Positions 1 to 64,000 of a stretch of 64,000 nt of DNA are shown here, one piece after another. Location: positions 1 to 64,000 of the forward strand of contig JAGLOO010000025.1 of assembly GCA_023138875.1 (NCBI GenBank), read 5' to 3'. The DNA is from Bacteroidales bacterium (GTDB lineage: Bacteria > Bacteroidota > Bacteroidia > Bacteroidales > GCA-2748055). Position 1 is the first letter of the stretch; each line of letters opens with the position of its first letter. Under the pieces are notes generated by a model, which did no database searches, was not told the origin of the DNA, and was given only the letters and a program-made list of their open reading frames with translations. Position numbers and translations under genes: made by a program.

Positions 1-179
1 TCGAAAAGAGTGACGAAAACAGGAAAGGAATGGCCAATCTTCACCAGGAGTGCGATATACTGATCGATCAGTTAAGAGCCATTGATAACAGGCGGCTCAT
101 AAAGAAGATAGGTAAATTGCCTGATTCCGTAGTCAATACCACCAGGGAGAATCTGAGGATTGTACTAGATTTGGATTAA
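1..179 (+). CDS. C-terminal end of an unidentified protein (5' truncated by window)
   Basis: An open frame enters from the window edge (first full codon at base 3) and stops with TAA at 177-179, giving about 58 residues. The visible part is charged and probably helical, with no signal, membrane segment or motif that I recognise. It converges on the sulfatase gene, leaving 8 bases between the two stops. No function can be assigned from this fragment; the full gene lies outside the window. Confidence 0.5.
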   Translation, partial: EKSDENRKGMANLHQECDILIDQLRAIDNRRLIKKIGKLPDSVVNTTRENLRIVLDLD

Positions 180-187
180 TTCAATTT

Positions 188-1741
188 TCAGATGTCCTCT
201 GACATATCATCCAGTGTCTTCAATCTGAATCGATCCAATTCGGCTGGTACGTGCTCATTTTTCATGATCGACTCCATCTGTTGGATGATTTCGGGATGCT
301 CATCTGCCACATTTTGCTGCTCCTGAATATCCGTCTCAAGGTTGTATAGTTCCAGCTCGAGGTTTCCATCCCGGATATCCTTACGGATCGCTTTCCACTG
401 CTCCATCCTGACTGCCTGCTGGCCATTGGACTCCGGAAATTCCCAATAGAGGTACGGGTGTTTCTTCTGATCACCTTCTCCTAATAGCTCTGGCAAATAA
501 CTGATCCCATCCACATCTTCAGGAATATCTGCGCCAGCCACATCGCACAGCGTGGGTAACAGGTCCCAGAATGCGGAAATGTGATCTGATTCGGTTCCGG
601 GTGCTATATTTCCTGGCCAGCTGGCAATCAATGGTACTCGGATCCCGCCCTCATGTAAAAATCCCTTGGCCCATCCCCTTTCTGATCTGAAAGGGCCGCC
701 CGAATTAAACCACGGGGAATCTGTACCACCATTAAAGGTAGGGCCATTATCAGAAGAAAAAATGATCAGTGTGTTTTCATACAACCCCTCCTCCTTCAGT
801 TTCCCGACAAGTTCTCCAATCCGTTCATCCAGGTAGGATACCATGGCAGCATAGGCAGCATGCGGATAACGATGCGGGAAATAACCCTTATCGCCCGGGT
901 AAGGAGGTTCGTCACCAAACTTATCCAGATAATAGTCAATCCATTTTTTCGGAGCCTGAAGTGGAACATGAGGGATCGGTGATGCCCAGTAGAGAAAGAA
1001 AGGGCGATCCCGGTCTGCGTCGATAAAACTGATCATCTCTGAAAACATCACATCAGGAGCATACTCAGACAGGTTGTACCTGGAGTAACTTTCCTGATTC
1101 AGCGGATCTGCATCACTATCCAGTTTTGTGTTTGGTGCAACAGTGTCGTTATCCAGGTGAATCCGGTTTTCGTTCAGGTAAAGATGAACAGGATTATACG
1201 TATGAGCCTGCCGCTGGCAATTGTATCCACAGAAAAAATCAAATCCTTGCCGGGTTGGAATACCATCAGTATGGGGAGCACCCAATCCCCATTTACCAAC
1301 CATTCCGGTTTTATATCCTTCAGACTGCAACAGTTTACCAATGGTGACAGTACCTGTGGGTATGGGCCGCTGTCCCTCCAGTGTTGAATCGGCGATCATG
1401 GCGCGATAATCCCACACCATGCCCCGCTCCCCCCACTCATCATTTCCACGTATATAGGCATGACCGCTGTGTTTACCGGTCAGAAGCACACAGCGGGACG
1501 GCGCACATACCGGCGATCCTGAATAGTGCCGGGTAAATTTCATTCCGGTGGCTGCCAGTCTGTCAATATTGGGTGTTTCGATCAGCTCCTGTCCATAACA
1601 ACCCAAATCCCCATACCCCAGGTCATCTGCCAGGATAAATATAATGTTGGGTTTACTATTTCCCTTCTCCTTTGTTTTCAGAGTACACCCTGTCAACAAC
1701 AAGATTCCTGAAGTAAGAAATATGCATGTTCGTATATTCAT
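188..1741 (-). CDS. S1-family sulfatase, lipoprotein
   Basis: This 517-residue sulfatase hydrolyses sulfate esters, most likely on a glycan. The N-terminus is a lipoprotein signal with the lipobox LLTGC (Cys19), so it is probably anchored in the cell envelope. The metal-binding Asp pair is in LADDLGYGDLG (39-40). The formylglycine signature CAPSR starts at Cys79, followed by LLTGK. Later blocks such as SSDNGPTFNGG and GGIRVPLIASWPG are typical of arylsulfatase A-like S1 enzymes. The length is normal and the frame intact. The DUF1080 gene lies upstream on the same strand with a 39-base gap, so the two are probably cotranscribed. The family is certain; the sulfated substrate is not readable from the sequence. 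Confidence 0.93.
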   Translation of the reverse strand: MNIRTCIFLTSGILLLTGCTLKTKEKGNSKPNIIFILADDLGYGDLGCYGQELIETPNIDRLAATGMKFTRHYSGSPVCAPSRCVLLTGKHSGHAYIRGNDEWGERGMVWDYRAMIADSTLEGQRPIPTGTVTIGKLLQSEGYKTGMVGKWGLGAPHTDGIPTRQGFDFFCGYNCQRQAHTYNPVHLYLNENRIHLDNDTVAPNTKLDSDADPLNQESYSRYNLSEYAPDVMFSEMISFIDADRDRPFFLYWASPIPHVPLQAPKKWIDYYLDKFGDEPPYPGDKGYFPHRYPHAAYAAMVSYLDERIGELVGKLKEEGLYENTLIIFSSDNGPTFNGGTDSPWFNSGGPFRSERGWAKGFLHEGGIRVPLIASWPGNIAPGTESDHISAFWDLLPTLCDVAGADIPEDVDGISYLPELLGEGDQKKHPYLYWEFPESNGQQAVRMEQWKAIRKDIRDGNLELELYNLETDIQEQQNVADEHPEIIQQMESIMKNEHVPAELDRFRLKTLDDMSEDI

Positions 1742-1780
1742 TTTCCCTTTATTAGTGGTCTAAAGGTGAAGCTGATTGGC

Positions 1781-3163
1781 TTAGTCCAGCTCCCGGATCC
1801 TTATGTTTTTGAAACTGACTTCGTCGCCATGGTCCTGAAGAAGGATATGTCCGCTTTCAGCTTCCCCGAATGCAGGCCATTTTGAATACTTGCTGTAGGC
1901 CACCAGTGCTTTCCACATCTGGGTACCCCGTTCATATTCAATAACTTTTACCCCATTCAGGTAGTGTGATACTTTCGATCCTTTTACCTCGATCCTTGCC
2001 CGGTTCCATTTACCGACACCATTGAACCGCTTCTTCCTGTTATCCTGCCCATACAGGTACGCATCTGCTTCGATCAGGTCATACAGGGAGGCCAGTGTCC
2101 TGTTTCCGGAAATGCCATTTTTGGCATCCGGATGATTCTTATCATCCAGGATCTGGAATTCACATCCGATGGCCGATCCTGCTCCTGTATTCAGGTCGGG
2201 ATCCACAAAATACTTGATCCCGCTGTTGGCTCCCTCGGTGATCTTCAAATCCACCTCGAGTATAAAGCTCTTGTATTTTTTAATGGTAACAATATCACCA
2301 CCATGAGCCGATTCACCTCCTCCACTCTTTTCCACAGATAACACACCTTCGCTGATGTCCCATCCTTTCTCCGGGAAATGATCCAGATTGGCACCTCTCC
2401 ATCCTTTGGTGGTTTTTCCATCCCAAAGCAGTTTCCAGCCCTCTTCCCGCTGCTGTGCGGTTAAATCATTGGTCAGGTAGCTAACTTCCTGAGCCAGTGA
2501 TGCATCTGATTTCATGTATTTCTCAGGATCCTCAATGAGGATGCGGATGTTTTTCCAGCGAATTTCTTTTCCATCAAGTGCAGCATCATTTATGCCATGA
2601 ATCTGGAGTGCAATAAATCCTTCGGAACGGGCATCATCCACCAGGTTTGCAAAATTTGTTCCATTGATATAAGTCCTGATGGTACTTCCCACAGCTTCGA
2701 TCCGTACATGGTTCCATTCTCCGCGCTTATTCACTTTGGCAGCACATTGATTGTATGACATTGGATAGAGCCATCCCCGGTCCGCTTCCTCATAAATCCC
2801 TCCGGCCCACGGCCTGTTGTCATGATCATCGCACTCCACCTGGTACCCATTGACACGTTCGGTTCCATCAGGTTTGGTAGCGATGCTCCGAAACTGCACC
2901 CCTGAGTTGAGCCCCCTGTCCATTTTCATCTCGTATTCCAGGATAAAATCACCATACACTTTTTTAGTGGCAACAAAAGTGTTCGGCGTCCCCGTTTTTG
3001 AAACTCCGATGATCTCACCGTTCTCCACCCGGTACTCGGCTTTACCATCCAGTTTCTCCCAGCCTTTCAGGTTCTTCCCGTTAAATAATTCCACCCACTC
3101 CTGGGCATTCAGTGTAAATGCTCCCACGCACGCAATTAGAACAAAGGTACTTAGTCTTTTCAT
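1781..3163 (-). CDS. Secreted protein with two DUF1080 (3-keto-disaccharide hydrolase-like) domains
   Basis: A 460-residue protein with a Sec signal peptide ending near residue 20 (AFTLNAQ). Two concanavalin-like DUF1080 domains follow, at about 22-210 and 240-458. Each begins with an F/W-rich element ([16 protein letters not shown] and [16 protein letters not shown]) and ends in a KNIRI strand. Some DUF1080 proteins cleave 3-keto-glycosides; others are only glycan-binding. It precedes the sulfatase in one transcription unit, which suggests work on the same glycan outside the cytoplasm. Both domains look full length. Calling it a hydrolase is inference from the family. Confidence 0.85.
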
Positions 3164-3182
3164 AATTTCTACTTTTAATTTT

Positions 3183-3698
3183 TCAACTCTTTATTGTTCC
3201 GAAGTAAGCATCGGATTCGTGTAATATATTTTCATACACTCCTCCAAAATCATCAGCGCTGTTCGATATCCCATAACTCATCCGCAGGGTAGCGCTCACC
3301 CCGGCATTTCGCCTGGCCTGGGTCAGGTCTCTGTCCGCTATGATCAACCGTCTTTCAAACTGCGGGGTCTCCTTCCTGTTCTCCAATGATTCGGAAAGGG
3401 CCTTATCAGGATCTACTTTAAAAAGGAACATGTCCAGCGGAATGATTAGTTCAATGGTCTGGTTTTCGAAATCGGGTAGACTACCAGAAAGGGTCAACTG
3501 GGGACGAAACCTGGTCTGGTGGTTCTTCCAGCGCCAGTAAAAATTCACATCCCTGTTCTGAATGTATTTAACAGAAGAGGATTGAGAAATAGCAAGATCA
3601 ACCACGTTGCGCAGGCTCAGTGACACCACCAGTGCACCCTGGCCAAATAAACCAATTGGAAGAATAATAATGAAGGAAAGGATGAGTCTTCTTACCAT
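3183..3698 (-). pseudogene. TolC-family outer-membrane efflux protein, internally deleted remnant
   Basis: The ATG at 3698 gives 171 residues, against roughly 450-500 for a TolC-family protein. After a signal segment (LILSFIIILPIGLFGQG) comes a normal family start (SLRNVVDLAISQSSSVKYI, then RFRPQLTLSGSLPDF). The frame then jumps to a stretch that normally sits in the middle of the protein (DPDKALSESLENRKE, then LIIADRDLTQARRNAG) and stops soon after. Both the section following the first strand and the whole C-terminal half are missing. The reading frame is kept across the first junction. It starts 10 bases after the adaptor gene, so it was the outer-membrane part of that export operon. It is unlikely to be functional. 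Confidence 0.7.
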
Positions 3699-3708
3699 GC
3701 TTGTACAA

Positions 3709-4695
3709 TCACCTCTGTAATTCCAATTCATGCAGATTTTTGATCGATGAAATATCCGAAAGAATAATGCGGTCACCCTCTTCAAGACCCTCAACGATTT
3801 CTATGTATTCGTCGGTCTTGAGACCGGTTCGGATATCACGCAATACCGCCTGTCCCGACTTAATTATATACACCTGGTGTTCCCGGCCACGTCCTATGAC
3901 AGGTCCATTGGCAATGCGAAGCACACTGTCGCGTTCGGCTCTGACAATTTCAAGATTCACATTCAAATTGGGCCTCAATTTAAAATGGCTGCTCTCCTGC
4001 AGGTTCACATCAAATTCGATCTTCCTGTCGTGAATCACCGGGCTTACTGTTCCCACCACACCGGTCAGTATCTGATTATCAATTCTTACATAGACTTTCG
4101 TTCCGGTTTTAACATGGTCAGAGAAATCATCATCCACTTTTCCCTGAATCTTAAAGTTGGAAAGGTCGGACATCTCAACCAGCAAACGATCAGAATTCAC
4201 TTTCTCACCTACTTTACCCCTGACAGAGAGGATAATCCCTGCCGAAGGGGCTCTGATAATCATCTTGCTGAGCGCCTCCTCCTTGGTCGTCAGTACCTTT
4301 TCCTGCATTTCGATCTGGAGTCTTAAACCCTCATCATCTGCCTCCAGCTGCTGCAGCTTGATAGCGTTCTTTTCCTTCAGCATTATGAGGTCCTTTTCTG
4401 CAAGTTCCAGTTCCTGGTCAGCCAGCTCTGACTTGAGTGAAGCTATTTTGAGGTTCTTTACCTGGACATTATAATCCAGGTCCACTTTCACACTCCTTGC
4501 ATTCAGCCAGTTTTTCCGAAGGGCATTCTGCTTGACCTCCAGCTGATCCTGGATATTATCAATCTCAATAATTTGAAGATCCTGGGTTTGAGAAGAATCG
4601 GATGTAAATGGTACAAAAACCACAACAACGATCGCTGCCATTAACAACAGTGGTATCCCTATATAAATTCCGCTACGAAATCGTGACATTTTCAA
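3709..4695 (-). CDS. HlyD/MacA-type periplasmic adaptor, probably shortened
   Basis: A 328-residue membrane-fusion protein that would bridge an inner-membrane exporter to TolC. One N-terminal membrane segment (about 9-29) is followed by a coiled coil (50-140), a lipoyl half-motif (SAGIILSVRGKVGEKV) and a beta-barrel region. The first lipoyl half that should precede the coiled coil is absent: the chain passes from the linker after the membrane segment directly into IIEIDNIQDQLEVKQ. Relatives are usually near 400 residues or more. The hairpin also looks shortened around ELADQELELAEKDL. The frame is intact, so this could be a real short adaptor or an in-frame deletion product. Its neighbour, the TolC remnant, is clearly broken. 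Confidence 0.75.
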   Translation of the reverse strand: MKMSRFRSGIYIGIPLLLMAAIVVVVFVPFTSDSSQTQDLQIIEIDNIQDQLEVKQNALRKNWLNARSVKVDLDYNVQVKNLKIASLKSELADQELELAEKDLIMLKEKNAIKLQQLEADDEGLRLQIEMQEKVLTTKEEALSKMIIRAPSAGIILSVRGKVGEKVNSDRLLVEMSDLSNFKIQGKVDDDFSDHVKTGTKVYVRIDNQILTGVVGTVSPVIHDRKIEFDVNLQESSHFKLRPNLNVNLEIVRAERDSVLRIANGPVIGRGREHQVYIIKSGQAVLRDIRTGLKTDEYIEIVEGLEEGDRIILSDISSIKNLHELELQR

Positions 4696-4788
4696 AAAAA
4701 ATGAAGGGTGCTAATCAAATAACGACGAAAGTTATAAAACATATACATAATAGCCCTCATTTTACACATGATTGTCCTGCATAGTCCG

Positions 4789-5702
4789 CTAGTAGACATT
4801 TCTGACCCGTCGGTTGAAAAGAAAAATCAGGCGTGAAACTGCTGTCAAACCGGAAGCAGAATAGATGATCCAGACAGGTAATTCTAATGGGATACCCAGA
4901 TGGGTGGTGATTCCCATGATCCGGGAAAGTTCCCCGGGAAGCACTAGTAATTCATTATTGAAAGCGGTCAGGCTCTCTTCCAGTCCAAAAAGCTGCAGCG
5001 CCAACCCAGCCAGTAACAGCTGAATTCCAAGGACCATACACACCATGGCGGCCGATCCTGCAACCTTCTTGTGGCTCCATTTGCGGCCTAGATGAGCACT
5101 AAGGCCATGATGATCAACTTCGGGGCCATCAACGAAACCACAATTCTATCCAGATCCCTCCCGGTATTGAAGAGAAGCGAAAGAACAAACACATAAAGAA
5201 GACCCAGAATACCCAGGCACAACGGGAAGAGCAGAGACGTAAAAGAAGAAAACACAGTCAGACCAAGGATATATAGCACAACCATCAATACAGCAAGTCT
5301 CCTTGTTCCATGGTAGGCCCTGAGCCTGGTAATCTGATACGGACGGAAAACAGCGTCAAAATAGCGGGATTCCCAAGACAAGCAGGAAGAGTGCCATTGC
5401 GACGATTACCCTGGCCCACCTTACCGAAGAAGCTGTATTTTCGGCCACAGCTAAACCTCTTTCCGCTTCCTCAAAGTCCATTCCCAATGTATTCAGGTTA
5501 TCCTCATACTTCTCCTTATGGAACTTCATCACAGCGTTGAATTGCCTGTAATAGTCCAGCAACCTGAACTGTTCAATTCCGAAAGATCATTCTCTTGATA
5601 GATGATGTCAAGGAAATTATTTACACCCTGTGATACAAAATAGCCGGTTGTGAAACCGGCCAGCAATACAATAATGGTAACCAGGGTTTTCCTTGTGATC
5701 AC
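4789..5702 (-). pseudogene. Broken multi-pass membrane protein of the export locus
   Basis: Pieces in different frames read as one roughly 300-residue membrane protein. A GTG start at 5702 overlaps the HlyD stop by four bases (GTGA) and leads into a membrane segment (TLVTIIVLLAGFTTGYF). A helical soluble stretch follows, then about six more hydrophobic segments. Frame changes are needed near 5575, at 5358-5361 (removing one T from the coding TTTT restores GIPLFDAVFRPYQI) and near 5093. The last piece ends at 4789. I do not recognise the family. Its position between two adaptor genes suggests an exporter subunit. The lesions could be real or due to sequencing error. Confidence 0.6.
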
Positions 5703-7009
5703 ATCTCCACCTGTTTGGTAATAGCCGATTTTATTGGATTCAGTACGCGCTGAAGCATACGCATCTTATCGGTCAGGATCTCTGCCTGGCCCTGCATGTT
5801 CTGGCTGAATGTAATCTCATAATTATAGTAAGTGCGAAGTCCCGCAGGCAATTCCACCTCCACTGTGTAAAAATCATCATCCGGGACCTTTGAAATATTG
5901 CTTACATATCCCTTTACCATCCCGAATTCCAGGTGAGGATAATTGTCAAACTGAATGTTTACCTGGTGTCCGATCTTCACCTTTCCTGCTCCTGCCATGG
6001 GCAGGCTTATCTTGCCCACCATGGAACCTGATTCTGCCTGAATAATGGTTAACACCTTCTCCCCCGCCTTCACATTCTGGTTTTCACTCCAGAACCTGTT
6101 GAATGTCACCGCACCACTTACCGGTGCCACAAGAAGATAGTTCTGTTCCCATGAAGCGGTGGAGGCTTTCAGGTTATTGAGAGATTCCTCCAGTGTATTG
6201 ATATTCCGGGATCGCTCTTCCTGCTGTTTCAACTCCAGGTCCACGATCTGTTCTCCTATCCTGCCTACATTGATGTTGTTTTCTGCTATCAGGCTCACAA
6301 TCTCCTGCCAGTTATTGCGCTTTCCCAACATCTGAGAACGCGAATTTTCCAGATCAGACTCCGAAACCACAGACTCTTCATAAAGCGTGGCATTGCGGTT
6401 AAACTGACGCAGAGCCAGGTTGTACTCCTCCTCTGCGATCCTGGCTCTTTCAGAAAGGCTACTTGTATATTCCTGTTGCTTCACAAGTTCTGAATGCAAC
6501 AACTGGATCCTGCGCTGATGATAGTCGAGCCGCTTAAATTCCACATAATCCCTGTAAGCTTTAAGGAAAATGGAGTAATTGGTCTGGATGGTCCCCAGTT
6601 GTACATTCTTCAACTCGGGAAGGTCGTCCGGAATATCTTCAATATGGATGGAATCGAGAAAAGCCAATCCTGTTTTTAGCTGCATTACATCTTCGAAAAT
6701 GGCAGGATTCTCGATCATAACAAGCACGTCACCCGCAGTGACCAGCTCATTATCGTTTACAAATAATCGTACAATTTTACCACTGGTGCGGGCTTCAAGA
6801 TCGGCAGGCGGATTGACGGATGTAACCACGATCCTGGCACGTTTGGTATCGGGATACTTAAATACCCAGCTTCCGAATATCAAAAGAGCAAGAAGGAAAA
6901 GGAAAAGAATACTTCCATTTCGGGTGATCCAGCCCGGGATCCTTCCCAGCATGTCTTCAACTTCATTGCGCTGAAGCTCAATTTTCCTGGAAGATCTTTC
7001 TGCAGGCAT
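5699..7009 (-). CDS. HlyD-family secretion adaptor
   Basis: A 436-residue adaptor of the type that Bacteroidota pair with peptide- or bacteriocin-exporting ABC transporters. A short cytoplasmic start is followed by one membrane helix (about 33-50, ILFLFLLALLIFGSWVF). Then come a first lipoyl half (DLEARTSGKIVRLFVND), a long coiled coil (about 140-285), the second lipoyl half (LLVAPVSGAVTFNRFW) and a C-terminal barrel domain. The length is normal and the frame intact. No peptidase-ABC transporter lies next to it; the next gene is the broken membrane protein. If that loss is real, the adaptor is an orphan. Confidence 0.85.
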   Translation of the reverse strand: MPAERSSRKIELQRNEVEDMLGRIPGWITRNGSILFLFLLALLIFGSWVFKYPDTKRARIVVTSVNPPADLEARTSGKIVRLFVNDNELVTAGDVLVMIENPAIFEDVMQLKTGLAFLDSIHIEDIPDDLPELKNVQLGTIQTNYSIFLKAYRDYVEFKRLDYHQRRIQLLHSELVKQQEYTSSLSERARIAEEEYNLALRQFNRNATLYEESVVSESDLENSRSQMLGKRNNWQEIVSLIAENNINVGRIGEQIVDLELKQQEERSRNINTLEESLNNLKASTASWEQNYLLVAPVSGAVTFNRFWSENQNVKAGEKVLTIIQAESGSMVGKISLPMAGAGKVKIGHQVNIQFDNYPHLEFGMVKGYVSNISKVPDDDFYTVEVELPAGLRTYYNYEITFSQNMQGQAEILTDKMRMLQRVLNPIKSAITKQVEM

Positions 7010-7049
7010 GATGATTAAGATTGGTTGAGGCTAATATAATAAAAAGTCA

Positions 7050-8549
7050 CTAAACTGAGTTTATAGATATAAATCTCATGTGATTTATATAAACATCCTG
7101 GAAGAGAGGTTCAGATTCCAGGCTTATATGTGACGTCATCTGCAAGATTGAACTGGTGGCTGAAGGGTCTGAGAACAGAAACATCTTTGCACCGATCAGT
7201 GCAGTATTGCCCAATTTATGCATGCTGTCGGAATAAAATCCCAGCATACCGGTCTGATGCAAATTGTTCAGGTTAATATAATTTCCAAATGCTCCTGCTA
7301 TATATACAGAAGAGATATCTTCAGGTTGAATAGAAAGCCTGTTCATCAGGATCTCAAGGCCAGCTGCTATAGCAGCTTTGGCAAGCAGAAACTCCTGGAT
7401 ATCCGTCTGGGTAAGCACAACCGCTCCAGCCAGTCTGACCTCCTGATCACCATCAAGGATTTCTCCATGTTCACCCAGGTATCCCCCATGCAGCAGTTCA
7501 GCCACAGCATCAATCAGACCACTGCCACAGATACCTTTAGGATCAGTATTCCCTATAATCTTGCAGACCCAGCCATCCGGCCCGGATTCAACGGAAGAAA
7601 TAGCCCCCGTGATCGCCAGCATTCCCATGGAAATCCTGGCGCCTTCAAAGGCAGGGCCGGCAGCAGTGGAAGCACATAACAATTGCGTTTGGTTGCCGAT
7701 AACAATCTCTCCATTGGTACCCAGATCAATTAGTACTGAAAACTCCTCCCGCTCATGCATTCCGGTTGCCATGATACCGGCCAGTATATCGCTGCCCACG
7801 AAATTTCCTATGGAAGGATAAAAACTGATATCACGACAAATATCCTTCCATCCCAGGTCATCTGATGTAAATCTCTTCAATCCCAGGTCTGGGGATTCAA
7901 ATGGGTAAAATGACAGCGGCTTGATATCAGATCCACAGAAAAAGTGCTGCATCACTGTATTACCGACAATGACAATCCTTTCCAGCTTTTCAGTTCTGCC
8001 ATCCACCATCCTTCCAATCATCTCGCCAATCTTTTCACGGATCATCATTTTCAGTGCATCAGCACCATCCGATAACGCTGATTCAAGCCTGGAGATCAGG
8101 TCACTTCCATATTGACTCTGCGGATTCAGGGCTGTCTCAACTGCCAGCACCTTTGCTGTTTGAAGATCCAACAGTTGTGCCACCAGAGTGGTGGTCCCCA
8201 GGTCCACGGCCACTCCCAATCCGTCACCGGAATTAAATTCAAAATCGGATTCATCAGCCTGGATAATAGTCTCATACTGTCCGACTTCCAGAACCAGGTC
8301 TGACTGGCATGTACTGAGGCAAGCCAGCCTCCAGTCCGGGGCCAGGTTCAGTTCATCCAGCCTTTTTCTATGAAAAGCATCGGTTTTAATTTCTCCGTCG
8401 AGCAACCGCACCTTGCATTTCCCGCATGTACCTTTTCCGCCACAGGGAAATTCAACACCCAATTCGTGCAGTATATCTATTAAAGGAGAGTTCCTCCTGG
8501 CCAATATCTCCTTTCCAAGGGGGACCAGGTTAACGGTTACCATTTCCAA
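7050..8549 (-). CDS. RACo-like reductive activator of corrinoid proteins (2Fe-2S ferredoxin plus ASKHA domain)
   Basis: A 499-residue protein expected to use ATP to reduce the inactive Co(II) form of a corrinoid protein back to Co(I). The N-terminal ferredoxin domain carries plant-type 2Fe-2S ligands Cys36, Cys42, Cys45 and Cys77 (CGGKGTCGKC). The rest is an ASKHA/DUF4445 region with phosphate-binding motifs VAVDLGTTTLV (about 113-123) and LIDLGTNGEIVIG, and a late YIAGAFGNYI block. This is the architecture of RACo and of O-demethylase activating enzymes. The corrinoid protein gene lies 3 bases upstream on the same strand, so the pair is surely cotranscribed. Function is inferred from family and context, both strong. 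Confidence 0.9.
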   Translation of the reverse strand: MEMVTVNLVPLGKEILARRNSPLIDILHELGVEFPCGGKGTCGKCKVRLLDGEIKTDAFHRKRLDELNLAPDWRLACLSTCQSDLVLEVGQYETIIQADESDFEFNSGDGLGVAVDLGTTTLVAQLLDLQTAKVLAVETALNPQSQYGSDLISRLESALSDGADALKMMIREKIGEMIGRMVDGRTEKLERIVIVGNTVMQHFFCGSDIKPLSFYPFESPDLGLKRFTSDDLGWKDICRDISFYPSIGNFVGSDILAGIMATGMHEREEFSVLIDLGTNGEIVIGNQTQLLCASTAAGPAFEGARISMGMLAITGAISSVESGPDGWVCKIIGNTDPKGICGSGLIDAVAELLHGGYLGEHGEILDGDQEVRLAGAVVLTQTDIQEFLLAKAAIAAGLEILMNRLSIQPEDISSVYIAGAFGNYINLNNLHQTGMLGFYSDSMHKLGNTALIGAKMFLFSDPSATSSILQMTSHISLESEPLFQDVYINHMRFISINSV

Positions 8550-8552
8550 TGA

Positions 8553-9221
8553 TTATGCAGCGAGCTCTTTCAAATACTCAACAGCACCGCGTGGATCCGG
8601 AGCATAGAAATCAGCTCCTATATTAGCGCGAAAATCGTCGTTCAGGGGAGCGCCTCCAACCAGTATCTTGGTATCCGGGTTGACCTCTTTGATCTTCTTT
8701 ACGATCTCTTCCATATTGGTCATGGTGGTTGTAAGCAGGGCAGAAAGTCCAACCACGGCACCTGGATTTTCAGAAATGGTTTGATTGAAAGTATCTTCAT
8801 TCACATCTACACCCAGATCAATGATACTCCATCCGCCACCCTCAATCATCATGGCAACCAGGTTCTTCCCGATGTCATGCAGGTCACCTTTGACAGTCCC
8901 AATGATAAATGTTCCTTTGGTCTTGACGTCACCTGATTGAAAGAATGGTTTTAAATGACCCATGGCAGCGTTCATGGCCTTTGCAGACATCAGCATCTGG
9001 GGAACAAAAATTTTATTCTCTGAAAATTTCCGGCCTACACGGTCCATAGCCGGAACCAGGGCTTCTGTGAGCACATCAGCGGGTGCGACTCCATTGTCCA
9101 GGGCCTGCCTGGCCAGTTCATCAGCTCCATCCTCTCCTTTCATCTGGGGTGGATAGGGAGAATTCTTATCGACCTTGCCTGATTCGACTGCCTCACCAAG
9201 TTTTGTTAAGATGGGATCCAT
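8553..9221 (-). CDS. Corrinoid methyl-carrier protein (MtaC/MtbC-type)
   Basis: A 222-residue B12-binding protein. The N-terminal half (about 20-95) is the helical cap of methionine-synthase-like corrinoid proteins. The C-terminal half is a Rossmann-type cobalamin domain with DLHDIG (113-118), where His115 would be the lower axial cobalt ligand. GLSALLTTTM and LVGGAPLND follow and match the rest of the binding signature. It would accept a methyl group from a methyltransferase I and hand it to a pterin-dependent methyltransferase II. It heads a two-gene operon with the activator and is divergent from an AraC regulator. No methyltransferase I gene is adjacent, which is unusual. Confidence 0.92.
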   Translation of the reverse strand: MDPILTKLGEAVESGKVDKNSPYPPQMKGEDGADELARQALDNGVAPADVLTEALVPAMDRVGRKFSENKIFVPQMLMSAKAMNAAMGHLKPFFQSGDVKTKGTFIIGTVKGDLHDIGKNLVAMMIEGGGWSIIDLGVDVNEDTFNQTISENPGAVVGLSALLTTTMTNMEEIVKKIKEVNPDTKILVGGAPLNDDFRANIGADFYAPDPRGAVEYLKELAA

Positions 9222-9275
9222 TTGATACAGATTTAATTATTTATAATAGGTTACAATTTATTCCCTGTAAAAATA

Positions 9276-9331
9276 GTCAATATGAACCATTAAGTTGATA
9301 TTTCTTTCACATATCATAATGCTATATTGAC
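9276..9331. promoter_or_regulatory. Inverted repeat GTCAATAT / ATATTGAC between corrinoid and araC-type genes
   Basis: GTCAATAT at 9276-9283 is matched by its exact reverse complement at 9324-9331, with 40 bases between. It lies in the 143-base gap between two divergent starts. A pair of AraC dimer sites is a natural reading. The region is AT-rich, so an 8-base match by chance is possible. Confidence 0.35.
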
Positions 9332-9364
9332 ATTATTAATATTTTTACACAAAATAAAACCAAT

Positions 9365-10234
9365 ATGAAAGAATTGCTGGAGCAGATCAAATTGAATCCC
9401 GATGAATCTTTCTTCATTGGAGTATTTCAGGATCACATCGACCAGAGCTCCTGGCATTATCACCAGGAATTTGAGTTGAGTTTTATCACGGAAGGATCAG
9501 GCAGACGAATTGTAGGAGACTCAGTAGAAGAGTTCCACCCGGGCGATCTTATTTTTATCGGACCCCGGATTCCTCATGTCTGGTTCTCAGAAGAACCTTA
9601 CCTGAAGCAGCATTCAGGCAGAACTCTGGAATCGGTATACCTTCTGTTTAACAGCGACATACTGCCACACGGGCTGACTTCATTACCCGAGTTCGGGAAT
9701 GTCAACAGGGCCATTCAACTATCCCAAAGAGGGATCAGGATTACGGGAGATACACTCAACCAGGTGAGCAGCATCATGTTACAGCTTCCTTACCTGAACA
9801 GCATGAAGAGGTTGATGTTATTCTATGAAATCATGGATATCATCGGTAAAAGCGGTTCATTTTCCTACCTGGCCAGTGCAAATTATGTAAAGTCCAAATT
9901 CGAAACGACCAACAGCAGGGTCAACAGCATCCATGAGTTCCTCATGAAAAACTACCGTGAGGATATTAACCTTGAGGCGATCGCAGAGATCGTACATATG
10001 GCCCCTGCCTCAGTCTGCAGGTTTTTCAAAGCCTCCACCGGGTTAACCATCTTTGAGTACCTGAATAAAATTAAGATCGATTATTCCTGCAAGCTGCTAT
10101 TGAATACCGACATGAATATCGTGGATATCAGTTACGATTGTGGTTATAACAACCTGAGTCATTTCAACAAACAATTCAGAAAATTCATAGTCAAAACGCC
10201 AACCCAGTTCAGAAATTTACGTGAGAACAAGTAA
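9365..10234 (+). CDS. AraC-family transcription regulator
   Basis: A 289-residue regulator. The N-terminal 1-150 is a cupin-like sensor (WHYHQEFELSFITEGSG, then FHPGDLIFIGPRIPHVW). The C-terminal 190-289 holds two helix-turn-helix units, including NLEAIAEIVHMAPASVCRF and the AraC signature region IVDISYDCGYNNLSHFNKQF. It is divergent from the corrinoid/activator operon and upstream of the formate channel and folate genes. That position makes it the likely regulator of the one-carbon module. The effector is not readable; cupin sensors in this family often bind sugars. Confidence 0.9.
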   Translation: MKELLEQIKLNPDESFFIGVFQDHIDQSSWHYHQEFELSFITEGSGRRIVGDSVEEFHPGDLIFIGPRIPHVWFSEEPYLKQHSGRTLESVYLLFNSDILPHGLTSLPEFGNVNRAIQLSQRGIRITGDTLNQVSSIMLQLPYLNSMKRLMLFYEIMDIIGKSGSFSYLASANYVKSKFETTNSRVNSIHEFLMKNYREDINLEAIAEIVHMAPASVCRFFKASTGLTIFEYLNKIKIDYSCKLLLNTDMNIVDISYDCGYNNLSHFNKQFRKFIVKTPTQFRNLRENK

Positions 10235-10416
10235 TTATAGGTCTCCAGAGATGATTTTCCAAAACTTTGCAAGATGAATAAAATTGACTGACTTTAATAT
10301 TTAATAAGCATATTTCTTTGTTTGTGCAAAAATAGCATCAGTTTATGATAACCATGATGAGGAGCATTCACCTGCATCAGAGATATCTTTGAAGGCTGAA
10401 AAGTTGAAAGTGATCC

Positions 10417-11268
10417 ATGATGAACGATCCTGAAATAAAAATCCTTGATTCGTTGCTTCCCCGTGAAATGGCGTTACAGGCTGAAGACGTTGGTGTTTCG
10501 AAGGCACACATAAGCCCTTTGAAAACTACAATTCTTGCTGTACTCGCAGGTGCTTATATTGCTTTCGGTGCCGTATTCTCCACCCTTGCAACATCTGGAT
10601 CTACAATGGCATTTGGAGTAACAAAGTTGTTGAGCGGAGTGGCTTTCAGCCTCGGACTGATACTTGTGGTGGTTGGGGGTGCTGAATTATTTACCGGGAA
10701 TAATTTAATGATCATGGCCTGGGCAAGCAGGAAAGTAACCACACAACAGGTACTTCGAAACTGGTTTATTGTATACGTGGGGAATATGATCGGGGCGATC
10801 TCAATAGTACTATTGATATTCCTATCAGGCCACTACTTGTTTGGAGGTGGTGCGATCGGCTCCAATATGCTGCACATTGCAAAGGCAAAATGTGAACTGG
10901 GATTTACACAGGCCATTGTGTTAGGTATCTTGTGTAATATACTGGTTTGTCTGGCTATTTGGCTCTGTTACAGTGCAAGATCAGCTCATGGTAAAATTCT
11001 GGCCATCATATTCCCCATTACTGCATTCGTGGCTGCAGGCTTTGAACACAGCATTGCAAATATGTATTTTATCCCCATGGGCATCCTGGTTAAGGAGTGG
11101 GGGGACTCAGAATTATTGAGTCTTATACAGAGTTCGCCCCAGCAATTTGAATCGCTTAACTGGAATAGCTTTTTTATTGGCAACCTGTTGCCTGTAACTA
11201 TCGGCAACATTATCGGTGGAGCAATATTTGTTGGTTTGGCCTATTGGTTTATTTATTTACGTAAATGA
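10417..11268 (+). CDS. focA: Formate/nitrite channel (FNT family)
   Basis: A 283-residue inner-membrane protein with six hydrophobic segments and typical FNT features: GAYIAFGAVFSTLA near the first helix, GAELFTGNNLMI at the substrate pore, FEHSIANMYFIP in the fifth segment, and NIIGGAIFVG near the end. It would carry formate across the membrane. The next gene, formate-THF ligase, is 85 bases downstream on the same strand, so formate is the likely substrate rather than nitrite. With Fhs running in reverse it would release formate made from methyl groups; running forward it would import formate. Confidence 0.9.
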   Translation: MMNDPEIKILDSLLPREMALQAEDVGVSKAHISPLKTTILAVLAGAYIAFGAVFSTLATSGSTMAFGVTKLLSGVAFSLGLILVVVGGAELFTGNNLMIMAWASRKVTTQQVLRNWFIVYVGNMIGAISIVLLIFLSGHYLFGGGAIGSNMLHIAKAKCELGFTQAIVLGILCNILVCLAIWLCYSARSAHGKILAIIFPITAFVAAGFEHSIANMYFIPMGILVKEWGDSELLSLIQSSPQQFESLNWNSFFIGNLLPVTIGNIIGGAIFVGLAYWFIYLRK

Positions 11269-11353
11269 AGGCGGAGAATAAATGCTATGAATCCGCATTA
11301 TTTTAACCCTGAAATCACAACTACTTCTTATCTTGTTTAAATAACTACGTGTA

Positions 11354-13021
11354 ATGAAAGATTTGGATATTGCAAAAAAAGTGAAGCTTCAGCACATCTC
11401 TGAGATAGCAAAAAAACTTGGGGTGCCTGATGATGATATTGAAATGTATGGAAAGTACAAAGCCAAACTACCACTATCCTTTATTGATGAGAAAAAAGCT
11501 GCCAGGAGCAACCTGATCCTGGTATCTGCCATATCCCCAACGCCTGCCGGAGAAGGTAAAACAACCGTATCCATTGGATTATCTGAAGGACTAAACAAAT
11601 TGGGGAAGAAAACAACGGTCGTTTTAAGAGAACCCTCCCTGGGACCGGTATTTGGTATAAAAGGTGGTGCTACCGGTGGAGGATACTCCCAGGTACTTCC
11701 CATGGAGGACATCAACCTGCATTTCACAGGTGATTTCTCTGCCATTGAAAAGGCTCATAACCTTTTATCGGCCGTGATTGACAACAATATCCAGAGTAAA
11801 ACCATTGGATTGGGGCTGGATCCGCGGACCATATCATGGAAAAGGGTAATGGATATGAACGACAGGTCTCTTCGGCGGATTATCGTTGGACTTGGGGGGA
11901 CATCATCAGGAATACCCAGGGAAACAGGTTTTGATATTACAGCTGCATCTGAGATCATGGCCATCCTGTGTCTGGCAGCGGACATGCATGATCTGAAGAT
12001 TCGGCTGGGGAATATTTTTATTGGATATACATTTATGAAAGAACCTATCTATGCCCGTGATCTGAAAGCAGCAGGAGCTATGGCTGCCCTGCTTAAAGAT
12101 GCCATTAAACCCAACCTGGTACAAACCATTGAAGGGAATCCTGCCATTATACATGGAGGTCCTTTTGCAAACATTGCACAGGGTACCAATTCAGTCATAG
12201 CAACACGCATGGGCATGACTTTCTCAGATTATACAGTAACTGAAGCAGGATTCGGATTCGACCTGGGTGCTGAAAAATTCTTTGATATAAAATGTCAGAG
12301 TGCTGGTTTGTCTCCAAAAGCAGTTGTGCTCACAACAACCATACGTGCGCTCAAATATCACGGCGGTAAAGATCTAAAGTTACTGACCGAGCCGGATTGT
12401 AATGCATTAATACAGGGTTTGCCCAATCTGGAAAAGCATCTGGAGAATATCAAGCAATTTGGTGTAACCCCTGTGATTGCCATCAACAAATTCAGTTCAG
12501 ATACAGATGAGGAGATCCGGGTAATTCAAGAGAAAGCCAGGACCCTGGGAGTAAAATGTGCGGTGGCCAATCTCTGGGCCAGGGGTGGTGAAGGCGCTAT
12601 CGAGCTGGCTCAAGAAGTGATTGAAGTAGCTGAAACCAATCCTCCCATATTTGATCCGATGTATGACTGGAGCTGGGATGTAAAAAAGAAAATTGAAACC
12701 CTGGCGACCAGAATTTATGGAGCTGAACATGTGGTCTACTCCCCGCAGGCAAAAAAAGATCTGAAAAAGATATCGGAACTGGGTTTGGAACAGCTCCCCA
12801 TCTGTATAGCAAAAACACAAAAATCGCTTTCAGATAATCCTGCGTTGCTGGGAAGACCCAAAGATTTCATCATCACCGTGCGGGAAATTGAGATTGCAGC
12901 TGGCGCTGGCTTCCTGATCCCTATCACTGGAAATATCATGCGCATGCCGGGTCTGCCTGCCCATCCGGCATCGGAGAATATCAGCGTTGATAATGCAGGG
13001 AACATTACCGGACTGATTTAA
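11354..13021 (+). CDS. fhs: Formate-tetrahydrofolate ligase
   Basis: A 555-residue enzyme interconverting formate, THF and ATP with 10-formyl-THF, ADP and phosphate, in the cytoplasm. The P-loop TPAGEGKTT lies at 63-71. REPSLGPVFGIKGGATGGG, VIDNNIQSK and the C-terminal GNIMRMPGLP are strong family signatures, and the length is normal for Fhs. It is followed after 26 bases by the methyltransferase and then the methylene-THF reductase. In a methyl-oxidising direction this step yields ATP. No FolD is present here, so the middle steps must be encoded elsewhere. Confidence 0.97.
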   Translation: MKDLDIAKKVKLQHISEIAKKLGVPDDDIEMYGKYKAKLPLSFIDEKKAARSNLILVSAISPTPAGEGKTTVSIGLSEGLNKLGKKTTVVLREPSLGPVFGIKGGATGGGYSQVLPMEDINLHFTGDFSAIEKAHNLLSAVIDNNIQSKTIGLGLDPRTISWKRVMDMNDRSLRRIIVGLGGTSSGIPRETGFDITAASEIMAILCLAADMHDLKIRLGNIFIGYTFMKEPIYARDLKAAGAMAALLKDAIKPNLVQTIEGNPAIIHGGPFANIAQGTNSVIATRMGMTFSDYTVTEAGFGFDLGAEKFFDIKCQSAGLSPKAVVLTTTIRALKYHGGKDLKLLTEPDCNALIQGLPNLEKHLENIKQFGVTPVIAINKFSSDTDEEIRVIQEKARTLGVKCAVANLWARGGEGAIELAQEVIEVAETNPPIFDPMYDWSWDVKKKIETLATRIYGAEHVVYSPQAKKDLKKISELGLEQLPICIAKTQKSLSDNPALLGRPKDFIITVREIEIAAGAGFLIPITGNIMRMPGLPAHPASENISVDNAGNITGLI

Positions 13022-13047
13022 CCAGAACATATATAACCAAGATTCAT

Positions 13048-13896
13048 ATGAAAACGATATTAAAAGGCAAATCAACTGAAGTTGTCATTGATACAGACGG
13101 CCCTGTGATCATCATTGGTGAGAGTATCAATCCAACACGCAGGAAAAAACTGGTGGAAACACTATCTCAGAACAATTTCGAATTTGTGCTCGAACTGGCA
13201 AAGAGCCAGATGGAAGCCGGGGCCGATGTGCTGGATGTAAATGTAGGTTATCCCAGGGTAGATGACGCATCTCTGTTACCCGAGACCGTTAAAGCCATAC
13301 AGGAAAAATTTGACGTTCCGATATGCCTGGACTCACCCAACCCAGGAGCCATTGAAGCAGCGCTGAAGGTCATTGAAGGGAAATGCCTGATCAACTCCGT
13401 CAATGGGGAAGAGAAATCCCTCCAAACAATATTGCCCCTTGCAAAAGAACATGGTGCGGCAGTCATCGGGCTGGTCATGGACGATGACGGTATCACACAC
13501 GATCCGGAAAAAAGATTCAGGATTGCTGAAAAGATCCTGGGAAGAGCGATCCAGCTGGGAATCAAAGAAGAAGATGTGGTCATCGATCCGCTGGCCATGG
13601 CTGTGAGTGCGGATCCAAACGCATGCCTGGTAACCCTGGAAACCATCAAACTGGTCCATGACAGATTGGGACTGAACATCACCCAGGGAGCCAGTAATAT
13701 ATCCTTCGGGCTGCCAAACAGGGACCAATTGAACAGTGCTCATATGGCACTTTCCATCTGGAATGGATTGACCTGTCCCATTGCAAATCCAAATAAAATT
13801 ACGACCCTGATCAGGGCCACCGATCTGATTCGCGGAAAAGATGACTTCGCAATGAGATTTACTGAACATTATCAAAAGATGGAGGCCGTGAAATAA
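13048..13896 (+). CDS. Methyltetrahydrofolate:corrinoid methyltransferase (pterin-binding, AcsE/MtrH-like)
   Basis: A 282-residue protein that is essentially one pterin-binding TIM barrel. Family features are GPVIIIGESINPTRRKK near the N-terminus, GADVLDVNVGYP (about 58-69), a strand with CLDSPNP, CLINSVNGE, and ITQGASNISFGLPNR. This is the architecture of methyltransferase II of O-demethylase systems and of AcsE. It would move a methyl group between the corrinoid protein and THF. Its stop overlaps the start of the next gene by one base (TAATG), so translation is probably coupled to the reductase. Confidence 0.9.
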   Translation: MKTILKGKSTEVVIDTDGPVIIIGESINPTRRKKLVETLSQNNFEFVLELAKSQMEAGADVLDVNVGYPRVDDASLLPETVKAIQEKFDVPICLDSPNPGAIEAALKVIEGKCLINSVNGEEKSLQTILPLAKEHGAAVIGLVMDDDGITHDPEKRFRIAEKILGRAIQLGIKEEDVVIDPLAMAVSADPNACLVTLETIKLVHDRLGLNITQGASNISFGLPNRDQLNSAHMALSIWNGLTCPIANPNKITTLIRATDLIRGKDDFAMRFTEHYQKMEAVK

Positions 13897-15332
13897 TGGC
13901 GCTGTTTACTCCAGGCAGAAGATGGCAACCGCCCTTTTTCCCATTTAAAAAGGAGCCGTTTGGTAAACGTGTTCTCAGAAAAATTGAGCGCTGGACAAAA
14001 GGCCCCATGTTTGGCTGCAGGATGTGTGGCAACTGCCTCCTGCAAGAAACTGCATTTATCTGTCCCATGGAGTGCCCCAAAGGAATGCGAAATGGTCCCT
14101 GCGGAGGTTCCACACCAGAGAAATGCTATGTGGATGAAACACGGCCCTGTATCTGGTATAAGATCAATGAACGGGCCTTTAAAATGGGCCGGGAGGAGTT
14201 ACTCCTGGAAGTGTTGCCTCCACTGGATTGGGACAAAGTGGGAACAGAGACCTGGGGGGATGTGGTCCGTTCAATACGCAAATTCGGAACCGCATCTTTC
14301 CTGAAAAGTCGCTTCACCCGGGATAAGGAAAAGAAATCACATGCCTGGGAATCGGTGTTCAAACCCGTTAGACAGCCCGAATGGTGGCAGGGCGATTCAC
14401 TGTACCATCCCCCGGCCTATGAAGAACCTGTTTCCAATCTTGAACGGCAATTGCGCTCCGGGGGCTTTGTGGTCACTGCTGAGGTTTCACCACCCCTTGG
14501 TACGGCCACCGGAAAGCTGAAGAGAGATATTGACATGGTGAAGGAGCTGGTAGCAGCCATCAACTTCACTGACAGCGCTTCGGCCAGTCCCCGGATGTCC
14601 AGCATGGCATGCAGCAAGATTGCAGCTGAACTGGGAGCAGATCCGGTACTCCAGATCGCCGCCAGGGATAAGACACGCAGTGGTCTTCAATCGGATATTG
14701 TGGGTGCCAATGTGATGGGAGTTCGAAATGTGTTGTGCATTACAGGCGACAATGCCCGCATCGGGCCATCCCCCACCAGCAACACCAATATCCTGGACAT
14801 GGACGCAATCCAGATGCTATGGATACTCAGAAGAATGAGGGATGAAGGGATCTATCTGGACGGAAGAAAAATGAAATCACCACCACAACTTTTTCTCGGT
14901 GCTGCTGCATCCCCGTTCGCTTCCGAACCAAAATTTCAAGCCATAAGAGAACAGAAGAAAGTCAACGCTGGCGCCCAATTTTTCCAGACCAACCTCATTT
15001 TTGACCCGGATGGGATGGACCGCTGGCTGGAAGCCCTTTATAAGAGGGATATCATTGATAAGGTATATATCCTGGCTGGTGTGACCCCCATACGGAGTAA
15101 ACGCATGGCGCAATACCTTCACCACAATATTCCCGGGGTAACCGTGCCTGAAGAGATCCTGAACCGCTTTGAAAAATCCCGCGAGGATGACTACGAGGAG
15201 CTGGGAGTGGAGATTGCCCTGGAGATCATCGAGAAGATCAAAGACAAACAGGGAATTCACGGCCTGCACCTTATGTCGGTGGGTTGGGAGGCCATTGTTC
15301 CCCGCATCATTGCTGATGGAGGGCTGAACTAA
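13896..15332 (+). CDS. MetV-MetF fusion: methylenetetrahydrofolate reductase with N-terminal Cys-rich domain
   Basis: A 478-residue two-domain protein. The first ~110 residues are the MetV-like domain with eight Cys (41, 44, 47, 56, 60, 69, 77, 85), including CRMCGNC and CPMEC, likely ligands for zinc or Fe-S. From about 170 to the end is a MetF-type flavin barrel (VVTAEVSPPLGTATGK, then FTDSASASPRM, NVLCITGDN, GAQFFQTNLIFD, VYILAGVTPI). Acetogens usually carry MetV and MetF as separate genes. Here they are joined, with MetV first. It would interconvert methyl-THF and methylene-THF and is the last gene of the folate operon. Confidence 0.92.
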   Translation: MALFTPGRRWQPPFFPFKKEPFGKRVLRKIERWTKGPMFGCRMCGNCLLQETAFICPMECPKGMRNGPCGGSTPEKCYVDETRPCIWYKINERAFKMGREELLLEVLPPLDWDKVGTETWGDVVRSIRKFGTASFLKSRFTRDKEKKSHAWESVFKPVRQPEWWQGDSLYHPPAYEEPVSNLERQLRSGGFVVTAEVSPPLGTATGKLKRDIDMVKELVAAINFTDSASASPRMSSMACSKIAAELGADPVLQIAARDKTRSGLQSDIVGANVMGVRNVLCITGDNARIGPSPTSNTNILDMDAIQMLWILRRMRDEGIYLDGRKMKSPPQLFLGAAASPFASEPKFQAIREQKKVNAGAQFFQTNLIFDPDGMDRWLEALYKRDIIDKVYILAGVTPIRSKRMAQYLHHNIPGVTVPEEILNRFEKSREDDYEELGVEIALEIIEKIKDKQGIHGLHLMSVGWEAIVPRIIADGGLN

Positions 15333-15491
15333 TAAGCGGCATTGTCTTGAGAAAAATGGGGAGAAAGTATTTGGCCACGATCAACAGTCCAATGGCCCCG
15401 ATCCACTCATAGGTAGCAATCCCAAGTCCAATCCCACAACAAGACAGCAGTATCCAATAAATACAATGAAATCCAGCCTTGAAAGATCCAT
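15333..15491 (-). pseudogene. Remnant of a sodium:solute symporter (SSF) N-terminus
   Basis: From an ATG at 15491 the minus strand reads MDLSRLDFIVFIGYC, the typical first helix of SSF symporters. About 25 codons in, another frame continues as IATYEWIGAIGLLIVAKYF, which in intact members lies some 50 residues further on, in the third helix. The loop and second helix between are gone and the frame shifts at the join. The reading ends at the 3' end of the reductase gene. It lies directly after the GH3 gene on the same strand, so a sugar symporter probably once followed GH3. Confidence 0.55.
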
Positions 15492-15500
15492 TAAAAAGAC

Positions 15501-17705
15501 TTATTTAACAGCAAATGTGGCAGACTGGATTTTCATCCCCAATGCTTCACTCCTTGATCCGGGTGAACTACCACCGATATAAACGATATAATCCCCAGGC
15601 TTCACGGATGAGGATCCATCCTGGGCAAATTGCTCCAATTCGGCCTGTCCCAATTCAAAGCTTACTGTCTCAGTTGTACCTTTCTCAAGAGAAATCCTTG
15701 CAAACTCCTTTAATGACCACCGCGGCTGCTCTCCTTTCATATCAGGGACAGAAACATAGAGCTGGACAACCTCATCCGCGTCGTAATCACCTTCATTAGT
15801 GACATCCACCGAAACTGTCAGGGTTTCTTCCCTGGATATCTGCTGATTGGAAAGTGCAATATCTCCATAGCTGAAATCGGTATAGGAAAGGCCATATCCA
15901 AATGGAAACAATGGTCTGGAGATCATGTACCTGTATGTTCTTTCTACCATGGAGTAATCTTCAAAGTCCGGCAGCTGTTCAACAGACTCCGGAAATGTGA
16001 GTGGTAACTTGCCAGAAGGGATTTCATTACCAAATATCACATCAGCAACTGCATTTCCGCCCTCCTGTCCGGGATACCAAACCCACAGTATGGCATCAGC
16101 CAGTTCTTCCACTTCCGGGATAGTCATTGGGCTTCCACCTGTTATTACCACAATAAGGGGCTTTTCATTTCCCTCCCTTAACTTCTTCAAATATTCAACC
16201 TGGTTCGCCGGCAAATTCAGATCGATTCGGTCTCCTTTGGTGGGGGATGCCAGTGATTCACCTTCTTCGCCTTCCATCATTCCTGAGATTCCCATCACCG
16301 CAATAATCGCATCCTGCTTTTTTGCGGTCTCTGTTGTCCAGTCCAGGGGGTTGATATTTGGTCTGTAATCCAGTATACCCGGCCTGTAGTTTATGGATGT
16401 TCCTGCACTTACCCTGGATGTGATCCCTTCGAGGATATTTATCAGGGAACCGCTCATTCCATAATAATTACCAATCAAAACTTCACTGTTATTCGCCTGG
16501 GGACCCAACACATACAATGATTTGATCTCTCTGTCAAGGGGTAAAACACTTCCCTTGTTTTTCAATAACACAAGCGATTTCACAGCTGCCTCATATGCAA
16601 GATCTACATGCTCCTGACAATTAATAACACTCTCATCGACAGCATTGTAGGAATTCATTTCAACCGGATCAAACAATCCCAGCTCAAATCTGGTAATAAA
16701 CAGGGTAGCCAAACGCTCATCGATGGTCTCCTCTGATACCAGGCCCTGCTCCAAAGCCTCCGAAAGATAAGGATATGTATCCCCACAATTAAGGCTGATT
16801 CCCATATTCAGGGCCATAGCTGCTGATTCCGCTGCAGTATTTGTAACCATATGCCCGGTATGGAAATCCTTTAGAGCCCAGCAGTCACTGAGGATGTGGC
16901 CCTTAAAGTTCCACTGGTCCATGAGAATATCCTGTAACAGAAGCCTGCTGGCACAGGCAGGTTCACTGTTCACCCTGTTGTATGCGCCCATAACAGCCTC
17001 CACACCCGTTTCAGTGACCAGTGCTTTAAAGGCCGGAAGATAGGTTTCATGCAGGTCCTTCATGTTGGTAATCGCATCAAATCCATGCCGGAGTTCCTCC
17101 GGACCGGAATGGACAGCATAGTGCTTGGCACAGGCGGCGGCTTTCAGGTATTTGGGATGATCCCCCTGAAGACCTCTCACACAAGCCATTCCAAGCTGGG
17201 ATGTTAAATATGGATCTTCACCATAGGTTTCCATTCCCCTGCCCCACCTGGGATCCCTGAAAATATTGATATTGGGGGTCCAGAAAGTGAGACCCGCGTA
17301 CTGGCCTCTGTTCCCTATACTAACCGAAACAGCGAACTTGGCCCTGGCCTCATCAGATACTGCCGTGAATACCTCGTAGATCAGATCCGTATCAAATGTC
17401 GCTGCCATTCCAATGGGCTGTGGAAAAACGGTTGCCCTTCCATTGCGGGCAACTCCATGCAACGCCTCGCTCCACCAGTTATACTCAGGAATACCGAGCC
17501 TTTCAATGGCAGCTGCATCGTGGGTTAACTGACTGATCTTCTCTTCGATGGTCATCTCCTTGATCAACATCGATACCCTTTCTTCAAAGGCAATATCAGG
17601 ATTGTACCATGGAAAATCATAAGTGGTCTTTTCAGACACTTCGGTCCTGGAACCACAACCAAATAAAAACAACGCGAAAAAAAGAATGAAAACTCTGCGT
17701 ATCAT
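15501..17705 (-). CDS. GH3 beta-glycosidase (beta-xylosidase/beta-glucosidase-like), lipoprotein
   Basis: A 734-residue GH3 enzyme with a lipoprotein signal (LFLFGC, Cys17). The N-terminal barrel has YNWWSEALHGVAR (75-87), common in beta-xylosidase-like GH3, and RWGRGMETYGEDPYL. The nucleophile Asp is in ILSDCWALKDF (Asp274). The second alpha/beta domain contains VITGGSPMTIP and the third is a fibronectin III-like tail with VDVTNEGDYDADEVVQLYV. All three domains are complete. It would release terminal beta-linked sugars in the periplasm. Whether xylose or glucose is preferred cannot be settled by eye. Confidence 0.92.
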   Translation of the reverse strand: MIRRVFILFFALFLFGCGSRTEVSEKTTYDFPWYNPDIAFEERVSMLIKEMTIEEKISQLTHDAAAIERLGIPEYNWWSEALHGVARNGRATVFPQPIGMAATFDTDLIYEVFTAVSDEARAKFAVSVSIGNRGQYAGLTFWTPNINIFRDPRWGRGMETYGEDPYLTSQLGMACVRGLQGDHPKYLKAAACAKHYAVHSGPEELRHGFDAITNMKDLHETYLPAFKALVTETGVEAVMGAYNRVNSEPACASRLLLQDILMDQWNFKGHILSDCWALKDFHTGHMVTNTAAESAAMALNMGISLNCGDTYPYLSEALEQGLVSEETIDERLATLFITRFELGLFDPVEMNSYNAVDESVINCQEHVDLAYEAAVKSLVLLKNKGSVLPLDREIKSLYVLGPQANNSEVLIGNYYGMSGSLINILEGITSRVSAGTSINYRPGILDYRPNINPLDWTTETAKKQDAIIAVMGISGMMEGEEGESLASPTKGDRIDLNLPANQVEYLKKLREGNEKPLIVVITGGSPMTIPEVEELADAILWVWYPGQEGGNAVADVIFGNEIPSGKLPLTFPESVEQLPDFEDYSMVERTYRYMISRPLFPFGYGLSYTDFSYGDIALSNQQISREETLTVSVDVTNEGDYDADEVVQLYVSVPDMKGEQPRWSLKEFARISLEKGTTETVSFELGQAELEQFAQDGSSSVKPGDYIVYIGGSSPGSRSEALGMKIQSATFAVK

Positions 17706-17862
17706 TGGATGCTGAATTTAGTGTTTCGTTAAAGATAGCAACTTACATCTATTCTCCTAAACCGAAGCCAGCTAATGCCATAAAAAAAGGGACCGTCTCT
17801 ATTGGCTGATGTTTCTAAGGGATATTTATCATAGAAGCACGTTGCAATAAAATATGCCGAAG

Positions 17863-17895
17863 AAAAAAAAGAGACTACCCTTTTGAGATAGCCTC
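17863..17895 (-). terminator. Rho-independent terminator after gyrB
   Basis: Read on the minus strand, GAGGCTATC pairs with GGTAGTCTC (two G-U pairs) across a short A-rich loop and is followed by eight T (17870-17863). It starts about 25 bases after the gyrB stop, as expected for a simple intrinsic terminator. Confidence 0.75.
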
Positions 17896-17920
17896 CTTTT
17901 AAGATAAATACAGATCAATA

Positions 17921-20254
<2,334 letters not shown>

Positions 20255-20986
20255 TCAGTTCTTGGTGCCGAAATCCAGTTTATGAGATACTTCCCTTACC
20301 ACCCTCCTGGCAAGCCTGGAATCATACTTTTCCATGAATTCAACCACAACCTCCCTGTCGCTTTTGGAAAGCTCCCGCAAGGCCCAGGAAAGGGCTTTTT
20401 GGATCATGTCATGGTGGTCATCCACTACCTGTTCGCAAACCCGGATGGTACGTGGCGGATCCCCGGTGCCACCACGGGATTTCAGGTTTAGTGCTACAGT
20501 GGAAACCACTGCCACTCTTCTCTCCCAGTGATTGTCCGATTTCAGGAGTCGGTTAATATCATTGTCCCGAACGACACCCATCCTCCACAAAACCCCGAAT
20601 ATACCCACAGAATAACCATCCACCGAGGCCCAGTTGTCAAGGTTCCTGCCAAGCTCAGCCAGATCGTCAAATTGCAGTGCTTTCAATAATTTTTTATTCC
20701 TTCCGATTATTTCAAACGCCATACCCTGGCATTCGAAGATCTCCGCTGCAACCAGCGCTTTGCAAAGTTTGATCCAATTATGCTCACTCCATTGATTGTA
20801 ACGGTCTTTCAGTTCCTTTATAACCGCTTTCATCTTCGGATTAGTGACCCCCATCACCTTCATAGAGGTTGGAAAGTAAGTTTTTGACTTTTCAATCCTC
20901 TGTGGATCACTGAGATCTTCCATGGTTTCTATGACCTCCTTAACAATGGGTCCGGTATCCATAATGGTTGGGTTAAAGTATTTCAT
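20255..20986 (-). CDS. AlkD-like HEAT-repeat DNA glycosylase homologue
   Basis: A 243-residue all-helical protein of the DNA alkylation repair (AlkD/AlkC) superfamily. AlkD active-site positions seem kept: Trp119 and Asp123 in NWASVDGYS (same Trp-x3-Asp spacing as AlkD), Arg in WERRVAVVS (154-162), and Trp201 in KALSWALRE. AlkD excises bulky or positively charged alkylated bases. Its start overlaps the stop of the TOPRIM-like gene by four bases, and that gene overlaps the ATPase the same way. It is therefore the third gene of one operon and may act on DNA together with them. A solitary repair role is the alternative. Confidence 0.8.
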   Translation of the reverse strand: MKYFNPTIMDTGPIVKEVIETMEDLSDPQRIEKSKTYFPTSMKVMGVTNPKMKAVIKELKDRYNQWSEHNWIKLCKALVAAEIFECQGMAFEIIGRNKKLLKALQFDDLAELGRNLDNWASVDGYSVGIFGVLWRMGVVRDNDINRLLKSDNHWERRVAVVSTVALNLKSRGGTGDPPRTIRVCEQVVDDHHDMIQKALSWALRELSKSDREVVVEFMEKYDSRLARRVVREVSHKLDFGTKN

Positions 20987-21687
20987 TTAAAGAACCGATC
21001 AAGTCCTTCAGCAAATTCTCCCAGGCTGGACATTTTATCAGCCAGTTCATGGGTGAAGAAATTGAAGTCAAGTTTACTGACCACCGCATTGAGACGATCC
21101 CGCTTCTTGGTGTAGTCATGTCCCACAAGCTGGTAAGCAGCCTTCATATCATCGGCAGGATGATCCCTCTCCTCCATATTTTGTGATTTTGGATTGAATC
21201 CAAGGTGCCTCTCCACGAACTCGGGAGTCAGTTTTCGCGAGATCTTTCTAAGGTGTGTATACTCACCCAGGAACCATGCTTCAGTCTCCATGATGGCCAG
21301 ATAGATATAGGTACTGACCTTTTTCTGGGGAAGTTTGTGGTTAAGTCCCCAAAGAAGCTTGCCTATATCTTCCCTTTCAAAATTGGGATAGACATCCCGA
21401 AGGCCCATAATCATTTTATACCCGTTGGATACCAGCTTATCCCTGTGGGCCATCAGGTATCCTTTTACATTGGTCTCTCCACCGCAATCATAAATGAGAA
21501 CGTAATAATCCGTCAGGTTATCTACATGAGCAGCCTTCATGACCGTAAACGACATTCTCACATTGTGTCCGCCGGTGATCTTTACCGTCTGAATGGCAAT
21601 TCTGTTCCTGTCCAGTACAGCCTGAAGCATATGTCTGACCAGGATCTGTTCGGTAAGACCCTCGACGAATATGGCAAGCTTCTTCAT
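20983..21687 (-). CDS. TOPRIM-like (OLD-type) putative nuclease
   Basis: A 234-residue protein starting with IFVEGLTEQILVRHML, the Glu-bearing first strand (Glu9) seen in TOPRIM domains of OLD and DUF4276-like proteins. Acidic positions follow at Asp67 (VLIYDCGGE), Asp98 (GLRDVYP) and Glu134/Glu136 (IMETEAWFLGE), matching a TOPRIM metal site. It overlaps both neighbours by four bases. ATPase plus TOPRIM-like partner encoded as separate genes is a known arrangement in phage-defence modules such as split OLD and PARIS-type systems. I cannot tell which family it belongs to without profile searches. Confidence 0.7.
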   Translation of the reverse strand: MKKLAIFVEGLTEQILVRHMLQAVLDRNRIAIQTVKITGGHNVRMSFTVMKAAHVDNLTDYYVLIYDCGGETNVKGYLMAHRDKLVSNGYKMIMGLRDVYPNFEREDIGKLLWGLNHKLPQKKVSTYIYLAIMETEAWFLGEYTHLRKISRKLTPEFVERHLGFNPKSQNMEERDHPADDMKAAYQLVGHDYTKKRDRLNAVVSKLDFNFFTHELADKMSSLGEFAEGLDRFFK

Positions 21688-22850
21688 TCCTCCGATTCCC
21701 CTCCCGTTTCTTCCTCCTTGAATCCGGATCTGAAGAATTCGCTTGCTAAAAAGTCAAAATTGTTAAGTCCGGTAAATTTAAAGTCCTCGAAGATCTCCCG
21801 GGAGTTTTCGTAGTTATACAGGCCGATCTTATTCCCTTCACGCACGATAACAGCCCAGTTCTCGATATCCACCGCATTCATGATGAATGAATCGTTGGTG
21901 GACATGATCAATTGAATTCTAGATTCTTTTGCTTTACCGATCAGCAATTGCACAAGTAGCTTTGCACGGGTAAAGTCCAATCCCTCACCGATATCATCGA
22001 TAATCACAAATCCTTTATTTCCGCAATGGATATAATAATTGAGCTGAATCAGTACTGAAAATGCCCTGAACATACCCTGTGACATATCCCGTTGGGTTAC
22101 CTGCTTCTCAAGGCCTGTCTCCGTGGTATAAACGGCATATCTGTCCTGATCCGCATTGCTGTATCGCTCCGAGAAATGAATAACGCCGAAATCCTCCAGG
22201 GCATAACTAATCTCATTCATATCATTCAGAATCCCCTCCCTGAATCCTTCAAATGCAGTACTGGCTAACGAAATAACAGGGACCAGGGAATTATTCGTAA
22301 CGCTCAAATCAATCTCTTTCGCCTCGAAAGCCGACTTCAGGGCATACCTGGTTTTCCCCAGTTCACCGCTGAAATCGAATCTCCTCAGACTTACTGCCCA
22401 GCCATGGATAATTTCGATAAATGGATGCTGGAGCCTGTCTCGTTTGGCATAACATGCCAGCTGGTCGTGGGGAATCTCAAACTCCAGGAATATGGAGCCA
22501 GGAGTGGACTCATACTTAATGACTCCCCGGCCATCCTCTCCCCGCTCCAGGACCAGCTCTTCACCCATGTATAACCGTTCCATCTGAATGGTCTCCAGGT
22601 CATATTCCAGCTCATACCTCATGAAATTTGCACTGTTCCTGAAAAGCAAATTATAACTGACCGGACCTGTGGCATTGTTGCCCTTGCCCCTGATCATACT
22701 AACCAGGTCTGTAAGGGCATTCAATGTCCTGGTCTTACCACTTGAATTCTTTCCCACGATCAGGTTGATCTCCCCCAGGCTTACATTATCGATCAGCCAC
22801 TCGATCTTTTTCCCGGCATTTTCTCGAAAAGTAAATTTGCGAAGGTACAT
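21684..22850 (-). CDS. AAA/OLD-like ATPase (ABC-ATPase fold)
   Basis: A 388-residue SMC/OLD-type ATPase. Walker A is GKNSSGKT (33-40) after INLIVG, a signature-like MSQGMFRAF lies at 257-265, and Walker B VIIDDIGEGLD at 283-293, then LIMSTNDSF at 315-323. The middle (about 60-250) is a family-specific insertion with no known domain that I recognise. It is the first gene of a three-gene operon with TOPRIM-like and AlkD-like partners, all overlapping by four bases. Such ATPases usually act as sensors or clamps controlling an effector nuclease. A short 8-base-period repeat sits just before the start codon. Confidence 0.8.
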   Translation of the reverse strand: MYLRKFTFRENAGKKIEWLIDNVSLGEINLIVGKNSSGKTRTLNALTDLVSMIRGKGNNATGPVSYNLLFRNSANFMRYELEYDLETIQMERLYMGEELVLERGEDGRGVIKYESTPGSIFLEFEIPHDQLACYAKRDRLQHPFIEIIHGWAVSLRRFDFSGELGKTRYALKSAFEAKEIDLSVTNNSLVPVISLASTAFEGFREGILNDMNEISYALEDFGVIHFSERYSNADQDRYAVYTTETGLEKQVTQRDMSQGMFRAFSVLIQLNYYIHCGNKGFVIIDDIGEGLDFTRAKLLVQLLIGKAKESRIQLIMSTNDSFIMNAVDIENWAVIVREGNKIGLYNYENSREIFEDFKFTGLNNFDFLASEFFRSGFKEEETGGESEE

Positions 22851-22859
22851 GAGGAAGGT

Positions 22860-22896
22860 GTTAGAATGTTAGGTTGTTAGGTTTGATAAAGTTAGG
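22860..22896 (-). repeat. GTTAG repeats with 8-base period upstream of the ATPase gene
   Basis: On the plus strand GTTAG occurs at 22860, 22868 and 22876, an exact 8-base period, and again at 22891. The array starts 10 bases before the ATPase start codon on the minus strand, in the leader region, so it could affect expression. No known element is recognised. Confidence 0.5.
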
Positions 22897-23076
22897 AAAG
22901 TTTGGAAAGAATGGGCGATCTGACCCTGTAATAATACATAAATAAGAAAACCTTGAAGCTAAGCTGATTGGGCTTTCAGCTCAACTGCTCAGCCTGCCTG
23001 TTAACTAAAACTGGAGAAATATCATCCTTTAAATAAAACTAATAAGTGAGTATTAATCGTTTTTTTTGTAGAAAGA

Positions 23077-23510
23077 ATGGCAATTATGAGCGTATTAAAA
23101 AAAAAAGGATTACATCCATAGTCATTTACATCAGGTTGATGAGAACCTTATAAATGAGGTGTATCAGAAGATACAATCCCTCCTGGATGACGATCCGGTT
23201 ATTGGTTACGATGCATCTGGAAAAGTTATTAAGAAAAGTCAGTTTGTTGCGGATATAAGAGAAGCAGAAGTACAAATAGCGAGAGGAGAATATCTTACCA
23301 TTGAACACCTTAAAACAAGAAGTGTCAGAAGAAACCGCTGAATATGTTAGAAGTGGGATTATTACCAGGTGTAAGTCGTTAAAAGATTTTTCCGGTTACT
23401 CCATCGAACGTTACCTGGAAGACGAACAGATAGAATATCGTTCTGTCACACAGTGGAACTACAATATCATACACACCAGCAGAGACCCATCAAAACGGAA
23501 AGACTTCTAA
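23077..23510 (+). pseudogene. Remnant of a type II toxin-antitoxin pair (RelB-like antitoxin, ParE-like toxin)
   Basis: From ATG 23077 the frame runs into ten A (23097-23106). Past it, a different frame continues with HSHLHQVDENLINEVYQKI and DDDPVIGYDASGKVI, ending at 23341, which resembles a small antitoxin. Overlapping it, another frame reads ETAEYVRSGIITRCKSLKD and then RSVTQWNYNIIHTSRD, which resembles the start and end of a ParE/RelE toxin with the middle missing. Start codons and frames do not fit a working pair. Identification rests on short motifs only. Confidence 0.45.
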
Positions 23511-23517
23511 TCTGGAA

Positions 23518-25209
23518 TTACAACGCATACGTCAATCCCAGCATCGCCCTGAACCTGTAAGAAGGATACTGGTTGTACAGATAATATTTCTGCGCAGCCA
23601 GGTTGTTGAAGCGGGCCCAGAATGAGAGCAATTTGCTGAACCGGTATTCGATTCCCAGGTTGGCATCTATTGTAAGGGGCAGGGTTTCCGGATCTACAGC
23701 CGGGTTGAAGTTTTCATAGTAGCGCTGTCCAATGGCGTAAATCCCTGCGTTCACCCGGATTTTATCGCTCATATTGTAACGCGCCTGGAAGGAGATATCG
23801 AAAGAGGGCTTGTTCCACGCATAGTCCTCTCTTACAAGTGTGTATTTGTAGTAATTACCTTTGAGGAATACTTTCCATGAATCAGTGGGCCGGACGGTTA
23901 ACTCACCGTGCAGGTTCATTAATGTGATATCGTCGTACACCACAGAAAACTGGCTCCTCAGCTCGCTGCTGGTATCGTTCACGAAAAAGTACTGGTCGTC
24001 AATAATAGAATAACTCCCTTTTATGTTCCATGCTACTGCGTCGGAAAACCGGCCCTTTAATCCGGCATAGGCAATCAGTTTGTGATTGGTGGGCCGAAGG
24101 GCCAGTCCGGGAACCACATATGGATTTTCCTCAACCGTTTTCCGGTAATTGTTGGATTCCAGGAAACCATCCACACCGAAATAGGGCACGATCACCTCCT
24201 TTACGATATTGAACTGGAAAGTGGCTTTTGGATAAAAATGAAGGGTCATGAAGTTGTTCTCAATCTCCGAATATGCATTAAACCCGGCTGTAAATTTCCA
24301 TTCAGCTGAACTTTTGGCAATGTGTGGATTGAGCCAGATCATGGTATGGTTTCCAAGGACGGTGTCCCAGTCAGGAGAATGCCCATAGAAGGCTACTCCA
24401 GCTTTTCCGGCAATATCAATGGTTCTGAGCTTCTTATCAAATTCAAAATCAACATTTGCGCCGTGTTCCACCTGATCGAACTGGTGGGTGAAATAGTAAT
24501 ACTCCAAAGAAGCATCATAGTTGAAATGAAACGAATCTGCATGCATGGAGTGCAAACCGATACCACCTGCTGCCGTAAAGTACGGATGCACTGCATCCTC
24601 TCTCGAAAGGACCGAATCCATGTCTGGATCCACCCCGTAATGGACGTATGAATTATAACTGGCTCCCGCCTTATAATCCAATACTGCTTTTTTAAGGAAC
24701 CTGCTTCCGAAGATCTCACCCAGGTTCTCATTGAATCCTGCATCAGCTTTCAGATCATTATCCAGTTTGACCTTTCCGTTCATGGAGTGGTGCTTCAGGT
24801 TCAAACCAAATGTGCCATTTCGGGATCTGAGTTGGTTCACGTTTAATTCAGCCAGCGGTGTCAGGTAATTACCCATTCCCAGTGTAAGCTGGCTTTTGTA
24901 CAATTTATTCAGCGGCATCTGGACCATCCTTGCAGCCCTGATGGGCTCCACCCTGAACTTGCTGTTGTGTTTTTTCTGGAACAGCTGGTAGGTAAACTGG
25001 GGAGGATCATACACAATCTCTTCATCCAGGTTCGGTAATAACTGGATCTTCTCAGCCCCCGACAGTGTTGGGTTATAAGGTTTTACCACCCGCACCTCCT
25101 CTTGTTGTGCAAAAAGGGCGACCGTAAAAACGGAACCGGCACATATGATCAACAGGATGCGTATTGCTCTTCTGATATCCTTCATTATAGTCTTTTTCAT
25201 ATAGTTCAT
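23518..25209 (-). CDS. Outer-membrane beta-barrel protein (TonB-receptor-like barrel without plug)
   Basis: A 563-residue protein with a signal peptide ending near residue 35 (ALFAQQ). Alternating hydrophobic strands rich in Tyr and Phe follow, ending in FRAMLGLTYAL, a typical barrel C-terminus. A short segment after the signal (VRVVKPYNPTLSGAEKI) is common in a Bacteroidota barrel family encoded beside large TPR proteins. There is no carboxypeptidase-like or plug domain and no SusD partner, so it is not a SusC. It starts at the stop of the TPR gene, so they form one operon. Its cargo or role is unknown. Confidence 0.75.
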   Translation of the reverse strand: MNYMKKTIMKDIRRAIRILLIICAGSVFTVALFAQQEEVRVVKPYNPTLSGAEKIQLLPNLDEEIVYDPPQFTYQLFQKKHNSKFRVEPIRAARMVQMPLNKLYKSQLTLGMGNYLTPLAELNVNQLRSRNGTFGLNLKHHSMNGKVKLDNDLKADAGFNENLGEIFGSRFLKKAVLDYKAGASYNSYVHYGVDPDMDSVLSREDAVHPYFTAAGGIGLHSMHADSFHFNYDASLEYYYFTHQFDQVEHGANVDFEFDKKLRTIDIAGKAGVAFYGHSPDWDTVLGNHTMIWLNPHIAKSSAEWKFTAGFNAYSEIENNFMTLHFYPKATFQFNIVKEVIVPYFGVDGFLESNNYRKTVEENPYVVPGLALRPTNHKLIAYAGLKGRFSDAVAWNIKGSYSIIDDQYFFVNDTSSELRSQFSVVYDDITLMNLHGELTVRPTDSWKVFLKGNYYKYTLVREDYAWNKPSFDISFQARYNMSDKIRVNAGIYAIGQRYYENFNPAVDPETLPLTIDANLGIEYRFSKLLSFWARFNNLAAQKYYLYNQYPSYRFRAMLGLTYAL

Positions 25210-28200
25210 TATTGAGCAGGTCCGGATTCCGGGGCGATATCATTTTCAGCCTGTTCGGTCAGTGCAGCCTTTCTCTGTTTTGCATTGGCTATGATCCCAT
25301 CATCAGGAATGGTATAATAGTCGACCAGACTCTGAAGTGTATTAATGGCCGAAAACTCATCATCCCCGGCAATATAGATATCCGAGAGGGCCAGGAATGC
25401 CATTCCCATCCAGTACTGGTGTGGGGTATTCATCTCGATAAAGCTATATACTTCTGCCTCAGCTGCCTCCATTTCATTGCGCTCATAAAGGATCTCAATC
25501 ACCCTGTACTTTGATTCTGCCCCCTCAATGCTGTTCACCTCAAGTGCCCCTTTTTTATAATAGTCGTATGCAAAGTCTGATTCGTTAAGTTCCTGAAATG
25601 CCTTTGCAATTTTGAAATTCGCTTCACGAATAACTTCCTCCTGCAGTTTGTCAAGTTGAAGCACCAGCCTGGCAGCTTCGATGGTATTGGCAAACTCTCC
25701 CAGCTCAAAATAACACCGCATCAATCCCACATGGGCATTGGATATGTTGTTTTTCTGTTCCGCTACCTCAATCATGGTCAGGTAGTTATCCGCAGCCCTG
25801 TTGTATTCCCCCTCCCTGAAGTTGATCTTCGAGGCTGCTTCCAGGGCAGGTTCTGTGAACATGTTCCTCGGTTGTCCGATGATGTAATCAAGGGAGACCA
25901 GCGCCTCCTGGTTCTGCTGTAGTTTGAGCTGGCAATCTGCTTTGTAGTAGTGGGCGTTCAGCAGGAACCTCCCATTTGGGAAGGCATCCAGGTAATCCTT
26001 GAAAGCCCGCACCGTCTCCCCGCAATCGCCCCGCGTATAAACAATCTCTGCAGCAGTATAGGAAAGGGAATCCTGTTCCCGCATGGTAATATCCTGTCCA
26101 AGCCCTGTAACAAATGCCAGGTATCCATCCACATTGTCTTTTCTGACATAAATATTCTTTATACTGGTAAGCGCATTATCTGCCTCAGGGGTTCCCGGAT
26201 AATTGGTGGCAACCTGCTCGTAATACTCCAGTGCGCTGTCATAATTACCATCATTGTAATAGATGAGACCCAGCTGGTTAAGCGTTTTATTCGCATAGCT
26301 TGAATTGGGATGGTCCTTTACAAGCAACTCATAATAGTCCCTGGCCTCTCCCGGATCATTCAGCACAACGAAGCTCCTGCCGATCTCAAAAAGGGCATCA
26401 TCCACAAAATTGGACGTGGGTTTTTCCCTTGTAAGCTTAATAAGCACTTCCACTTTCTGTGGCATTCTGTCCAGCAGCCCCAGCGTGAATCCTTTCTGGA
26501 ACATTGCATAATCTGCATCAGCCTTCCCGGATTCAATGGACAGGTCATAATAATCGATGGCCTGCAGGTAACTGGTCTTTACAAAATAGCAATCCGCCAT
26601 CCTGTTGTAGGCATCCGACATGGTCGTGGTTTGCTTTCCCTTCTCCAATCTGATGTACCTGCTAAACCAGTTCATGGCCTCATCATACTCCTCCTCTTCG
26701 AATAGGATATAACCCATGCTGTAATGACACAGCGCATACTCCTGCTGCTGCATGGAACTCCCATCTTTCATGAATTCATTGTAATAGAGCCTGGCCGTCT
26801 CCGGATCACCCGAACGGTATGCCGCCTCACCCTGCCAGAAATAGGTCCTGGCCGCTATCACCGGATCATGAGTGGCATATTGTTGCGATCGCTCGAAAGC
26901 ATCCACTGCCTCACTGAATCTCAGGTTCTTATAGAGTTCAAGACCCCGGTAGAAGGCCACTTTCTGGTATGCCTTTTCGATCTTCGCATCTTTCTGACGG
27001 ATCTTTTCCAGGGAGACCATGGCCATGCTGTAATTGCGGGTACCCAGGTAGGCCATGACCAGGTAATTGTATGCCTCATCTGTATTGTCAGCCGCCGGGT
27101 AGAGCCTGATGTAATCCTCAAAAGCCCTGATGGCTTCATTGAAAGGATTGTACGAAAGCTCATACGTTACCTTGGCATAATTGAACAATGCATCCTGTTG
27201 TATCCGGGGATCAAATTCCATTTTTGCTGCCTGAGAAAAAGCGATTCGTGCTTTATTTTTATCCCCCAGCTGCAGGTAACAATCGGCCAGGTGATAGAGC
27301 GCACTCTGGGCTATTTCTGTCTTCCTGTAGGTGATCTGTTCAAAGAGTTTCCCGGCATTCTCATATTCCATATTCATGTAATACGCAAATGCCAGCTGGT
27401 AACGGTCATGGATGGTATATGCTTTTGTATTTGAATGGTAAGTTTCAAGGTATGGTATGGCATCCTTATAATGCTCCATCATGAAGTATGATTCCCCAAT
27501 TATCTTGGCCATCTCCCCCAGCCGTCTATCGGAAACGGAATCCATCAAAGGAGGAGCAAATTCAATTACTTCATCGTATTTCTTCTGGATATAGAGTATC
27601 TGCGCGATATAATAGGGAGCAATGCCCGAAAAAAGCGGATCGTCATAAATCTTCCTGAATCCCATCAGGGCAGTCTCATAGTTTCCGTCGGTATAGTGGA
27701 TGTGGGAATAATAATAGGTGGCAGGAGAGGTATAGGGTGACTCCACTTCAAGGATTTCATAAAAATTAACCCTCGCGCCTTCGAAATCATTTCGTTTGTA
27801 ATAGGAATACCCCTTTTTAAAGTAATACTCGGAAAGCTCGCTCCTGTCCAGCTCATGACGGTCCACCCTGTTATACCAGGAAATACTTCTTGCCCAGCTG
27901 TTTTTATCATAGAAAAAATCTGCCAGGTTGAATGCGGCCTCATCCACATGCGGACTTTCGGGATACTCTGATAAGAAACTATGGACCAGGTACTCGGAGT
28001 CATCATTTCGCAATTCAACTGCTGACATGGCCCGGTAGAATGACGCTTCTGAACGAATCTCTGAACGGGATCCCTCTGTTGTTGATAACAGCTGGTCAAA
28101 TACCTGCCGGGCCGCTCCGTATTTTTCTTTCTCGAATAGATCAAGCCCTTTCAGGTAATCATTGTCACCATACTCGTAGACCGCGCTTTTCTGACCGGAT

Positions 28201-28265
28201 ACAGCAAGGGAGGCAGCAATGAATATAATGGATGCAATTGTCTTTCTCGGATGGATCATATGCAT
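25209..28265 (-). CDS. Large periplasmic tetratricopeptide-repeat protein
   Basis: A 1018-residue protein with a signal peptide ending near residue 24 (SLAVSGQK). It is almost wholly TPR units, for example EAAFNLADFFYDK, EASFYRAMSA, NQLGLIYYNDGNYDSALEYYE and ALYHLADCYLQLGDKNKARIAF. Such proteins act as assembly or docking scaffolds in the periplasm. Its stop abuts the start of the barrel gene, so the two probably work as a complex at the outer membrane. The frame is intact. The pair is widespread in the phylum by family knowledge, but its function is not established as far as I know. Confidence 0.85.
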   Translation of the reverse strand: MHMIHPRKTIASIIFIAASLAVSGQKSAVYEYGDNDYLKGLDLFEKEKYGAARQVFDQLLSTTEGSRSEIRSEASFYRAMSAVELRNDDSEYLVHSFLSEYPESPHVDEAAFNLADFFYDKNSWARSISWYNRVDRHELDRSELSEYYFKKGYSYYKRNDFEGARVNFYEILEVESPYTSPATYYYSHIHYTDGNYETALMGFRKIYDDPLFSGIAPYYIAQILYIQKKYDEVIEFAPPLMDSVSDRRLGEMAKIIGESYFMMEHYKDAIPYLETYHSNTKAYTIHDRYQLAFAYYMNMEYENAGKLFEQITYRKTEIAQSALYHLADCYLQLGDKNKARIAFSQAAKMEFDPRIQQDALFNYAKVTYELSYNPFNEAIRAFEDYIRLYPAADNTDEAYNYLVMAYLGTRNYSMAMVSLEKIRQKDAKIEKAYQKVAFYRGLELYKNLRFSEAVDAFERSQQYATHDPVIAARTYFWQGEAAYRSGDPETARLYYNEFMKDGSSMQQQEYALCHYSMGYILFEEEEYDEAMNWFSRYIRLEKGKQTTTMSDAYNRMADCYFVKTSYLQAIDYYDLSIESGKADADYAMFQKGFTLGLLDRMPQKVEVLIKLTREKPTSNFVDDALFEIGRSFVVLNDPGEARDYYELLVKDHPNSSYANKTLNQLGLIYYNDGNYDSALEYYEQVATNYPGTPEADNALTSIKNIYVRKDNVDGYLAFVTGLGQDITMREQDSLSYTAAEIVYTRGDCGETVRAFKDYLDAFPNGRFLLNAHYYKADCQLKLQQNQEALVSLDYIIGQPRNMFTEPALEAASKINFREGEYNRAADNYLTMIEVAEQKNNISNAHVGLMRCYFELGEFANTIEAARLVLQLDKLQEEVIREANFKIAKAFQELNESDFAYDYYKKGALEVNSIEGAESKYRVIEILYERNEMEAAEAEVYSFIEMNTPHQYWMGMAFLALSDIYIAGDDEFSAINTLQSLVDYYTIPDDGIIANAKQRKAALTEQAENDIAPESGPAQ

Positions 28266-28392
28266 GGTATTAACTTGATAAAAGTACGATAATTCACGAC
28301 GGCTATTTTAACGGTATTTCTTTTTAATTAACAGAAAAATGTTAATTTTTAGTATGATTTAATTCTTAATTTAGCCGGATATTTAAGTTGAT

Positions 28393-29112
28393 ATGGCGCT
28401 GGACAATGTCATCACCCTCGAAAATGCAGTCATCGGTGTAGATGACCACATCATTCTAACGGAAGTGAATCTTGAAGTTGGGAGAAATGAATTTGTCTAT
28501 TTGATAGGAAGGGTAGGCAGCGGGAAAACCAGCCTGATTAAAACCATCAATGCAGAACTGCCCCTGAAAGAAGGGACCGGTATGGTTTCAGGCTTTCAGC
28601 TTGAAAAGGTCAAGCGTAAAGAGATCCCCTATCTCAGAAGAAAACTGGGGATTGTATTCCAGGATTTCAAATTGCTTATCGATCGCACTGTAGACAGCAA
28701 CCTGGAGTTTGCCCTGAAAGCAACCGGCTGGAAAATCAAAGGGGAGATCAAGGACCGTATCGCAGAGGTGCTGGAAAAGGTGGACCTGGGGTACAAGGGA
28801 TATAAAATGCCTCACCAGCTTTCGGGTGGAGAGCAGCAACGTGTGGTGATTGCCCGGGCACTGCTCAATGATCCGGAGATCATCCTGGCTGACGAACCTA
28901 CCGGAAACCTGGATCCAGCCACATCCGATGATATCATGAAAATCCTCTGGGAGATCTCTGAAAGCGGACGTGCTGTAATGATGGCCACCCACAATTACAA
29001 CCTGATCAAGAGATTTTCCTCAAGAACTCTTAAGTGTGAAGAAGGGAAGCTTTCTGGCGCAAACCTTAGCGAAGCAGATATTGACAGGCTGATCCGGAAC
29101 GAACCTATGTAA
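28393..29112 (+). CDS. ftsE: FtsE-type ABC transporter ATPase
   Basis: A 239-residue ATPase with Walker A GRVGSGKT (39-46), Q-loop FQDFKLL, signature LSGGEQQR (143-150) and Walker [14 protein letters not shown] (163-175). The FQDFKLL sequence and small size fit FtsE, which works with FtsX in cell division and peptidoglycan hydrolase control. No ftsX is adjacent; in this window it stands alone and converges on the GNAT gene with an 8-base overlap. A lipoprotein-release ATPase (LolD) is the main alternative. Confidence 0.8.
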
Positions 29113-30190
29113 ATACCGCGTCTCCGTCACCAAGCTGAATGACCATATCTTCAGGAAAAGTGTCCAGTATTTTTTTTGAAACACCCACATACCTGGTTCT
29201 GAGACGGTTATATAAACTGATTGCTCTCATCTCTCTACGGCAGGCGACCATCTCAGGATGCCCTAGAATAACAGATTGGATTCTTTTGTCACGAAAAATC
29301 TTATTTTTTAGAACCCTGAGACTGTCAACTACTTGATCTCCAAAATAGTATAACAGCTTCAAATCCCCGTCTCTTCGGGAAGTGAGCATAACCGATGTGA
29401 TCACTCCACCCCTCTTTGCAATCAGCCATTCCCAGCCAAAATCCAACACTTGATAGGAAAACGGGTATTTATTTTTCAGGATCTCAGTTTCATCTGATCG
29501 TTTAACCAGCCAGGGATTTTCCTCAATCCATTTAAAATCATCTTGCGATCTCTGAAGGAAGTCATTTTCCTGATGCAGCCTGATGAAATCATAAATTTCA
29601 TCATCGATATGTTCCCGGACCTCCAGTTTCAAATGCTGGTCAAGCCTTGTTATTAGTGACATCCTGATTTGCTGGATTGAATTGATCAAAAATGCAACCG
29701 TTATTATCGCCGGGTAAAGCACCTTCCCAGCTATGCCTGTTTTCCGTAGAATTCGTTTTCCGGAAAGCCTGATATAGGACTGTACCAGCATTTCTGCCCT
29801 GGTATGACAAAAACCAAGTTGATTGATAATCGCATATGTGTGCGGTGTCATATCAGCAAAAGCAACTTGCTGGTCCCAGTAACTTAAGAATTTGTAAAAC
29901 AGGGGTAAAGCCAATTCTCTCCCCCTCTCCGGGTCAATCCACCAGCATGAGTTCCATCCCATTCGTCTTTTGTTATGCACGTCATATGCCGGTAGTGATC
30001 CTATAAAACCGATCACGCGGCCATCATTGGAAGCAACATTCCAAAGAGCATCGTCATCCGGTTTGGCATGTGGGTTTTGCACCTGAGACCTGACCCTCTC
30101 CGGTGTAATGGGAACCACCTCCATTCGAGAATATGCATCTGCAGATATGAAATCAGTCAGTTCTTTGATTGTTACAGATCTGATGTCCAT
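29105..30190 (-). CDS. GNAT-like two-domain acyltransferase
   Basis: A 361-residue cytoplasmic protein. The first ~130 residues look like a GNAT fold (ALWNVASNDGRVIGFIGSLP, then WWIDPERGRELALPLF). A second part (about 200-350) has a similar core (WEWLIAKRGGVITSVML), as in GNAT-like enzymes that use acyl carrier or tRNA donors. A hydrophobic patch near 155-170 may touch the membrane. It lies 2 bases after the acyl carrier protein gene and closes the operon, so it may use the ACP-bound acyl group. Substrate unknown. Confidence 0.6.
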   Translation of the reverse strand: MDIRSVTIKELTDFISADAYSRMEVVPITPERVRSQVQNPHAKPDDDALWNVASNDGRVIGFIGSLPAYDVHNKRRMGWNSCWWIDPERGRELALPLFYKFLSYWDQQVAFADMTPHTYAIINQLGFCHTRAEMLVQSYIRLSGKRILRKTGIAGKVLYPAIITVAFLINSIQQIRMSLITRLDQHLKLEVREHIDDEIYDFIRLHQENDFLQRSQDDFKWIEENPWLVKRSDETEILKNKYPFSYQVLDFGWEWLIAKRGGVITSVMLTSRRDGDLKLLYYFGDQVVDSLRVLKNKIFRDKRIQSVILGHPEMVACRREMRAISLYNRLRTRYVGVSKKILDTFPEDMVIQLGDGDAVFT

Positions 30191-30192
30191 GT

Positions 30193-30435
30193 TTATTTCA
30201 GCATTTTGTGGGTAGCCTTTGCTATTTCTTCAATGCTGGTCATCTCAATCATTTGCAGCAGCTCAAATTTTATCTCAAATGATCTTTCAATACTTGCTAT
30301 AAACAATACATGATTCAATGAATTCCAGGCTGCTAAATCCGACGCGTTGGTACCTGCTCCAATTTCATGGCCCTCATTTGGAAATTGGTTTATAGCAATA
30401 AAAATAATCTGTTTTATAACTTCATTGTAATCCAT
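30193..30435 (-). CDS. Acyl carrier protein
   Basis: An 80-residue four-helix carrier. The phosphopantetheine attachment Ser is Ser39 in LAAWNSLNHVLFI; the usual DSL is NSL here, a variant common in carriers of small specialised operons. IEMTSIEEIAKATHKML forms the last helix. It sits between two GNAT genes in an operon with an amino-acid adenylating enzyme. It should carry an aminoacyl or acyl group as a thioester. It is not the fatty-acid ACP, judging from context and the WNSL variant. Confidence 0.85.
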   Translation of the reverse strand: MDYNEVIKQIIFIAINQFPNEGHEIGAGTNASDLAAWNSLNHVLFIASIERSFEIKFELLQMIEMTSIEEIAKATHKMLK

Positions 30436-30465
30436 GTGCGTAAATATATAAATTGCATGCGTCGT

Positions 30466-31212
30466 TCATGTTCCAATATACCACAAAACAGAAAGCCTGT
30501 TCTTTTCCCCGAAACCGATATTTTCATATATTCTTTCTCCAGGTTTCGTTGCATGAAGTACTATGGTACCTATCCCTGCCTGTTTAGCGCTTTTAATCAG
30601 GTTTGAAGTGATCAGCGTACCTATTCCCATTCCTCTGTATGATGCTTTCGTTACAATCATATACAAGCCGGTCACACCTTCTTCCGTATATGAAAGCCCG
30701 GCACCAACCGGTTGGTCGTCCAGATAAGCAACAATCCACCTGAATGCTTCGGAGGTACTGATGCTTGCAAGCACTTCCTCACCTATCATTGCACCTCTCA
30801 TCAATTCTGTATTGACGATACCCAGCCAATCCTGTTGGGTTTCCGGATCGTTGGTTCTAAGATCAATACCATGGTCCGGGGGTATGTGCTCAAATCCAAT
30901 CGTATCCAGCACCATTCCTTTCCATTCACGGACAATTCGGACTCCCCTTTCCTCTAACCAATTCATTTCAAAATCCGGAGTCTGCTCCATGATCCAAAAA
31001 GCTGGTATTTCTTTGCGCTCAATGGCGTGTACAATCTCCGGAATATCAGTGGATCCGGGCGTTCCCAGAATATATGACGGCCATGAACCATTTTGATTCC
31101 AGACATAATCCAGTCCGCAAATTTGCCCTGATATGTATCCGCATAAACCTGAAATTTCGCGGTAAAAGCGGTATAGATTCTGAGTCACATCCTCCCTGAA
31201 ATCATCCATCAT
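30466..31212 (-). CDS. GNAT N-acetyltransferase family protein
   Basis: A 248-residue protein with the GNAT acetyl-CoA-binding region near its C-terminus: GLYMIVTKASYRGMGIGTL (R/Q-x-x-G-x-G pattern RGMGIG), then LHATKPGERIYENIGF. The N-terminal part (1-120) has no clear family. Its ATG overlaps the stop of the adenylation gene by four bases, so it is translationally coupled. It probably acylates an amino group of the operon's product. Acceptor unknown. Confidence 0.8.
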   Translation of the reverse strand: MMDDFREDVTQNLYRFYREISGLCGYISGQICGLDYVWNQNGSWPSYILGTPGSTDIPEIVHAIERKEIPAFWIMEQTPDFEMNWLEERGVRIVREWKGMVLDTIGFEHIPPDHGIDLRTNDPETQQDWLGIVNTELMRGAMIGEEVLASISTSEAFRWIVAYLDDQPVGAGLSYTEEGVTGLYMIVTKASYRGMGIGTLITSNLIKSAKQAGIGTIVLHATKPGERIYENIGFGEKNRLSVLWYIGT

Positions 31213-32717
31213 TGTAATAAGTCAATTAATGCTTTTCTATCCAGTTTACCGCTAACCAACTTAGGAAACTCACGGACTGCAATCATTTCTGAAGGAATCA
31301 TATAATGAGGCAGGCGTTTTTTTAAATGATTATGGAGAGGGCTAAAATCAGTGCTCTTCGATTCAATAAACAGACAGATTCTCATCTCTCCGGTACCGGA
31401 ATCTTTTCCGGCAGCCATCACATTTGTTCCTTTCATGTACTCACGTGCATGCGCTTCAATTTCACCCAATTCCACCCTGTAGCCCTGTACCTGTATCTGT
31501 TCATCATTTCGTCTCAGGTACATCATATTTCCCTGCTCATCCACCGATACCAGATCCCCGGTGCGGTAAAAGCGGCAGGGTTTACCATTATACTCCATTT
31601 CTATAAAAGAACGCTCATTCAATTCAGGATTTCTCCAGTAACCAGGCGATAGCTGGCCTCCAGCAATGACAAGTTCACCCGTTTCCCCTTGCCTGGTATG
31701 TTGACCGTCCTCTCTAATTACCAAAACTTTGTTTGAACCAAACACCTTGCCTACAGAGACAATCCCATAATTTTCTTTACGCCCGCTTCCCAGGCTGTTC
31801 CAATCATAAATAAGAGAGATAATGGTGGCCTCGGTCGGCCCATAAACATTCTGAATAAGTGCATTCGGAACACACTTTTCCCATTCCACTGCCAGCATGG
31901 AAGGAAATGCTTCTCCTCCCAGCAGGCAATACTTGATCCCGGTTAACCTGATTGAAGAAAAATAGGGCCTGAGATAGGATAAGGTTGAAGGTGGCATTTT
32001 TACAAACGTAAGCTTGTGATCCTGCATTAACTTATAAGCAGCCAGGTACTTGATACTGTCAACAGGAACCGTATATATACAGGCCCCAACGACCAGTGGA
32101 ACCACATAACAAGGAATGGAACCGTCAAAAGAGAGATCGTACATCTGTAAGAACCTGTCATCGGGAGTAAACGAATATCCAGGAAAGCCAATAAAATCCC
32201 TTATAAAAGCATTCAGGTTATTCACGGAAATCCTCACCCCTTTTGGGATCCCGGTACTCCCAGATGTAAACAGAACATAGGCATCCTTTTCCTTACTGAA
32301 TTCAGCAAATTCCAGGATCCTGTCAGAATGAATATTCATATCACCTGTGAAAACGGTTCTGCACCCCGAAATCAACTGATCATTAACAATTTCCTTTGAA
32401 TGAAGGATGAGCCTCAGATTCAACTGATCAATAATGTTCCTGTTCCGTTCCACCGGAAATTGTGGATTTACAGGAATGAAGGCATGTCCTGACAGCCACA
32501 ATGCAAGGATAGAAGCATAAGTCTGAATGTCATCACCCAGGTAAACTCCGATATGATCTTCCCGCTCCTCTGATTGAAACAATTTGTATTGGATCTCAGC
32601 TATTAAACCCGACAGTTCTCCATACGAGTAATATGTGTCCTTGATAAAGAAAGCATTTCTGTCAGGATGCTTTATACAATTGGTGATAATATGCCTGAGA
32701 AAATCAAACTGCGCCAT
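31209..32717 (-). CDS. Amino-acid adenylation enzyme (stand-alone NRPS A domain)
   Basis: A 502-residue member of the ANL family. Core motifs are all present: LFTSGSTGIPKGVRIS (A3, 149-164), NVYGPTEATI (A5), YRTGDLVSVDEQGN (A7), GYRVELGEIEAHA (A8), and SGKLDRKAL with catalytic Lys491 (A10). The A4 region has FDGS with Asp198, the position that binds the alpha-amino group in amino-acid-specific A domains. It would make an aminoacyl-AMP and load the ACP downstream. DltA-like D-alanine ligases are the nearest functional analogy, but no DltB/DltD is present. Confidence 0.9.
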   Translation of the reverse strand: MAQFDFLRHIITNCIKHPDRNAFFIKDTYYSYGELSGLIAEIQYKLFQSEEREDHIGVYLGDDIQTYASILALWLSGHAFIPVNPQFPVERNRNIIDQLNLRLILHSKEIVNDQLISGCRTVFTGDMNIHSDRILEFAEFSKEKDAYVLFTSGSTGIPKGVRISVNNLNAFIRDFIGFPGYSFTPDDRFLQMYDLSFDGSIPCYVVPLVVGACIYTVPVDSIKYLAAYKLMQDHKLTFVKMPPSTLSYLRPYFSSIRLTGIKYCLLGGEAFPSMLAVEWEKCVPNALIQNVYGPTEATIISLIYDWNSLGSGRKENYGIVSVGKVFGSNKVLVIREDGQHTRQGETGELVIAGGQLSPGYWRNPELNERSFIEMEYNGKPCRFYRTGDLVSVDEQGNMMYLRRNDEQIQVQGYRVELGEIEAHAREYMKGTNVMAAGKDSGTGEMRICLFIESKSTDFSPLHNHLKKRLPHYMIPSEMIAVREFPKLVSGKLDRKALIDLLQ

Positions 32718-32720
32718 TCA

Positions 32721-33725
32721 TTAAACTCCTTTGTGATTATAATTCTTGCCAAACGGGGCTTTCAGGAGAAAATAGAGATACTCTGCCTTCAGCACTCTCA
32801 ATGCAGGCATGGCAAGGGCTTCCATCGGGATGCGTTGTATAAAGTTCTTTCTGTCTGTCTTTTTAAGGCCTGCAGTACCGAATACAGCATCCACAATTCC
32901 CTCCTTAAAAAGTTGGCCGATAACCTTTTTCGGCACACCTTCACTGGTGAATGGAAAAGCAAAGAAGGCTGGTTTTATCTCAAATCTGTCCTGAAGATCT
33001 TTTATACTCGTTTTTACCTGAATAACCATCTCGTCTTCATCCAATGCTGCAAAATCAGGATGATCCATGCTGTGTCCCCCGATCTCAAATCCCCACTTAA
33101 CAATATCCTTTACCTGGTCTGAAGTCATATAGACCGGTCTCTTTTTCAAATCCTCGATAAAGTCTATTTCTACCAGCTCAGCAATGGCATCCAGCAAGGG
33201 CTGCTGCCTGAAGTTAACTATTTGGATAGCCTTTACTACCTGATCCTCAGGAATGGCCAGGTAATCGGCTACTTCGGCCATGGCATTCCGGTCTAAAAGA
33301 AGTCTGTCTATCAGTATACTGGCCTTATACCTGTAGAATAAGTCACGATTATCAATGAACAGGTTATTGAGAAAAAACAGTGCCGGCACTCCTTTTTTCT
33401 GAAGAAGCGGTGCAATAAAGCGATGGCATTCAACCAGACCGTCATCAAAGGAGAGAACCATCCGCCTTTTCCCCCCGGGCTGCCCTTCATATTTTAAAAA
33501 CTGATCCATGCTGATGGGTTCGAAAAGCTTCAGCATGCCATCAAGGTCACGTTCAAATCCGAATTCGTCCCGGTAATGATAAAGATGCTTGATATGGGGC
33601 AATGAACGGTCGGAAACCACATGGTAAAACGGGAAGATGGTCTGTTGACCTGTCAGGCCCACCATGCACTTCAGGTTCATGAAACGGGCAAAAGGTGATA
33701 TGTTCTTCCGTCGCCTATCTTCCAC
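32721..33725 (-). CDS. Polysaccharide deacetylase (NodB-type)
   Basis: A 334-residue carbohydrate esterase 4-like protein. The catalytic/metal Asp pair is in LSFDDGLVECH (Asp94, Asp95). The metal His pair is in EIGGHSMDHPDF (H-x3-H). FFAFPFTSEG follows. No signal peptide is visible, so it may act on a nucleotide- or lipid-linked sugar at the cytoplasmic face. It overlaps the FemAB-like gene by 11 bases and precedes the adenylation gene by 3. Removing an N-acetyl group would free an amine for the acyltransferases in the operon to modify. Confidence 0.85.
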   Translation of the reverse strand: MEDRRRKNISPFARFMNLKCMVGLTGQQTIFPFYHVVSDRSLPHIKHLYHYRDEFGFERDLDGMLKLFEPISMDQFLKYEGQPGGKRRMVLSFDDGLVECHRFIAPLLQKKGVPALFFLNNLFIDNRDLFYRYKASILIDRLLLDRNAMAEVADYLAIPEDQVVKAIQIVNFRQQPLLDAIAELVEIDFIEDLKKRPVYMTSDQVKDIVKWGFEIGGHSMDHPDFAALDEDEMVIQVKTSIKDLQDRFEIKPAFFAFPFTSEGVPKKVIGQLFKEGIVDAVFGTAGLKKTDRKNFIQRIPMEALAMPALRVLKAEYLYFLLKAPFGKNYNHKGV

Positions 33726-34629
33726 GATTTCTCAACATCTTTAATGGAAAGGCCAACCGGTTAAAACTGAGGCTCTGGTAAATCTCTGGCTTTGCCCCAA
33801 ATCCGGAAAAAAACCGGGCTATTGAAGGAATACTGGATCCTTCGAAATCGAGAACCAGCTCAGAGCCGGTATGGGTTCTGATGAATTCATCTACAATTTT
33901 AAACATGGCCCGGTTTTCTTTACCCTGCATACTGGAGACTGAAAGCAGATAAATGACCCTGGTTTTGCTGAATCCAAAAAATGCTGCGGCACTCAGTTCA
34001 TTTCCATCCTTTATTCCATACACAAAACCCCTGCCGTATTTTATAACAGAACCCAAAAGCTTTTTCATCCTGAGATACGCATCATCCGTCCTTTTGATTG
34101 CGTCATTCTCCTTTTTAAAACAAATCAGTTCTGCCAGTGAAATATCTTTTTCTACTTCCCCTGCCTGATCAAAAGAACGTTTCAGGTTCCGTTTGGCATT
34201 GGTAGAATATGAACCATACAGATCGATATACTCTTGTTGAAGGGAAAGTACATAATTGGATCTGTCAAATACTTCAAAAGACTGCTTCTCCCCAACCATG
34301 TTCTGCATATTGAAGTTTATAGTTCCAAACCTGAAGGTCTTCGGCATCCTGTCGATAAATTGTGTTACAGTGTATGGATCCACATACTCCTCACTGAAGA
34401 CCCCCAGTTGCTGGGTATAGAAAGGCTGATATAAATACCTGAGTCCGTACTTCCTCTTCCAGACCAGTGGCATTACAAACCGGTAGTCGTCCATGATCAG
34501 GGCCGACCAGTTTGCTGCTGCAGCATCCAGGTACCAGGAATAGGGATATAGCGTCTCTGCCGTGGATTGTGCAATCAATTCATCCCACCGTGCAGTGTCA
34601 ATATCCTTTCTATGTACAAACTCTATCAC
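33715..34629 (-). CDS. FemAB-like GNAT acyltransferase
   Basis: A 304-residue protein with a FemAB/GNAT_6-like layout. An N-terminal half contains LYPYSWYLDAAAANWSAL and YLYQPFYTQQLGVF. The core (about 150-270) holds STNAKRNLKRSF, GNELSAAAFFGFSKTRVIYLL and VLDFEGSSIPSIARFFSGFG. Such enzymes transfer amino acids or acyl groups to cell-wall or glycolipid amines. It is the first gene of the acyl-transfer operon, 27 bases after mutS2 on the same strand. The donor may be the operon's own ACP. Confidence 0.75.
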   Translation of the reverse strand: MIEFVHRKDIDTARWDELIAQSTAETLYPYSWYLDAAAANWSALIMDDYRFVMPLVWKRKYGLRYLYQPFYTQQLGVFSEEYVDPYTVTQFIDRMPKTFRFGTINFNMQNMVGEKQSFEVFDRSNYVLSLQQEYIDLYGSYSTNAKRNLKRSFDQAGEVEKDISLAELICFKKENDAIKRTDDAYLRMKKLLGSVIKYGRGFVYGIKDGNELSAAAFFGFSKTRVIYLLSVSSMQGKENRAMFKIVDEFIRTHTGSELVLDFEGSSIPSIARFFSGFGAKPEIYQSLSFNRLAFPLKMLRNRGR

Positions 34630-34656
34630 TATATCACTTTTTCGCTTTCTAACTTT

Positions 34657-37155
34657 TCAGCTTTCCATTCTGACAACTGTAATCCCTGTACCACCGCGGT
34701 CAACGTGTTCATCCCCATACCACTCCACCAGATCCACTGAATGAAGGTACTCCCGGATCAACTGCCTCAAAATACCGTTGCCTTTTCCATGCAGGATCCT
34801 TAATTCGCGGGCGCTGACCATGATGGCCTCATCAATGAAATCGACCACAATCTCCATGGCTTCATCGGCCCGTTTTCCCCGCAAGTCTATATCAGGACGA
34901 AATTGCACCCTCCGGGTTCCCACATCCCAGTCTCCCAGCTCCACCTTTGATTTATCCCTGATCCTTAAACGGCCCGCTTCCTCAGCCCTTATCTTTTCCA
35001 GCTTTTCCAGTTTAATTCTTGTCTTGAGCATGCCAAAAACTACCACACAATTTTTCCCTCTTATCTCCAGCACCTCACCGGGTATCTCCTGTCCACTGAT
35101 CCGCACCATATCCCCCACCCTGATCTCGGGATCCTCCTGGTCATCCTTTTTCCGGGAAAAGGTCTTTTTGGAGTTTTGCCTGAGATCTGGCCTCCTGGCC
35201 TCCATTTCTGTCCCTCGTTGCCGGATCTCTTTCAACTGCTTCTCAACGCGCTGTTCCTCTTTCCCTTTCTCAACCTCTATGTGCTCCTTAAAAGTCTCCA
35301 GTTCCTTTCTGACCTCCCTGGTCTTTTCCTTCTCCGCATCAGCCTCTTTGATCTCCCTGATGGTCTGCTCAATTTTTCGGTTAGCGCCCGACAGCATGGC
35401 TTCAGCCTTCTCCCTGGCCTCTCTCACAATCACTTTCCTCTGTTTTTCACTTTCCTGGAGTTCACGTTCATAACGTGCCATCAATTCCTCCAGTTTCTTT
35501 TCCGATTGCCTGATCTTCTGCCTCTTCCCTTCCCAGTATTTTTTATCACGTACGATCTCCCTCAGGTGTTTATCAAAATCGATATGGTCCTGCCCTACCT
35601 TTTCTGAGGCTTTTCCCAGCACCTCTTCCGGCAGTCCGATCTTTCTGGCAATTTCAAAAGCGAAGGAACTGCCTGGTTTCCCCACCTGCAGTTGGTAAAG
35701 CGGTTGCATCTTCTGGTTGTCAAACAACATGGCCCCATTCACAATCCCTTCTGAAGAGGTGGCATAATGCTTCAGGTTGGTATAATGGGTGGTGATGATC
35801 CCGCATGTGCCCGATTGGTTGAGCCGTTCAAGGATCGACTCAGCAATAGCACCTCCCAGCATGGGCTCTGTACCTGTACCAAACTCATCAATCAATATAA
35901 GAGTATCGACAGCTGCATGTTTGATGAAATATTTCATATTCAACAGGTGGGAGCTGTATGTACTCAGGTCGTTATCAATGGATTGTTCATCCCCGATATC
36001 TATGAAGATTCCGGCAAATATTCCAAATACTGATTCTTCCCCGCATGGAACCAGGAGTCCGCACTGCAACATATATTGCAACAAACCAATGGTTTTCAGA
36101 CAAACAGATTTCCCACCTGCATTGGGCCCGGAAATAAGAAGGATCCGGTTCTGACCCGCCAGGTGAAATGAGAGCGGGACCACCTCTTTCTGTTCTGTTT
36201 TGTGGGCCAGGTAAAGCAACGGGTGTTTCGCATCGCGCCAGTCAAACACCTGTTCATTTTTCAGCTGGGGACGCGAGGCCCCGATCCTGATGGCAAACAG
36301 TGCTTTAGCCCTGAGGAAATCAATGATGGAAAGGAATTCCTGGGAGGATAAAAGGTCGAGGATATAAGGCCTCAGGTCATCTGTAAATTCCAGCAGAATA
36401 TGGACAATCTCCCTGCGCTCTGCATACTCCAGTTCCCTGATCTCGTTGGATAGTTCAACCACCTCGGCCGGTTCAATAAAAACGGTCTTCCCGGTGGCCG
36501 ATTCATCATGAATGAGACCGTTCATTTTTCTCTTGCTCCCTGCCATTACAGGAATTACCGGTCTGTCATTCCGGAAGGTAGGCGCTGCTTCTGAATCCAC
36601 CCATCCTTCTCTCTGTGCTTTACCAAGAATCTGGTTCAGTTTTTTCGAAACCGCTCCCTGTCTCTCCTGCTGACTCCGTCTGATCTGGTGTAGGGTAGAA
36701 GAAGCATTATCGCGGATTTTTCCGTGTTTGTTCAGAATCTTCTGGATGCGGTCATGAACAAAAGGAAATACTTTCACCGGTTCACAAAGTTCTTCCAGGG
36801 CAGGATACTTCTCCTGATCATCGGATTTGAAGAAATGTAATATCGCACGGATGGAATCCAGGCTTTTTAACAGTCCGAAAACTTCTTCAGTCAGCAGGTA
36901 TGTTCCCTCCACCTCTGCCTTTTTCAGCGCCTCCCTGATATCAATAAAATGCTGAATGGGAAATTCATCCTCGTGCCGACAAATAATCCTGAATTCTTCA
37001 ACCAGATTCAGCTCCCGGTCTATAAGCTCATGATGGGGCATGAATTCCATTTGATCCACCAGTTCCTTTCCCGGATCAAACAGGCAATGCGATTTGACCA
37101 GCTCACGGATGCGATCAAATCCGATCTTTACTTCAAATTGTTCAGGATATATCAA
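34657..37155 (-). CDS. mutS2: MutS2 family ATPase/Smr endonuclease
   Basis: An 832-residue protein. The MutS-type ATPase has Walker A GPNAGGKS (343-350), then LIDEFGTGTEP and IITTHYTNLKHYA. A long coiled coil (about 500-640) precedes a KOW-like region and a C-terminal Smr domain with IDLRGKRADEAMEIV and LRILHGKGNGIL. MutS2 acts in recombination control and, in some bacteria, in rescue of collided ribosomes. Length and domains are complete. It may share a promoter with the acyl-transfer operon by read-through, but there is no functional link known. Confidence 0.95.
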   Translation of the reverse strand: MIYPEQFEVKIGFDRIRELVKSHCLFDPGKELVDQMEFMPHHELIDRELNLVEEFRIICRHEDEFPIQHFIDIREALKKAEVEGTYLLTEEVFGLLKSLDSIRAILHFFKSDDQEKYPALEELCEPVKVFPFVHDRIQKILNKHGKIRDNASSTLHQIRRSQQERQGAVSKKLNQILGKAQREGWVDSEAAPTFRNDRPVIPVMAGSKRKMNGLIHDESATGKTVFIEPAEVVELSNEIRELEYAERREIVHILLEFTDDLRPYILDLLSSQEFLSIIDFLRAKALFAIRIGASRPQLKNEQVFDWRDAKHPLLYLAHKTEQKEVVPLSFHLAGQNRILLISGPNAGGKSVCLKTIGLLQYMLQCGLLVPCGEESVFGIFAGIFIDIGDEQSIDNDLSTYSSHLLNMKYFIKHAAVDTLILIDEFGTGTEPMLGGAIAESILERLNQSGTCGIITTHYTNLKHYATSSEGIVNGAMLFDNQKMQPLYQLQVGKPGSSFAFEIARKIGLPEEVLGKASEKVGQDHIDFDKHLREIVRDKKYWEGKRQKIRQSEKKLEELMARYERELQESEKQRKVIVREAREKAEAMLSGANRKIEQTIREIKEADAEKEKTREVRKELETFKEHIEVEKGKEEQRVEKQLKEIRQRGTEMEARRPDLRQNSKKTFSRKKDDQEDPEIRVGDMVRISGQEIPGEVLEIRGKNCVVVFGMLKTRIKLEKLEKIRAEEAGRLRIRDKSKVELGDWDVGTRRVQFRPDIDLRGKRADEAMEIVVDFIDEAIMVSARELRILHGKGNGILRQLIREYLHSVDLVEWYGDEHVDRGGTGITVVRMES

Positions 37156-37174
37156 GACTGCTCAAATTTTTAGA

Positions 37175-38173
37175 TCAGATAACTACCCAATTACCTGTTT
37201 TGGCCGATTCAAAGATAGCAGTTAATACCCGGGTATTGTCCAATGCGTCTTCAAGTGTTACCGGAACCTCCGCATCTTCCATGATCGCTTTTGAAAAGGC
37301 ATCCCCCTGGATTGTATACTGGTCTGTCACTGTGTAAGCATGGGTGGTGATCTCGTCCAGCAAAATACTTCCGCGGTCCTGGGCCACTGTACAGGGCCTG
37401 TCGTTGGGAGCATTGAAAGGAATCTGCACTTCAAGGTGCCCTTTTGTACCGAAGATATGCATTCGTTGATAGGCCACAAGCTGGGTGCTGACTGAAAATA
37501 TGGCCTGACCCGAAGGGAATTCCATGATTACGCTGGCCAGCCTGTCGGTTTTCATTTCAGGATCAAACTCAAGGGTGCTTACCAGCCGAACAGGCTCCTG
37601 TTCAAATAGATACCTGGAAAGAGTTACAGGATAACAACCGATATCCCATATACCACCACCTCCCAGGTCGGCAATATTCCTGATGTTGTTGGGATCCGCG
37701 TTGAAATAGCTGAACATTCCCTGGATAAGTTGCAACTCTCCAACTTCGCCCCTTCGTACCCGTTCCCGTGTTTCGATCCACTGGGGACTGGATTTTACCA
37801 TGAAAGCCTCCCCGGCCTTCACTCCGCATTGATCCCTTACGGCAATCATTTGTTCAACCTCCCCGACCGTCAAACCCACAGGTTTCTCACACAACACATG
37901 CTTACCTGCCCGCATGGCTTTGATGGTCCACTCCAAGTGCATGTTGTTGGGCAGTGGAATATAAATGGCGTCAACATCCGGATCATCCAGCAACTCCTCA
38001 TAGGAACCATAAGCCTTTTCTATTCCGAGACTGGAAGCTGCCACATTTGCCTTTTCCAGGGACCTTGAAGCGATGGCCGTCACCTTGCTGAACTCTCCGT
38101 TTTGCATGGCAGGGATGACCTGCTTAAGACCTATTTTTGCGGTACTCAGGATACCCCATCTGATTTTTTCCAT
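37175..38173 (-). CDS. Gfo/Idh/MocA-family oxidoreductase
   Basis: A 332-residue NAD(P)-dependent dehydrogenase, probably acting on a sugar or inositol. The Rossmann start is GILSTAKIGLKQVIPAM, with YIPLPNNMH and the catalytic CEKPVG motif (about 95-100). GGGIWDIGCYPV marks the C-terminal substrate domain. The STAKIG form of the glycine-rich loop is common in the D-xylose/glucose-fructose-like subgroup. No close operon partner. Substrate unknown. Confidence 0.88.
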   Translation of the reverse strand: MEKIRWGILSTAKIGLKQVIPAMQNGEFSKVTAIASRSLEKANVAASSLGIEKAYGSYEELLDDPDVDAIYIPLPNNMHLEWTIKAMRAGKHVLCEKPVGLTVGEVEQMIAVRDQCGVKAGEAFMVKSSPQWIETRERVRRGEVGELQLIQGMFSYFNADPNNIRNIADLGGGGIWDIGCYPVTLSRYLFEQEPVRLVSTLEFDPEMKTDRLASVIMEFPSGQAIFSVSTQLVAYQRMHIFGTKGHLEVQIPFNAPNDRPCTVAQDRGSILLDEITTHAYTVTDQYTIQGDAFSKAIMEDAEVPVTLEDALDNTRVLTAIFESAKTGNWVVI

Positions 38174-38217
38174 TATTCAACTGCTGATTTATTGATTCAA
38201 ATGTAATAAAAAAGACC

Positions 38218-38500
38218 TCATGATTCTGAGGAGGTATTCTTAAGTATCATTCTAATTTCCTCTTTCAGTTCATCAATAGTTTTATGGGTGTTTTCAATGA
38301 TGAAGTCAGTTTTGATATCCTTTGCCAGCACAGCTGAGTTTATTTGATCAACCTGATCATCCGAAATGTTTATATGAATGGAATGATCCCTTGTCATGAC
38401 CCTTTCCAGACACTTTTCCGGGTCAGTCAGGACCTTGATGGTAATAAAAGACACCACTCCCTTTCAAACCGATAAGCAGGTATATTTGCTTCTTTTTCAA
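38218..38500 (-). pseudogene. P-loop kinase remnant with the middle deleted
   Basis: A TTG at 38500 (overlapping the previous stop) starts KKKQIYLLIGLKGSG, a normal N-terminal Walker A. The sequence then runs at once into VVSFITIKVLTDPEKCLERV in another frame, the usual C-terminal part of small AAA/uridine-kinase-like proteins, ending at 38218. More than 100 residues, including the end of the P-loop, are missing. A GTG start at 38457 would give only a 79-residue fragment, so no working kinase is possible. Confidence 0.55.
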
Positions 38501-39415
38501 GCCTGTTCCTCCAATATCTCTTTGGTCCAACTTTCCGGACTGGACCTAAAGGATGGCAGCAGTCTCTCTTGTGTATCTGTCAACATGTCGACTTCTTTCC
38601 TGTAGCCTTCAAGGATCAGATCGCCATTTTTCAGTTTGAAGTGAGCATTCATTGCGGTCAGGTATCTCTGAGCAGCTTTACGAGAATCCAACAGGCAATT
38701 GGAAAGTGTTAGATTCACTTCATGATGCTTAAATTCGCCTGTTCCCATAGAGACCGAATAGTGTCTTAATTCCTTGATCCACAAATCAAATGCACTGAGC
38801 CCGCTTTTGTATCCATCAAAATGGTCCGTTTTACCAAGTTGAACTGCAATCCTAAGTGCATTATTAAACAATTCTTCAGTCACCAAAGGTTTATCCTTTT
38901 TTTCAATGAAAAACGATAACCATGGTGCATGCTCGGCCAATGAGTACTCATCCGATTCATCAAAAATAGGTGCGACACAGGATACCAGGCCTGTTCTCAA
39001 GATATCCGGTAATTATCCCCCATTCCGCACATACTTTCAGATTGACGGCTATGATGGGAATTCCATTGTTGATCTGGGTAATAATTCTCTGATATAACCT
39101 TCGGATATCATCAAATTTGTTGTCATCTATGGCATACAACTCACTTGCATACCCCAGTGATTTGAAAAGTACACGTGAAACATCGAACCCGGTAGTTACA
39201 TCGCCGGAACTTGGACACCAGTCCGGATGGAAATGAAATCTGAAAGCTGCTCCTGATATCCCCATCAATTGATTATAGGAGTAGTTCTCACCAAGCGAAT
39301 TGAGGACCAATTGGGCCGATCTGACAAAACTGATTTCTGTCCCTTTGTCCCATTCAAGTTTCGGTATATTATCAATGAAAACCTTTTGGTCTTTTCTTAT
39401 AATCTGAGATTTCAT
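38497..39415 (-). pseudogene. BtrH-like/cysteine-peptidase-fold protein with one frameshift
   Basis: Two frames join into about 305 residues. The first (from 39415) has SFVRSAQLVLNSLGENYSY, SGAAFRFHFHPDWCPSSGD and INNGIPIIAVNL. The second (to 38497) has DESDEYSLAEHAPWLSFFI and a helical tail. Removing one T from the coding TTTTT at 38962-38966 joins them as CRTYFDESDEYS. The layout recalls BtrH_N proteins, which move acyl groups from carrier proteins or act as papain-fold enzymes. The match is from memory and weak. If correct, it could serve the ACP operon at 29-34 kb. Confidence 0.5.
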
Positions 39416-39548
39416 ATTCCCGATTTATGGTTCATTCAATGGATTGATTGAAATAGTAAGAGGATGATTTTCAGTATGGAATAACCAAATCAAGTTATGA
39501 AAAAAAGAGTTAATTTTATATAGTCAACCTTAAAACAGAATTTCAGCA

Positions 39549-40700
39549 ATGGCAAACAGGAAAATAAACATGGGTATGGTAGGCGGAGGCCCCGGATCAT
39601 TTATTGGCCGCGTTCATTACATGGCAGCCATCCTTGACGGACAGATCGACCTGGTCTGCGGTGCCTTCAGTTCCAATCCTGAGAAATCAAAAATCACCGG
39701 TGCAGAATATCATTTACCACCGGAACGGGTCTACGACACTTACCAGGAGATGATCACTGAAGAGGCAAAACTTCCGGAAGGTGTCCAGATGGATTTCATG
39801 TGCATAGTCACACCCAACCACCTCCATTTCAAACCTGCTAAACTGGCCATGGAAAATGGTTTTCATGTGGTCTGTGACAAACCCCTTACCCTGGATGCTG
39901 ATGAAGCTGAAGTGCTGGTCAGGATCAAGGAAGAGACCGGTTTGCTTTTCTTATTGACCCATACCTATACAGGTTATCCCATGGTCAAAGAAGCCAGGCA
40001 TCTGGCCCAGGGTGGCGACCTGGGCAAGATCAGGAAGGTTGTGGTGGATTACCCGCAGGGCTGGCTCAGCGAACCCCTGGAGCAAACCGGCCATGTACAG
40101 GCTTCCTGGCGTGGAGATCCCAAAAGATCCGGAAAAACCTGCTGTGTTGGTGATATTGGCACACATGCATTCCACCTTGCTGAATATGTCACAGGATTAA
40201 GGGTGAATGAGCTCATGTCGGACCTCAGCACCCTGGTCCCCAACCGGGTATTGGACGATGATGCCAACATGCTGCTGCACTTCGATGGCGGAGCCCGCGG
40301 TGTACTCTATGCCAGCCAGATATCAGCCGGTGAAGAAAATGCTGTCAAGCTTCGGGTATATGGTGAGAAAGGCGGAATGGAATGGAACCAGATGGAACCC
40401 AATACACTCATCATTCGCTGGCTTCATAAATCCATTGAGACCCGGAGAACAGGAACAGGATTCGTCAGCCCCATAGCTGCTTATAACACACGCGTTCCTG
40501 CCGGTCACCCCGAGGGATATATCGAAGCATTTGCCAATCTGTACAGGAATGCGGCCACCTGCATACAGCATATTCTGGAAGGAACCGAACCTCCCGAGGA
40601 AGCGAAGGATTTTCCTTCCATTTATGACGGATTACGCGGAATGATATTTATTGACAAAGCTGTGGAGAGTTCCGAGATCAAATCGTGGGTTGAGTTATAG
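39549..40700 (+). CDS. Gfo/Idh/MocA-family oxidoreductase
   Basis: A 383-residue NAD-dependent dehydrogenase. The Rossmann loop is MGMVGGGPGSFIG (residues 8-20), CIVTPNHLHF follows, and the catalytic motif is VVCDKPLTLD, with Asp in place of the usual Glu of EKP. The C-terminal domain contains CCVGDIGTHAFHLAEYVTGL. It precedes a HAD phosphatase remnant and sulfatase genes on the same strand, consistent with sugar catabolism. The substrate is not readable. Confidence 0.9.
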   Translation: MANRKINMGMVGGGPGSFIGRVHYMAAILDGQIDLVCGAFSSNPEKSKITGAEYHLPPERVYDTYQEMITEEAKLPEGVQMDFMCIVTPNHLHFKPAKLAMENGFHVVCDKPLTLDADEAEVLVRIKEETGLLFLLTHTYTGYPMVKEARHLAQGGDLGKIRKVVVDYPQGWLSEPLEQTGHVQASWRGDPKRSGKTCCVGDIGTHAFHLAEYVTGLRVNELMSDLSTLVPNRVLDDDANMLLHFDGGARGVLYASQISAGEENAVKLRVYGEKGGMEWNQMEPNTLIIRWLHKSIETRRTGTGFVSPIAAYNTRVPAGHPEGYIEAFANLYRNAATCIQHILEGTEPPEEAKDFPSIYDGLRGMIFIDKAVESSEIKSWVEL

Positions 40701-40720
40701 CATCAAGCTTCGAGTATTTT

Positions 40721-40984
40721 ATGGCATATGCGATGATTTTTGATATGGATGGTGTGATCATTGACAGCAATCCCTATCACAAGATTGAGAAGCTGGCAAT
40801 TCATAAGGATGACTGCATCGTATTTGAAGATTCATTGTCGGGTATTAAATCCGCGATTAGCGCTGGACTCAGGGTGGTTGGCGTGACAACAAGCCATGAC
40901 AAGGAGGAATTGCTTGAGGCAGGAGTAACCGGGGTGATTGATAATTCTGCAGATCTCACTGTACAGGAAATAATTCATCTATAA
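40721..40984 (+). pseudogene. HAD-superfamily phosphatase remnant, middle deleted in frame
   Basis: An 87-residue frame begins with the catalytic motif IFDMDGVIIDSNPYH of beta-phosphoglucomutase-like HAD enzymes. After a few residues it jumps to the C-terminal motif CIVFEDSLSGIKSAISAG and GVTTSHDKEEL. A normal protein has about 210-220 residues; the cap domain and motif II (about 125 residues) are missing, with the frame kept. A functional phosphatase is very unlikely. It sits 20 bases after the oxidoreductase gene and 9 before the sulfatase. Confidence 0.7.
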
Positions 40985-40993
40985 ACAGCTCCT

Positions 40994-42620
40994 ATGAGAA
41001 TTAAAACCGGTTTACGATCCATCGTGGTTTTATCCATGACGATATGCTTGTTGTTTTCATGTACATCCAAAGAGAAGGAATCAGAACATAAGCTACCAAA
41101 CATCCTGTTTATACCGGTGGATGACCTTCGGCCGGATCTCGGTTGCTATGGAAATGAAACAATTATAACACCGCACATAGACCGCCTGGCAAGACAGGGG
41201 GTTACTTTTACCAGGGCGTACTGTCAGCAGGCTGTTTGTAATCCATCGCGGGCCAGTTTACTTTACCGGCTTGCGGCCTGACTCCATACAGGTGTGGGAC
41301 CTGCATACCGATTTCAGGGATCAGCTACCCGATGTGGTTACATTGCCACAGTTTTTCAAGGAAAATGGATACACGTCCATTGGCCTGGGTAAAACATTCC
41401 ACAACAACATACCAGATACCATTTCGTGGACAGAGAAACCTCATATTGAGGGGTACCCTTTTGATCCGGATGCAGTTTATTTAATTGAAGAGAATCTGCA
41501 GATCCAGGAATCAAAAAAACAAAAAATGATCGCAGCCGGCAAGTCAAGGATCGATCAGCTGGGGCACTGGTATATCAAAGCCAATGCGGTTGAATGCGCC
41601 AATGCAGACGACGATGCCTATTTTGATGGAGCCCAGACCTCGCTTGCCATTAAGATCCTCAATAAACTGGCTGATAAGAATGAACCCTTTTTCCTATCTG
41701 TGGGCTACTACAGGCCGCACCTCCCTTTCAATGCACCCAGAAAATACTGGGACCTCTATGACAGGGACTCCATACCCCTGGCCAAAAATCAGTACCCACC
41801 CCAGGGAAGTCCCGGATATGCTGTTCATGGTGACCAGGAATTGAGGTCATATGACGATTGCCATGATCTTCCACTGGCGGGAGAGAAACCCTGGGAAGAA
41901 GATAGCCGTTTTTATCAAAAATACATTGATGCCGGTTTGAACGAATTTGATGCCATATATGCATCGATGCTTGAGGGAATGGACAGGTCTCTGGGCGATA
42001 TTATGACGAACCTTAAACGGCATGGGATCGAGAACAACACCATCATTATTTTCATGTCAGATAACGGACAACCCTCAAAGGCAAGCCGGAACGTACCGCT
42101 CAGGGGGCATAAACTCACCCCTTATGAGGGAGGCATTCGTGTTCCGATGATTGTTAAGTGGCCCGGTATTACGGTACCCGGTTCCGACTGCCAGGATTAT
42201 ATCATCATTGAGGATATATTTCCTGCAATTTTAGAGTTGGCCGGTGTTAAAGAATCTGTACAAATCGATAAGAAAACAGATGGAGTCAGCTTTGTCCCCT
42301 TATTGGAACAATCAGGGAATTATCCCAAAGACAGAGCCATTTTCTGGCATTACCCGCACACCTATGACCAACCTCCTTACAGCACAGTCAGGAAAGGTGA
42401 CTGGAAATTGATTTACCATCACATTGAACGAAAACCGGAGTTGTTCAACCTGAAAGATGATATCAGTGAGAACAATGATCTTGCTTCAGAAAATCCTGAA
42501 AAACTGCGAGAGCTTGCAGTCATTCTAACTGATTTCCTGAAAGAATCAGGTGCTCTGATGCCGATGGATAAAACTACCGGAAAACCGGTTGAATATCCCG
42601 ATAAATATAAAACACAATGA
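40994..42620 (+). pseudogene. Iduronate-2-sulfatase-like S1 sulfatase with a +1 T frameshift
   Basis: A lipoprotein signal (LLFSC, Cys23), metal Asp in [10 protein letters not shown], and the formylglycine motif CNPSR (Cys82) are followed by a premature stop. Removing one T at 41262-41264 restores SRASLLTGLRPDS and joins the 449-residue second frame, which holds SVGYYRPHLPFNAP, FMSDNG and GGIRVPMIVKWPG. The full protein would be about 540 residues. The lesion is inside the sulfatase signature itself. It may be a real knockout or a base-call error; everything else looks intact. The stop overlaps the next sulfatase start (ATGA). Confidence 0.75.
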
Positions 42621-43639
42621 AAATCTTATTAGCCCCGCTGCTTATAGTACTATTGACAAAAGGGGCTGTATCGCAAGACATCTCACAGGAGAATAACCAA
42701 AGCCAGCCCAATATCCTGATTATCCTTGCAGATGATATGGGATGGGGTGATCTTGGATGCACTGGAAGCGAGGGGATGAGAACGCCGAATATCGATCAGC
42801 TGGCAGAAAAGGGTGTTTTATTTACATCCGCTTATGTTACAGGGAGTGTTTGTGGCCCGTCACGGGCCGGACTGTTAACCGGACGAATCCCCCAACGCTT
42901 CGGTTTTGAAGACAACCTCAATGAATGGAATGAAGAAAAACCCAACCGGGAAAAATTTCATGGGCTCAATCCATATGAATTAACCATTGCCGACCATTTA
43001 AAACCGGCAGGATATCAAACCGCACTCATTGGCAAATGGCATCAGGGTATGGCCGCTATTCATCATCCCAACAACAGGGGCTTCGACCATTTCTGCGGTA
43101 TGCTGGGTGGAAGCCACAACTATTTTCCCCGAAAAGGCAAAAACGAGATCGAACGTAACGGGGAAAAAGTTCACTCTTTTTCAAGTCCATATCTGACTGA
43201 TTTTTTTACGGATGAAGCCCTCATGTGGATTGATGCCAGGATACATCCCTGGTTTATGTTCTTGTCCTACAATGCACCCCATACACCCATGCAGGCGACA
43301 GATGAAGACCTCGTAGCCTGCTCACATATCCAGGATGAAGGCCGCCGGACTTATGCCGCCATGGTTTATGCCCTCGACCGGGGTGTGGGTCGTATTATTC
43401 AGAAACTGAAAGACAAGGGAATGTACGAGAACACATTGATCATTTTTTTCAGCGATAACGGGGGTTCAACAAATAACTACAGCTGGAACGGGCCATTTTC
43501 AGGATCTAAGGGAAATTGCCGTGAAGGGGGCATTCGCGTGCCCATGATATGGCAATGGCCGGCACAGATCCCGATCCGGTTCCCCGGCCGGGCAGGATAT
43601 ACCCGTATTCTTATTTCGACGGTTATACCTCAAGATTAA
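42617..43639 (+). pseudogene. S1 sulfatase with truncated C-terminus
   Basis: A Sec signal (to about residue 19, KGAVSQ), metal site ILADDMGWGDLG, formylglycine motif CGPSR (Cys79) and FFSDNGG are all normal. After GGIRVPMIWQWPA (about residue 312) the sequence stops resembling a sulfatase and ends at 340. Intact relatives continue 100 or more residues with a C-terminal subdomain. The last codons overlap the tail of an opposite-strand remnant, so a deletion seems to have fused two convergent genes. Activity is doubtful. Confidence 0.65.
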
Positions 43640-43880
43640 TCGGGCTTCCACCGATCCAGTGCACGTCTTTTAATACATCCTCATTATCCTGAGCCCATTT
43701 GGCGGCTTCAACCAGAACGGGCCAGAATTCTTCCTTCATCCGGTCGTGACTGATATACAATTCCTGCAAGCTGGAACCTGCCCCAAAAAATGACCGGACC
43801 ATATCTGTAAAGTCCTCTATACTATCATTCACACATTTTATGGAATGTCCGAGATTGGCATAAGTTAAGCCTGCTAACAT
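43565..43880 (-). pseudogene. Remnant of a Bacteroidota 'enterotoxin'/alpha-galactosidase-like protein
   Basis: From an ATG at 43880 the minus strand reads 85 residues (to 43623) resembling an internal piece of large secreted glycosidase-like proteins: GLTYANLGHSIKCVNDSIED, then RSFFGAGSSLQELYIS and AAKWAQDNEDVLKDVHWIGG. The hundreds of residues before it are missing. Faint similarity may continue in another frame to about 43565, where the sulfatase begins to look normal. It is a both-ends-truncated fragment. The family name is from memory. Confidence 0.5.
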
Positions 43881-44030
43881 GATAGAAAAAGCTTTAAGAA
43901 ATTTACACGCATCATCTTTCTCTGTAAACTTAATCTTTTTGCCGCTGCTGGAAAAAGGGAATACCGGATTGTATTTAATTGTATTAAAAGATAACTACAT
44001 TTATTCAGTTATACGTAATTTCAGATTAAA

Positions 44031-45270
44031 ATGAGAAAGACAGGTTTAATCATTGTGGTGTTCTGTTTCATTTTTGTTTCAGTTCCTGCCCAGTTAAACG
44101 ATTCTTCATACCATGAGAAAATGGAATGGTTTAAAGACGCCAAACTGGGAATATTCATTCACTGGGGTATTTATTCAGTCTATGGCATTGATGAATCCTG
44201 GTCCTTCTTTAACAACTACATTTCCCATGATGACTATTTGAAGCAGCTGGATAGATTTTACAGCAGATCGTTACGATCCGGATTACTGGGTGGAATTGAT
44301 TGAAACCTGCGGTGCAAAATATGCTGTAATCACCTCAAAGCATCATGACGGTTTTGCACTCTGGAATACGGGGTATGGAAACTTAAACGCAGTGGAACAC
44401 TCTTCCGCCGGAAGGGATTTACTAACTCCATTTGTAGATGGGTTACGCAATCGCGGACTTAAAGTCGGATTATATTTTTCATTGCCTGATTGGTCTTATG
44501 GAGATTATACCCATCATACAAAGACTATCACTCGCTACAAACCTGACCGGGAACCCGACCGGTGGGAAAAATATCTCGATTATTACCAGGGGCAGCTTAT
44601 GGAACTTTCGGAAAAATATGATCCTGATTTGTGGTGGTTTGACGGGGACTGGGAACACAGTGGCGAGGAATGGCAGGTTGATAAGGTCCGCTCAATGCTG
44701 ATAAAGAAAAACCCGGGTGTTATCCTGAATTCACGTTTGCGGGGAAAGGGTGATTATGAAACTCCGGAGCAGGGACCTCCGGTAGTGCGCCCTGCTGCAA
44801 AATACTGGGAGCTGTGCCTGACAATGAATGATTCCTGGGGTTACCAGGCCAATGACAATCATTATAAAACTCCACAGCAGATCATTGACATTTTTACAGA
44901 CTGCATCAGTAAGGGTGGGAACCTGTTGCTGGATATAGGTCCGAAAGCCGACGGGACTATTCCTGAGGAACAAGTGGGTATCTTAAAGGAGCTTGGTACA
45001 TGGACTGGTAAACATAAAGATGCCATCTATGGAACGGAGCGTGGGATCCCATACGATCATTTTTACGGTCCGACGGCACTTTCTCAAGACAGTACCATAC
45101 TCTACCTGTTCGTGATAGGTGATTCCAACGGGCAGGTAACACTGAAAGGGATCTCTAATAAGATTAACAGGATCTGGGTTATTGGGAACGGCACCAAGTT
45201 GAATCATAAAGTCATGAGCAAGGTATTCTGGAATAAATATCCCGGCCTGACATATATTGAAAGTAATTAA
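44031..45270 (+). pseudogene. GH29 alpha-L-fucosidase with a +1 T frameshift
   Basis: A signal peptide (to VPAQ) and the GH29 start KLGIFIHWGIYSVYG are followed by a stop. Removing one T at 44256-44259 gives RFTADRYDPDYWVELIETCG and joins a 326-residue frame with SKHHDGFALWNTGYGN, the nucleophile region LWWFDGDW, and KGGNLLLDIGPKADGTIP. The C-terminus overlaps the AraC gene by 59 bases and may be slightly short. It would cleave terminal alpha-fucose. As with other genes here, the lesion may be a base-call error. Confidence 0.75.
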
Positions 45271-46159
45271 ATCTGTGTTTTCGATACCTGCTGGGAGTCA
45301 TACCAACCCACCTGGAAAAAGTGGAAGAGAAATGTTGGGAAGAATAAAACCCACAATCCAGGGCAATATTGGTCATACTCATACAAGTATTTTGCAGTTG
45401 CTCTTTTGCTTTTTCCAGGCGTAGATAAATTATATAATTTGCCGGAGTATATCCGGTATTTTCTTTTACAAGGTGTGTGAGAGTGGTAATTCCAAAATTA
45501 TTCATTTGGGCTAAATCGTGTAAAGTCCATTTCTTTGAAATGTTGGCCTTGATCAAATCATCGAATTTATTAAACCAGTTCTTATTCTCTTCTATTTGAT
45601 TTTCTTTGCTTTGAATAATTCGGACAGTGTCAATCAGGAATTCTTCAATAAGATTACTTGCTCGTTGGAAATAACCAAATTTCTTATTTTCAATTTCATG
45701 ATGTAAGCTTTCAAAAAGGATTTTAAGAGGTTGCGCTTTCTGAATTATATGTTTTGAGTTTTTAGAAAGTACAGCGCCGATTAATTTGTTTTCGGCAGAT
45801 GAAAAACGGGCCCAATCTCCTAAAAAAAATAATCCGTCTTTCGTGAATAGTTCAGGTTTTATTACAATCCAATAAATTTCACCTAAATCCACCACATCTC
45901 GTGGGCTACCATGTTGTTGCCATGGACAAGTCACAAATCCATTCCCCGGAAACAGCAGGTATTTTTTATCACCCACCACCCATTCATACCTTCCTTTGGT
46001 TACATAACATAATTCTATGCCCTCGTTATAGTGCAACCCAAGTGGTTTCTGGCGAATGTCTTTGTACTCTTCAAAACCAAAATCGTTAAGAAAACTGAAC
46101 TCTTTTAGTATTTCCGAATCGGATGCATCGCCATCTGTTTTCGAATAGAAAAAATGCAT
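45212..46159 (-). CDS. AraC-family transcription regulator
   Basis: A 315-residue regulator with a cupin-like N-terminal sensor (LHYNEGIELCYVTKGRYEWV, then KKYLLFPGNGFVTCPWQQHG) and a C-terminal AraC domain (WTLHDLAQMNNFGITTLTH, then TNIALDCGFYSSQHFSSTF and GMTPSRYRKH). It is divergent from the PhyH/sulfatase/GH38 genes, so it probably controls the mannan-type locus in response to a sugar. A 10-base inverted repeat lies just before its start. Confidence 0.88.
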   Translation of the reverse strand: MHFFYSKTDGDASDSEILKEFSFLNDFGFEEYKDIRQKPLGLHYNEGIELCYVTKGRYEWVVGDKKYLLFPGNGFVTCPWQQHGSPRDVVDLGEIYWIVIKPELFTKDGLFFLGDWARFSSAENKLIGAVLSKNSKHIIQKAQPLKILFESLHHEIENKKFGYFQRASNLIEEFLIDTVRIIQSKENQIEENKNWFNKFDDLIKANISKKWTLHDLAQMNNFGITTLTHLVKENTGYTPANYIIYLRLEKAKEQLQNTCMSMTNIALDCGFYSSQHFSSTFSRWVGMTPSRYRKHRFNYFQYMSGRDIYSRIPCS

Positions 46160-46162
46160 GAT

Positions 46163-46211
46163 TTTACAAAATCTTTCAGTATAAAATTATGGAAGTTTTT
46201 TATTTTGTAAA
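46163..46211. promoter_or_regulatory. Inverted repeat TTTACAAAAT / ATTTTGTAAA, possible AraC operator
   Basis: A perfect 10-base pair of arms at 46163-46172 and 46202-46211, separated by 29 bases, fills the gap between the divergent AraC gene and the PhyH gene. The position suits an operator. The sequence is AT-rich, so chance is possible. Confidence 0.4.
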
Positions 46212-46277
46212 TACTTTTCTTGATTATTTATTTAATAACGCATAGACCTTGTGGGAACTATCCAAAATCTTTTGAGT

Positions 46278-46940
46278 ATGGATCTTGAGATTAAACAATC
46301 TGGCATTGAATTTTTTAATGAAAAAGGATATCTTGTTGTTCACAATCTAATTGACAGCGAAACGATTGTTTCTTATCAGAAAATCTACGATGATTTTATT
46401 TCAGGGGCTATTGATGTTGGTGCTAATCGAAGAGACTTAAAGGGTAATGGAGGCTCAATCAGAAATGAAAGCATCTCTCAAATTATGGTTCCGTCAAGGT
46501 ATTACCCCAAACTTATGGCTTCAGTTTATTACCAGAAAATTAGTTCTATCTCAAAAATGTTGTTGGGCGAAGACCTTGAGATAGACTTTGATATGTTCAT
46601 CAATAAACCTCCTCAAAGCAATGCCCCTACACCGTGGCACCAGGATTGTGCCTATTGGATCGATATGCCAGATAAAAGGGCTGTTAGCGCGTGGATGCCC
46701 CTTGATGATGCAAGCCCTGATAATGGCTGCATGTGGTATGTCCCACGTTCTCACCTTGAACCAATACGGAAACATTCTTCTACAGCCAAAAACGGGGCAC
46801 TCATTTGCGAAGGAAACGAAAATGAAGCTGTAGCAATACCACTCAAACCCGGTTCGTGCGTCCTGCATCATGGAGCTACAGTTCATTATAGCAGGGGGAA
46901 TACCACCAACAATCAGAGAAGGGCTATGATCGTTAATTAA
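46278..46940 (+). CDS. PhyH-family Fe(II)/2-oxoglutarate dioxygenase, C-terminus cut by a stop
   Basis: The ATG at 46278 (MDLEIKQSG) is preferred over a GTG at 46251; it gives 220 residues. The phytanoyl-CoA dioxygenase fold is seen in FFNEKGYLVVHNLID, metal ligands in TPWHQDCAYW (H-x-D) and the distal His in LHHGATVHYS. It would hydroxylate a small substrate using oxygen. TAA at 46938-46940 ends the frame, but 29 more in-frame codons (to 47027) still look like the family tail. The duplicate copy at 52 kb has Leu-Lys there, so this stop is probably a lesion removing about 28 residues. Confidence 0.75.
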   Translation: MDLEIKQSGIEFFNEKGYLVVHNLIDSETIVSYQKIYDDFISGAIDVGANRRDLKGNGGSIRNESISQIMVPSRYYPKLMASVYYQKISSISKMLLGEDLEIDFDMFINKPPQSNAPTPWHQDCAYWIDMPDKRAVSAWMPLDDASPDNGCMWYVPRSHLEPIRKHSSTAKNGALICEGNENEAVAIPLKPGSCVLHHGATVHYSRGNTTNNQRRAMIVN

Positions 46941-47011
46941 AGGCCTCAAAAAATGATTAGCTATGAGAGAGAACACGGATTTGACCATACAGGTGAGAAT
47001 AAAGTACGGAA
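46824..47011 (+). repeat. 188-bp direct repeat, copy 1 (PhyH 3' end)
   Basis: Aligns without gaps to 52232-52419, 5408 bases away. By eye there are about 15 differences, roughly 92% identity. It covers the last third of the PhyH gene and its tail. Confidence 0.85.
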
Positions 47012-47070
47012 TAACAGATGGGAATAATTAAGGTGCTTTTTGATATATAATATACCTCATACCATCGATA

Positions 47071-48532
47071 ATGAATTCAACTCTAAACCGATTGAAGTTA
47101 ACCCTTCTGGCTATTATTTGTATGGCTTTTTTTTTCATGCCAGGATGAGAAACAACCTCCGAATATCATCTTCATTATGAGCGATGACCATGCCTCCGGT
47201 GCCATAAGCGCTTATGGTAATTCTTTGTTGGAGACACCCAACATTGATAAACTGGCTGATCAGGGCATGAGGTTCAATAACTGTTTTAATATTGTTTCTC
47301 TTTGCGGGCCTAGCAAGGCAGCTATCCTTTCAGGGAAGTATAGCATTCATAACGGGTACATGCGCAATGGCGACAGCTTTGAAAGGAACCAGACAACCTT
47401 CCCAAAGCTCTTGCAGCAAGCCGGTTATGAAACAGCTATTATTGGCAAATGGCACCTGGTAACCCAACCTGCCGGATTCGATTATTATAATGTTATACCC
47501 TTCCAGGGGAAGTTTTTTGATTGCCCAATGAAAGAAACTGGGCAGAAGTGGCAAGACCGGGACAAAGGTGGAATTATTCAACCGGGTTATCTAACAGAAG
47601 TGATTACAGATAAAGCCATTGACTGGTTGAAAAACCGGGATAAAAAAAGACCTTTTTACCTGCTTGTACATCATAAAGCACCTCACGAACCTTATCATTA
47701 CCCTGAACGATACGAAGAGCTTCTGGAAGATAAAACAATTGCCGAGCCTGATAATTTTAATGATTCTTTCGATGGGAGAAACCATGTTTTGGCAAATAAT
47801 GAATGCAGGTATTCAAAATTCAGTTATATCAGTATGCCTTTTTTAAAAGATATCTTGCCGCAAGATATGGAAAATGGAACCGCTGATTATAAAACAGTTT
47901 CATACCCAATTGTCATGAAAGGATACCACAGGTTAGTTGCCGCTTTAGACGAAAATATTGGCAGGTTGATGGATTTTGTTGATAATTCGGAATTGGAGAA
48001 GAATACCATTGTAGTATATACTTCCGACAATGGATGGTTTTTGGGCGATCACGGGTTGTTTAATAAAATGTGGATGTACGAAGAATCATTACATGTTCCG
48101 CTAATTATCCGTTATCCGGGGAAAATTAAACCTGCAACCATGTCCGACGATTTTGTTTCAGTACTCGATTTTGCTCCAACTTTTCTCGATTATGCAGGAA
48201 TAAAAAAACCAGTACAATTTCAGGGGCAGTCTATAAAACCGGTCCTCAGTGGTAACACACCCGATGATTGGAAATCAGCTCATTTTTATCATTATTTTGG
48301 ACAGTTTGAGGTGCCATCACATTACGGAATTCGGACAAACGACTATAAGCTAATCTATTTCTACGAAGCTGAACAAGAACCCAAATGGGAACTGTATGAT
48401 ATGAAAAATGATCCTAAAGAGATGGTTAACTTAATTCATAATCCTGAGTACACAGACATTTTCAAAAACTTAGAAATACTTTTACTGGCAAAAAGGAAAG
48501 AATTTGAAGAAAGTAGAATCTGTAATATCTGA
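47071..48532 (+). pseudogene. S1 sulfatase, lipoprotein, with T9 frameshift and CGPSK signature
   Basis: Translation from ATG 47071 hits a stop after a run of nine T (47127-47135). With eight T it reads MAFFFSCQDEKQPPNIIFI, a proper lipoprotein signal running into MSDDHASGAISAYG and an intact 451-residue body (47177-48532). The body has WHLVTQPAGFDYY, YTSDNGWFLGDHGLF and VPLIIRYPGKI. The formylglycine motif is CGPSK instead of CxPSR (AAG for Arg). Starting at 47177 would lose the signal and first metal strand. The gene heads the mannan-type operon. Confidence 0.75.
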
Positions 48533-48584
48533 AGATTGATATCGTTGGACATGAATATAAATGAGTAATAAAAAGCAAATTATC

Positions 48585-51500
48585 ATGAATAAAATACGAA
48601 GCCTGATTGTATTATCTCTGCTACTGACTATTTCTGTCAGTGCACAAGATGACGATTTCCTGAAGAAGCAGCTTCAGTTCTTTGAGCAAATAGAAGGGAG
48701 TTACGAAGGATTTCAAACCAGCGAGTGCAAGAACATTATTTCCTACCACAGTCTGCGAAACGATATTAGTGAGGGCTTGATTACCCGAGCCAACGATGGG
48801 TCAATGGAAATAGAATGGCAGACACAGTCAATCCCAACCTATTTTAAAGCTGATGGGGCCAGGTTTGTGTGGCTTGCAGATATTGATAATAATGGTAAAG
48901 TAAATTTCGATGTTTTTATTGATGGAGAGAAACGGTTCACTTTTCCCTCGGGAACGAAAAAATCCTGGACCTTAACTCATCCGGACGGAGGTATTCTGAA
49001 ATTCCAGTTGTTTAATCTTGACCAGCATGGGGACAGCCAGGGGTATATGACTATGTATGCCCCTAAAAGCTGGTTAAAGGCCGGCAAACCATTAAATATT
49101 AAAATTGCAGGTGAGGCTGCCGGTGAAAATACATGGGTTATTGTTTTTAAAGCGGATGATATTATTGATTTTCTGGAGAAATCAATTGAATTTCAGGTTT
49201 GGCTGGATGTTTCAATTCGAGAGGTTCAGGGGCAAAATGAAGTTGTTGTTACTGCCCCGGCCAACCAGACCGGTAAAAAATTATCTTACGTTTCGGGAAA
49301 ACAGAAAGGCAGTATTTTACTTGAGAAAGAAGGTGACGTTTCCACAGCACAGTTCAACCTGGAAGGGAATATTAAAAACAAGAGATTTATAATAAGCGTT
49401 GACAACAGCGAGTTGTTATATCTCGATAATTTTAAGAAAGATACCATTTTAAGAAAGCTACTACCCAAAGCAGTAATAATAAATGAACTTGCAGTCAGCA
49501 ACGGGCTGTTCAAAGCAAAAAGCCGCAGGCTGTATAAACCGAAAACTGTAAAAAGTCTCCTGGCTTTGAACGGTTCAAAGCTTAGCAAGGGGAAAATATA
49601 CCTGATGAATTCCAGCCATCAGGACATTGCCTGGATGGACAGTCCTGAAAAATGTGTCCTTGAACGCGATACGATGCTGATTACCCCACTAATTGAACAA
49701 GCACAGGCAAACCCCAATTACCGTTTCGATATTGAAGATGCCCTGATGATTAAAGAATACATCGAAAGGCATCCTGATAAGAAAGAGAGTATCAGCCAAT
49801 TTTTTAAAGAAGGAAAGATTTCCTGTGGTTCAGGTTATACACAACCTTATGAAGAGATGTATTCGGGAGAAGCATTAATCAGGCAGTTTTATTTTGGCAA
49901 GAAATGGCTGAAGGATGAATTTAGCTATGATGCGAATACTTATTGGAATGTTGATGTACCTGGAAGGACACTACAGATGCCTCAGATATTAAAAAAATCT
50001 GGTTCAACTTATATGATGATTAGCAGGCATGAGGAGGGCATGTTTAACTGGTTTAGCCCTGATGGGTCTTTCGTTACAACCTATTCTCCGGGTCATTACG
50101 GCAAAGCCTATAAACCACTGCACAAGAATTTTTATGAGGCTGCAGAATATGTTGCTACCAGTTCAATGGAATGGGAAAAGTATTATTCAAAAAATACCAC
50201 GGAGAATGTAATCCCACTTTTGTCAGATTGGGATATGAGCCCAGCCAATGATTATTCTCACATCATTAATCAATGGGAAAGCATTTCTGAATTAACAGAT
50301 GAAAATGGTGTGAAAACGAAAATTGATTTACCACGGTTTAAAATTGTTACTGCACCCGAGTTTTTTGAGTCTTTTGTGGCGGCCTCAGACCCACTGCCTG
50401 CCATCACCGGCGAGAGACCGGCCTTGTGGCTTTACATCCATGGGCCGGGGCATCAAAAAGCACTAAAAGCCAGCCGCGAGGGAGATATATTGCTGACCAT
50501 GGCTGAAAAATTTGCCACCATAGATGCGTTGACGGTTCAGTCATTCAAAAATTATCCGGCAACCCGTTTGCAAAAAGCTTGGGAGGCTAAAATTTATCCC
50601 GACCATGGATGGGGCGGTAAAAACGGCCAGATTACAGATGACCTGTTCAGAAGAAAATTTGAGTTTGCCCGTAATGAAGCGAAACAAATCCTTGAAAATG
50701 CAAGCCGCTCCATATCATCAAAAATTTATACTGACCTAAAAAAAGGAAGTCCGGTAGTAATATTTAACAGCCTGAGTTGGAAGAGGACTGATGTTGTAGA
50801 TTTTCAGGTTAGTTTTAATGAAGGCGAAGCCAGGTCAATTGCTGCAAAGGATGCAAACGGAAATAATATTCCTGTTCAATACCAGATCGATAAACAATAC
50901 CCGGATGGCAGTATTCAGTCGGCAAAGGTTTACCTGATTGCCAAAAACATACCTTCTATTGGTTATCAAACCTATTACATACAAGCTTCAGAAGAAATTG
51001 CGAAATCGAACAAGGGGCCTTCTCTGGAAAATGAGTATTACAAGATTGCATTTGCCGATGGTGGTTTAAATAGTATTTACGATAAAAGTTTGCAGAAAGA
51101 AATAGTTGATGATTCGAAATTTGTTGCCGGCGAGGTGTTTACCATGCAATCGGTTGGTAATGGTGCAGGAGAGTTTGAGATGATACAACAACCCTCAATG
51201 AACGGGTTTGACCAAACAGGAGATCATTCAGGAGATTGGGAAGCAAAGGAATCGGGAGATATTTTTAGTTCCTGGGCAAAACGCAGCAAACTGCCCCATG
51301 CAGTGGTAGAACAAAAAATTATTCTTTACCATACAATAAAAAGAATCGATTTTGAAATTGCATTATTAAACTGGGAAGGCGAACTGTTTCGGGAATTCCG
51401 CATGGCATTGCCTCTGAAAATGCAAAACGGGCAGGTTGCTTACGAGGTTCCGTTTGGTGTGGTTGAAGTGGGGAAGGATGAAATGGAAGGAGCCGCAGGA

Positions 51501-52118
51501 GAACGGTATAACGTTCCTGCCAAAGACCTCCACCCCAGGGGAATAGAAAACTGGATAGGGGCAACGGATAATTCTATTGGTGTCACACTTAGTTCGTCCG
51601 TAGCAGTAGCAGATTATATCGACCCAACCGATGATCCGGTCTCTTATCCAATATTGCAGCCTGTTTTATTGGCTTCGCGTGTTAGTTGTCATGGTGAAGG
51701 AAATAAGTACCTGCAAACAGGGAATCATTTTTTCTCTTTCTCGCTTAGTTCGCATCAACCGGGTTGGGAAAATGGATACCGCTCAGGCAGGCAAGCCAAT
51801 GAGAAACTATTTGTAGTTGTGAATCCTGCAGCATATAAAAGTGCCTCTTTGCCTGAATCACAAAGCTTTTTTGGAATTGAATCCGACAACCTTATAATTT
51901 CTACCGTAAAAAAAGCTGAAGACGATAACAGCATCATTGTTCGTGTTTATGATGTTGAAGGCAAAGACACCGAATCAGTTCTAAAAACTTCCGGTACATT
52001 TAAAACAGCCATGCAAACCAATCTTATTGAGGAACCCAATAAACCTTTGAAGATTAATAAATCAGGGACAATTCTTAACGTTGGGCACCACGAAATTCAG
52101 ACCATAAAACTGAAGTAA
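48585..52118 (+). CDS. GH38-family alpha-mannosidase, secreted
   Basis: The ATG at 48585 starts a clear signal peptide (LIVLSLLLTISVSAQ); a start at 48561 would add eight polar residues. The protein has 1177 residues. An N-terminal beta-rich region of about 330 residues precedes the GH38 catalytic domain. Its metal motif is HQDIAWMD (His345) and the nucleophile is Asp457 in YWNVDVPGRTLQMPQ. The mid and C-terminal beta domains follow (for example VVIFNSLSWKRTDVVDF). It would release alpha-mannose in the periplasm or outside. It follows a sulfatase and precedes a GH76-like protein, consistent with a sulfated alpha-mannan substrate. Confidence 0.9.
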   Translation: MNKIRSLIVLSLLLTISVSAQDDDFLKKQLQFFEQIEGSYEGFQTSECKNIISYHSLRNDISEGLITRANDGSMEIEWQTQSIPTYFKADGARFVWLADIDNNGKVNFDVFIDGEKRFTFPSGTKKSWTLTHPDGGILKFQLFNLDQHGDSQGYMTMYAPKSWLKAGKPLNIKIAGEAAGENTWVIVFKADDIIDFLEKSIEFQVWLDVSIREVQGQNEVVVTAPANQTGKKLSYVSGKQKGSILLEKEGDVSTAQFNLEGNIKNKRFIISVDNSELLYLDNFKKDTILRKLLPKAVIINELAVSNGLFKAKSRRLYKPKTVKSLLALNGSKLSKGKIYLMNSSHQDIAWMDSPEKCVLERDTMLITPLIEQAQANPNYRFDIEDALMIKEYIERHPDKKESISQFFKEGKISCGSGYTQPYEEMYSGEALIRQFYFGKKWLKDEFSYDANTYWNVDVPGRTLQMPQILKKSGSTYMMISRHEEGMFNWFSPDGSFVTTYSPGHYGKAYKPLHKNFYEAAEYVATSSMEWEKYYSKNTTENVIPLLSDWDMSPANDYSHIINQWESISELTDENGVKTKIDLPRFKIVTAPEFFESFVAASDPLPAITGERPALWLYIHGPGHQKALKASREGDILLTMAEKFATIDALTVQSFKNYPATRLQKAWEAKIYPDHGWGGKNGQITDDLFRRKFEFARNEAKQILENASRSISSKIYTDLKKGSPVVIFNSLSWKRTDVVDFQVSFNEGEARSIAAKDANGNNIPVQYQIDKQYPDGSIQSAKVYLIAKNIPSIGYQTYYIQASEEIAKSNKGPSLENEYYKIAFADGGLNSIYDKSLQKEIVDDSKFVAGEVFTMQSVGNGAGEFEMIQQPSMNGFDQTGDHSGDWEAKESGDIFSSWAKRSKLPHAVVEQKIILYHTIKRIDFEIALLNWEGELFREFRMALPLKMQNGQVAYEVPFGVVEVGKDEMEGAAGERYNVPAKDLHPRGIENWIGATDNSIGVTLSSSVAVADYIDPTDDPVSYPILQPVLLASRVSCHGEGNKYLQTGNHFFSFSLSSHQPGWENGYRSGRQANEKLFVVVNPAAYKSASLPESQSFFGIESDNLIISTVKKAEDDNSIIVRVYDVEGKDTESVLKTSGTFKTAMQTNLIEEPNKPLKINKSGTILNVGHHEIQTIKLK

Positions 52119-52141
52119 TATGGGATTATACCGCTCTATTT

Positions 52142-52429
52142 ATGGACTACAGAGATAGAATATTAAACATCCTGCAAGGGTATTTCCCTTATAAGCAAAT
52201 AATTGAAAATTGTGAAGTTGTTGAATGGAACGAAGCAGTAGCTTTACCACTCAAACCCGGTTCGTGCGTCCTGCACCATGGGGCTACAGTTCATTATGGC
52301 AGGGGGAATACAACCAACAATCAGAGAAGGGCAATGATCGTTAATTTAAAGCCTCAAAAAATGATTAACTATGAGAGGGAACACTGATTCGACCATCCAG
52401 GTGAGAATAAAGTACGGAACAATGGTTGA
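52142..52429 (+). pseudogene. PhyH gene fragment (second copy of the 3' end)
   Basis: An 81-residue frame whose second part (from about residue 32) is the PhyH tail: ALPLKPGSCVLHHGATVHYG and [24 protein letters not shown] at 52385-52387 replaces the Gly codon of the other copy; the frame then continues to 52429. Its first 30 residues do not match PhyH, and no iron-binding H-x-D is present. It is a non-functional duplicate lying between GH38 and the GH76-like gene. Confidence 0.7.
52232..52419 (+). repeat. 188-bp direct repeat, copy 2
   Basis: Partner of 46824-47011. The two copies bracket the sulfatase and GH38 genes in the same orientation. Confidence 0.85.
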
Positions 52430-52457
52430 AAGAGAAATGCTCAAAAAGACAAAAAAT

Positions 52458-53849
52458 ATGGAAAGGCGGAAATTCATTAGACTGTTGGGGAGCCTGGCTA
52501 CAATCATGACCAGCACCGGTATACTGTTCGCATGTAAAAATTCAATGGACAGCGATATTGAAGACAAACTGAAAACATGGGCAATAGCTGCATTCAAGCG
52601 CTTCGAAGAGATCTGGAAGTTTAATGATTTCTGGAAAAGAGGCAACACGTTTGATGCTTGTCTAACCTTTGTAGACGCAGCGCAACAACGATGGCCACAT
52701 GATCCGGCGGTTAAGGAAATGCAAATGAAAGTAAATGATATGCTGGAAGAAAATCTTGTCTTCTTTAACAGTTTTGATCCCGGCGATCTTTGGGCTGATG
52801 ATTTTGGTTGGTGGGGGCTCATGGCTCTCAACGCTCGCAAACATTTGCTTAAAAAAAGTGAAACAATACTAGCGGATAAATACCTGAGGCTTTCAACCGA
52901 TTTGTGCTGGGAATATAAAAAGAAAACAGCCTATGACCATACTACAACAGCTATTCCCGTTCCGCACGGCTGCCGAAACGGAGATGCCAACGGGATCAGC
53001 AAAGGGGTTAAGAATACCGTTACCAATGTTTTGTTATTTCTGCTTTCCTCCCGTATATACCGCTTAACCCTGGCTGAAAATATCAAGGATAATGATAAAT
53101 ACCTGGATATGGCATATCGGCAATGGTTGTGGTTCGAACATTGGTTTAAACTTGATAAATATGAATACCTGAAAAAGATATCACCTTCCGGGGCTTTGGT
53201 ACAAGAGCGGCCAATGGCCTTTTTTGAAGGTTCTGGCTACCAGGAGAAAATACATCCTCCCTGGGCTGAAGGCTGGATATGGACAGGTGATCAGGGCATG
53301 CTGGTTGGCGCTCTTACCGATATGTTTTCGGTGAGGAATGAACTGGCAGAATGGATTGCCAGGAACAATATCGATCCCGGCTTTGACCCCGTTGCTTTTG
53401 AGAAAAAAATACGCGCTCTAATAAAGTTGATTGGCAATGGCGTAAAAATAGCATTAATCAGCGATAAAGATGGCATTATCCGTGAAGCACCTTGCTTATC
53501 GAGTTTCGGGCCAAACCACGGAAATGATTATCTGGCCGGTCGTGGTATCATGATGCGCTATCTTGGAGCCAACGAAGAGAAAGCTCTTCTTGGAGTTGAC
53601 CTGAGTGAAAATATTATGGCTACGGCAGATGCGATCTGGCAAACGCGTGATACAGAGAAAAACCAGTTTCAACCTGAATTTACCACTCTTGAAAATGACA
53701 AGCTCTATATTGAGCAGTTCAGAAAGCTTTGGGGGCTAGCGGATAATATCCGCGAGTGGGATATTAAAACGATGAAAGAGCAGAACAAACAGGGTGTTTG
53801 TCAGTCCATAGGATTTGACGCTCTGGGTGCTGCGATTAAGCTACTGTAA
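52458..53849 (+). CDS. GH76-like alpha-mannanase-type lipoprotein
   Basis: The ATG at 52458 ([11 protein letters not shown]) is preferred; it starts a lipoprotein signal with lipobox LFAC. The 463-residue body looks like an (alpha/alpha)6 barrel with a [17 protein letters not shown] motif, then AVPHGCRNG-like and [20 protein letters not shown] segments. WTGDQG and DDxxWW patterns recall GH76 endo-alpha-1,6-mannanases. The usual tandem catalytic Asp pair is not obvious to me, so GH76 is a fold-level guess. Context with GH38, an epimerase and a sugar porter supports a glycosidase role. Confidence 0.6.
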
Positions 53850-53879
53850 AATCAAAAAAGAAGATTAATCACTTTAGCG

Positions 53880-55226
53880 ATGAAAAAATCACTTATCCTT
53901 TATGCATTGGTTGCTGCCCTCGGTGGATTCCTGTTTGGTTTTGATACAGCAGTTATTAACGGGGCTTTACCTTTTTTCAGAGATTATTTTCAGCTTGATA
54001 AAGTAATGGAAGGCTGGGCTATGAGTTCGGCAATTTTAGGTTGTATCGTGGGGGCAATTGGCATTGGTAAACCCGGAGATATTTACGGTAGAAGAAACAT
54101 GTTGAAAGTTATGGCTGCACTATTTCTGGTTTCAGCAATTGGGACTGGTACGTCAACCAATATTACTTCTTTCATTATTTTTCGCATTATTGGAGGTCTG
54201 GCCGTGGGAGGTTCTTCGGTATTGTCACCCATGTATATTTCTGAGATAGCTCCTGCAAAATTCAGGGGGCGTCTGGCTATCACTTTTCAATTGGCATTGG
54301 TAATAGGTATTTTATTAGCTTTTGCTACCGACCTGGCATTAATTAATACCGGAGTAAATAACTGGCGTTGGATGTTTATTTCAGAAGCAGGCCCTGCAAT
54401 TCTGTTTTTTGCTTTATTGTTCTTTGTGAGTCGGAGCCCTCGCTGGCTGGTAAAAACCGGAAATTATGATAAAGCCAGGCTTGTAATCGAAAAAGTGAAT
54501 CCGACAACCGATAGCAGTAAGTTGCTTCAGGAAATAAAAGAGTCCATCGACAGTGAAGTGATGGAACACGTTAAATATCTGTTTAAAAAACCATATTTAA
54601 GATTAGTAATTATTGGTATTTTAATTGGAATGTTTAACCAAACTACCGGTATTGCTATTGTAATGATTTATTCCAGCGATATTTTCAGGGCAGCAGGTTT
54701 TGGAACCGAATCAGCGATTTTGCAAACTGTAATCGTAGGTTTTACCAATCTTACATTCACCATTATTGCAATGACACTGATTGACAAAATTGGCAGGAAA
54801 TTATTATTGCTACTTGGTTCTGTGGGAATGACGATTTTCCTGGGCTTATTTTCTTATGTATTTTTCTTCGATATTGGTGGATTTATGCCTCTCATTTTTA
54901 TGATTAGTTTTGTTGCCTGCTTTGCATTCTCGCAGGGGGCAGTTGTTTGGGTGTTGTTTGCCGAAATGTTTCCCAATAATATCAGATCAAGGGGCGTTTC
55001 CATCGGATCGTTCTCACACTGGGTGTTTTATGCCATTTTACTATTCTTTTTCCCGGTTATAAAAAAATCATTCTCCGATAATAGCGGGATAGGATATATT
55101 TTTGCCTTTTTCGCTTTTGCTACATTAATAAGCTACTTTTTTTATAAAAAGTTTATTGTGGAAACAAAAGGTAAAACGCTGGAACAAATTGAGAAAGATT
55201 GGGAAATCGGAGAAAAGAAACATTGA
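53880..55226 (+). CDS. MFS sugar porter (XylE-like)
   Basis: A 448-residue transporter with 12 membrane segments. Sugar-porter signatures: GGFLFGFDTAVINGALPFF, the loop-2 GKPGDIYGRRNML, SRSPRWLVKTGNYDKA, and the tail VETKGKTLEQIE. It would import a monosaccharide, plausibly mannose from the upstream mannosidases, by proton symport. It starts 30 bases after the GH76-like gene and is followed after 32 bases by the epimerase. The frame is intact. Confidence 0.92.
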   Translation: MKKSLILYALVAALGGFLFGFDTAVINGALPFFRDYFQLDKVMEGWAMSSAILGCIVGAIGIGKPGDIYGRRNMLKVMAALFLVSAIGTGTSTNITSFIIFRIIGGLAVGGSSVLSPMYISEIAPAKFRGRLAITFQLALVIGILLAFATDLALINTGVNNWRWMFISEAGPAILFFALLFFVSRSPRWLVKTGNYDKARLVIEKVNPTTDSSKLLQEIKESIDSEVMEHVKYLFKKPYLRLVIIGILIGMFNQTTGIAIVMIYSSDIFRAAGFGTESAILQTVIVGFTNLTFTIIAMTLIDKIGRKLLLLLGSVGMTIFLGLFSYVFFFDIGGFMPLIFMISFVACFAFSQGAVVWVLFAEMFPNNIRSRGVSIGSFSHWVFYAILLFFFPVIKKSFSDNSGIGYIFAFFAFATLISYFFYKKFIVETKGKTLEQIEKDWEIGEKKH

Positions 55227-55258
55227 GATATGATTAATTACCTCACAATTAACTATAC

Positions 55259-56533
55259 ATGATGAATCCATCAGGCAACGAATTGCAATTGTATCAAAAC
55301 AAATTCCACCTGGAACTGACAAATATTCTCGCCTGGTGGCAGGAGCATGCTGTTGAAAAAAGCGGAGATGGATTCTATGGTGCAGCCGACCTGGAAGGAA
55401 AGCCAGTTCCGGATGCCAATAAATCCTGTGTACTCAATGCCCGCATATTATGGACTTTCTCTGCTGCTGCAATAATGCATGACAATGCGGCTTACCGGGA
55501 TATGGCCGCCAGGGCATTCAGAGTTATTTCTGAAAAGTTTACAGATCATGAGTTTGGCGGGTTCTTTATGGAATTAACCCCCGAAAACAATATTGCCAGT
55601 GACATCAAACACACCTATGCACAGGCGTTCGTTGTGTATGCACTGAGTAAATACTATGAAATGGAGCCATCACCTGAACTAATGGATACGATTCAAACCA
55701 ACTTTCACCTGCTGGAGGAAAAAACCAGGGATCAACAACACCCGGGATATATTGAAGCTTTTACAAGGGAGTGGAAGCCTGTTCAGGAAAACCGCATGGC
55801 CGACAACAATGAGCCCAGGTCCATGAATACCCATTTGCATGTCCTGGAAGCTTACACTGCACTTTATAATGTCTGGAAGGATGAACAGGTCAAGGAAAGG
55901 CTTACCGGGCTGCTGAATATTTTTCTCCAAAAGATCATTCGGGATAACGGGCATCTCGGGATATTCTTTGATGAAGATTTCAATGAAACTGAATCCTCAA
56001 AAGGAATCTGTTCTTTCGGTCACGACATCGAAGGTTCATGGTTGCTTTTAGAAGCAGCAGAATTATTGGGTGATCAGAAAATCACTTCAGCGATGAAGAA
56101 TATATCGGTTAAAATGGCCGGCGTGGTGAAGCGGGAAGGAGTCGACAAAGATGGCGGATTGTTCCTCGAATCGGTCAGGTTCGGGAGCCATCTCCGCACA
56201 AACAAGCACTGGTGGCTGCAGGCCGAGAACCTGGTGGGCTTCATGAATGCCTTTGAACTTACCGGGGATGATAAATACTGGGAAACCGTTAAACTTTCCT
56301 GGGATTTTATAGACAGGCATGTCATTGATCATAACAGGGGTGAGTGGTACACAAAAGTGAACAGGCTGGGGATTCCGTTTCTTACTGAGCCCGAAAATGA
56401 TCCTTCGCCCTACTATCGCAACGACTGGAAGATCGATCCGTGGAAATGCCCGTACCATAACGGTCGGGCCATGATGGAGCTGGTCAGGAGAATAGAACGA
56501 ATCCTTACCATCCAAACAATTAAACTGAAATAA
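55259..56533 (+). CDS. AGE-family epimerase (cellobiose/mannobiose 2-epimerase-like)
   Basis: A 424-residue cytoplasmic (alpha/alpha)6 protein with no signal peptide. Family features: GDGFYGAADLEGKPV, KSCVLNARILWTFSAA, NTHLHVLEAYTALY with the catalytic-region His, CSFGHDIEGSWLLLEAAE and EWYTKVNRLG. Members interconvert glucose and mannose units at C2 of free or disaccharide sugars. After a mannose transporter it would feed mannose units into glucose metabolism. Cellobiose 2-epimerase and N-acylglucosamine 2-epimerase cannot be separated by eye. Confidence 0.88.
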   Translation: MMNPSGNELQLYQNKFHLELTNILAWWQEHAVEKSGDGFYGAADLEGKPVPDANKSCVLNARILWTFSAAAIMHDNAAYRDMAARAFRVISEKFTDHEFGGFFMELTPENNIASDIKHTYAQAFVVYALSKYYEMEPSPELMDTIQTNFHLLEEKTRDQQHPGYIEAFTREWKPVQENRMADNNEPRSMNTHLHVLEAYTALYNVWKDEQVKERLTGLLNIFLQKIIRDNGHLGIFFDEDFNETESSKGICSFGHDIEGSWLLLEAAELLGDQKITSAMKNISVKMAGVVKREGVDKDGGLFLESVRFGSHLRTNKHWWLQAENLVGFMNAFELTGDDKYWETVKLSWDFIDRHVIDHNRGEWYTKVNRLGIPFLTEPENDPSPYYRNDWKIDPWKCPYHNGRAMMELVRRIERILTIQTIKLK

Positions 56534-56570
56534 CCATCGAATTATTCTAAAAGGAGAAAACTTAAAACAG

Positions 56571-57590
56571 ATGAACGGACATGAACGAATCAGTGCTGCC
56601 CTGGAGGGTAAGGCAACGGACACCACACCCATAATGCTGCATAACTTCATGATGGCAGCAAAAGAATCCGGTGTAAGCATGGAACAATACAGAAACGACC
56701 CGCAAATAATCAGTAGATCTTTCATGGCATCGGTAGAAAAGTATAAATTCGATGGTATTCTCGTTGACATTGATACGGTCACACTGGCCGGAGCCGTTGG
56801 TGTACCGGTTGACTTTCCTGTCGAGGAGCCTGCCCGGACACATCAGGGAAACCTGCTCAGTCTGGAGGATGTGAGATCGTTAAAACCTGCCAACATAGAA
56901 GGTTATAAATACATTCAGATCTGGCTCGAAGCAGTGCGATTGCTGAAAGAATATTTCAAAGATGAGATCTATATCCGGGGCAACTGTGATCAGGCGCCCT
57001 TCTCGCTGGCAAGCATGATGCGGGGACCCCAGAACTGGATGATGGATTTAATGATAACGGAAGAAAACCTGATCAATGAATTGCTGGATTACTGTACAGA
57101 TGCAACTTCGCAATTCATTACATTAATGGCTCAAACCGGGTGCGATATGGTTTCGAATGGTGATAGTCCGGCTGGCCCGGAGATGATCTCTCCTGATATG
57201 TATGAGCAATATGCCCTTCCTTTCGAAAAGAAAATTGTGGATATTGCTCACCAAGCAGGATTACATTATGCGCTCCATGTTTGTGGAAATACAGATGTCA
57301 TTCTCGACAAAATGCTGAAAACAGGTGCGGATGCATTTGAACTGGATTATAAAACCGATGTACAAAAAGCATTCGATATTTATCATGATAAGGCAACCCT
57401 GATCGGGAATATCGATCCGAGCGGTGTGCTGGCGCTGGGAACAGCAGATATGGTCAGACAAAAGACCCGGGAATTGCTGGAAACCTATAAAACTTCAAAT
57501 CGTTTTATTCTGAATGCAGGCTGTGCAATCCCACCCAATACACCAGACAGGAATCTAACTGCAATGTTAGACGTAGCAAGAGATTTTTAA
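56571..57590 (+). CDS. UroD-superfamily zinc methyltransferase (MtaA/MtbA/O-demethylase type)
   Basis: A 339-residue TIM-barrel protein of the uroporphyrinogen decarboxylase superfamily. It has the zinc-ligand pattern of cobalamin-dependent methyltransferases: His236 and Cys238 in LHVCGNTDVIL and Cys318 in LNAGCAIPPNTP. GNCDQAPFSLASMMRGP and NGDSPAGPEMISPDMY are typical substrate-pocket regions. A true heme-pathway UroD would lack this Cys/His site. It should move a methyl group between a corrinoid protein and a thiol or an O-methyl substrate. It lies 37 bases after the epimerase in the mannan-type operon and far from the corrinoid protein at 8.5 kb, the only one in the window. Confidence 0.85.
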   Translation: MNGHERISAALEGKATDTTPIMLHNFMMAAKESGVSMEQYRNDPQIISRSFMASVEKYKFDGILVDIDTVTLAGAVGVPVDFPVEEPARTHQGNLLSLEDVRSLKPANIEGYKYIQIWLEAVRLLKEYFKDEIYIRGNCDQAPFSLASMMRGPQNWMMDLMITEENLINELLDYCTDATSQFITLMAQTGCDMVSNGDSPAGPEMISPDMYEQYALPFEKKIVDIAHQAGLHYALHVCGNTDVILDKMLKTGADAFELDYKTDVQKAFDIYHDKATLIGNIDPSGVLALGTADMVRQKTRELLETYKTSNRFILNAGCAIPPNTPDRNLTAMLDVARDF

Positions 57591-57731
57591 GAGAAGTTTT
57601 ACTTTGCAGTTGAATATACTATATTTGGCAAGTAACCAGTCATAGTATGAAATAAGGGGTAAACCAGCTAACAATGATACCAAGCTAGTACGCTGTCTTG
57701 AAAGTTTTGTTATAGAATTCGGCAATTTGTT

Positions 57732-59637
57732 TTATGCTGCATGATCAAGAAGAAAGTTTAGCTTTTTCTTCAAAATACTTTTTAAAATTTCCAGGGATTT
57801 CAAGTCTTCTTCGATTTTCTTCTTTTTGGCCATAGTGATTACATACTCAATCATATATTGTTGGTCTGTGATTTTTTGATATAAAGATTCCCAGGTTGTC
57901 ATATCAACAAATTCCCAATAATCTTTTGCAATATTAGCATGAAGTTTTAACTGTTTTACCAAAAACCTGCCATCAATTTTTATTGTATTGGATAGCATCC
58001 CTGTAAATCGTTTCACAACTTTCTCATGCAAACCTTCCCCTGTATATTTCCATTGAAAAGGTTTGACCAATATGCTATTCCAAAAATTTTCATATTCCTT
58101 TATTGCCTTATGCAGTGCATCGGGAGAATGGTATGTTTCATGCAAGCATTTTGCATTGAGCATTCCAATATCCATAGTATCAAGTTCTTTTTCCAGCGGG
58201 CAATTTATCTTGCTGTATTTAGCGACTAACCGGCATAACTCATAACAACAATGAGAGTTAAGATTATCCATGATGTAATCAAGTTGCTGGTCTTTTGGGG
58301 CGCGTTCCAGATAGGTTTCAAAAACCTCAACTATTGTTTCTTTTTTATGGTTTGAACGACATTCCGTAAAAACTTCTCCTGTGTTTACATTCATCAAAAC
58401 AATACAAGTTTATTGGCGGATTATTATACAGGTATATCAGATGCGTCATTTTAGGGAAAAATCAGGGTCTGAAATATGTAAAAAATACCTGGAGCGATGG
58501 GGTTTTAAATCATTTTCACTCAATATTCTATGTATGCTTGTCTTCGATATTGACAAGCCTGTTATTTCCGGGTGGCTATCCAAATACCTTGATGCAAATC
58601 GTATCGTCCAGCGGCCACTATCACAGAAGGGGCGCGTTTGGCAATAGAAACCGATCAATAACGAACGTGCTTTGTCATCAAATGTTACGGGTCTGCCACT
58701 TCTTGGCATATCATAAATATCCCCCCGTTTTTGCCAACGATCTACTGTACTTACGTGACAATCAACCTGCCGGGAAATCGAACACTTGCCTTGATCTTCA
58801 TTGCTAAGTTGTTGGATCAAGTTCCGCTTGTAAGCACGAATAATGCTTGGCAAATTATCCTGTTTTAACATTAATGCTGCTGCCAATTCACAGAGTTTTT
58901 TTTAACCCGATAAGTTGTCGTAGGTGTCCGGTTTTCCCTTTTAAACCCAAACCGGAAATATGAAAACGTATGCTTCTTTCGCTCAGCTTTAGTGAAGTAC
59001 GTTGATGTAGATTAGCTGCCAATACCGGACTTGACGTTGATTTTCCTGTTGCAGCATTTGCGGCAAACTGTAATATTAATTCTGACTTTATTTCCGGGGT
59101 AAAAACGTAATCTTTTTGCTGACCCTTTCTTTTGTCAATCAAGCAGGAAATATCCCCGGTACGTATCTTATGCAAAAGTTTATCTGTGTTGCCGCTACTA
59201 CAATTTAAGGCCCTGGCCGCTTCTTTCCTGTTTATTATTCCATTATCAAGAAATGTCAATACTATGGTTTTATACTGGAGCACATTGTCCTTCGAGATCT
59301 TAATTATTTTGCTTGTACTGCCAAAATGTAATTCCAGTTGGCTTTCTTCTATTGAACAAGTTAAAGCACTTTGTGTAATATCAGATTGTCGCTGTGGCTT
59401 TGTTCGCCTGTCAAGAAAACCAGAAGGACCGTATTTATTTATCCTTGTAAAAAAAGACAACATTGTATCCAGTGGGATTTCCAAATATTTAGCAATCTCA
59501 TTTCTGTTTGCACCCAACAGGAAAAGGGCATAAGCAATTATCCTGTTTACAAACATTTTCCCTAAAATCTTACGTCCATGTAAAAGTCTATTATTTCTAT
59601 GGGCAATTGAATAATTTAAGTCTGGGAGGCAATTCAT
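57732..59637 (-). mobile_element. IS630-like transposase remnant, frameshifted and internally deleted
   Basis: Three frames on the minus strand form one transposase. 59637-58888: N-terminal helix-turn-helix region (MFVNRIIAYALFLLGANR, then RKEAARALNCSSGNTDKLL). 58886-58446: a second HTH (CHVSTVDRWQKRGDIYD) and SIHRILSENDLKPHRSRY. 58397-57732: DDE part (NVNTGEVFTECRSNHKKE, LDYIMDNLNSH, WKYTGEGLHEKVVKRF). The first switch is in A8 near 58890. Past 58446 another frame reads to YCFDE, the first catalytic Asp, and then about 45 residues are missing. No terminal inverted repeats were found. It is inactive. Confidence 0.7.
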
Positions 59638-60087
59638 AATATTATAAATTTGCGTTCAATATCACATATTATATCACACAAAAATACAACTATATTTAGA
59701 AAATACAAGTGTTTATGGGGAATAATCTAACGATTAACGTGTGATTTAATACGGGTATAATTATAACATTATATTGCCGATATCTATTGCTGTTTTTTCA
59801 GGACAGGGTACTAGACCAATATGAGGAAAGTGAAATACTTCAAACTTTGAGGGAATCTTGTCAGGATTATTCCGCAACATTAAATAACCGGAGATATATA
59901 TATGGGAGAGTTTCAGGATTTAACCACTCAACAAAAAGTGCCAGATCTACAGAGGAAACATCATATCATGAAGCGCTGATTTGTTGATCATTTAAATCCT
60001 GCATGGTGAGGCTAATCTCCAATAACCTTAGTTAGATCTTAAAACCAGACAGAAGATCGTTCAGGAAATGAGCCTATCGATCCAACG
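59638..60087. other. Intergenic stretch between transposase remnant and ThuA gene
   Basis: About 450 AT-rich bases without a recognised gene. A 66-codon plus-strand frame (59787-59987) has no similarity that I can name and no clear ribosome site. The stretch probably contains the outer end of the insertion element, but I could not find inverted repeats or target duplication. Confidence 0.4.
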
Positions 60088-60840
60088 CTATTTATCAAGC
60101 ACCCAGAGCAACCCGCCTCTTAAATGCTTAATGAAAGCGGGATCTTCATAGAACGCGGAATCATGTCCCAGGGCTGTGTACCATTGACGTCCTCCTTCGA
60201 ACTGGTGACACCAGCAGAGAGGGAATTGCCGGCCGAAGATCTCCCCCGGGAAATCGTTCTTTCCCTCATCTTCAATGGTTGACAGATCAGCAGAGAGTAA
60301 AACATGGATATCAGGATTCAGTTGGAATGAGTAGTAGCACTCATCTTCGATGGTCCACCTGGACGGAAGATGTGACGTTGACGGGTGATTAGGATCAGTG
60401 ACCACCACATCAAACTCCTGGTGAGGAGCATGACGGATAAACTTCCCTCCTACCATGGCCCAGTACCATGGCCACTGCCTTTCTGTGGCATTGGCAGAAT
60501 GAATGGCAACAAATCCACCACCACTCCTGATATAATCCTGGAATGCCTCTTTCTGCTCATCAGTATCGAAACCTTCATTGTTGGTATTGGAAAATATGAT
60601 CGCATCATACCTTCTTAGATTCTCCGGGGTAAACACCTCTGGCTGATCCGAGACTTCGGTTAAAAATTCCTCAGCAACACAGATCTTTTCCAGGGCTTCG
60701 ACACTTGCTGCAATATTTTCATGGACATAACCTTCCCCGTTTTTTGTATAGATCAAGACTCGTTTTGGGTCAGCCGGATTATCCGCAAAGGCCTGGATGA
60801 ATGTCAATACAACCAAAAGGCAAAGAGACAGTTTCTTCAT
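60088..60840 (-). CDS. Secreted ThuA-like (trehalose-utilisation family) protein
   Basis: A 250-residue class I glutamine amidotransferase-fold protein with a signal peptide (LLVVLTFIQAFA). ThuA features: KRVLIYTKNGEGYVHENI, YDAIIFSNTNNEGFDTDEQ, FQDYIRSGGGFVAIHSAN, MVGGKFIRHAPHQEF and QWYTALGHDSAFYEDP. The family occurs in sugar-utilisation loci and is linked to keto-sugar metabolism, where it often accompanies DUF1080 proteins. It is divergent from the GH95-like pseudogene. Confidence 0.9.
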   Translation of the reverse strand: MKKLSLCLLVVLTFIQAFADNPADPKRVLIYTKNGEGYVHENIAASVEALEKICVAEEFLTEVSDQPEVFTPENLRRYDAIIFSNTNNEGFDTDEQKEAFQDYIRSGGGFVAIHSANATERQWPWYWAMVGGKFIRHAPHQEFDVVVTDPNHPSTSHLPSRWTIEDECYYSFQLNPDIHVLLSADLSTIEDEGKNDFPGEIFGRQFPLCWCHQFEGGRQWYTALGHDSAFYEDPAFIKHLRGGLLWVLDK

Positions 60841-60923
60841 GATTCGTTTTCGATGTTAATTCAACCCCAAATTAATACTTATTCCCAGATATACCATATC
60901 TTTCAGGCACAATAAGCGCGTAA

Positions 60924-63222
60924 TTGAAAATGATAAAGATCACTCAAATATCGGCCCTTCTGTATCTTCTGATCCCATTCTCTCCGGCACAGGATACCAT
61001 CGAACATTCACCCCATGACCTGGTTTTCACTGAACTGGCAACTACGTGGGATGAAGGCATTCCCCTTGGAAACGGAATGATGGGAGCATTGATCTGGAAA
61101 AAGGAAGGCAACCTCAGGATCTCATTGGACCGGGCTGACCTGTAGGACCTCCGGCCCATGGAAAGCGTCTACAGGGAAGGCTTCAACTATAAGTGGGTTC
61201 AAGAACAGTGGGAAAAGAACCAGTACCATAAGGTGCAAGACTTATTTGACCGCCCCTATGACCAGTCAGCCGGGCCTTCAAAAATTCCTGCTGCTTCGCT
61301 GGAGATCCCGGTGGAGGAATTTGGTCAGGTTGAATCGGTCAGGTTATTGGTCCATCACGGGATCTGCCGCATCCTTTGGAAGAGTGGGATTGCCATTGAG
61401 GTATTCATCGATCCGGAACAACCGGTGGGCTGGTTTAAAATCGAGGGAACAGGGAAAGATAATGAGATCAAGCTGATACCTCCACCTTATACCCTGGAAG
61501 CGGGGTCTTCATCCGGCAATAAAGTGACAGGCGGCCATGATCTGAGAAGGCTGGGGTATACGGCAGGAAGGCTGGGACGGATACAAATACTATGTTTACT
61601 GCCAAACGGATCATCAAACAGATAGCATGGTGGGATGTTGGAGTATCTCCTCTCATTTTCCGGGTGAAATGAGAGCAATACCAGCATCCGGGACCGTCGA
61701 TAAGGCATGGGCAACAGGCTACAGGGCAAGCCGGAAGAATCTGCTGTCAAGGTGGGAAAGATATTGGACTATGTCTTCTGTTCAGCTCCCCGACAAGGTG
61801 CTGGAAAAACAGTGGTACCTGGAAATGTATAAATTCGGTGCGGCTGCGCGGAAAGGGGCTCCTCCCATCAGCCTGCAGGCCGTCTGGACTGCTGACAACG
61901 GTAAGCTGCCTCCCTGGAAAAGCGATTTTCATCATGACCTGAATTCCCAGCTCAGTTACTGGCCTGCTTACAGTGGTAATCACCTTGATCTGGAAGAAGG
62001 GTTCCTTGAGTGGCTCTGGATGGCCAGGGAGGAAGGGAAAAAATATACTAAGTGGTTCTATGAAGCAGAAGGTTTGAACATACCGGGCGTAACTACCCTG
62101 AGAGGGCAACCCATGGGAGGTTGGATCCAGTATTCCTTCGGACCCACGGTTTCAGCCTGGTTGGGACACCACTTCTACCTGCATTGGAAGTACAGCATGG
62201 ATAAAACATTCCTGAGGGAGCGGGCTTACCCGTGGATTAAAGATGTGGTCCAATTCCTGGACCAGATTACGGAAAAAGATGAAACAGGAATGAGAAAATT
62301 ACCCATCAGCTCAAGTCCGGAGATTTACGGAAATGCAAGGGAAGCGTGGTTCAGAGAAACCACAAACTATGACCTGGCATTGATCAGGTTTGCCTATTCG
62401 GCCGCAGCAGAACTTGCCCGGGAGCTGGATCTCAAGGAGGAAGCAGAGCGGTGGAATAGCATTCTTAAGGCATGGCCCCAGCTCACTGTTGATCCGGAAT
62501 CAGGCCTGATGTTCGCGCCGGGTTTCCCTTACGACGAGTCACACCGCCACTTTTCCCACCTGATGGGCTTTCATCCCCTGGGATTGGTGGATCAGGCGCA
62601 TGGAGAAGAGGACCGGGAGATCATTTTCAATACACTCAGGAACCTGGAGAAACACGGATATGACTGGTGGACAGGATACAGTTTCAGCTGACTGGGAAAC
62701 CTCTATGCCAGGGCATTTGAAGGGGAGAATGCAGCAGAAGCACTTAAAACCTTCACCGCCTGTTTCACCCTGCCCAACAGCTTTCATGTGAACGGGGACC
62801 AATCCGGTACAGGAAAATCAAAATTTACATACCGACCCTTCACCCTGGAAGGGAATTTTGCCTTTGCATCCGCTATTCAGGAAATGCTCATTCAGAGCCA
62901 TACCGGGACCATTCGAATTTTCCCTGCCATTCCGGATTCATGGAAGGAAGTCAGTTTTCGAAAACTGAGAACCGAAGGAGCCTTCCTTGTTTCGGCCGAC
63001 CGGGAAAGAGGATCAACTGTAAAAGTGAAGATTGAGGCTGATAATTCAGGTATCTTATCCCTGGCCGATCCGTTTGACGGAAGGCTTTATACCATCTGTG
63101 GTAAAACAGAGCATATTATTCCGGACAAGCAAGGAATCATTCAAATGGATCTGGATGCAGGCCAGGTGGTTACGCTGGAGGCCCCGGGAAAAAAGACCAT
63201 CAGTCAGCCTGCAGGCCAATGA
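60924..63222 (+). pseudogene. GH95-like glycosidase with two Trp-to-stop changes and a frameshift
   Basis: A secreted GH95-type protein of about 765 residues can be read across three lesions. The start (signal, then TTWDEGIPLGNGMMGALIW) runs to TAG at 61143-61145 in RADL-stop-DLRPM, where relatives have Trp. The frame continues to HDLRRLGYTA and shifts near 61555-61565, beyond which WDGYKYYVYCQTDHQTDSM and GCWSISSHFPG follow. The catalytic (alpha/alpha)6 region (LNSQLSYWPAYSGNH, ESHRHFSHLMGFHPLGL) leads to TGA at 62689-62691 in GYSFS-stop-LGN, again a Trp position. The tail ends at 63222. GH95 enzymes act on alpha-fucose or alpha-galactose. Confidence 0.75.
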
Positions 63223-64000
63223 AACTCTGATCAGGTAAATTACCCATTACAATCTCCAGGGTACTTCCGTTCATAATATCCCTGTGATAAAGAAACAGGT
63301 TGTGCTGCCTCCTCCCATCCAGATAGACCTCCTGAACAAAGCGGTTTACTGCACTGTTGTTCCTTGTAACTACGGTAAATGTCTTTTCCTGACCCACACG
63401 GATCTCCACCCTGTCAAAGAGTGGCCTGCCAATGGTGTAGAGAGGATCTCCGGGCGATACCTGGTAAAAGCCTATGGCATTGAGAACATACCAGGCAGAC
63501 ATCTGTCCGCAGTCCTCATTGCCGATAATACCATCCGGACTGGCTGAGTAGAATCCGCGCAATATCCTGTCAATCAAATCCTGGGTTTTCCAGGGTTGTC
63601 CGGCATGGGTATAGAGAAAAGCGATGTGATGACTCGGCTCATTTCCATGGGCATACTGGCCGATCAGTCCTGTAATATCGGCACTGGCATCTTCACCTTC
63701 GATGTGCGAAGAGGTAGTGAACAGGGTATCCAGCTTGCGGAGAAATCGTTCCCGATCCCCATATAACCCTATTAATCCCTCTATATCGTGTGGTACAAAC
63801 CATGTCCATTGCCATGCATTGCCCTCCACATAAGGAGAAGTCTCATGACTTGAATAACTGGGATTAAAAGGTGTAACCCAGCTGCCATCTGAATTCTTAC
63901 CTCTCATGAATCCTGTCCCCTTATCAAAATAGTGCATGTAGTACTTTGAACGGTCCTGGAAATATACAGCCAGGGAGTCGTTGCCACAAAAGGTTGCGAT
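63200..64000 (-). CDS. GH92 alpha-mannosidase, C-terminal part (runs off window)
   Basis: An open frame of 267 codons including the stop extends to the window edge without a start. GH92 signatures are clear: VEGNAWQWTWFVPHDIEGL, GNEPSHHIAFLYTHAGQPW, GNEDCGQMSAWYVLNAIGF and GRPLFDRVEI. This is the calcium-dependent exo-alpha-mannosidase catalytic half and its C-terminal beta domain. It ends 23 bases inside the opposite GH95-like pseudogene. It strengthens the case that this genome works on alpha-mannans. The N-terminal domain lies beyond the window. Confidence 0.92.
   Translation of the reverse strand: MATFCGNDSLAVYFQDRSKYYMHYFDKGTGFMRGKNSDGSWVTPFNPSYSSHETSPYVEGNAWQWTWFVPHDIEGLIGLYGDRERFLRKLDTLFTTSSHIEGEDASADITGLIGQYAHGNEPSHHIAFLYTHAGQPWKTQDLIDRILRGFYSASPDGIIGNEDCGQMSAWYVLNAIGFYQVSPGDPLYTIGRPLFDRVEIRVGQEKTFTVVTRNNSAVNRFVQEVYLDGRRQHNLFLYHRDIMNGSTLEIVMGNLPDQSFIGLQAD

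Follow-up and report, generated by a model that had tools for sequence, protein, structure and literature searches.

The gene at 56571–57590 (+ strand) of the window, the whole 64,000-nucleotide stretch of Bacteroidales DNA analysed here, encodes a UroD-superfamily zinc methyltransferase. With a probability of about 0.58, we propose that this protein is the methyltransferase I (MT-I) of a corrinoid-dependent demethylation of an imported, methylated sugar-like molecule, which would proceed stepwise as laid out in the last section. What is shown directly is the protein's family, zinc motif and fold class, the gene order, and the co-occurrence and occasional linkage with a corrinoid carrier.

The zinc protein and its sugar locus

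The open reading frame starts with ATG and encodes 339 aa, and its single URO-D domain (PF01208, E 2.7e-68) spans residues 4–338, that is, the whole protein, which places it in the UroD superfamily. The zinc motif reads LHVCGN...NAGCAIPPNTP, with H236, C238 and C318 as ligands of a predicted zinc site, and aligns with LHICGN...APGCGIAPMTP of M. mazei MtaA (PDB 4ay7); by alignment it has the His-x-Cys...Cys ligands of MtaA, MtbA and CmuA. Among 78 aligned family members, taken from 81 loci, H236 and C238 never vary and 77 members retain C318, and therefore the motif is not due to chance; the H-x-C...C site that a preliminary description had read in this single protein is thereby borne out. Moreover, nine polar residues close to the ends of strands (H24, N25, D66, R136, N138, D140, Q141, N196 and E257) are nearly invariant (75–78 of 78); the corresponding positions of MtaA read T, G, P, V, G, a gap, E, I and S, respectively. 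Such residues, mostly non-polar in MtaA, would suit a pocket for a polyol or sugar-like ligand. CmuA shares the His-Cys-Cys triad in our alignment, but combines MT-I and carrier in one protein (PMC13222342, in the text available); a CmuA-like fusion enzyme was ruled out here by the length and the single domain.

The gene is the last of six on the + strand. They are a sulfatase (47177–48532; PF00884, E 5.8e-55), a GH38 protein of the alpha-mannosidase family (48561–52118; PF01074, E 4.3e-29), a GH76-like protein (52371–53849; PF03663, a weak match at E 4.7e-8), an MFS sugar porter, the proposed substrate importer (53880–55226; PF00083, E 3.4e-109), an AGE-family epimerase (GlcNAc/cellobiose/mannose 2-epimerase-like, 55259–56533; PF07221, E 1.2e-46) and the UroD gene itself. 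Both the company of these families and the 37 bases between epimerase and UroD gene agree with the preliminary description, and the 37-base gap holds an AAGGAG stretch. By the look of its start, the GH76-like protein is secreted, and comparison with loci L043 and L219 makes an internal ATG near 52458 its probable true start. An AraC-type regulator on the − strand (45212–46159; HTH_18, E 4.8e-22), whose start is by eye nearly the same in the L219 regulator, possibly controls the sugar operon. A scan for promoters and terminators gave no excess over shuffled sequence. The alpha-L-fucosidase reading frame at 44290–45270 matches its family profile only from position 100, its start being missing or in another frame, and the frames directly downstream of the UroD gene (57732–59637, −) resemble by eye transposase pieces of insertion elements.

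We then compared the surroundings of the gene in the 81 loci (80 relatives and the window; 29 of the 80 have full 10-kb flanks, and many are shorter). Homologs of the MFS porter are present in 39 loci, of the epimerase in 28, of the GH38 protein in 27, of the sulfatase in only 8 and of the GH76-like protein in 7. The directly adjacent same-strand genes (112 of the 113 found, one gene being able to match more than one family) include 19 of MFS, 8 of URO-D, 7 of AGE, 6 of GH38, 5 of BPD_transp_2 (ABC permeases, sugar importers among them), 3 of GH29, 2 of SSF and 2 of GH89. The sugar porter is the commonest neighbour and the mannoside and sugar-import context recurs in many genera, which makes an imported sugar-like molecule the probable substrate. 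A methylated, sulfated mannose polymer had been suggested as substrate. Its mannoside part finds support in these counts; its sulfate part does not, and the sulfate link of the system was dropped as weak. In two genomes of the same genus, a similar protein of 362–363 aa is encoded near the window-type UroD (L045:39–1130, −; L046:3842–4930, +); the L045 protein has no Pfam match at E 0.001 and looks by eye like a distant UroD relative.

Oxygen had also been named as the methyl-bearing atom, a point which the zinc ligands leave unsupported or open. In its available text, PMC10418091 ties the His-Cys-Cys zinc set to methyltransferases of sulfur and selenium, and ties carboxylate or non-ligand residues replacing a zinc Cys to O-methyl enzymes; the present family retains both Cys and does not follow the latter, aryl O-demethylase pattern. 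On this ground the MT-I might act, with the same carrier, on an S-methyl or Se-methyl compound and not on an O-methyl sugar, which we regard as unlikely but of real weight, and which overlaps with our main reading if the thioether is itself a sugar. Consistent with a sulfur or selenium substrate, UroD paralogs elsewhere in the genome carry other triads: H-x-D at contig C58, HC...H at three genes of contig C35 and HC-N at C65. However, the neighbours of the family are often sugar importers, epimerases and glycosidases, and no sulfur or selenium family is found among the 25 listed of the 99 families of the 112 adjacent genes. Moreover, CmuA, a chloromethane enzyme, has the same triad, which is then not specific to sulfur; therefore, the rule of PMC10418091 does not settle sulfur versus oxygen, though it counts against the O-methyl wording. 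By the same rule, the C58 gene with H-x-D, which stands next to a sulfatase-like gene, would be a better O-methyl candidate.

Altogether, the genome has seven further URO-D matches, genes or remnants, on C58, C35 (four places), C65 and C61; the one at C35:17707 is a short frame and that of C61 is broken into frames. By eye, the sulfatase-like gene lies before the C58 gene, and a fucosidase-like gene after one of the C35 genes. Against the sulfur reading, no methylthio sugar is known to us as common in mannans. Against our main reading, the leaving groups of alkyl methyl ethers are poorer than those of the aryl ethers on which known corrinoid O-demethylases act. For the imported sugar-like substrate of our main reading, we give oxygen a slight edge over sulfur or other soft atoms as the methyl-bearing atom.

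The corrinoid carrier and its probable UroD partners

The carrier (8553–9221, −) is of the methyltransferase-cognate type, with B12-binding and B12-binding_2 domains and with matches to the MtgC and TIGR02370 models under their cut-offs. It is followed by a corrinoid reductive activase of RACo type (7050–8549, −; PF14574, E 3.4e-63). Divergent from it lies a regulator that is AraC-type by appearance (9365–10234, +), a 51% identical protein of which stands beside the carrier in locus L206. Further along the + strand are the formate channel FocA (10417–11268; TIGR04060, 295.7 bits against a cut-off of 290.1), formate-tetrahydrofolate ligase (11354–13021; PF01268, E 3.7e-256), a methyl-THF:corrinoid methyltransferase proposed as acceptor-side MT-II (13048–13896; NF005719, 270.6 bits against a cut-off of 259) and an MTHFR with a DUF5981 domain (13896–15332; PF02219, E 2.5e-31; PF12225, E 1.8e-25). 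Judged from these families, the module at 7050–15332 is a plausible methyl-to-formate sink.

Within this module no MT-I was seen near the carrier, and UroD gene and carrier lie 47 kb apart, unlike in a type 1 mlp gene cluster, where Mlp genes, carrier and activase stand together. A B12-binding_2 search of the genome gave four matches, of which only the 8553–9221 carrier is on the window's contig; the preliminary description, which had seen one carrier in the window, some 48 kb away and with no MT-I beside it, was accurate in this respect. A second free carrier is located on contig C25, in a methanol (MtaB-type) cluster (C25:11930–16559, locus L049:6930–11559) which comprises carrier, MtaB (PF12176, E 1.7e-203), RACo-type activase and DUF1638. 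Methanol use by the window UroD was set aside, since the genome has this MtaB, carrier and activase set of its own. MT-I, carrier, activase and MT-II can all be assigned in the genome, the role of the first being proposed from family and co-occurrence.

We analyzed the co-occurrence of carrier and UroD proteins in 247 genomes of the order, the window genome included, all at least 90% complete. For non-HemE UroD proteins, at most 8 URO-D candidates were scored per genome and one HemE-type match (>300 bits) was subtracted where present. Standalone carriers were those matching at E ≤1e-30; 42 genomes matched, and 5 with the match in frames of at least 580 aa were left out, giving 37. A non-HemE UroD is found in 34 of the 37 genomes with the carrier versus 17 of the 210 without it (Fisher p 1.3e-25), and at least two in 32 of the 37 versus 5 of the 210, these counts being uncorrected for relatedness. 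The carrier-positive genomes are spread over 23 families, and in 21 of these a non-HemE UroD is likewise found; three of the 37 genomes have none. In a class-wide sample, the carrier is present in 0 of 148 other genomes. URO-D matches occur in 95 of these, one each except in G172, with two partial matches, and in G179, with two copies, and at 238–460 bits they are taken as HemE type by score.

The window UroD family itself (E ≤1e-50; at least 54% identity) is present in 6 of the 247 genomes, our own included, and all six have the carrier (Fisher p 8e-6). Genome G040, left out of this count with a shorter 59% fragment of the family, also has the carrier. Among 50 genomes with the family gene, picked for spread from the 80, 49 match the carrier query and 48 have a standalone carrier; G447 matches only in a MetH-like frame and G423 has no carrier match. 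The co-occurrence across genomes is hence strong, contrary to the lack of it that the preliminary description had named as part of a refuting outcome. A separate folate methyltransferase match (frame of at most 563 aa) is found in 8 of the 50, five of these being 69–75% identical to that of the window, and the other matches lie in MetH-like frames; therefore, the folate route is not general.

Physical linkage was also observed. The carrier lies within the flanks of the family UroD in 3 of the 80 loci (L219, L206 and L216) and in none of the flanks available for the other 77, where a rough random placement, assuming 1–2 carriers per 4.7-Mb genome, would give 0.2–0.5 of 80. In Sunxiuqinia (L219), epimerase, GH38, MFS porter, GH76-like protein, UroD and, after 476 bases, the carrier (63%) follow each other on one strand; further along are another UroD, which carries a thioredoxin domain, then CobW and a protein that matches the MetH activation domain. 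In L206 and L216 the carrier is within 10 kb of the family UroD. A fourth linkage was seen from the carrier side in Puteibacter, where the sugar operon (L225) adjoins the carrier cluster (L322) at about 10 kb.

The carrier has several kinds of neighbours. In 38 carrier loci (40 stretches), labelled by best BLAST match, we found a folate methyltransferase with MTHFR in 5, an MtaB-type gene in 9, an activase in 9, the UroD-thioredoxin type in 11 and another UroD in 16. Hence folate to formate is just one ending among several, and methanol could be freed where the ending is of MtaB type. UroD gene and carrier had been put forward as halves of one pathway, and their membership of one system is well supported; the idea of an exclusive pair was given up, because several UroD types are found paired with the carrier.

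Several carrier loci are described here in their own right. In L113 of genome G058 (5626–10194, one strand), GH31, UroD (HCC), carrier and UroD (FCC) are adjacent, so that a glycosidase stands directly in the carrier set. Phe replaces the zinc His in carrier-near UroDs of L219 (12175–13521), L031, L032, L076, L077, L116 and L119; the L219 one has a Thioredoxin_3 domain and the G058 one a weak thioredoxin-like match, and CobW and MetH-activation-like genes are often near this Phe type. The carrier stands beside an MtaB-type gene in L206:855–3029, L300–L303, L308, L309, L311, L331 and L336; such carriers, with no folate methyltransferase label nearby, could mean methanol release. On plasmid pTs417 of the gammaproteobacterium Thiodictyon (L194, 5332–8665), a cobalamin-dependent protein, a UroD reading HTAG at the place of the second zinc Cys and an ASKHA-domain protein lie side by side; the search of plasmids for reference sequences that gave this set also gave CmuA.

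The seven further URO-D matches, the second free carrier with its MtaB and activase, and the other UroD types beside the carrier in relatives would also fit a UroD that acts in the sugar locus without the 8.5-kb carrier, which would then serve those other UroDs or an MtaB system, the co-occurrence reflecting a shared lifestyle. We hold this to be improbable, because three to four loci link the window family with this carrier type, one of them on a single strand, and the carrier accompanies the family in 6 of 6 and 48 of 50 genomes. Returning to a UroD that does work with the carrier, we tentatively suggest a wider arrangement, which we would rate somewhat below even chances: several phyla may demethylate sugars without oxygen, with one carrier as hub and, as spokes, UroDs of differing zinc ligands in glycan and sugar-import loci. 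The methyl group might leave by any of three interchangeable modules: by folate to formate (as here), by a reversed MtaB-type enzyme as methanol, or through the UroD-thioredoxin fusion, and the window gene would be the mannose-type spoke.

Fold and phylogeny of the family

An AF2 model of the window UroD, built from five sequences, has a pLDDT of 82.5. Its best solved match is MtaA (4ay8 by E-value; 4ay7 with a TM score of 0.87; 22–23% identity), and HemE structures rank next. Family, zinc site and fold together support a corrinoid-type methyltransferase. The curated models score below their cut-offs, with 168.6 versus 235.4 for TIGR01463 (mtaA_cmuA), 149.4 versus 400 for MtaA and 146.4 versus 600 for MtbA.

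In a careful tree of 41 rows rooted on HemE, the family members form a single long-stemmed clade (100/100). Joining it to MtaA (p-AU 0.307) or to CmuA (p-AU 0.103) is rejected in neither case, in trees that hold few references, are without the MtvB, OdmB, VdmB and MtoB aryl O-demethylases, and have many long branches. A first tree placed a 14-row His-Cys-Cys clade as sister to the family (SH-aLRT 94); the careful tree, which holds more family members, does not support this placement and draws the fork in question open. CdmB (9rui) is matched by the broad family profile at 2.8e-22. Among these few references, and with a joining to MtaA or CmuA unrejected, no placement inside a clade of known function emerged from the phylogeny that the preliminary description had proposed as a check. 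By sequence, the window UroD is a member of its own clade, outside the known subfamilies by curated cut-offs and distributed across several phyla. Scanning species genomes yielded 171 relatives, the best 80 of which span Bacteroidota, Ignavibacteria, Acidobacteria, Planctomycetes, an Akkermansiaceae bacterium, Neomarinimicrobiota, KSB1 and others.

The closeness to MtaA, which is the nearest solved structure, has the same triad and is not rejected as a joining partner in the tree test, would fit an acceptor-side role in which the methyl group passes from the methylated carrier to a thiol. This we judge very improbable, given that a folate acceptor enzyme is already near the carrier, that sugar-import and glycosidase genes accompany this UroD, and that the scores fall below the MtaA, MtbA and mtaA_cmuA cut-offs. 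A decarboxylase or haem-synthesis enzyme, suggested by the URO-D Pfam family and by 109.9 bits with the HemE model TIGR01464, is practically negligible and HemE identity was ruled out, since the cut-off is 302.95, the aligned HemE has no His-Cys-Cys site and the two HemE references are apart from the window UroD in both trees.

Proposed demethylation pathway and its relation to known systems

With the protein as donor-side MT-I, we infer the reaction, its direction, the substrate and the order of the steps as follows. GH38 and GH76-like enzymes, presumably outside the cytosol, would free a mannose-type sugar from a glycan, and the MFS porter would import the freed, methylated sugar. In the UroD protein, the His-Cys-Cys zinc would bind the atom that bears the methyl group; the methyl group itself would then go to the Co(I) of the carrier (8553–9221), which the RACo protein (7050–8549) would keep active. 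In the window organism, the methyl group would pass to tetrahydrofolate by the enzyme at 13048–13896, and MTHFR and later steps would oxidise it to formate with a gain of ATP, the formate leaving through FocA. The demethylated sugar would enter hexose metabolism, with interconversion by the AGE epimerase.

Several known systems resemble this scheme. MtaA and MtbA, the methylcobamide:coenzyme M methyltransferases (SCMTs), share the UroD fold and the His-x-Cys...Cys motif with the window protein, MtaA being its closest structure, but differ from it in the low identity, the sub-cut-off scores, the conserved polar positions and the sugar context. MtvB, OdmB, VdmB and MtoB, together with CdmB, follow the same logic of MT-I, corrinoid carrier, activase and folate-side methyltransferase. 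The available text of PMC8630106 describes the Mto system as a three-component corrinoid O-demethylase, and that of PMC13222342 places CdmB and the O-demethylases in the UroD superfamily and has them acting on methoxylated aromatics or haloalkanes, with zinc in some and absent in others. Unlike in these three-component O-demethylases and CdmB, the genes of the window are split between hub and sugar loci. The mlp clusters (Mlp1-3, for methyl-sulfur and methyl-selenium compounds; PMC10418091, in the text available) likewise have UroD, carrier, activase and His-Cys-Cys ligands, and their multi-UroD layout recalls L113 and L219. However, the window has no UroD beside its carrier, and sugar families, not sulfur or selenium ones, are among the commonest adjacent genes.

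Glycans of algae, plants, molluscs and microbes, porphyran among them, contain methylated sugars. The only enzymatic demethylation of such a sugar that we found in print, in the text available, is oxidative, by a P450 acting on 6-O-methyl-galactose, a methylated algal sugar (PMC10033563, PMC12316285). The P450 route is that of a monooxygenase giving formaldehyde, whereas the proposed route is corrinoid-based and needs no oxygen. A paper of 2025 states, in its available part, that the mechanism of sugar demethylation in anaerobic bacteria is not known (PMC12316285). A corrinoid route for sugars was not found in the open-access literature, by titles and the starts of abstracts among the matches listed.

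The family is also present in Parabacteroides gordonii, Draconibacterium aestuarii, Puteibacter caeruleilacunae and Labilibacter sediminis, and the question of anaerobic sugar demethylation is therefore directly testable in named strains. If the substrate proves to be a thioether, the family would point to an unknown methylthio sugar economy. If the wider hub-and-spoke arrangement is true, it would be the oxygen-free counterpart of P450 sugar demethylation that has hitherto been missing, and an O-methyl substrate would extend corrinoid chemistry to alkyl methyl ethers.
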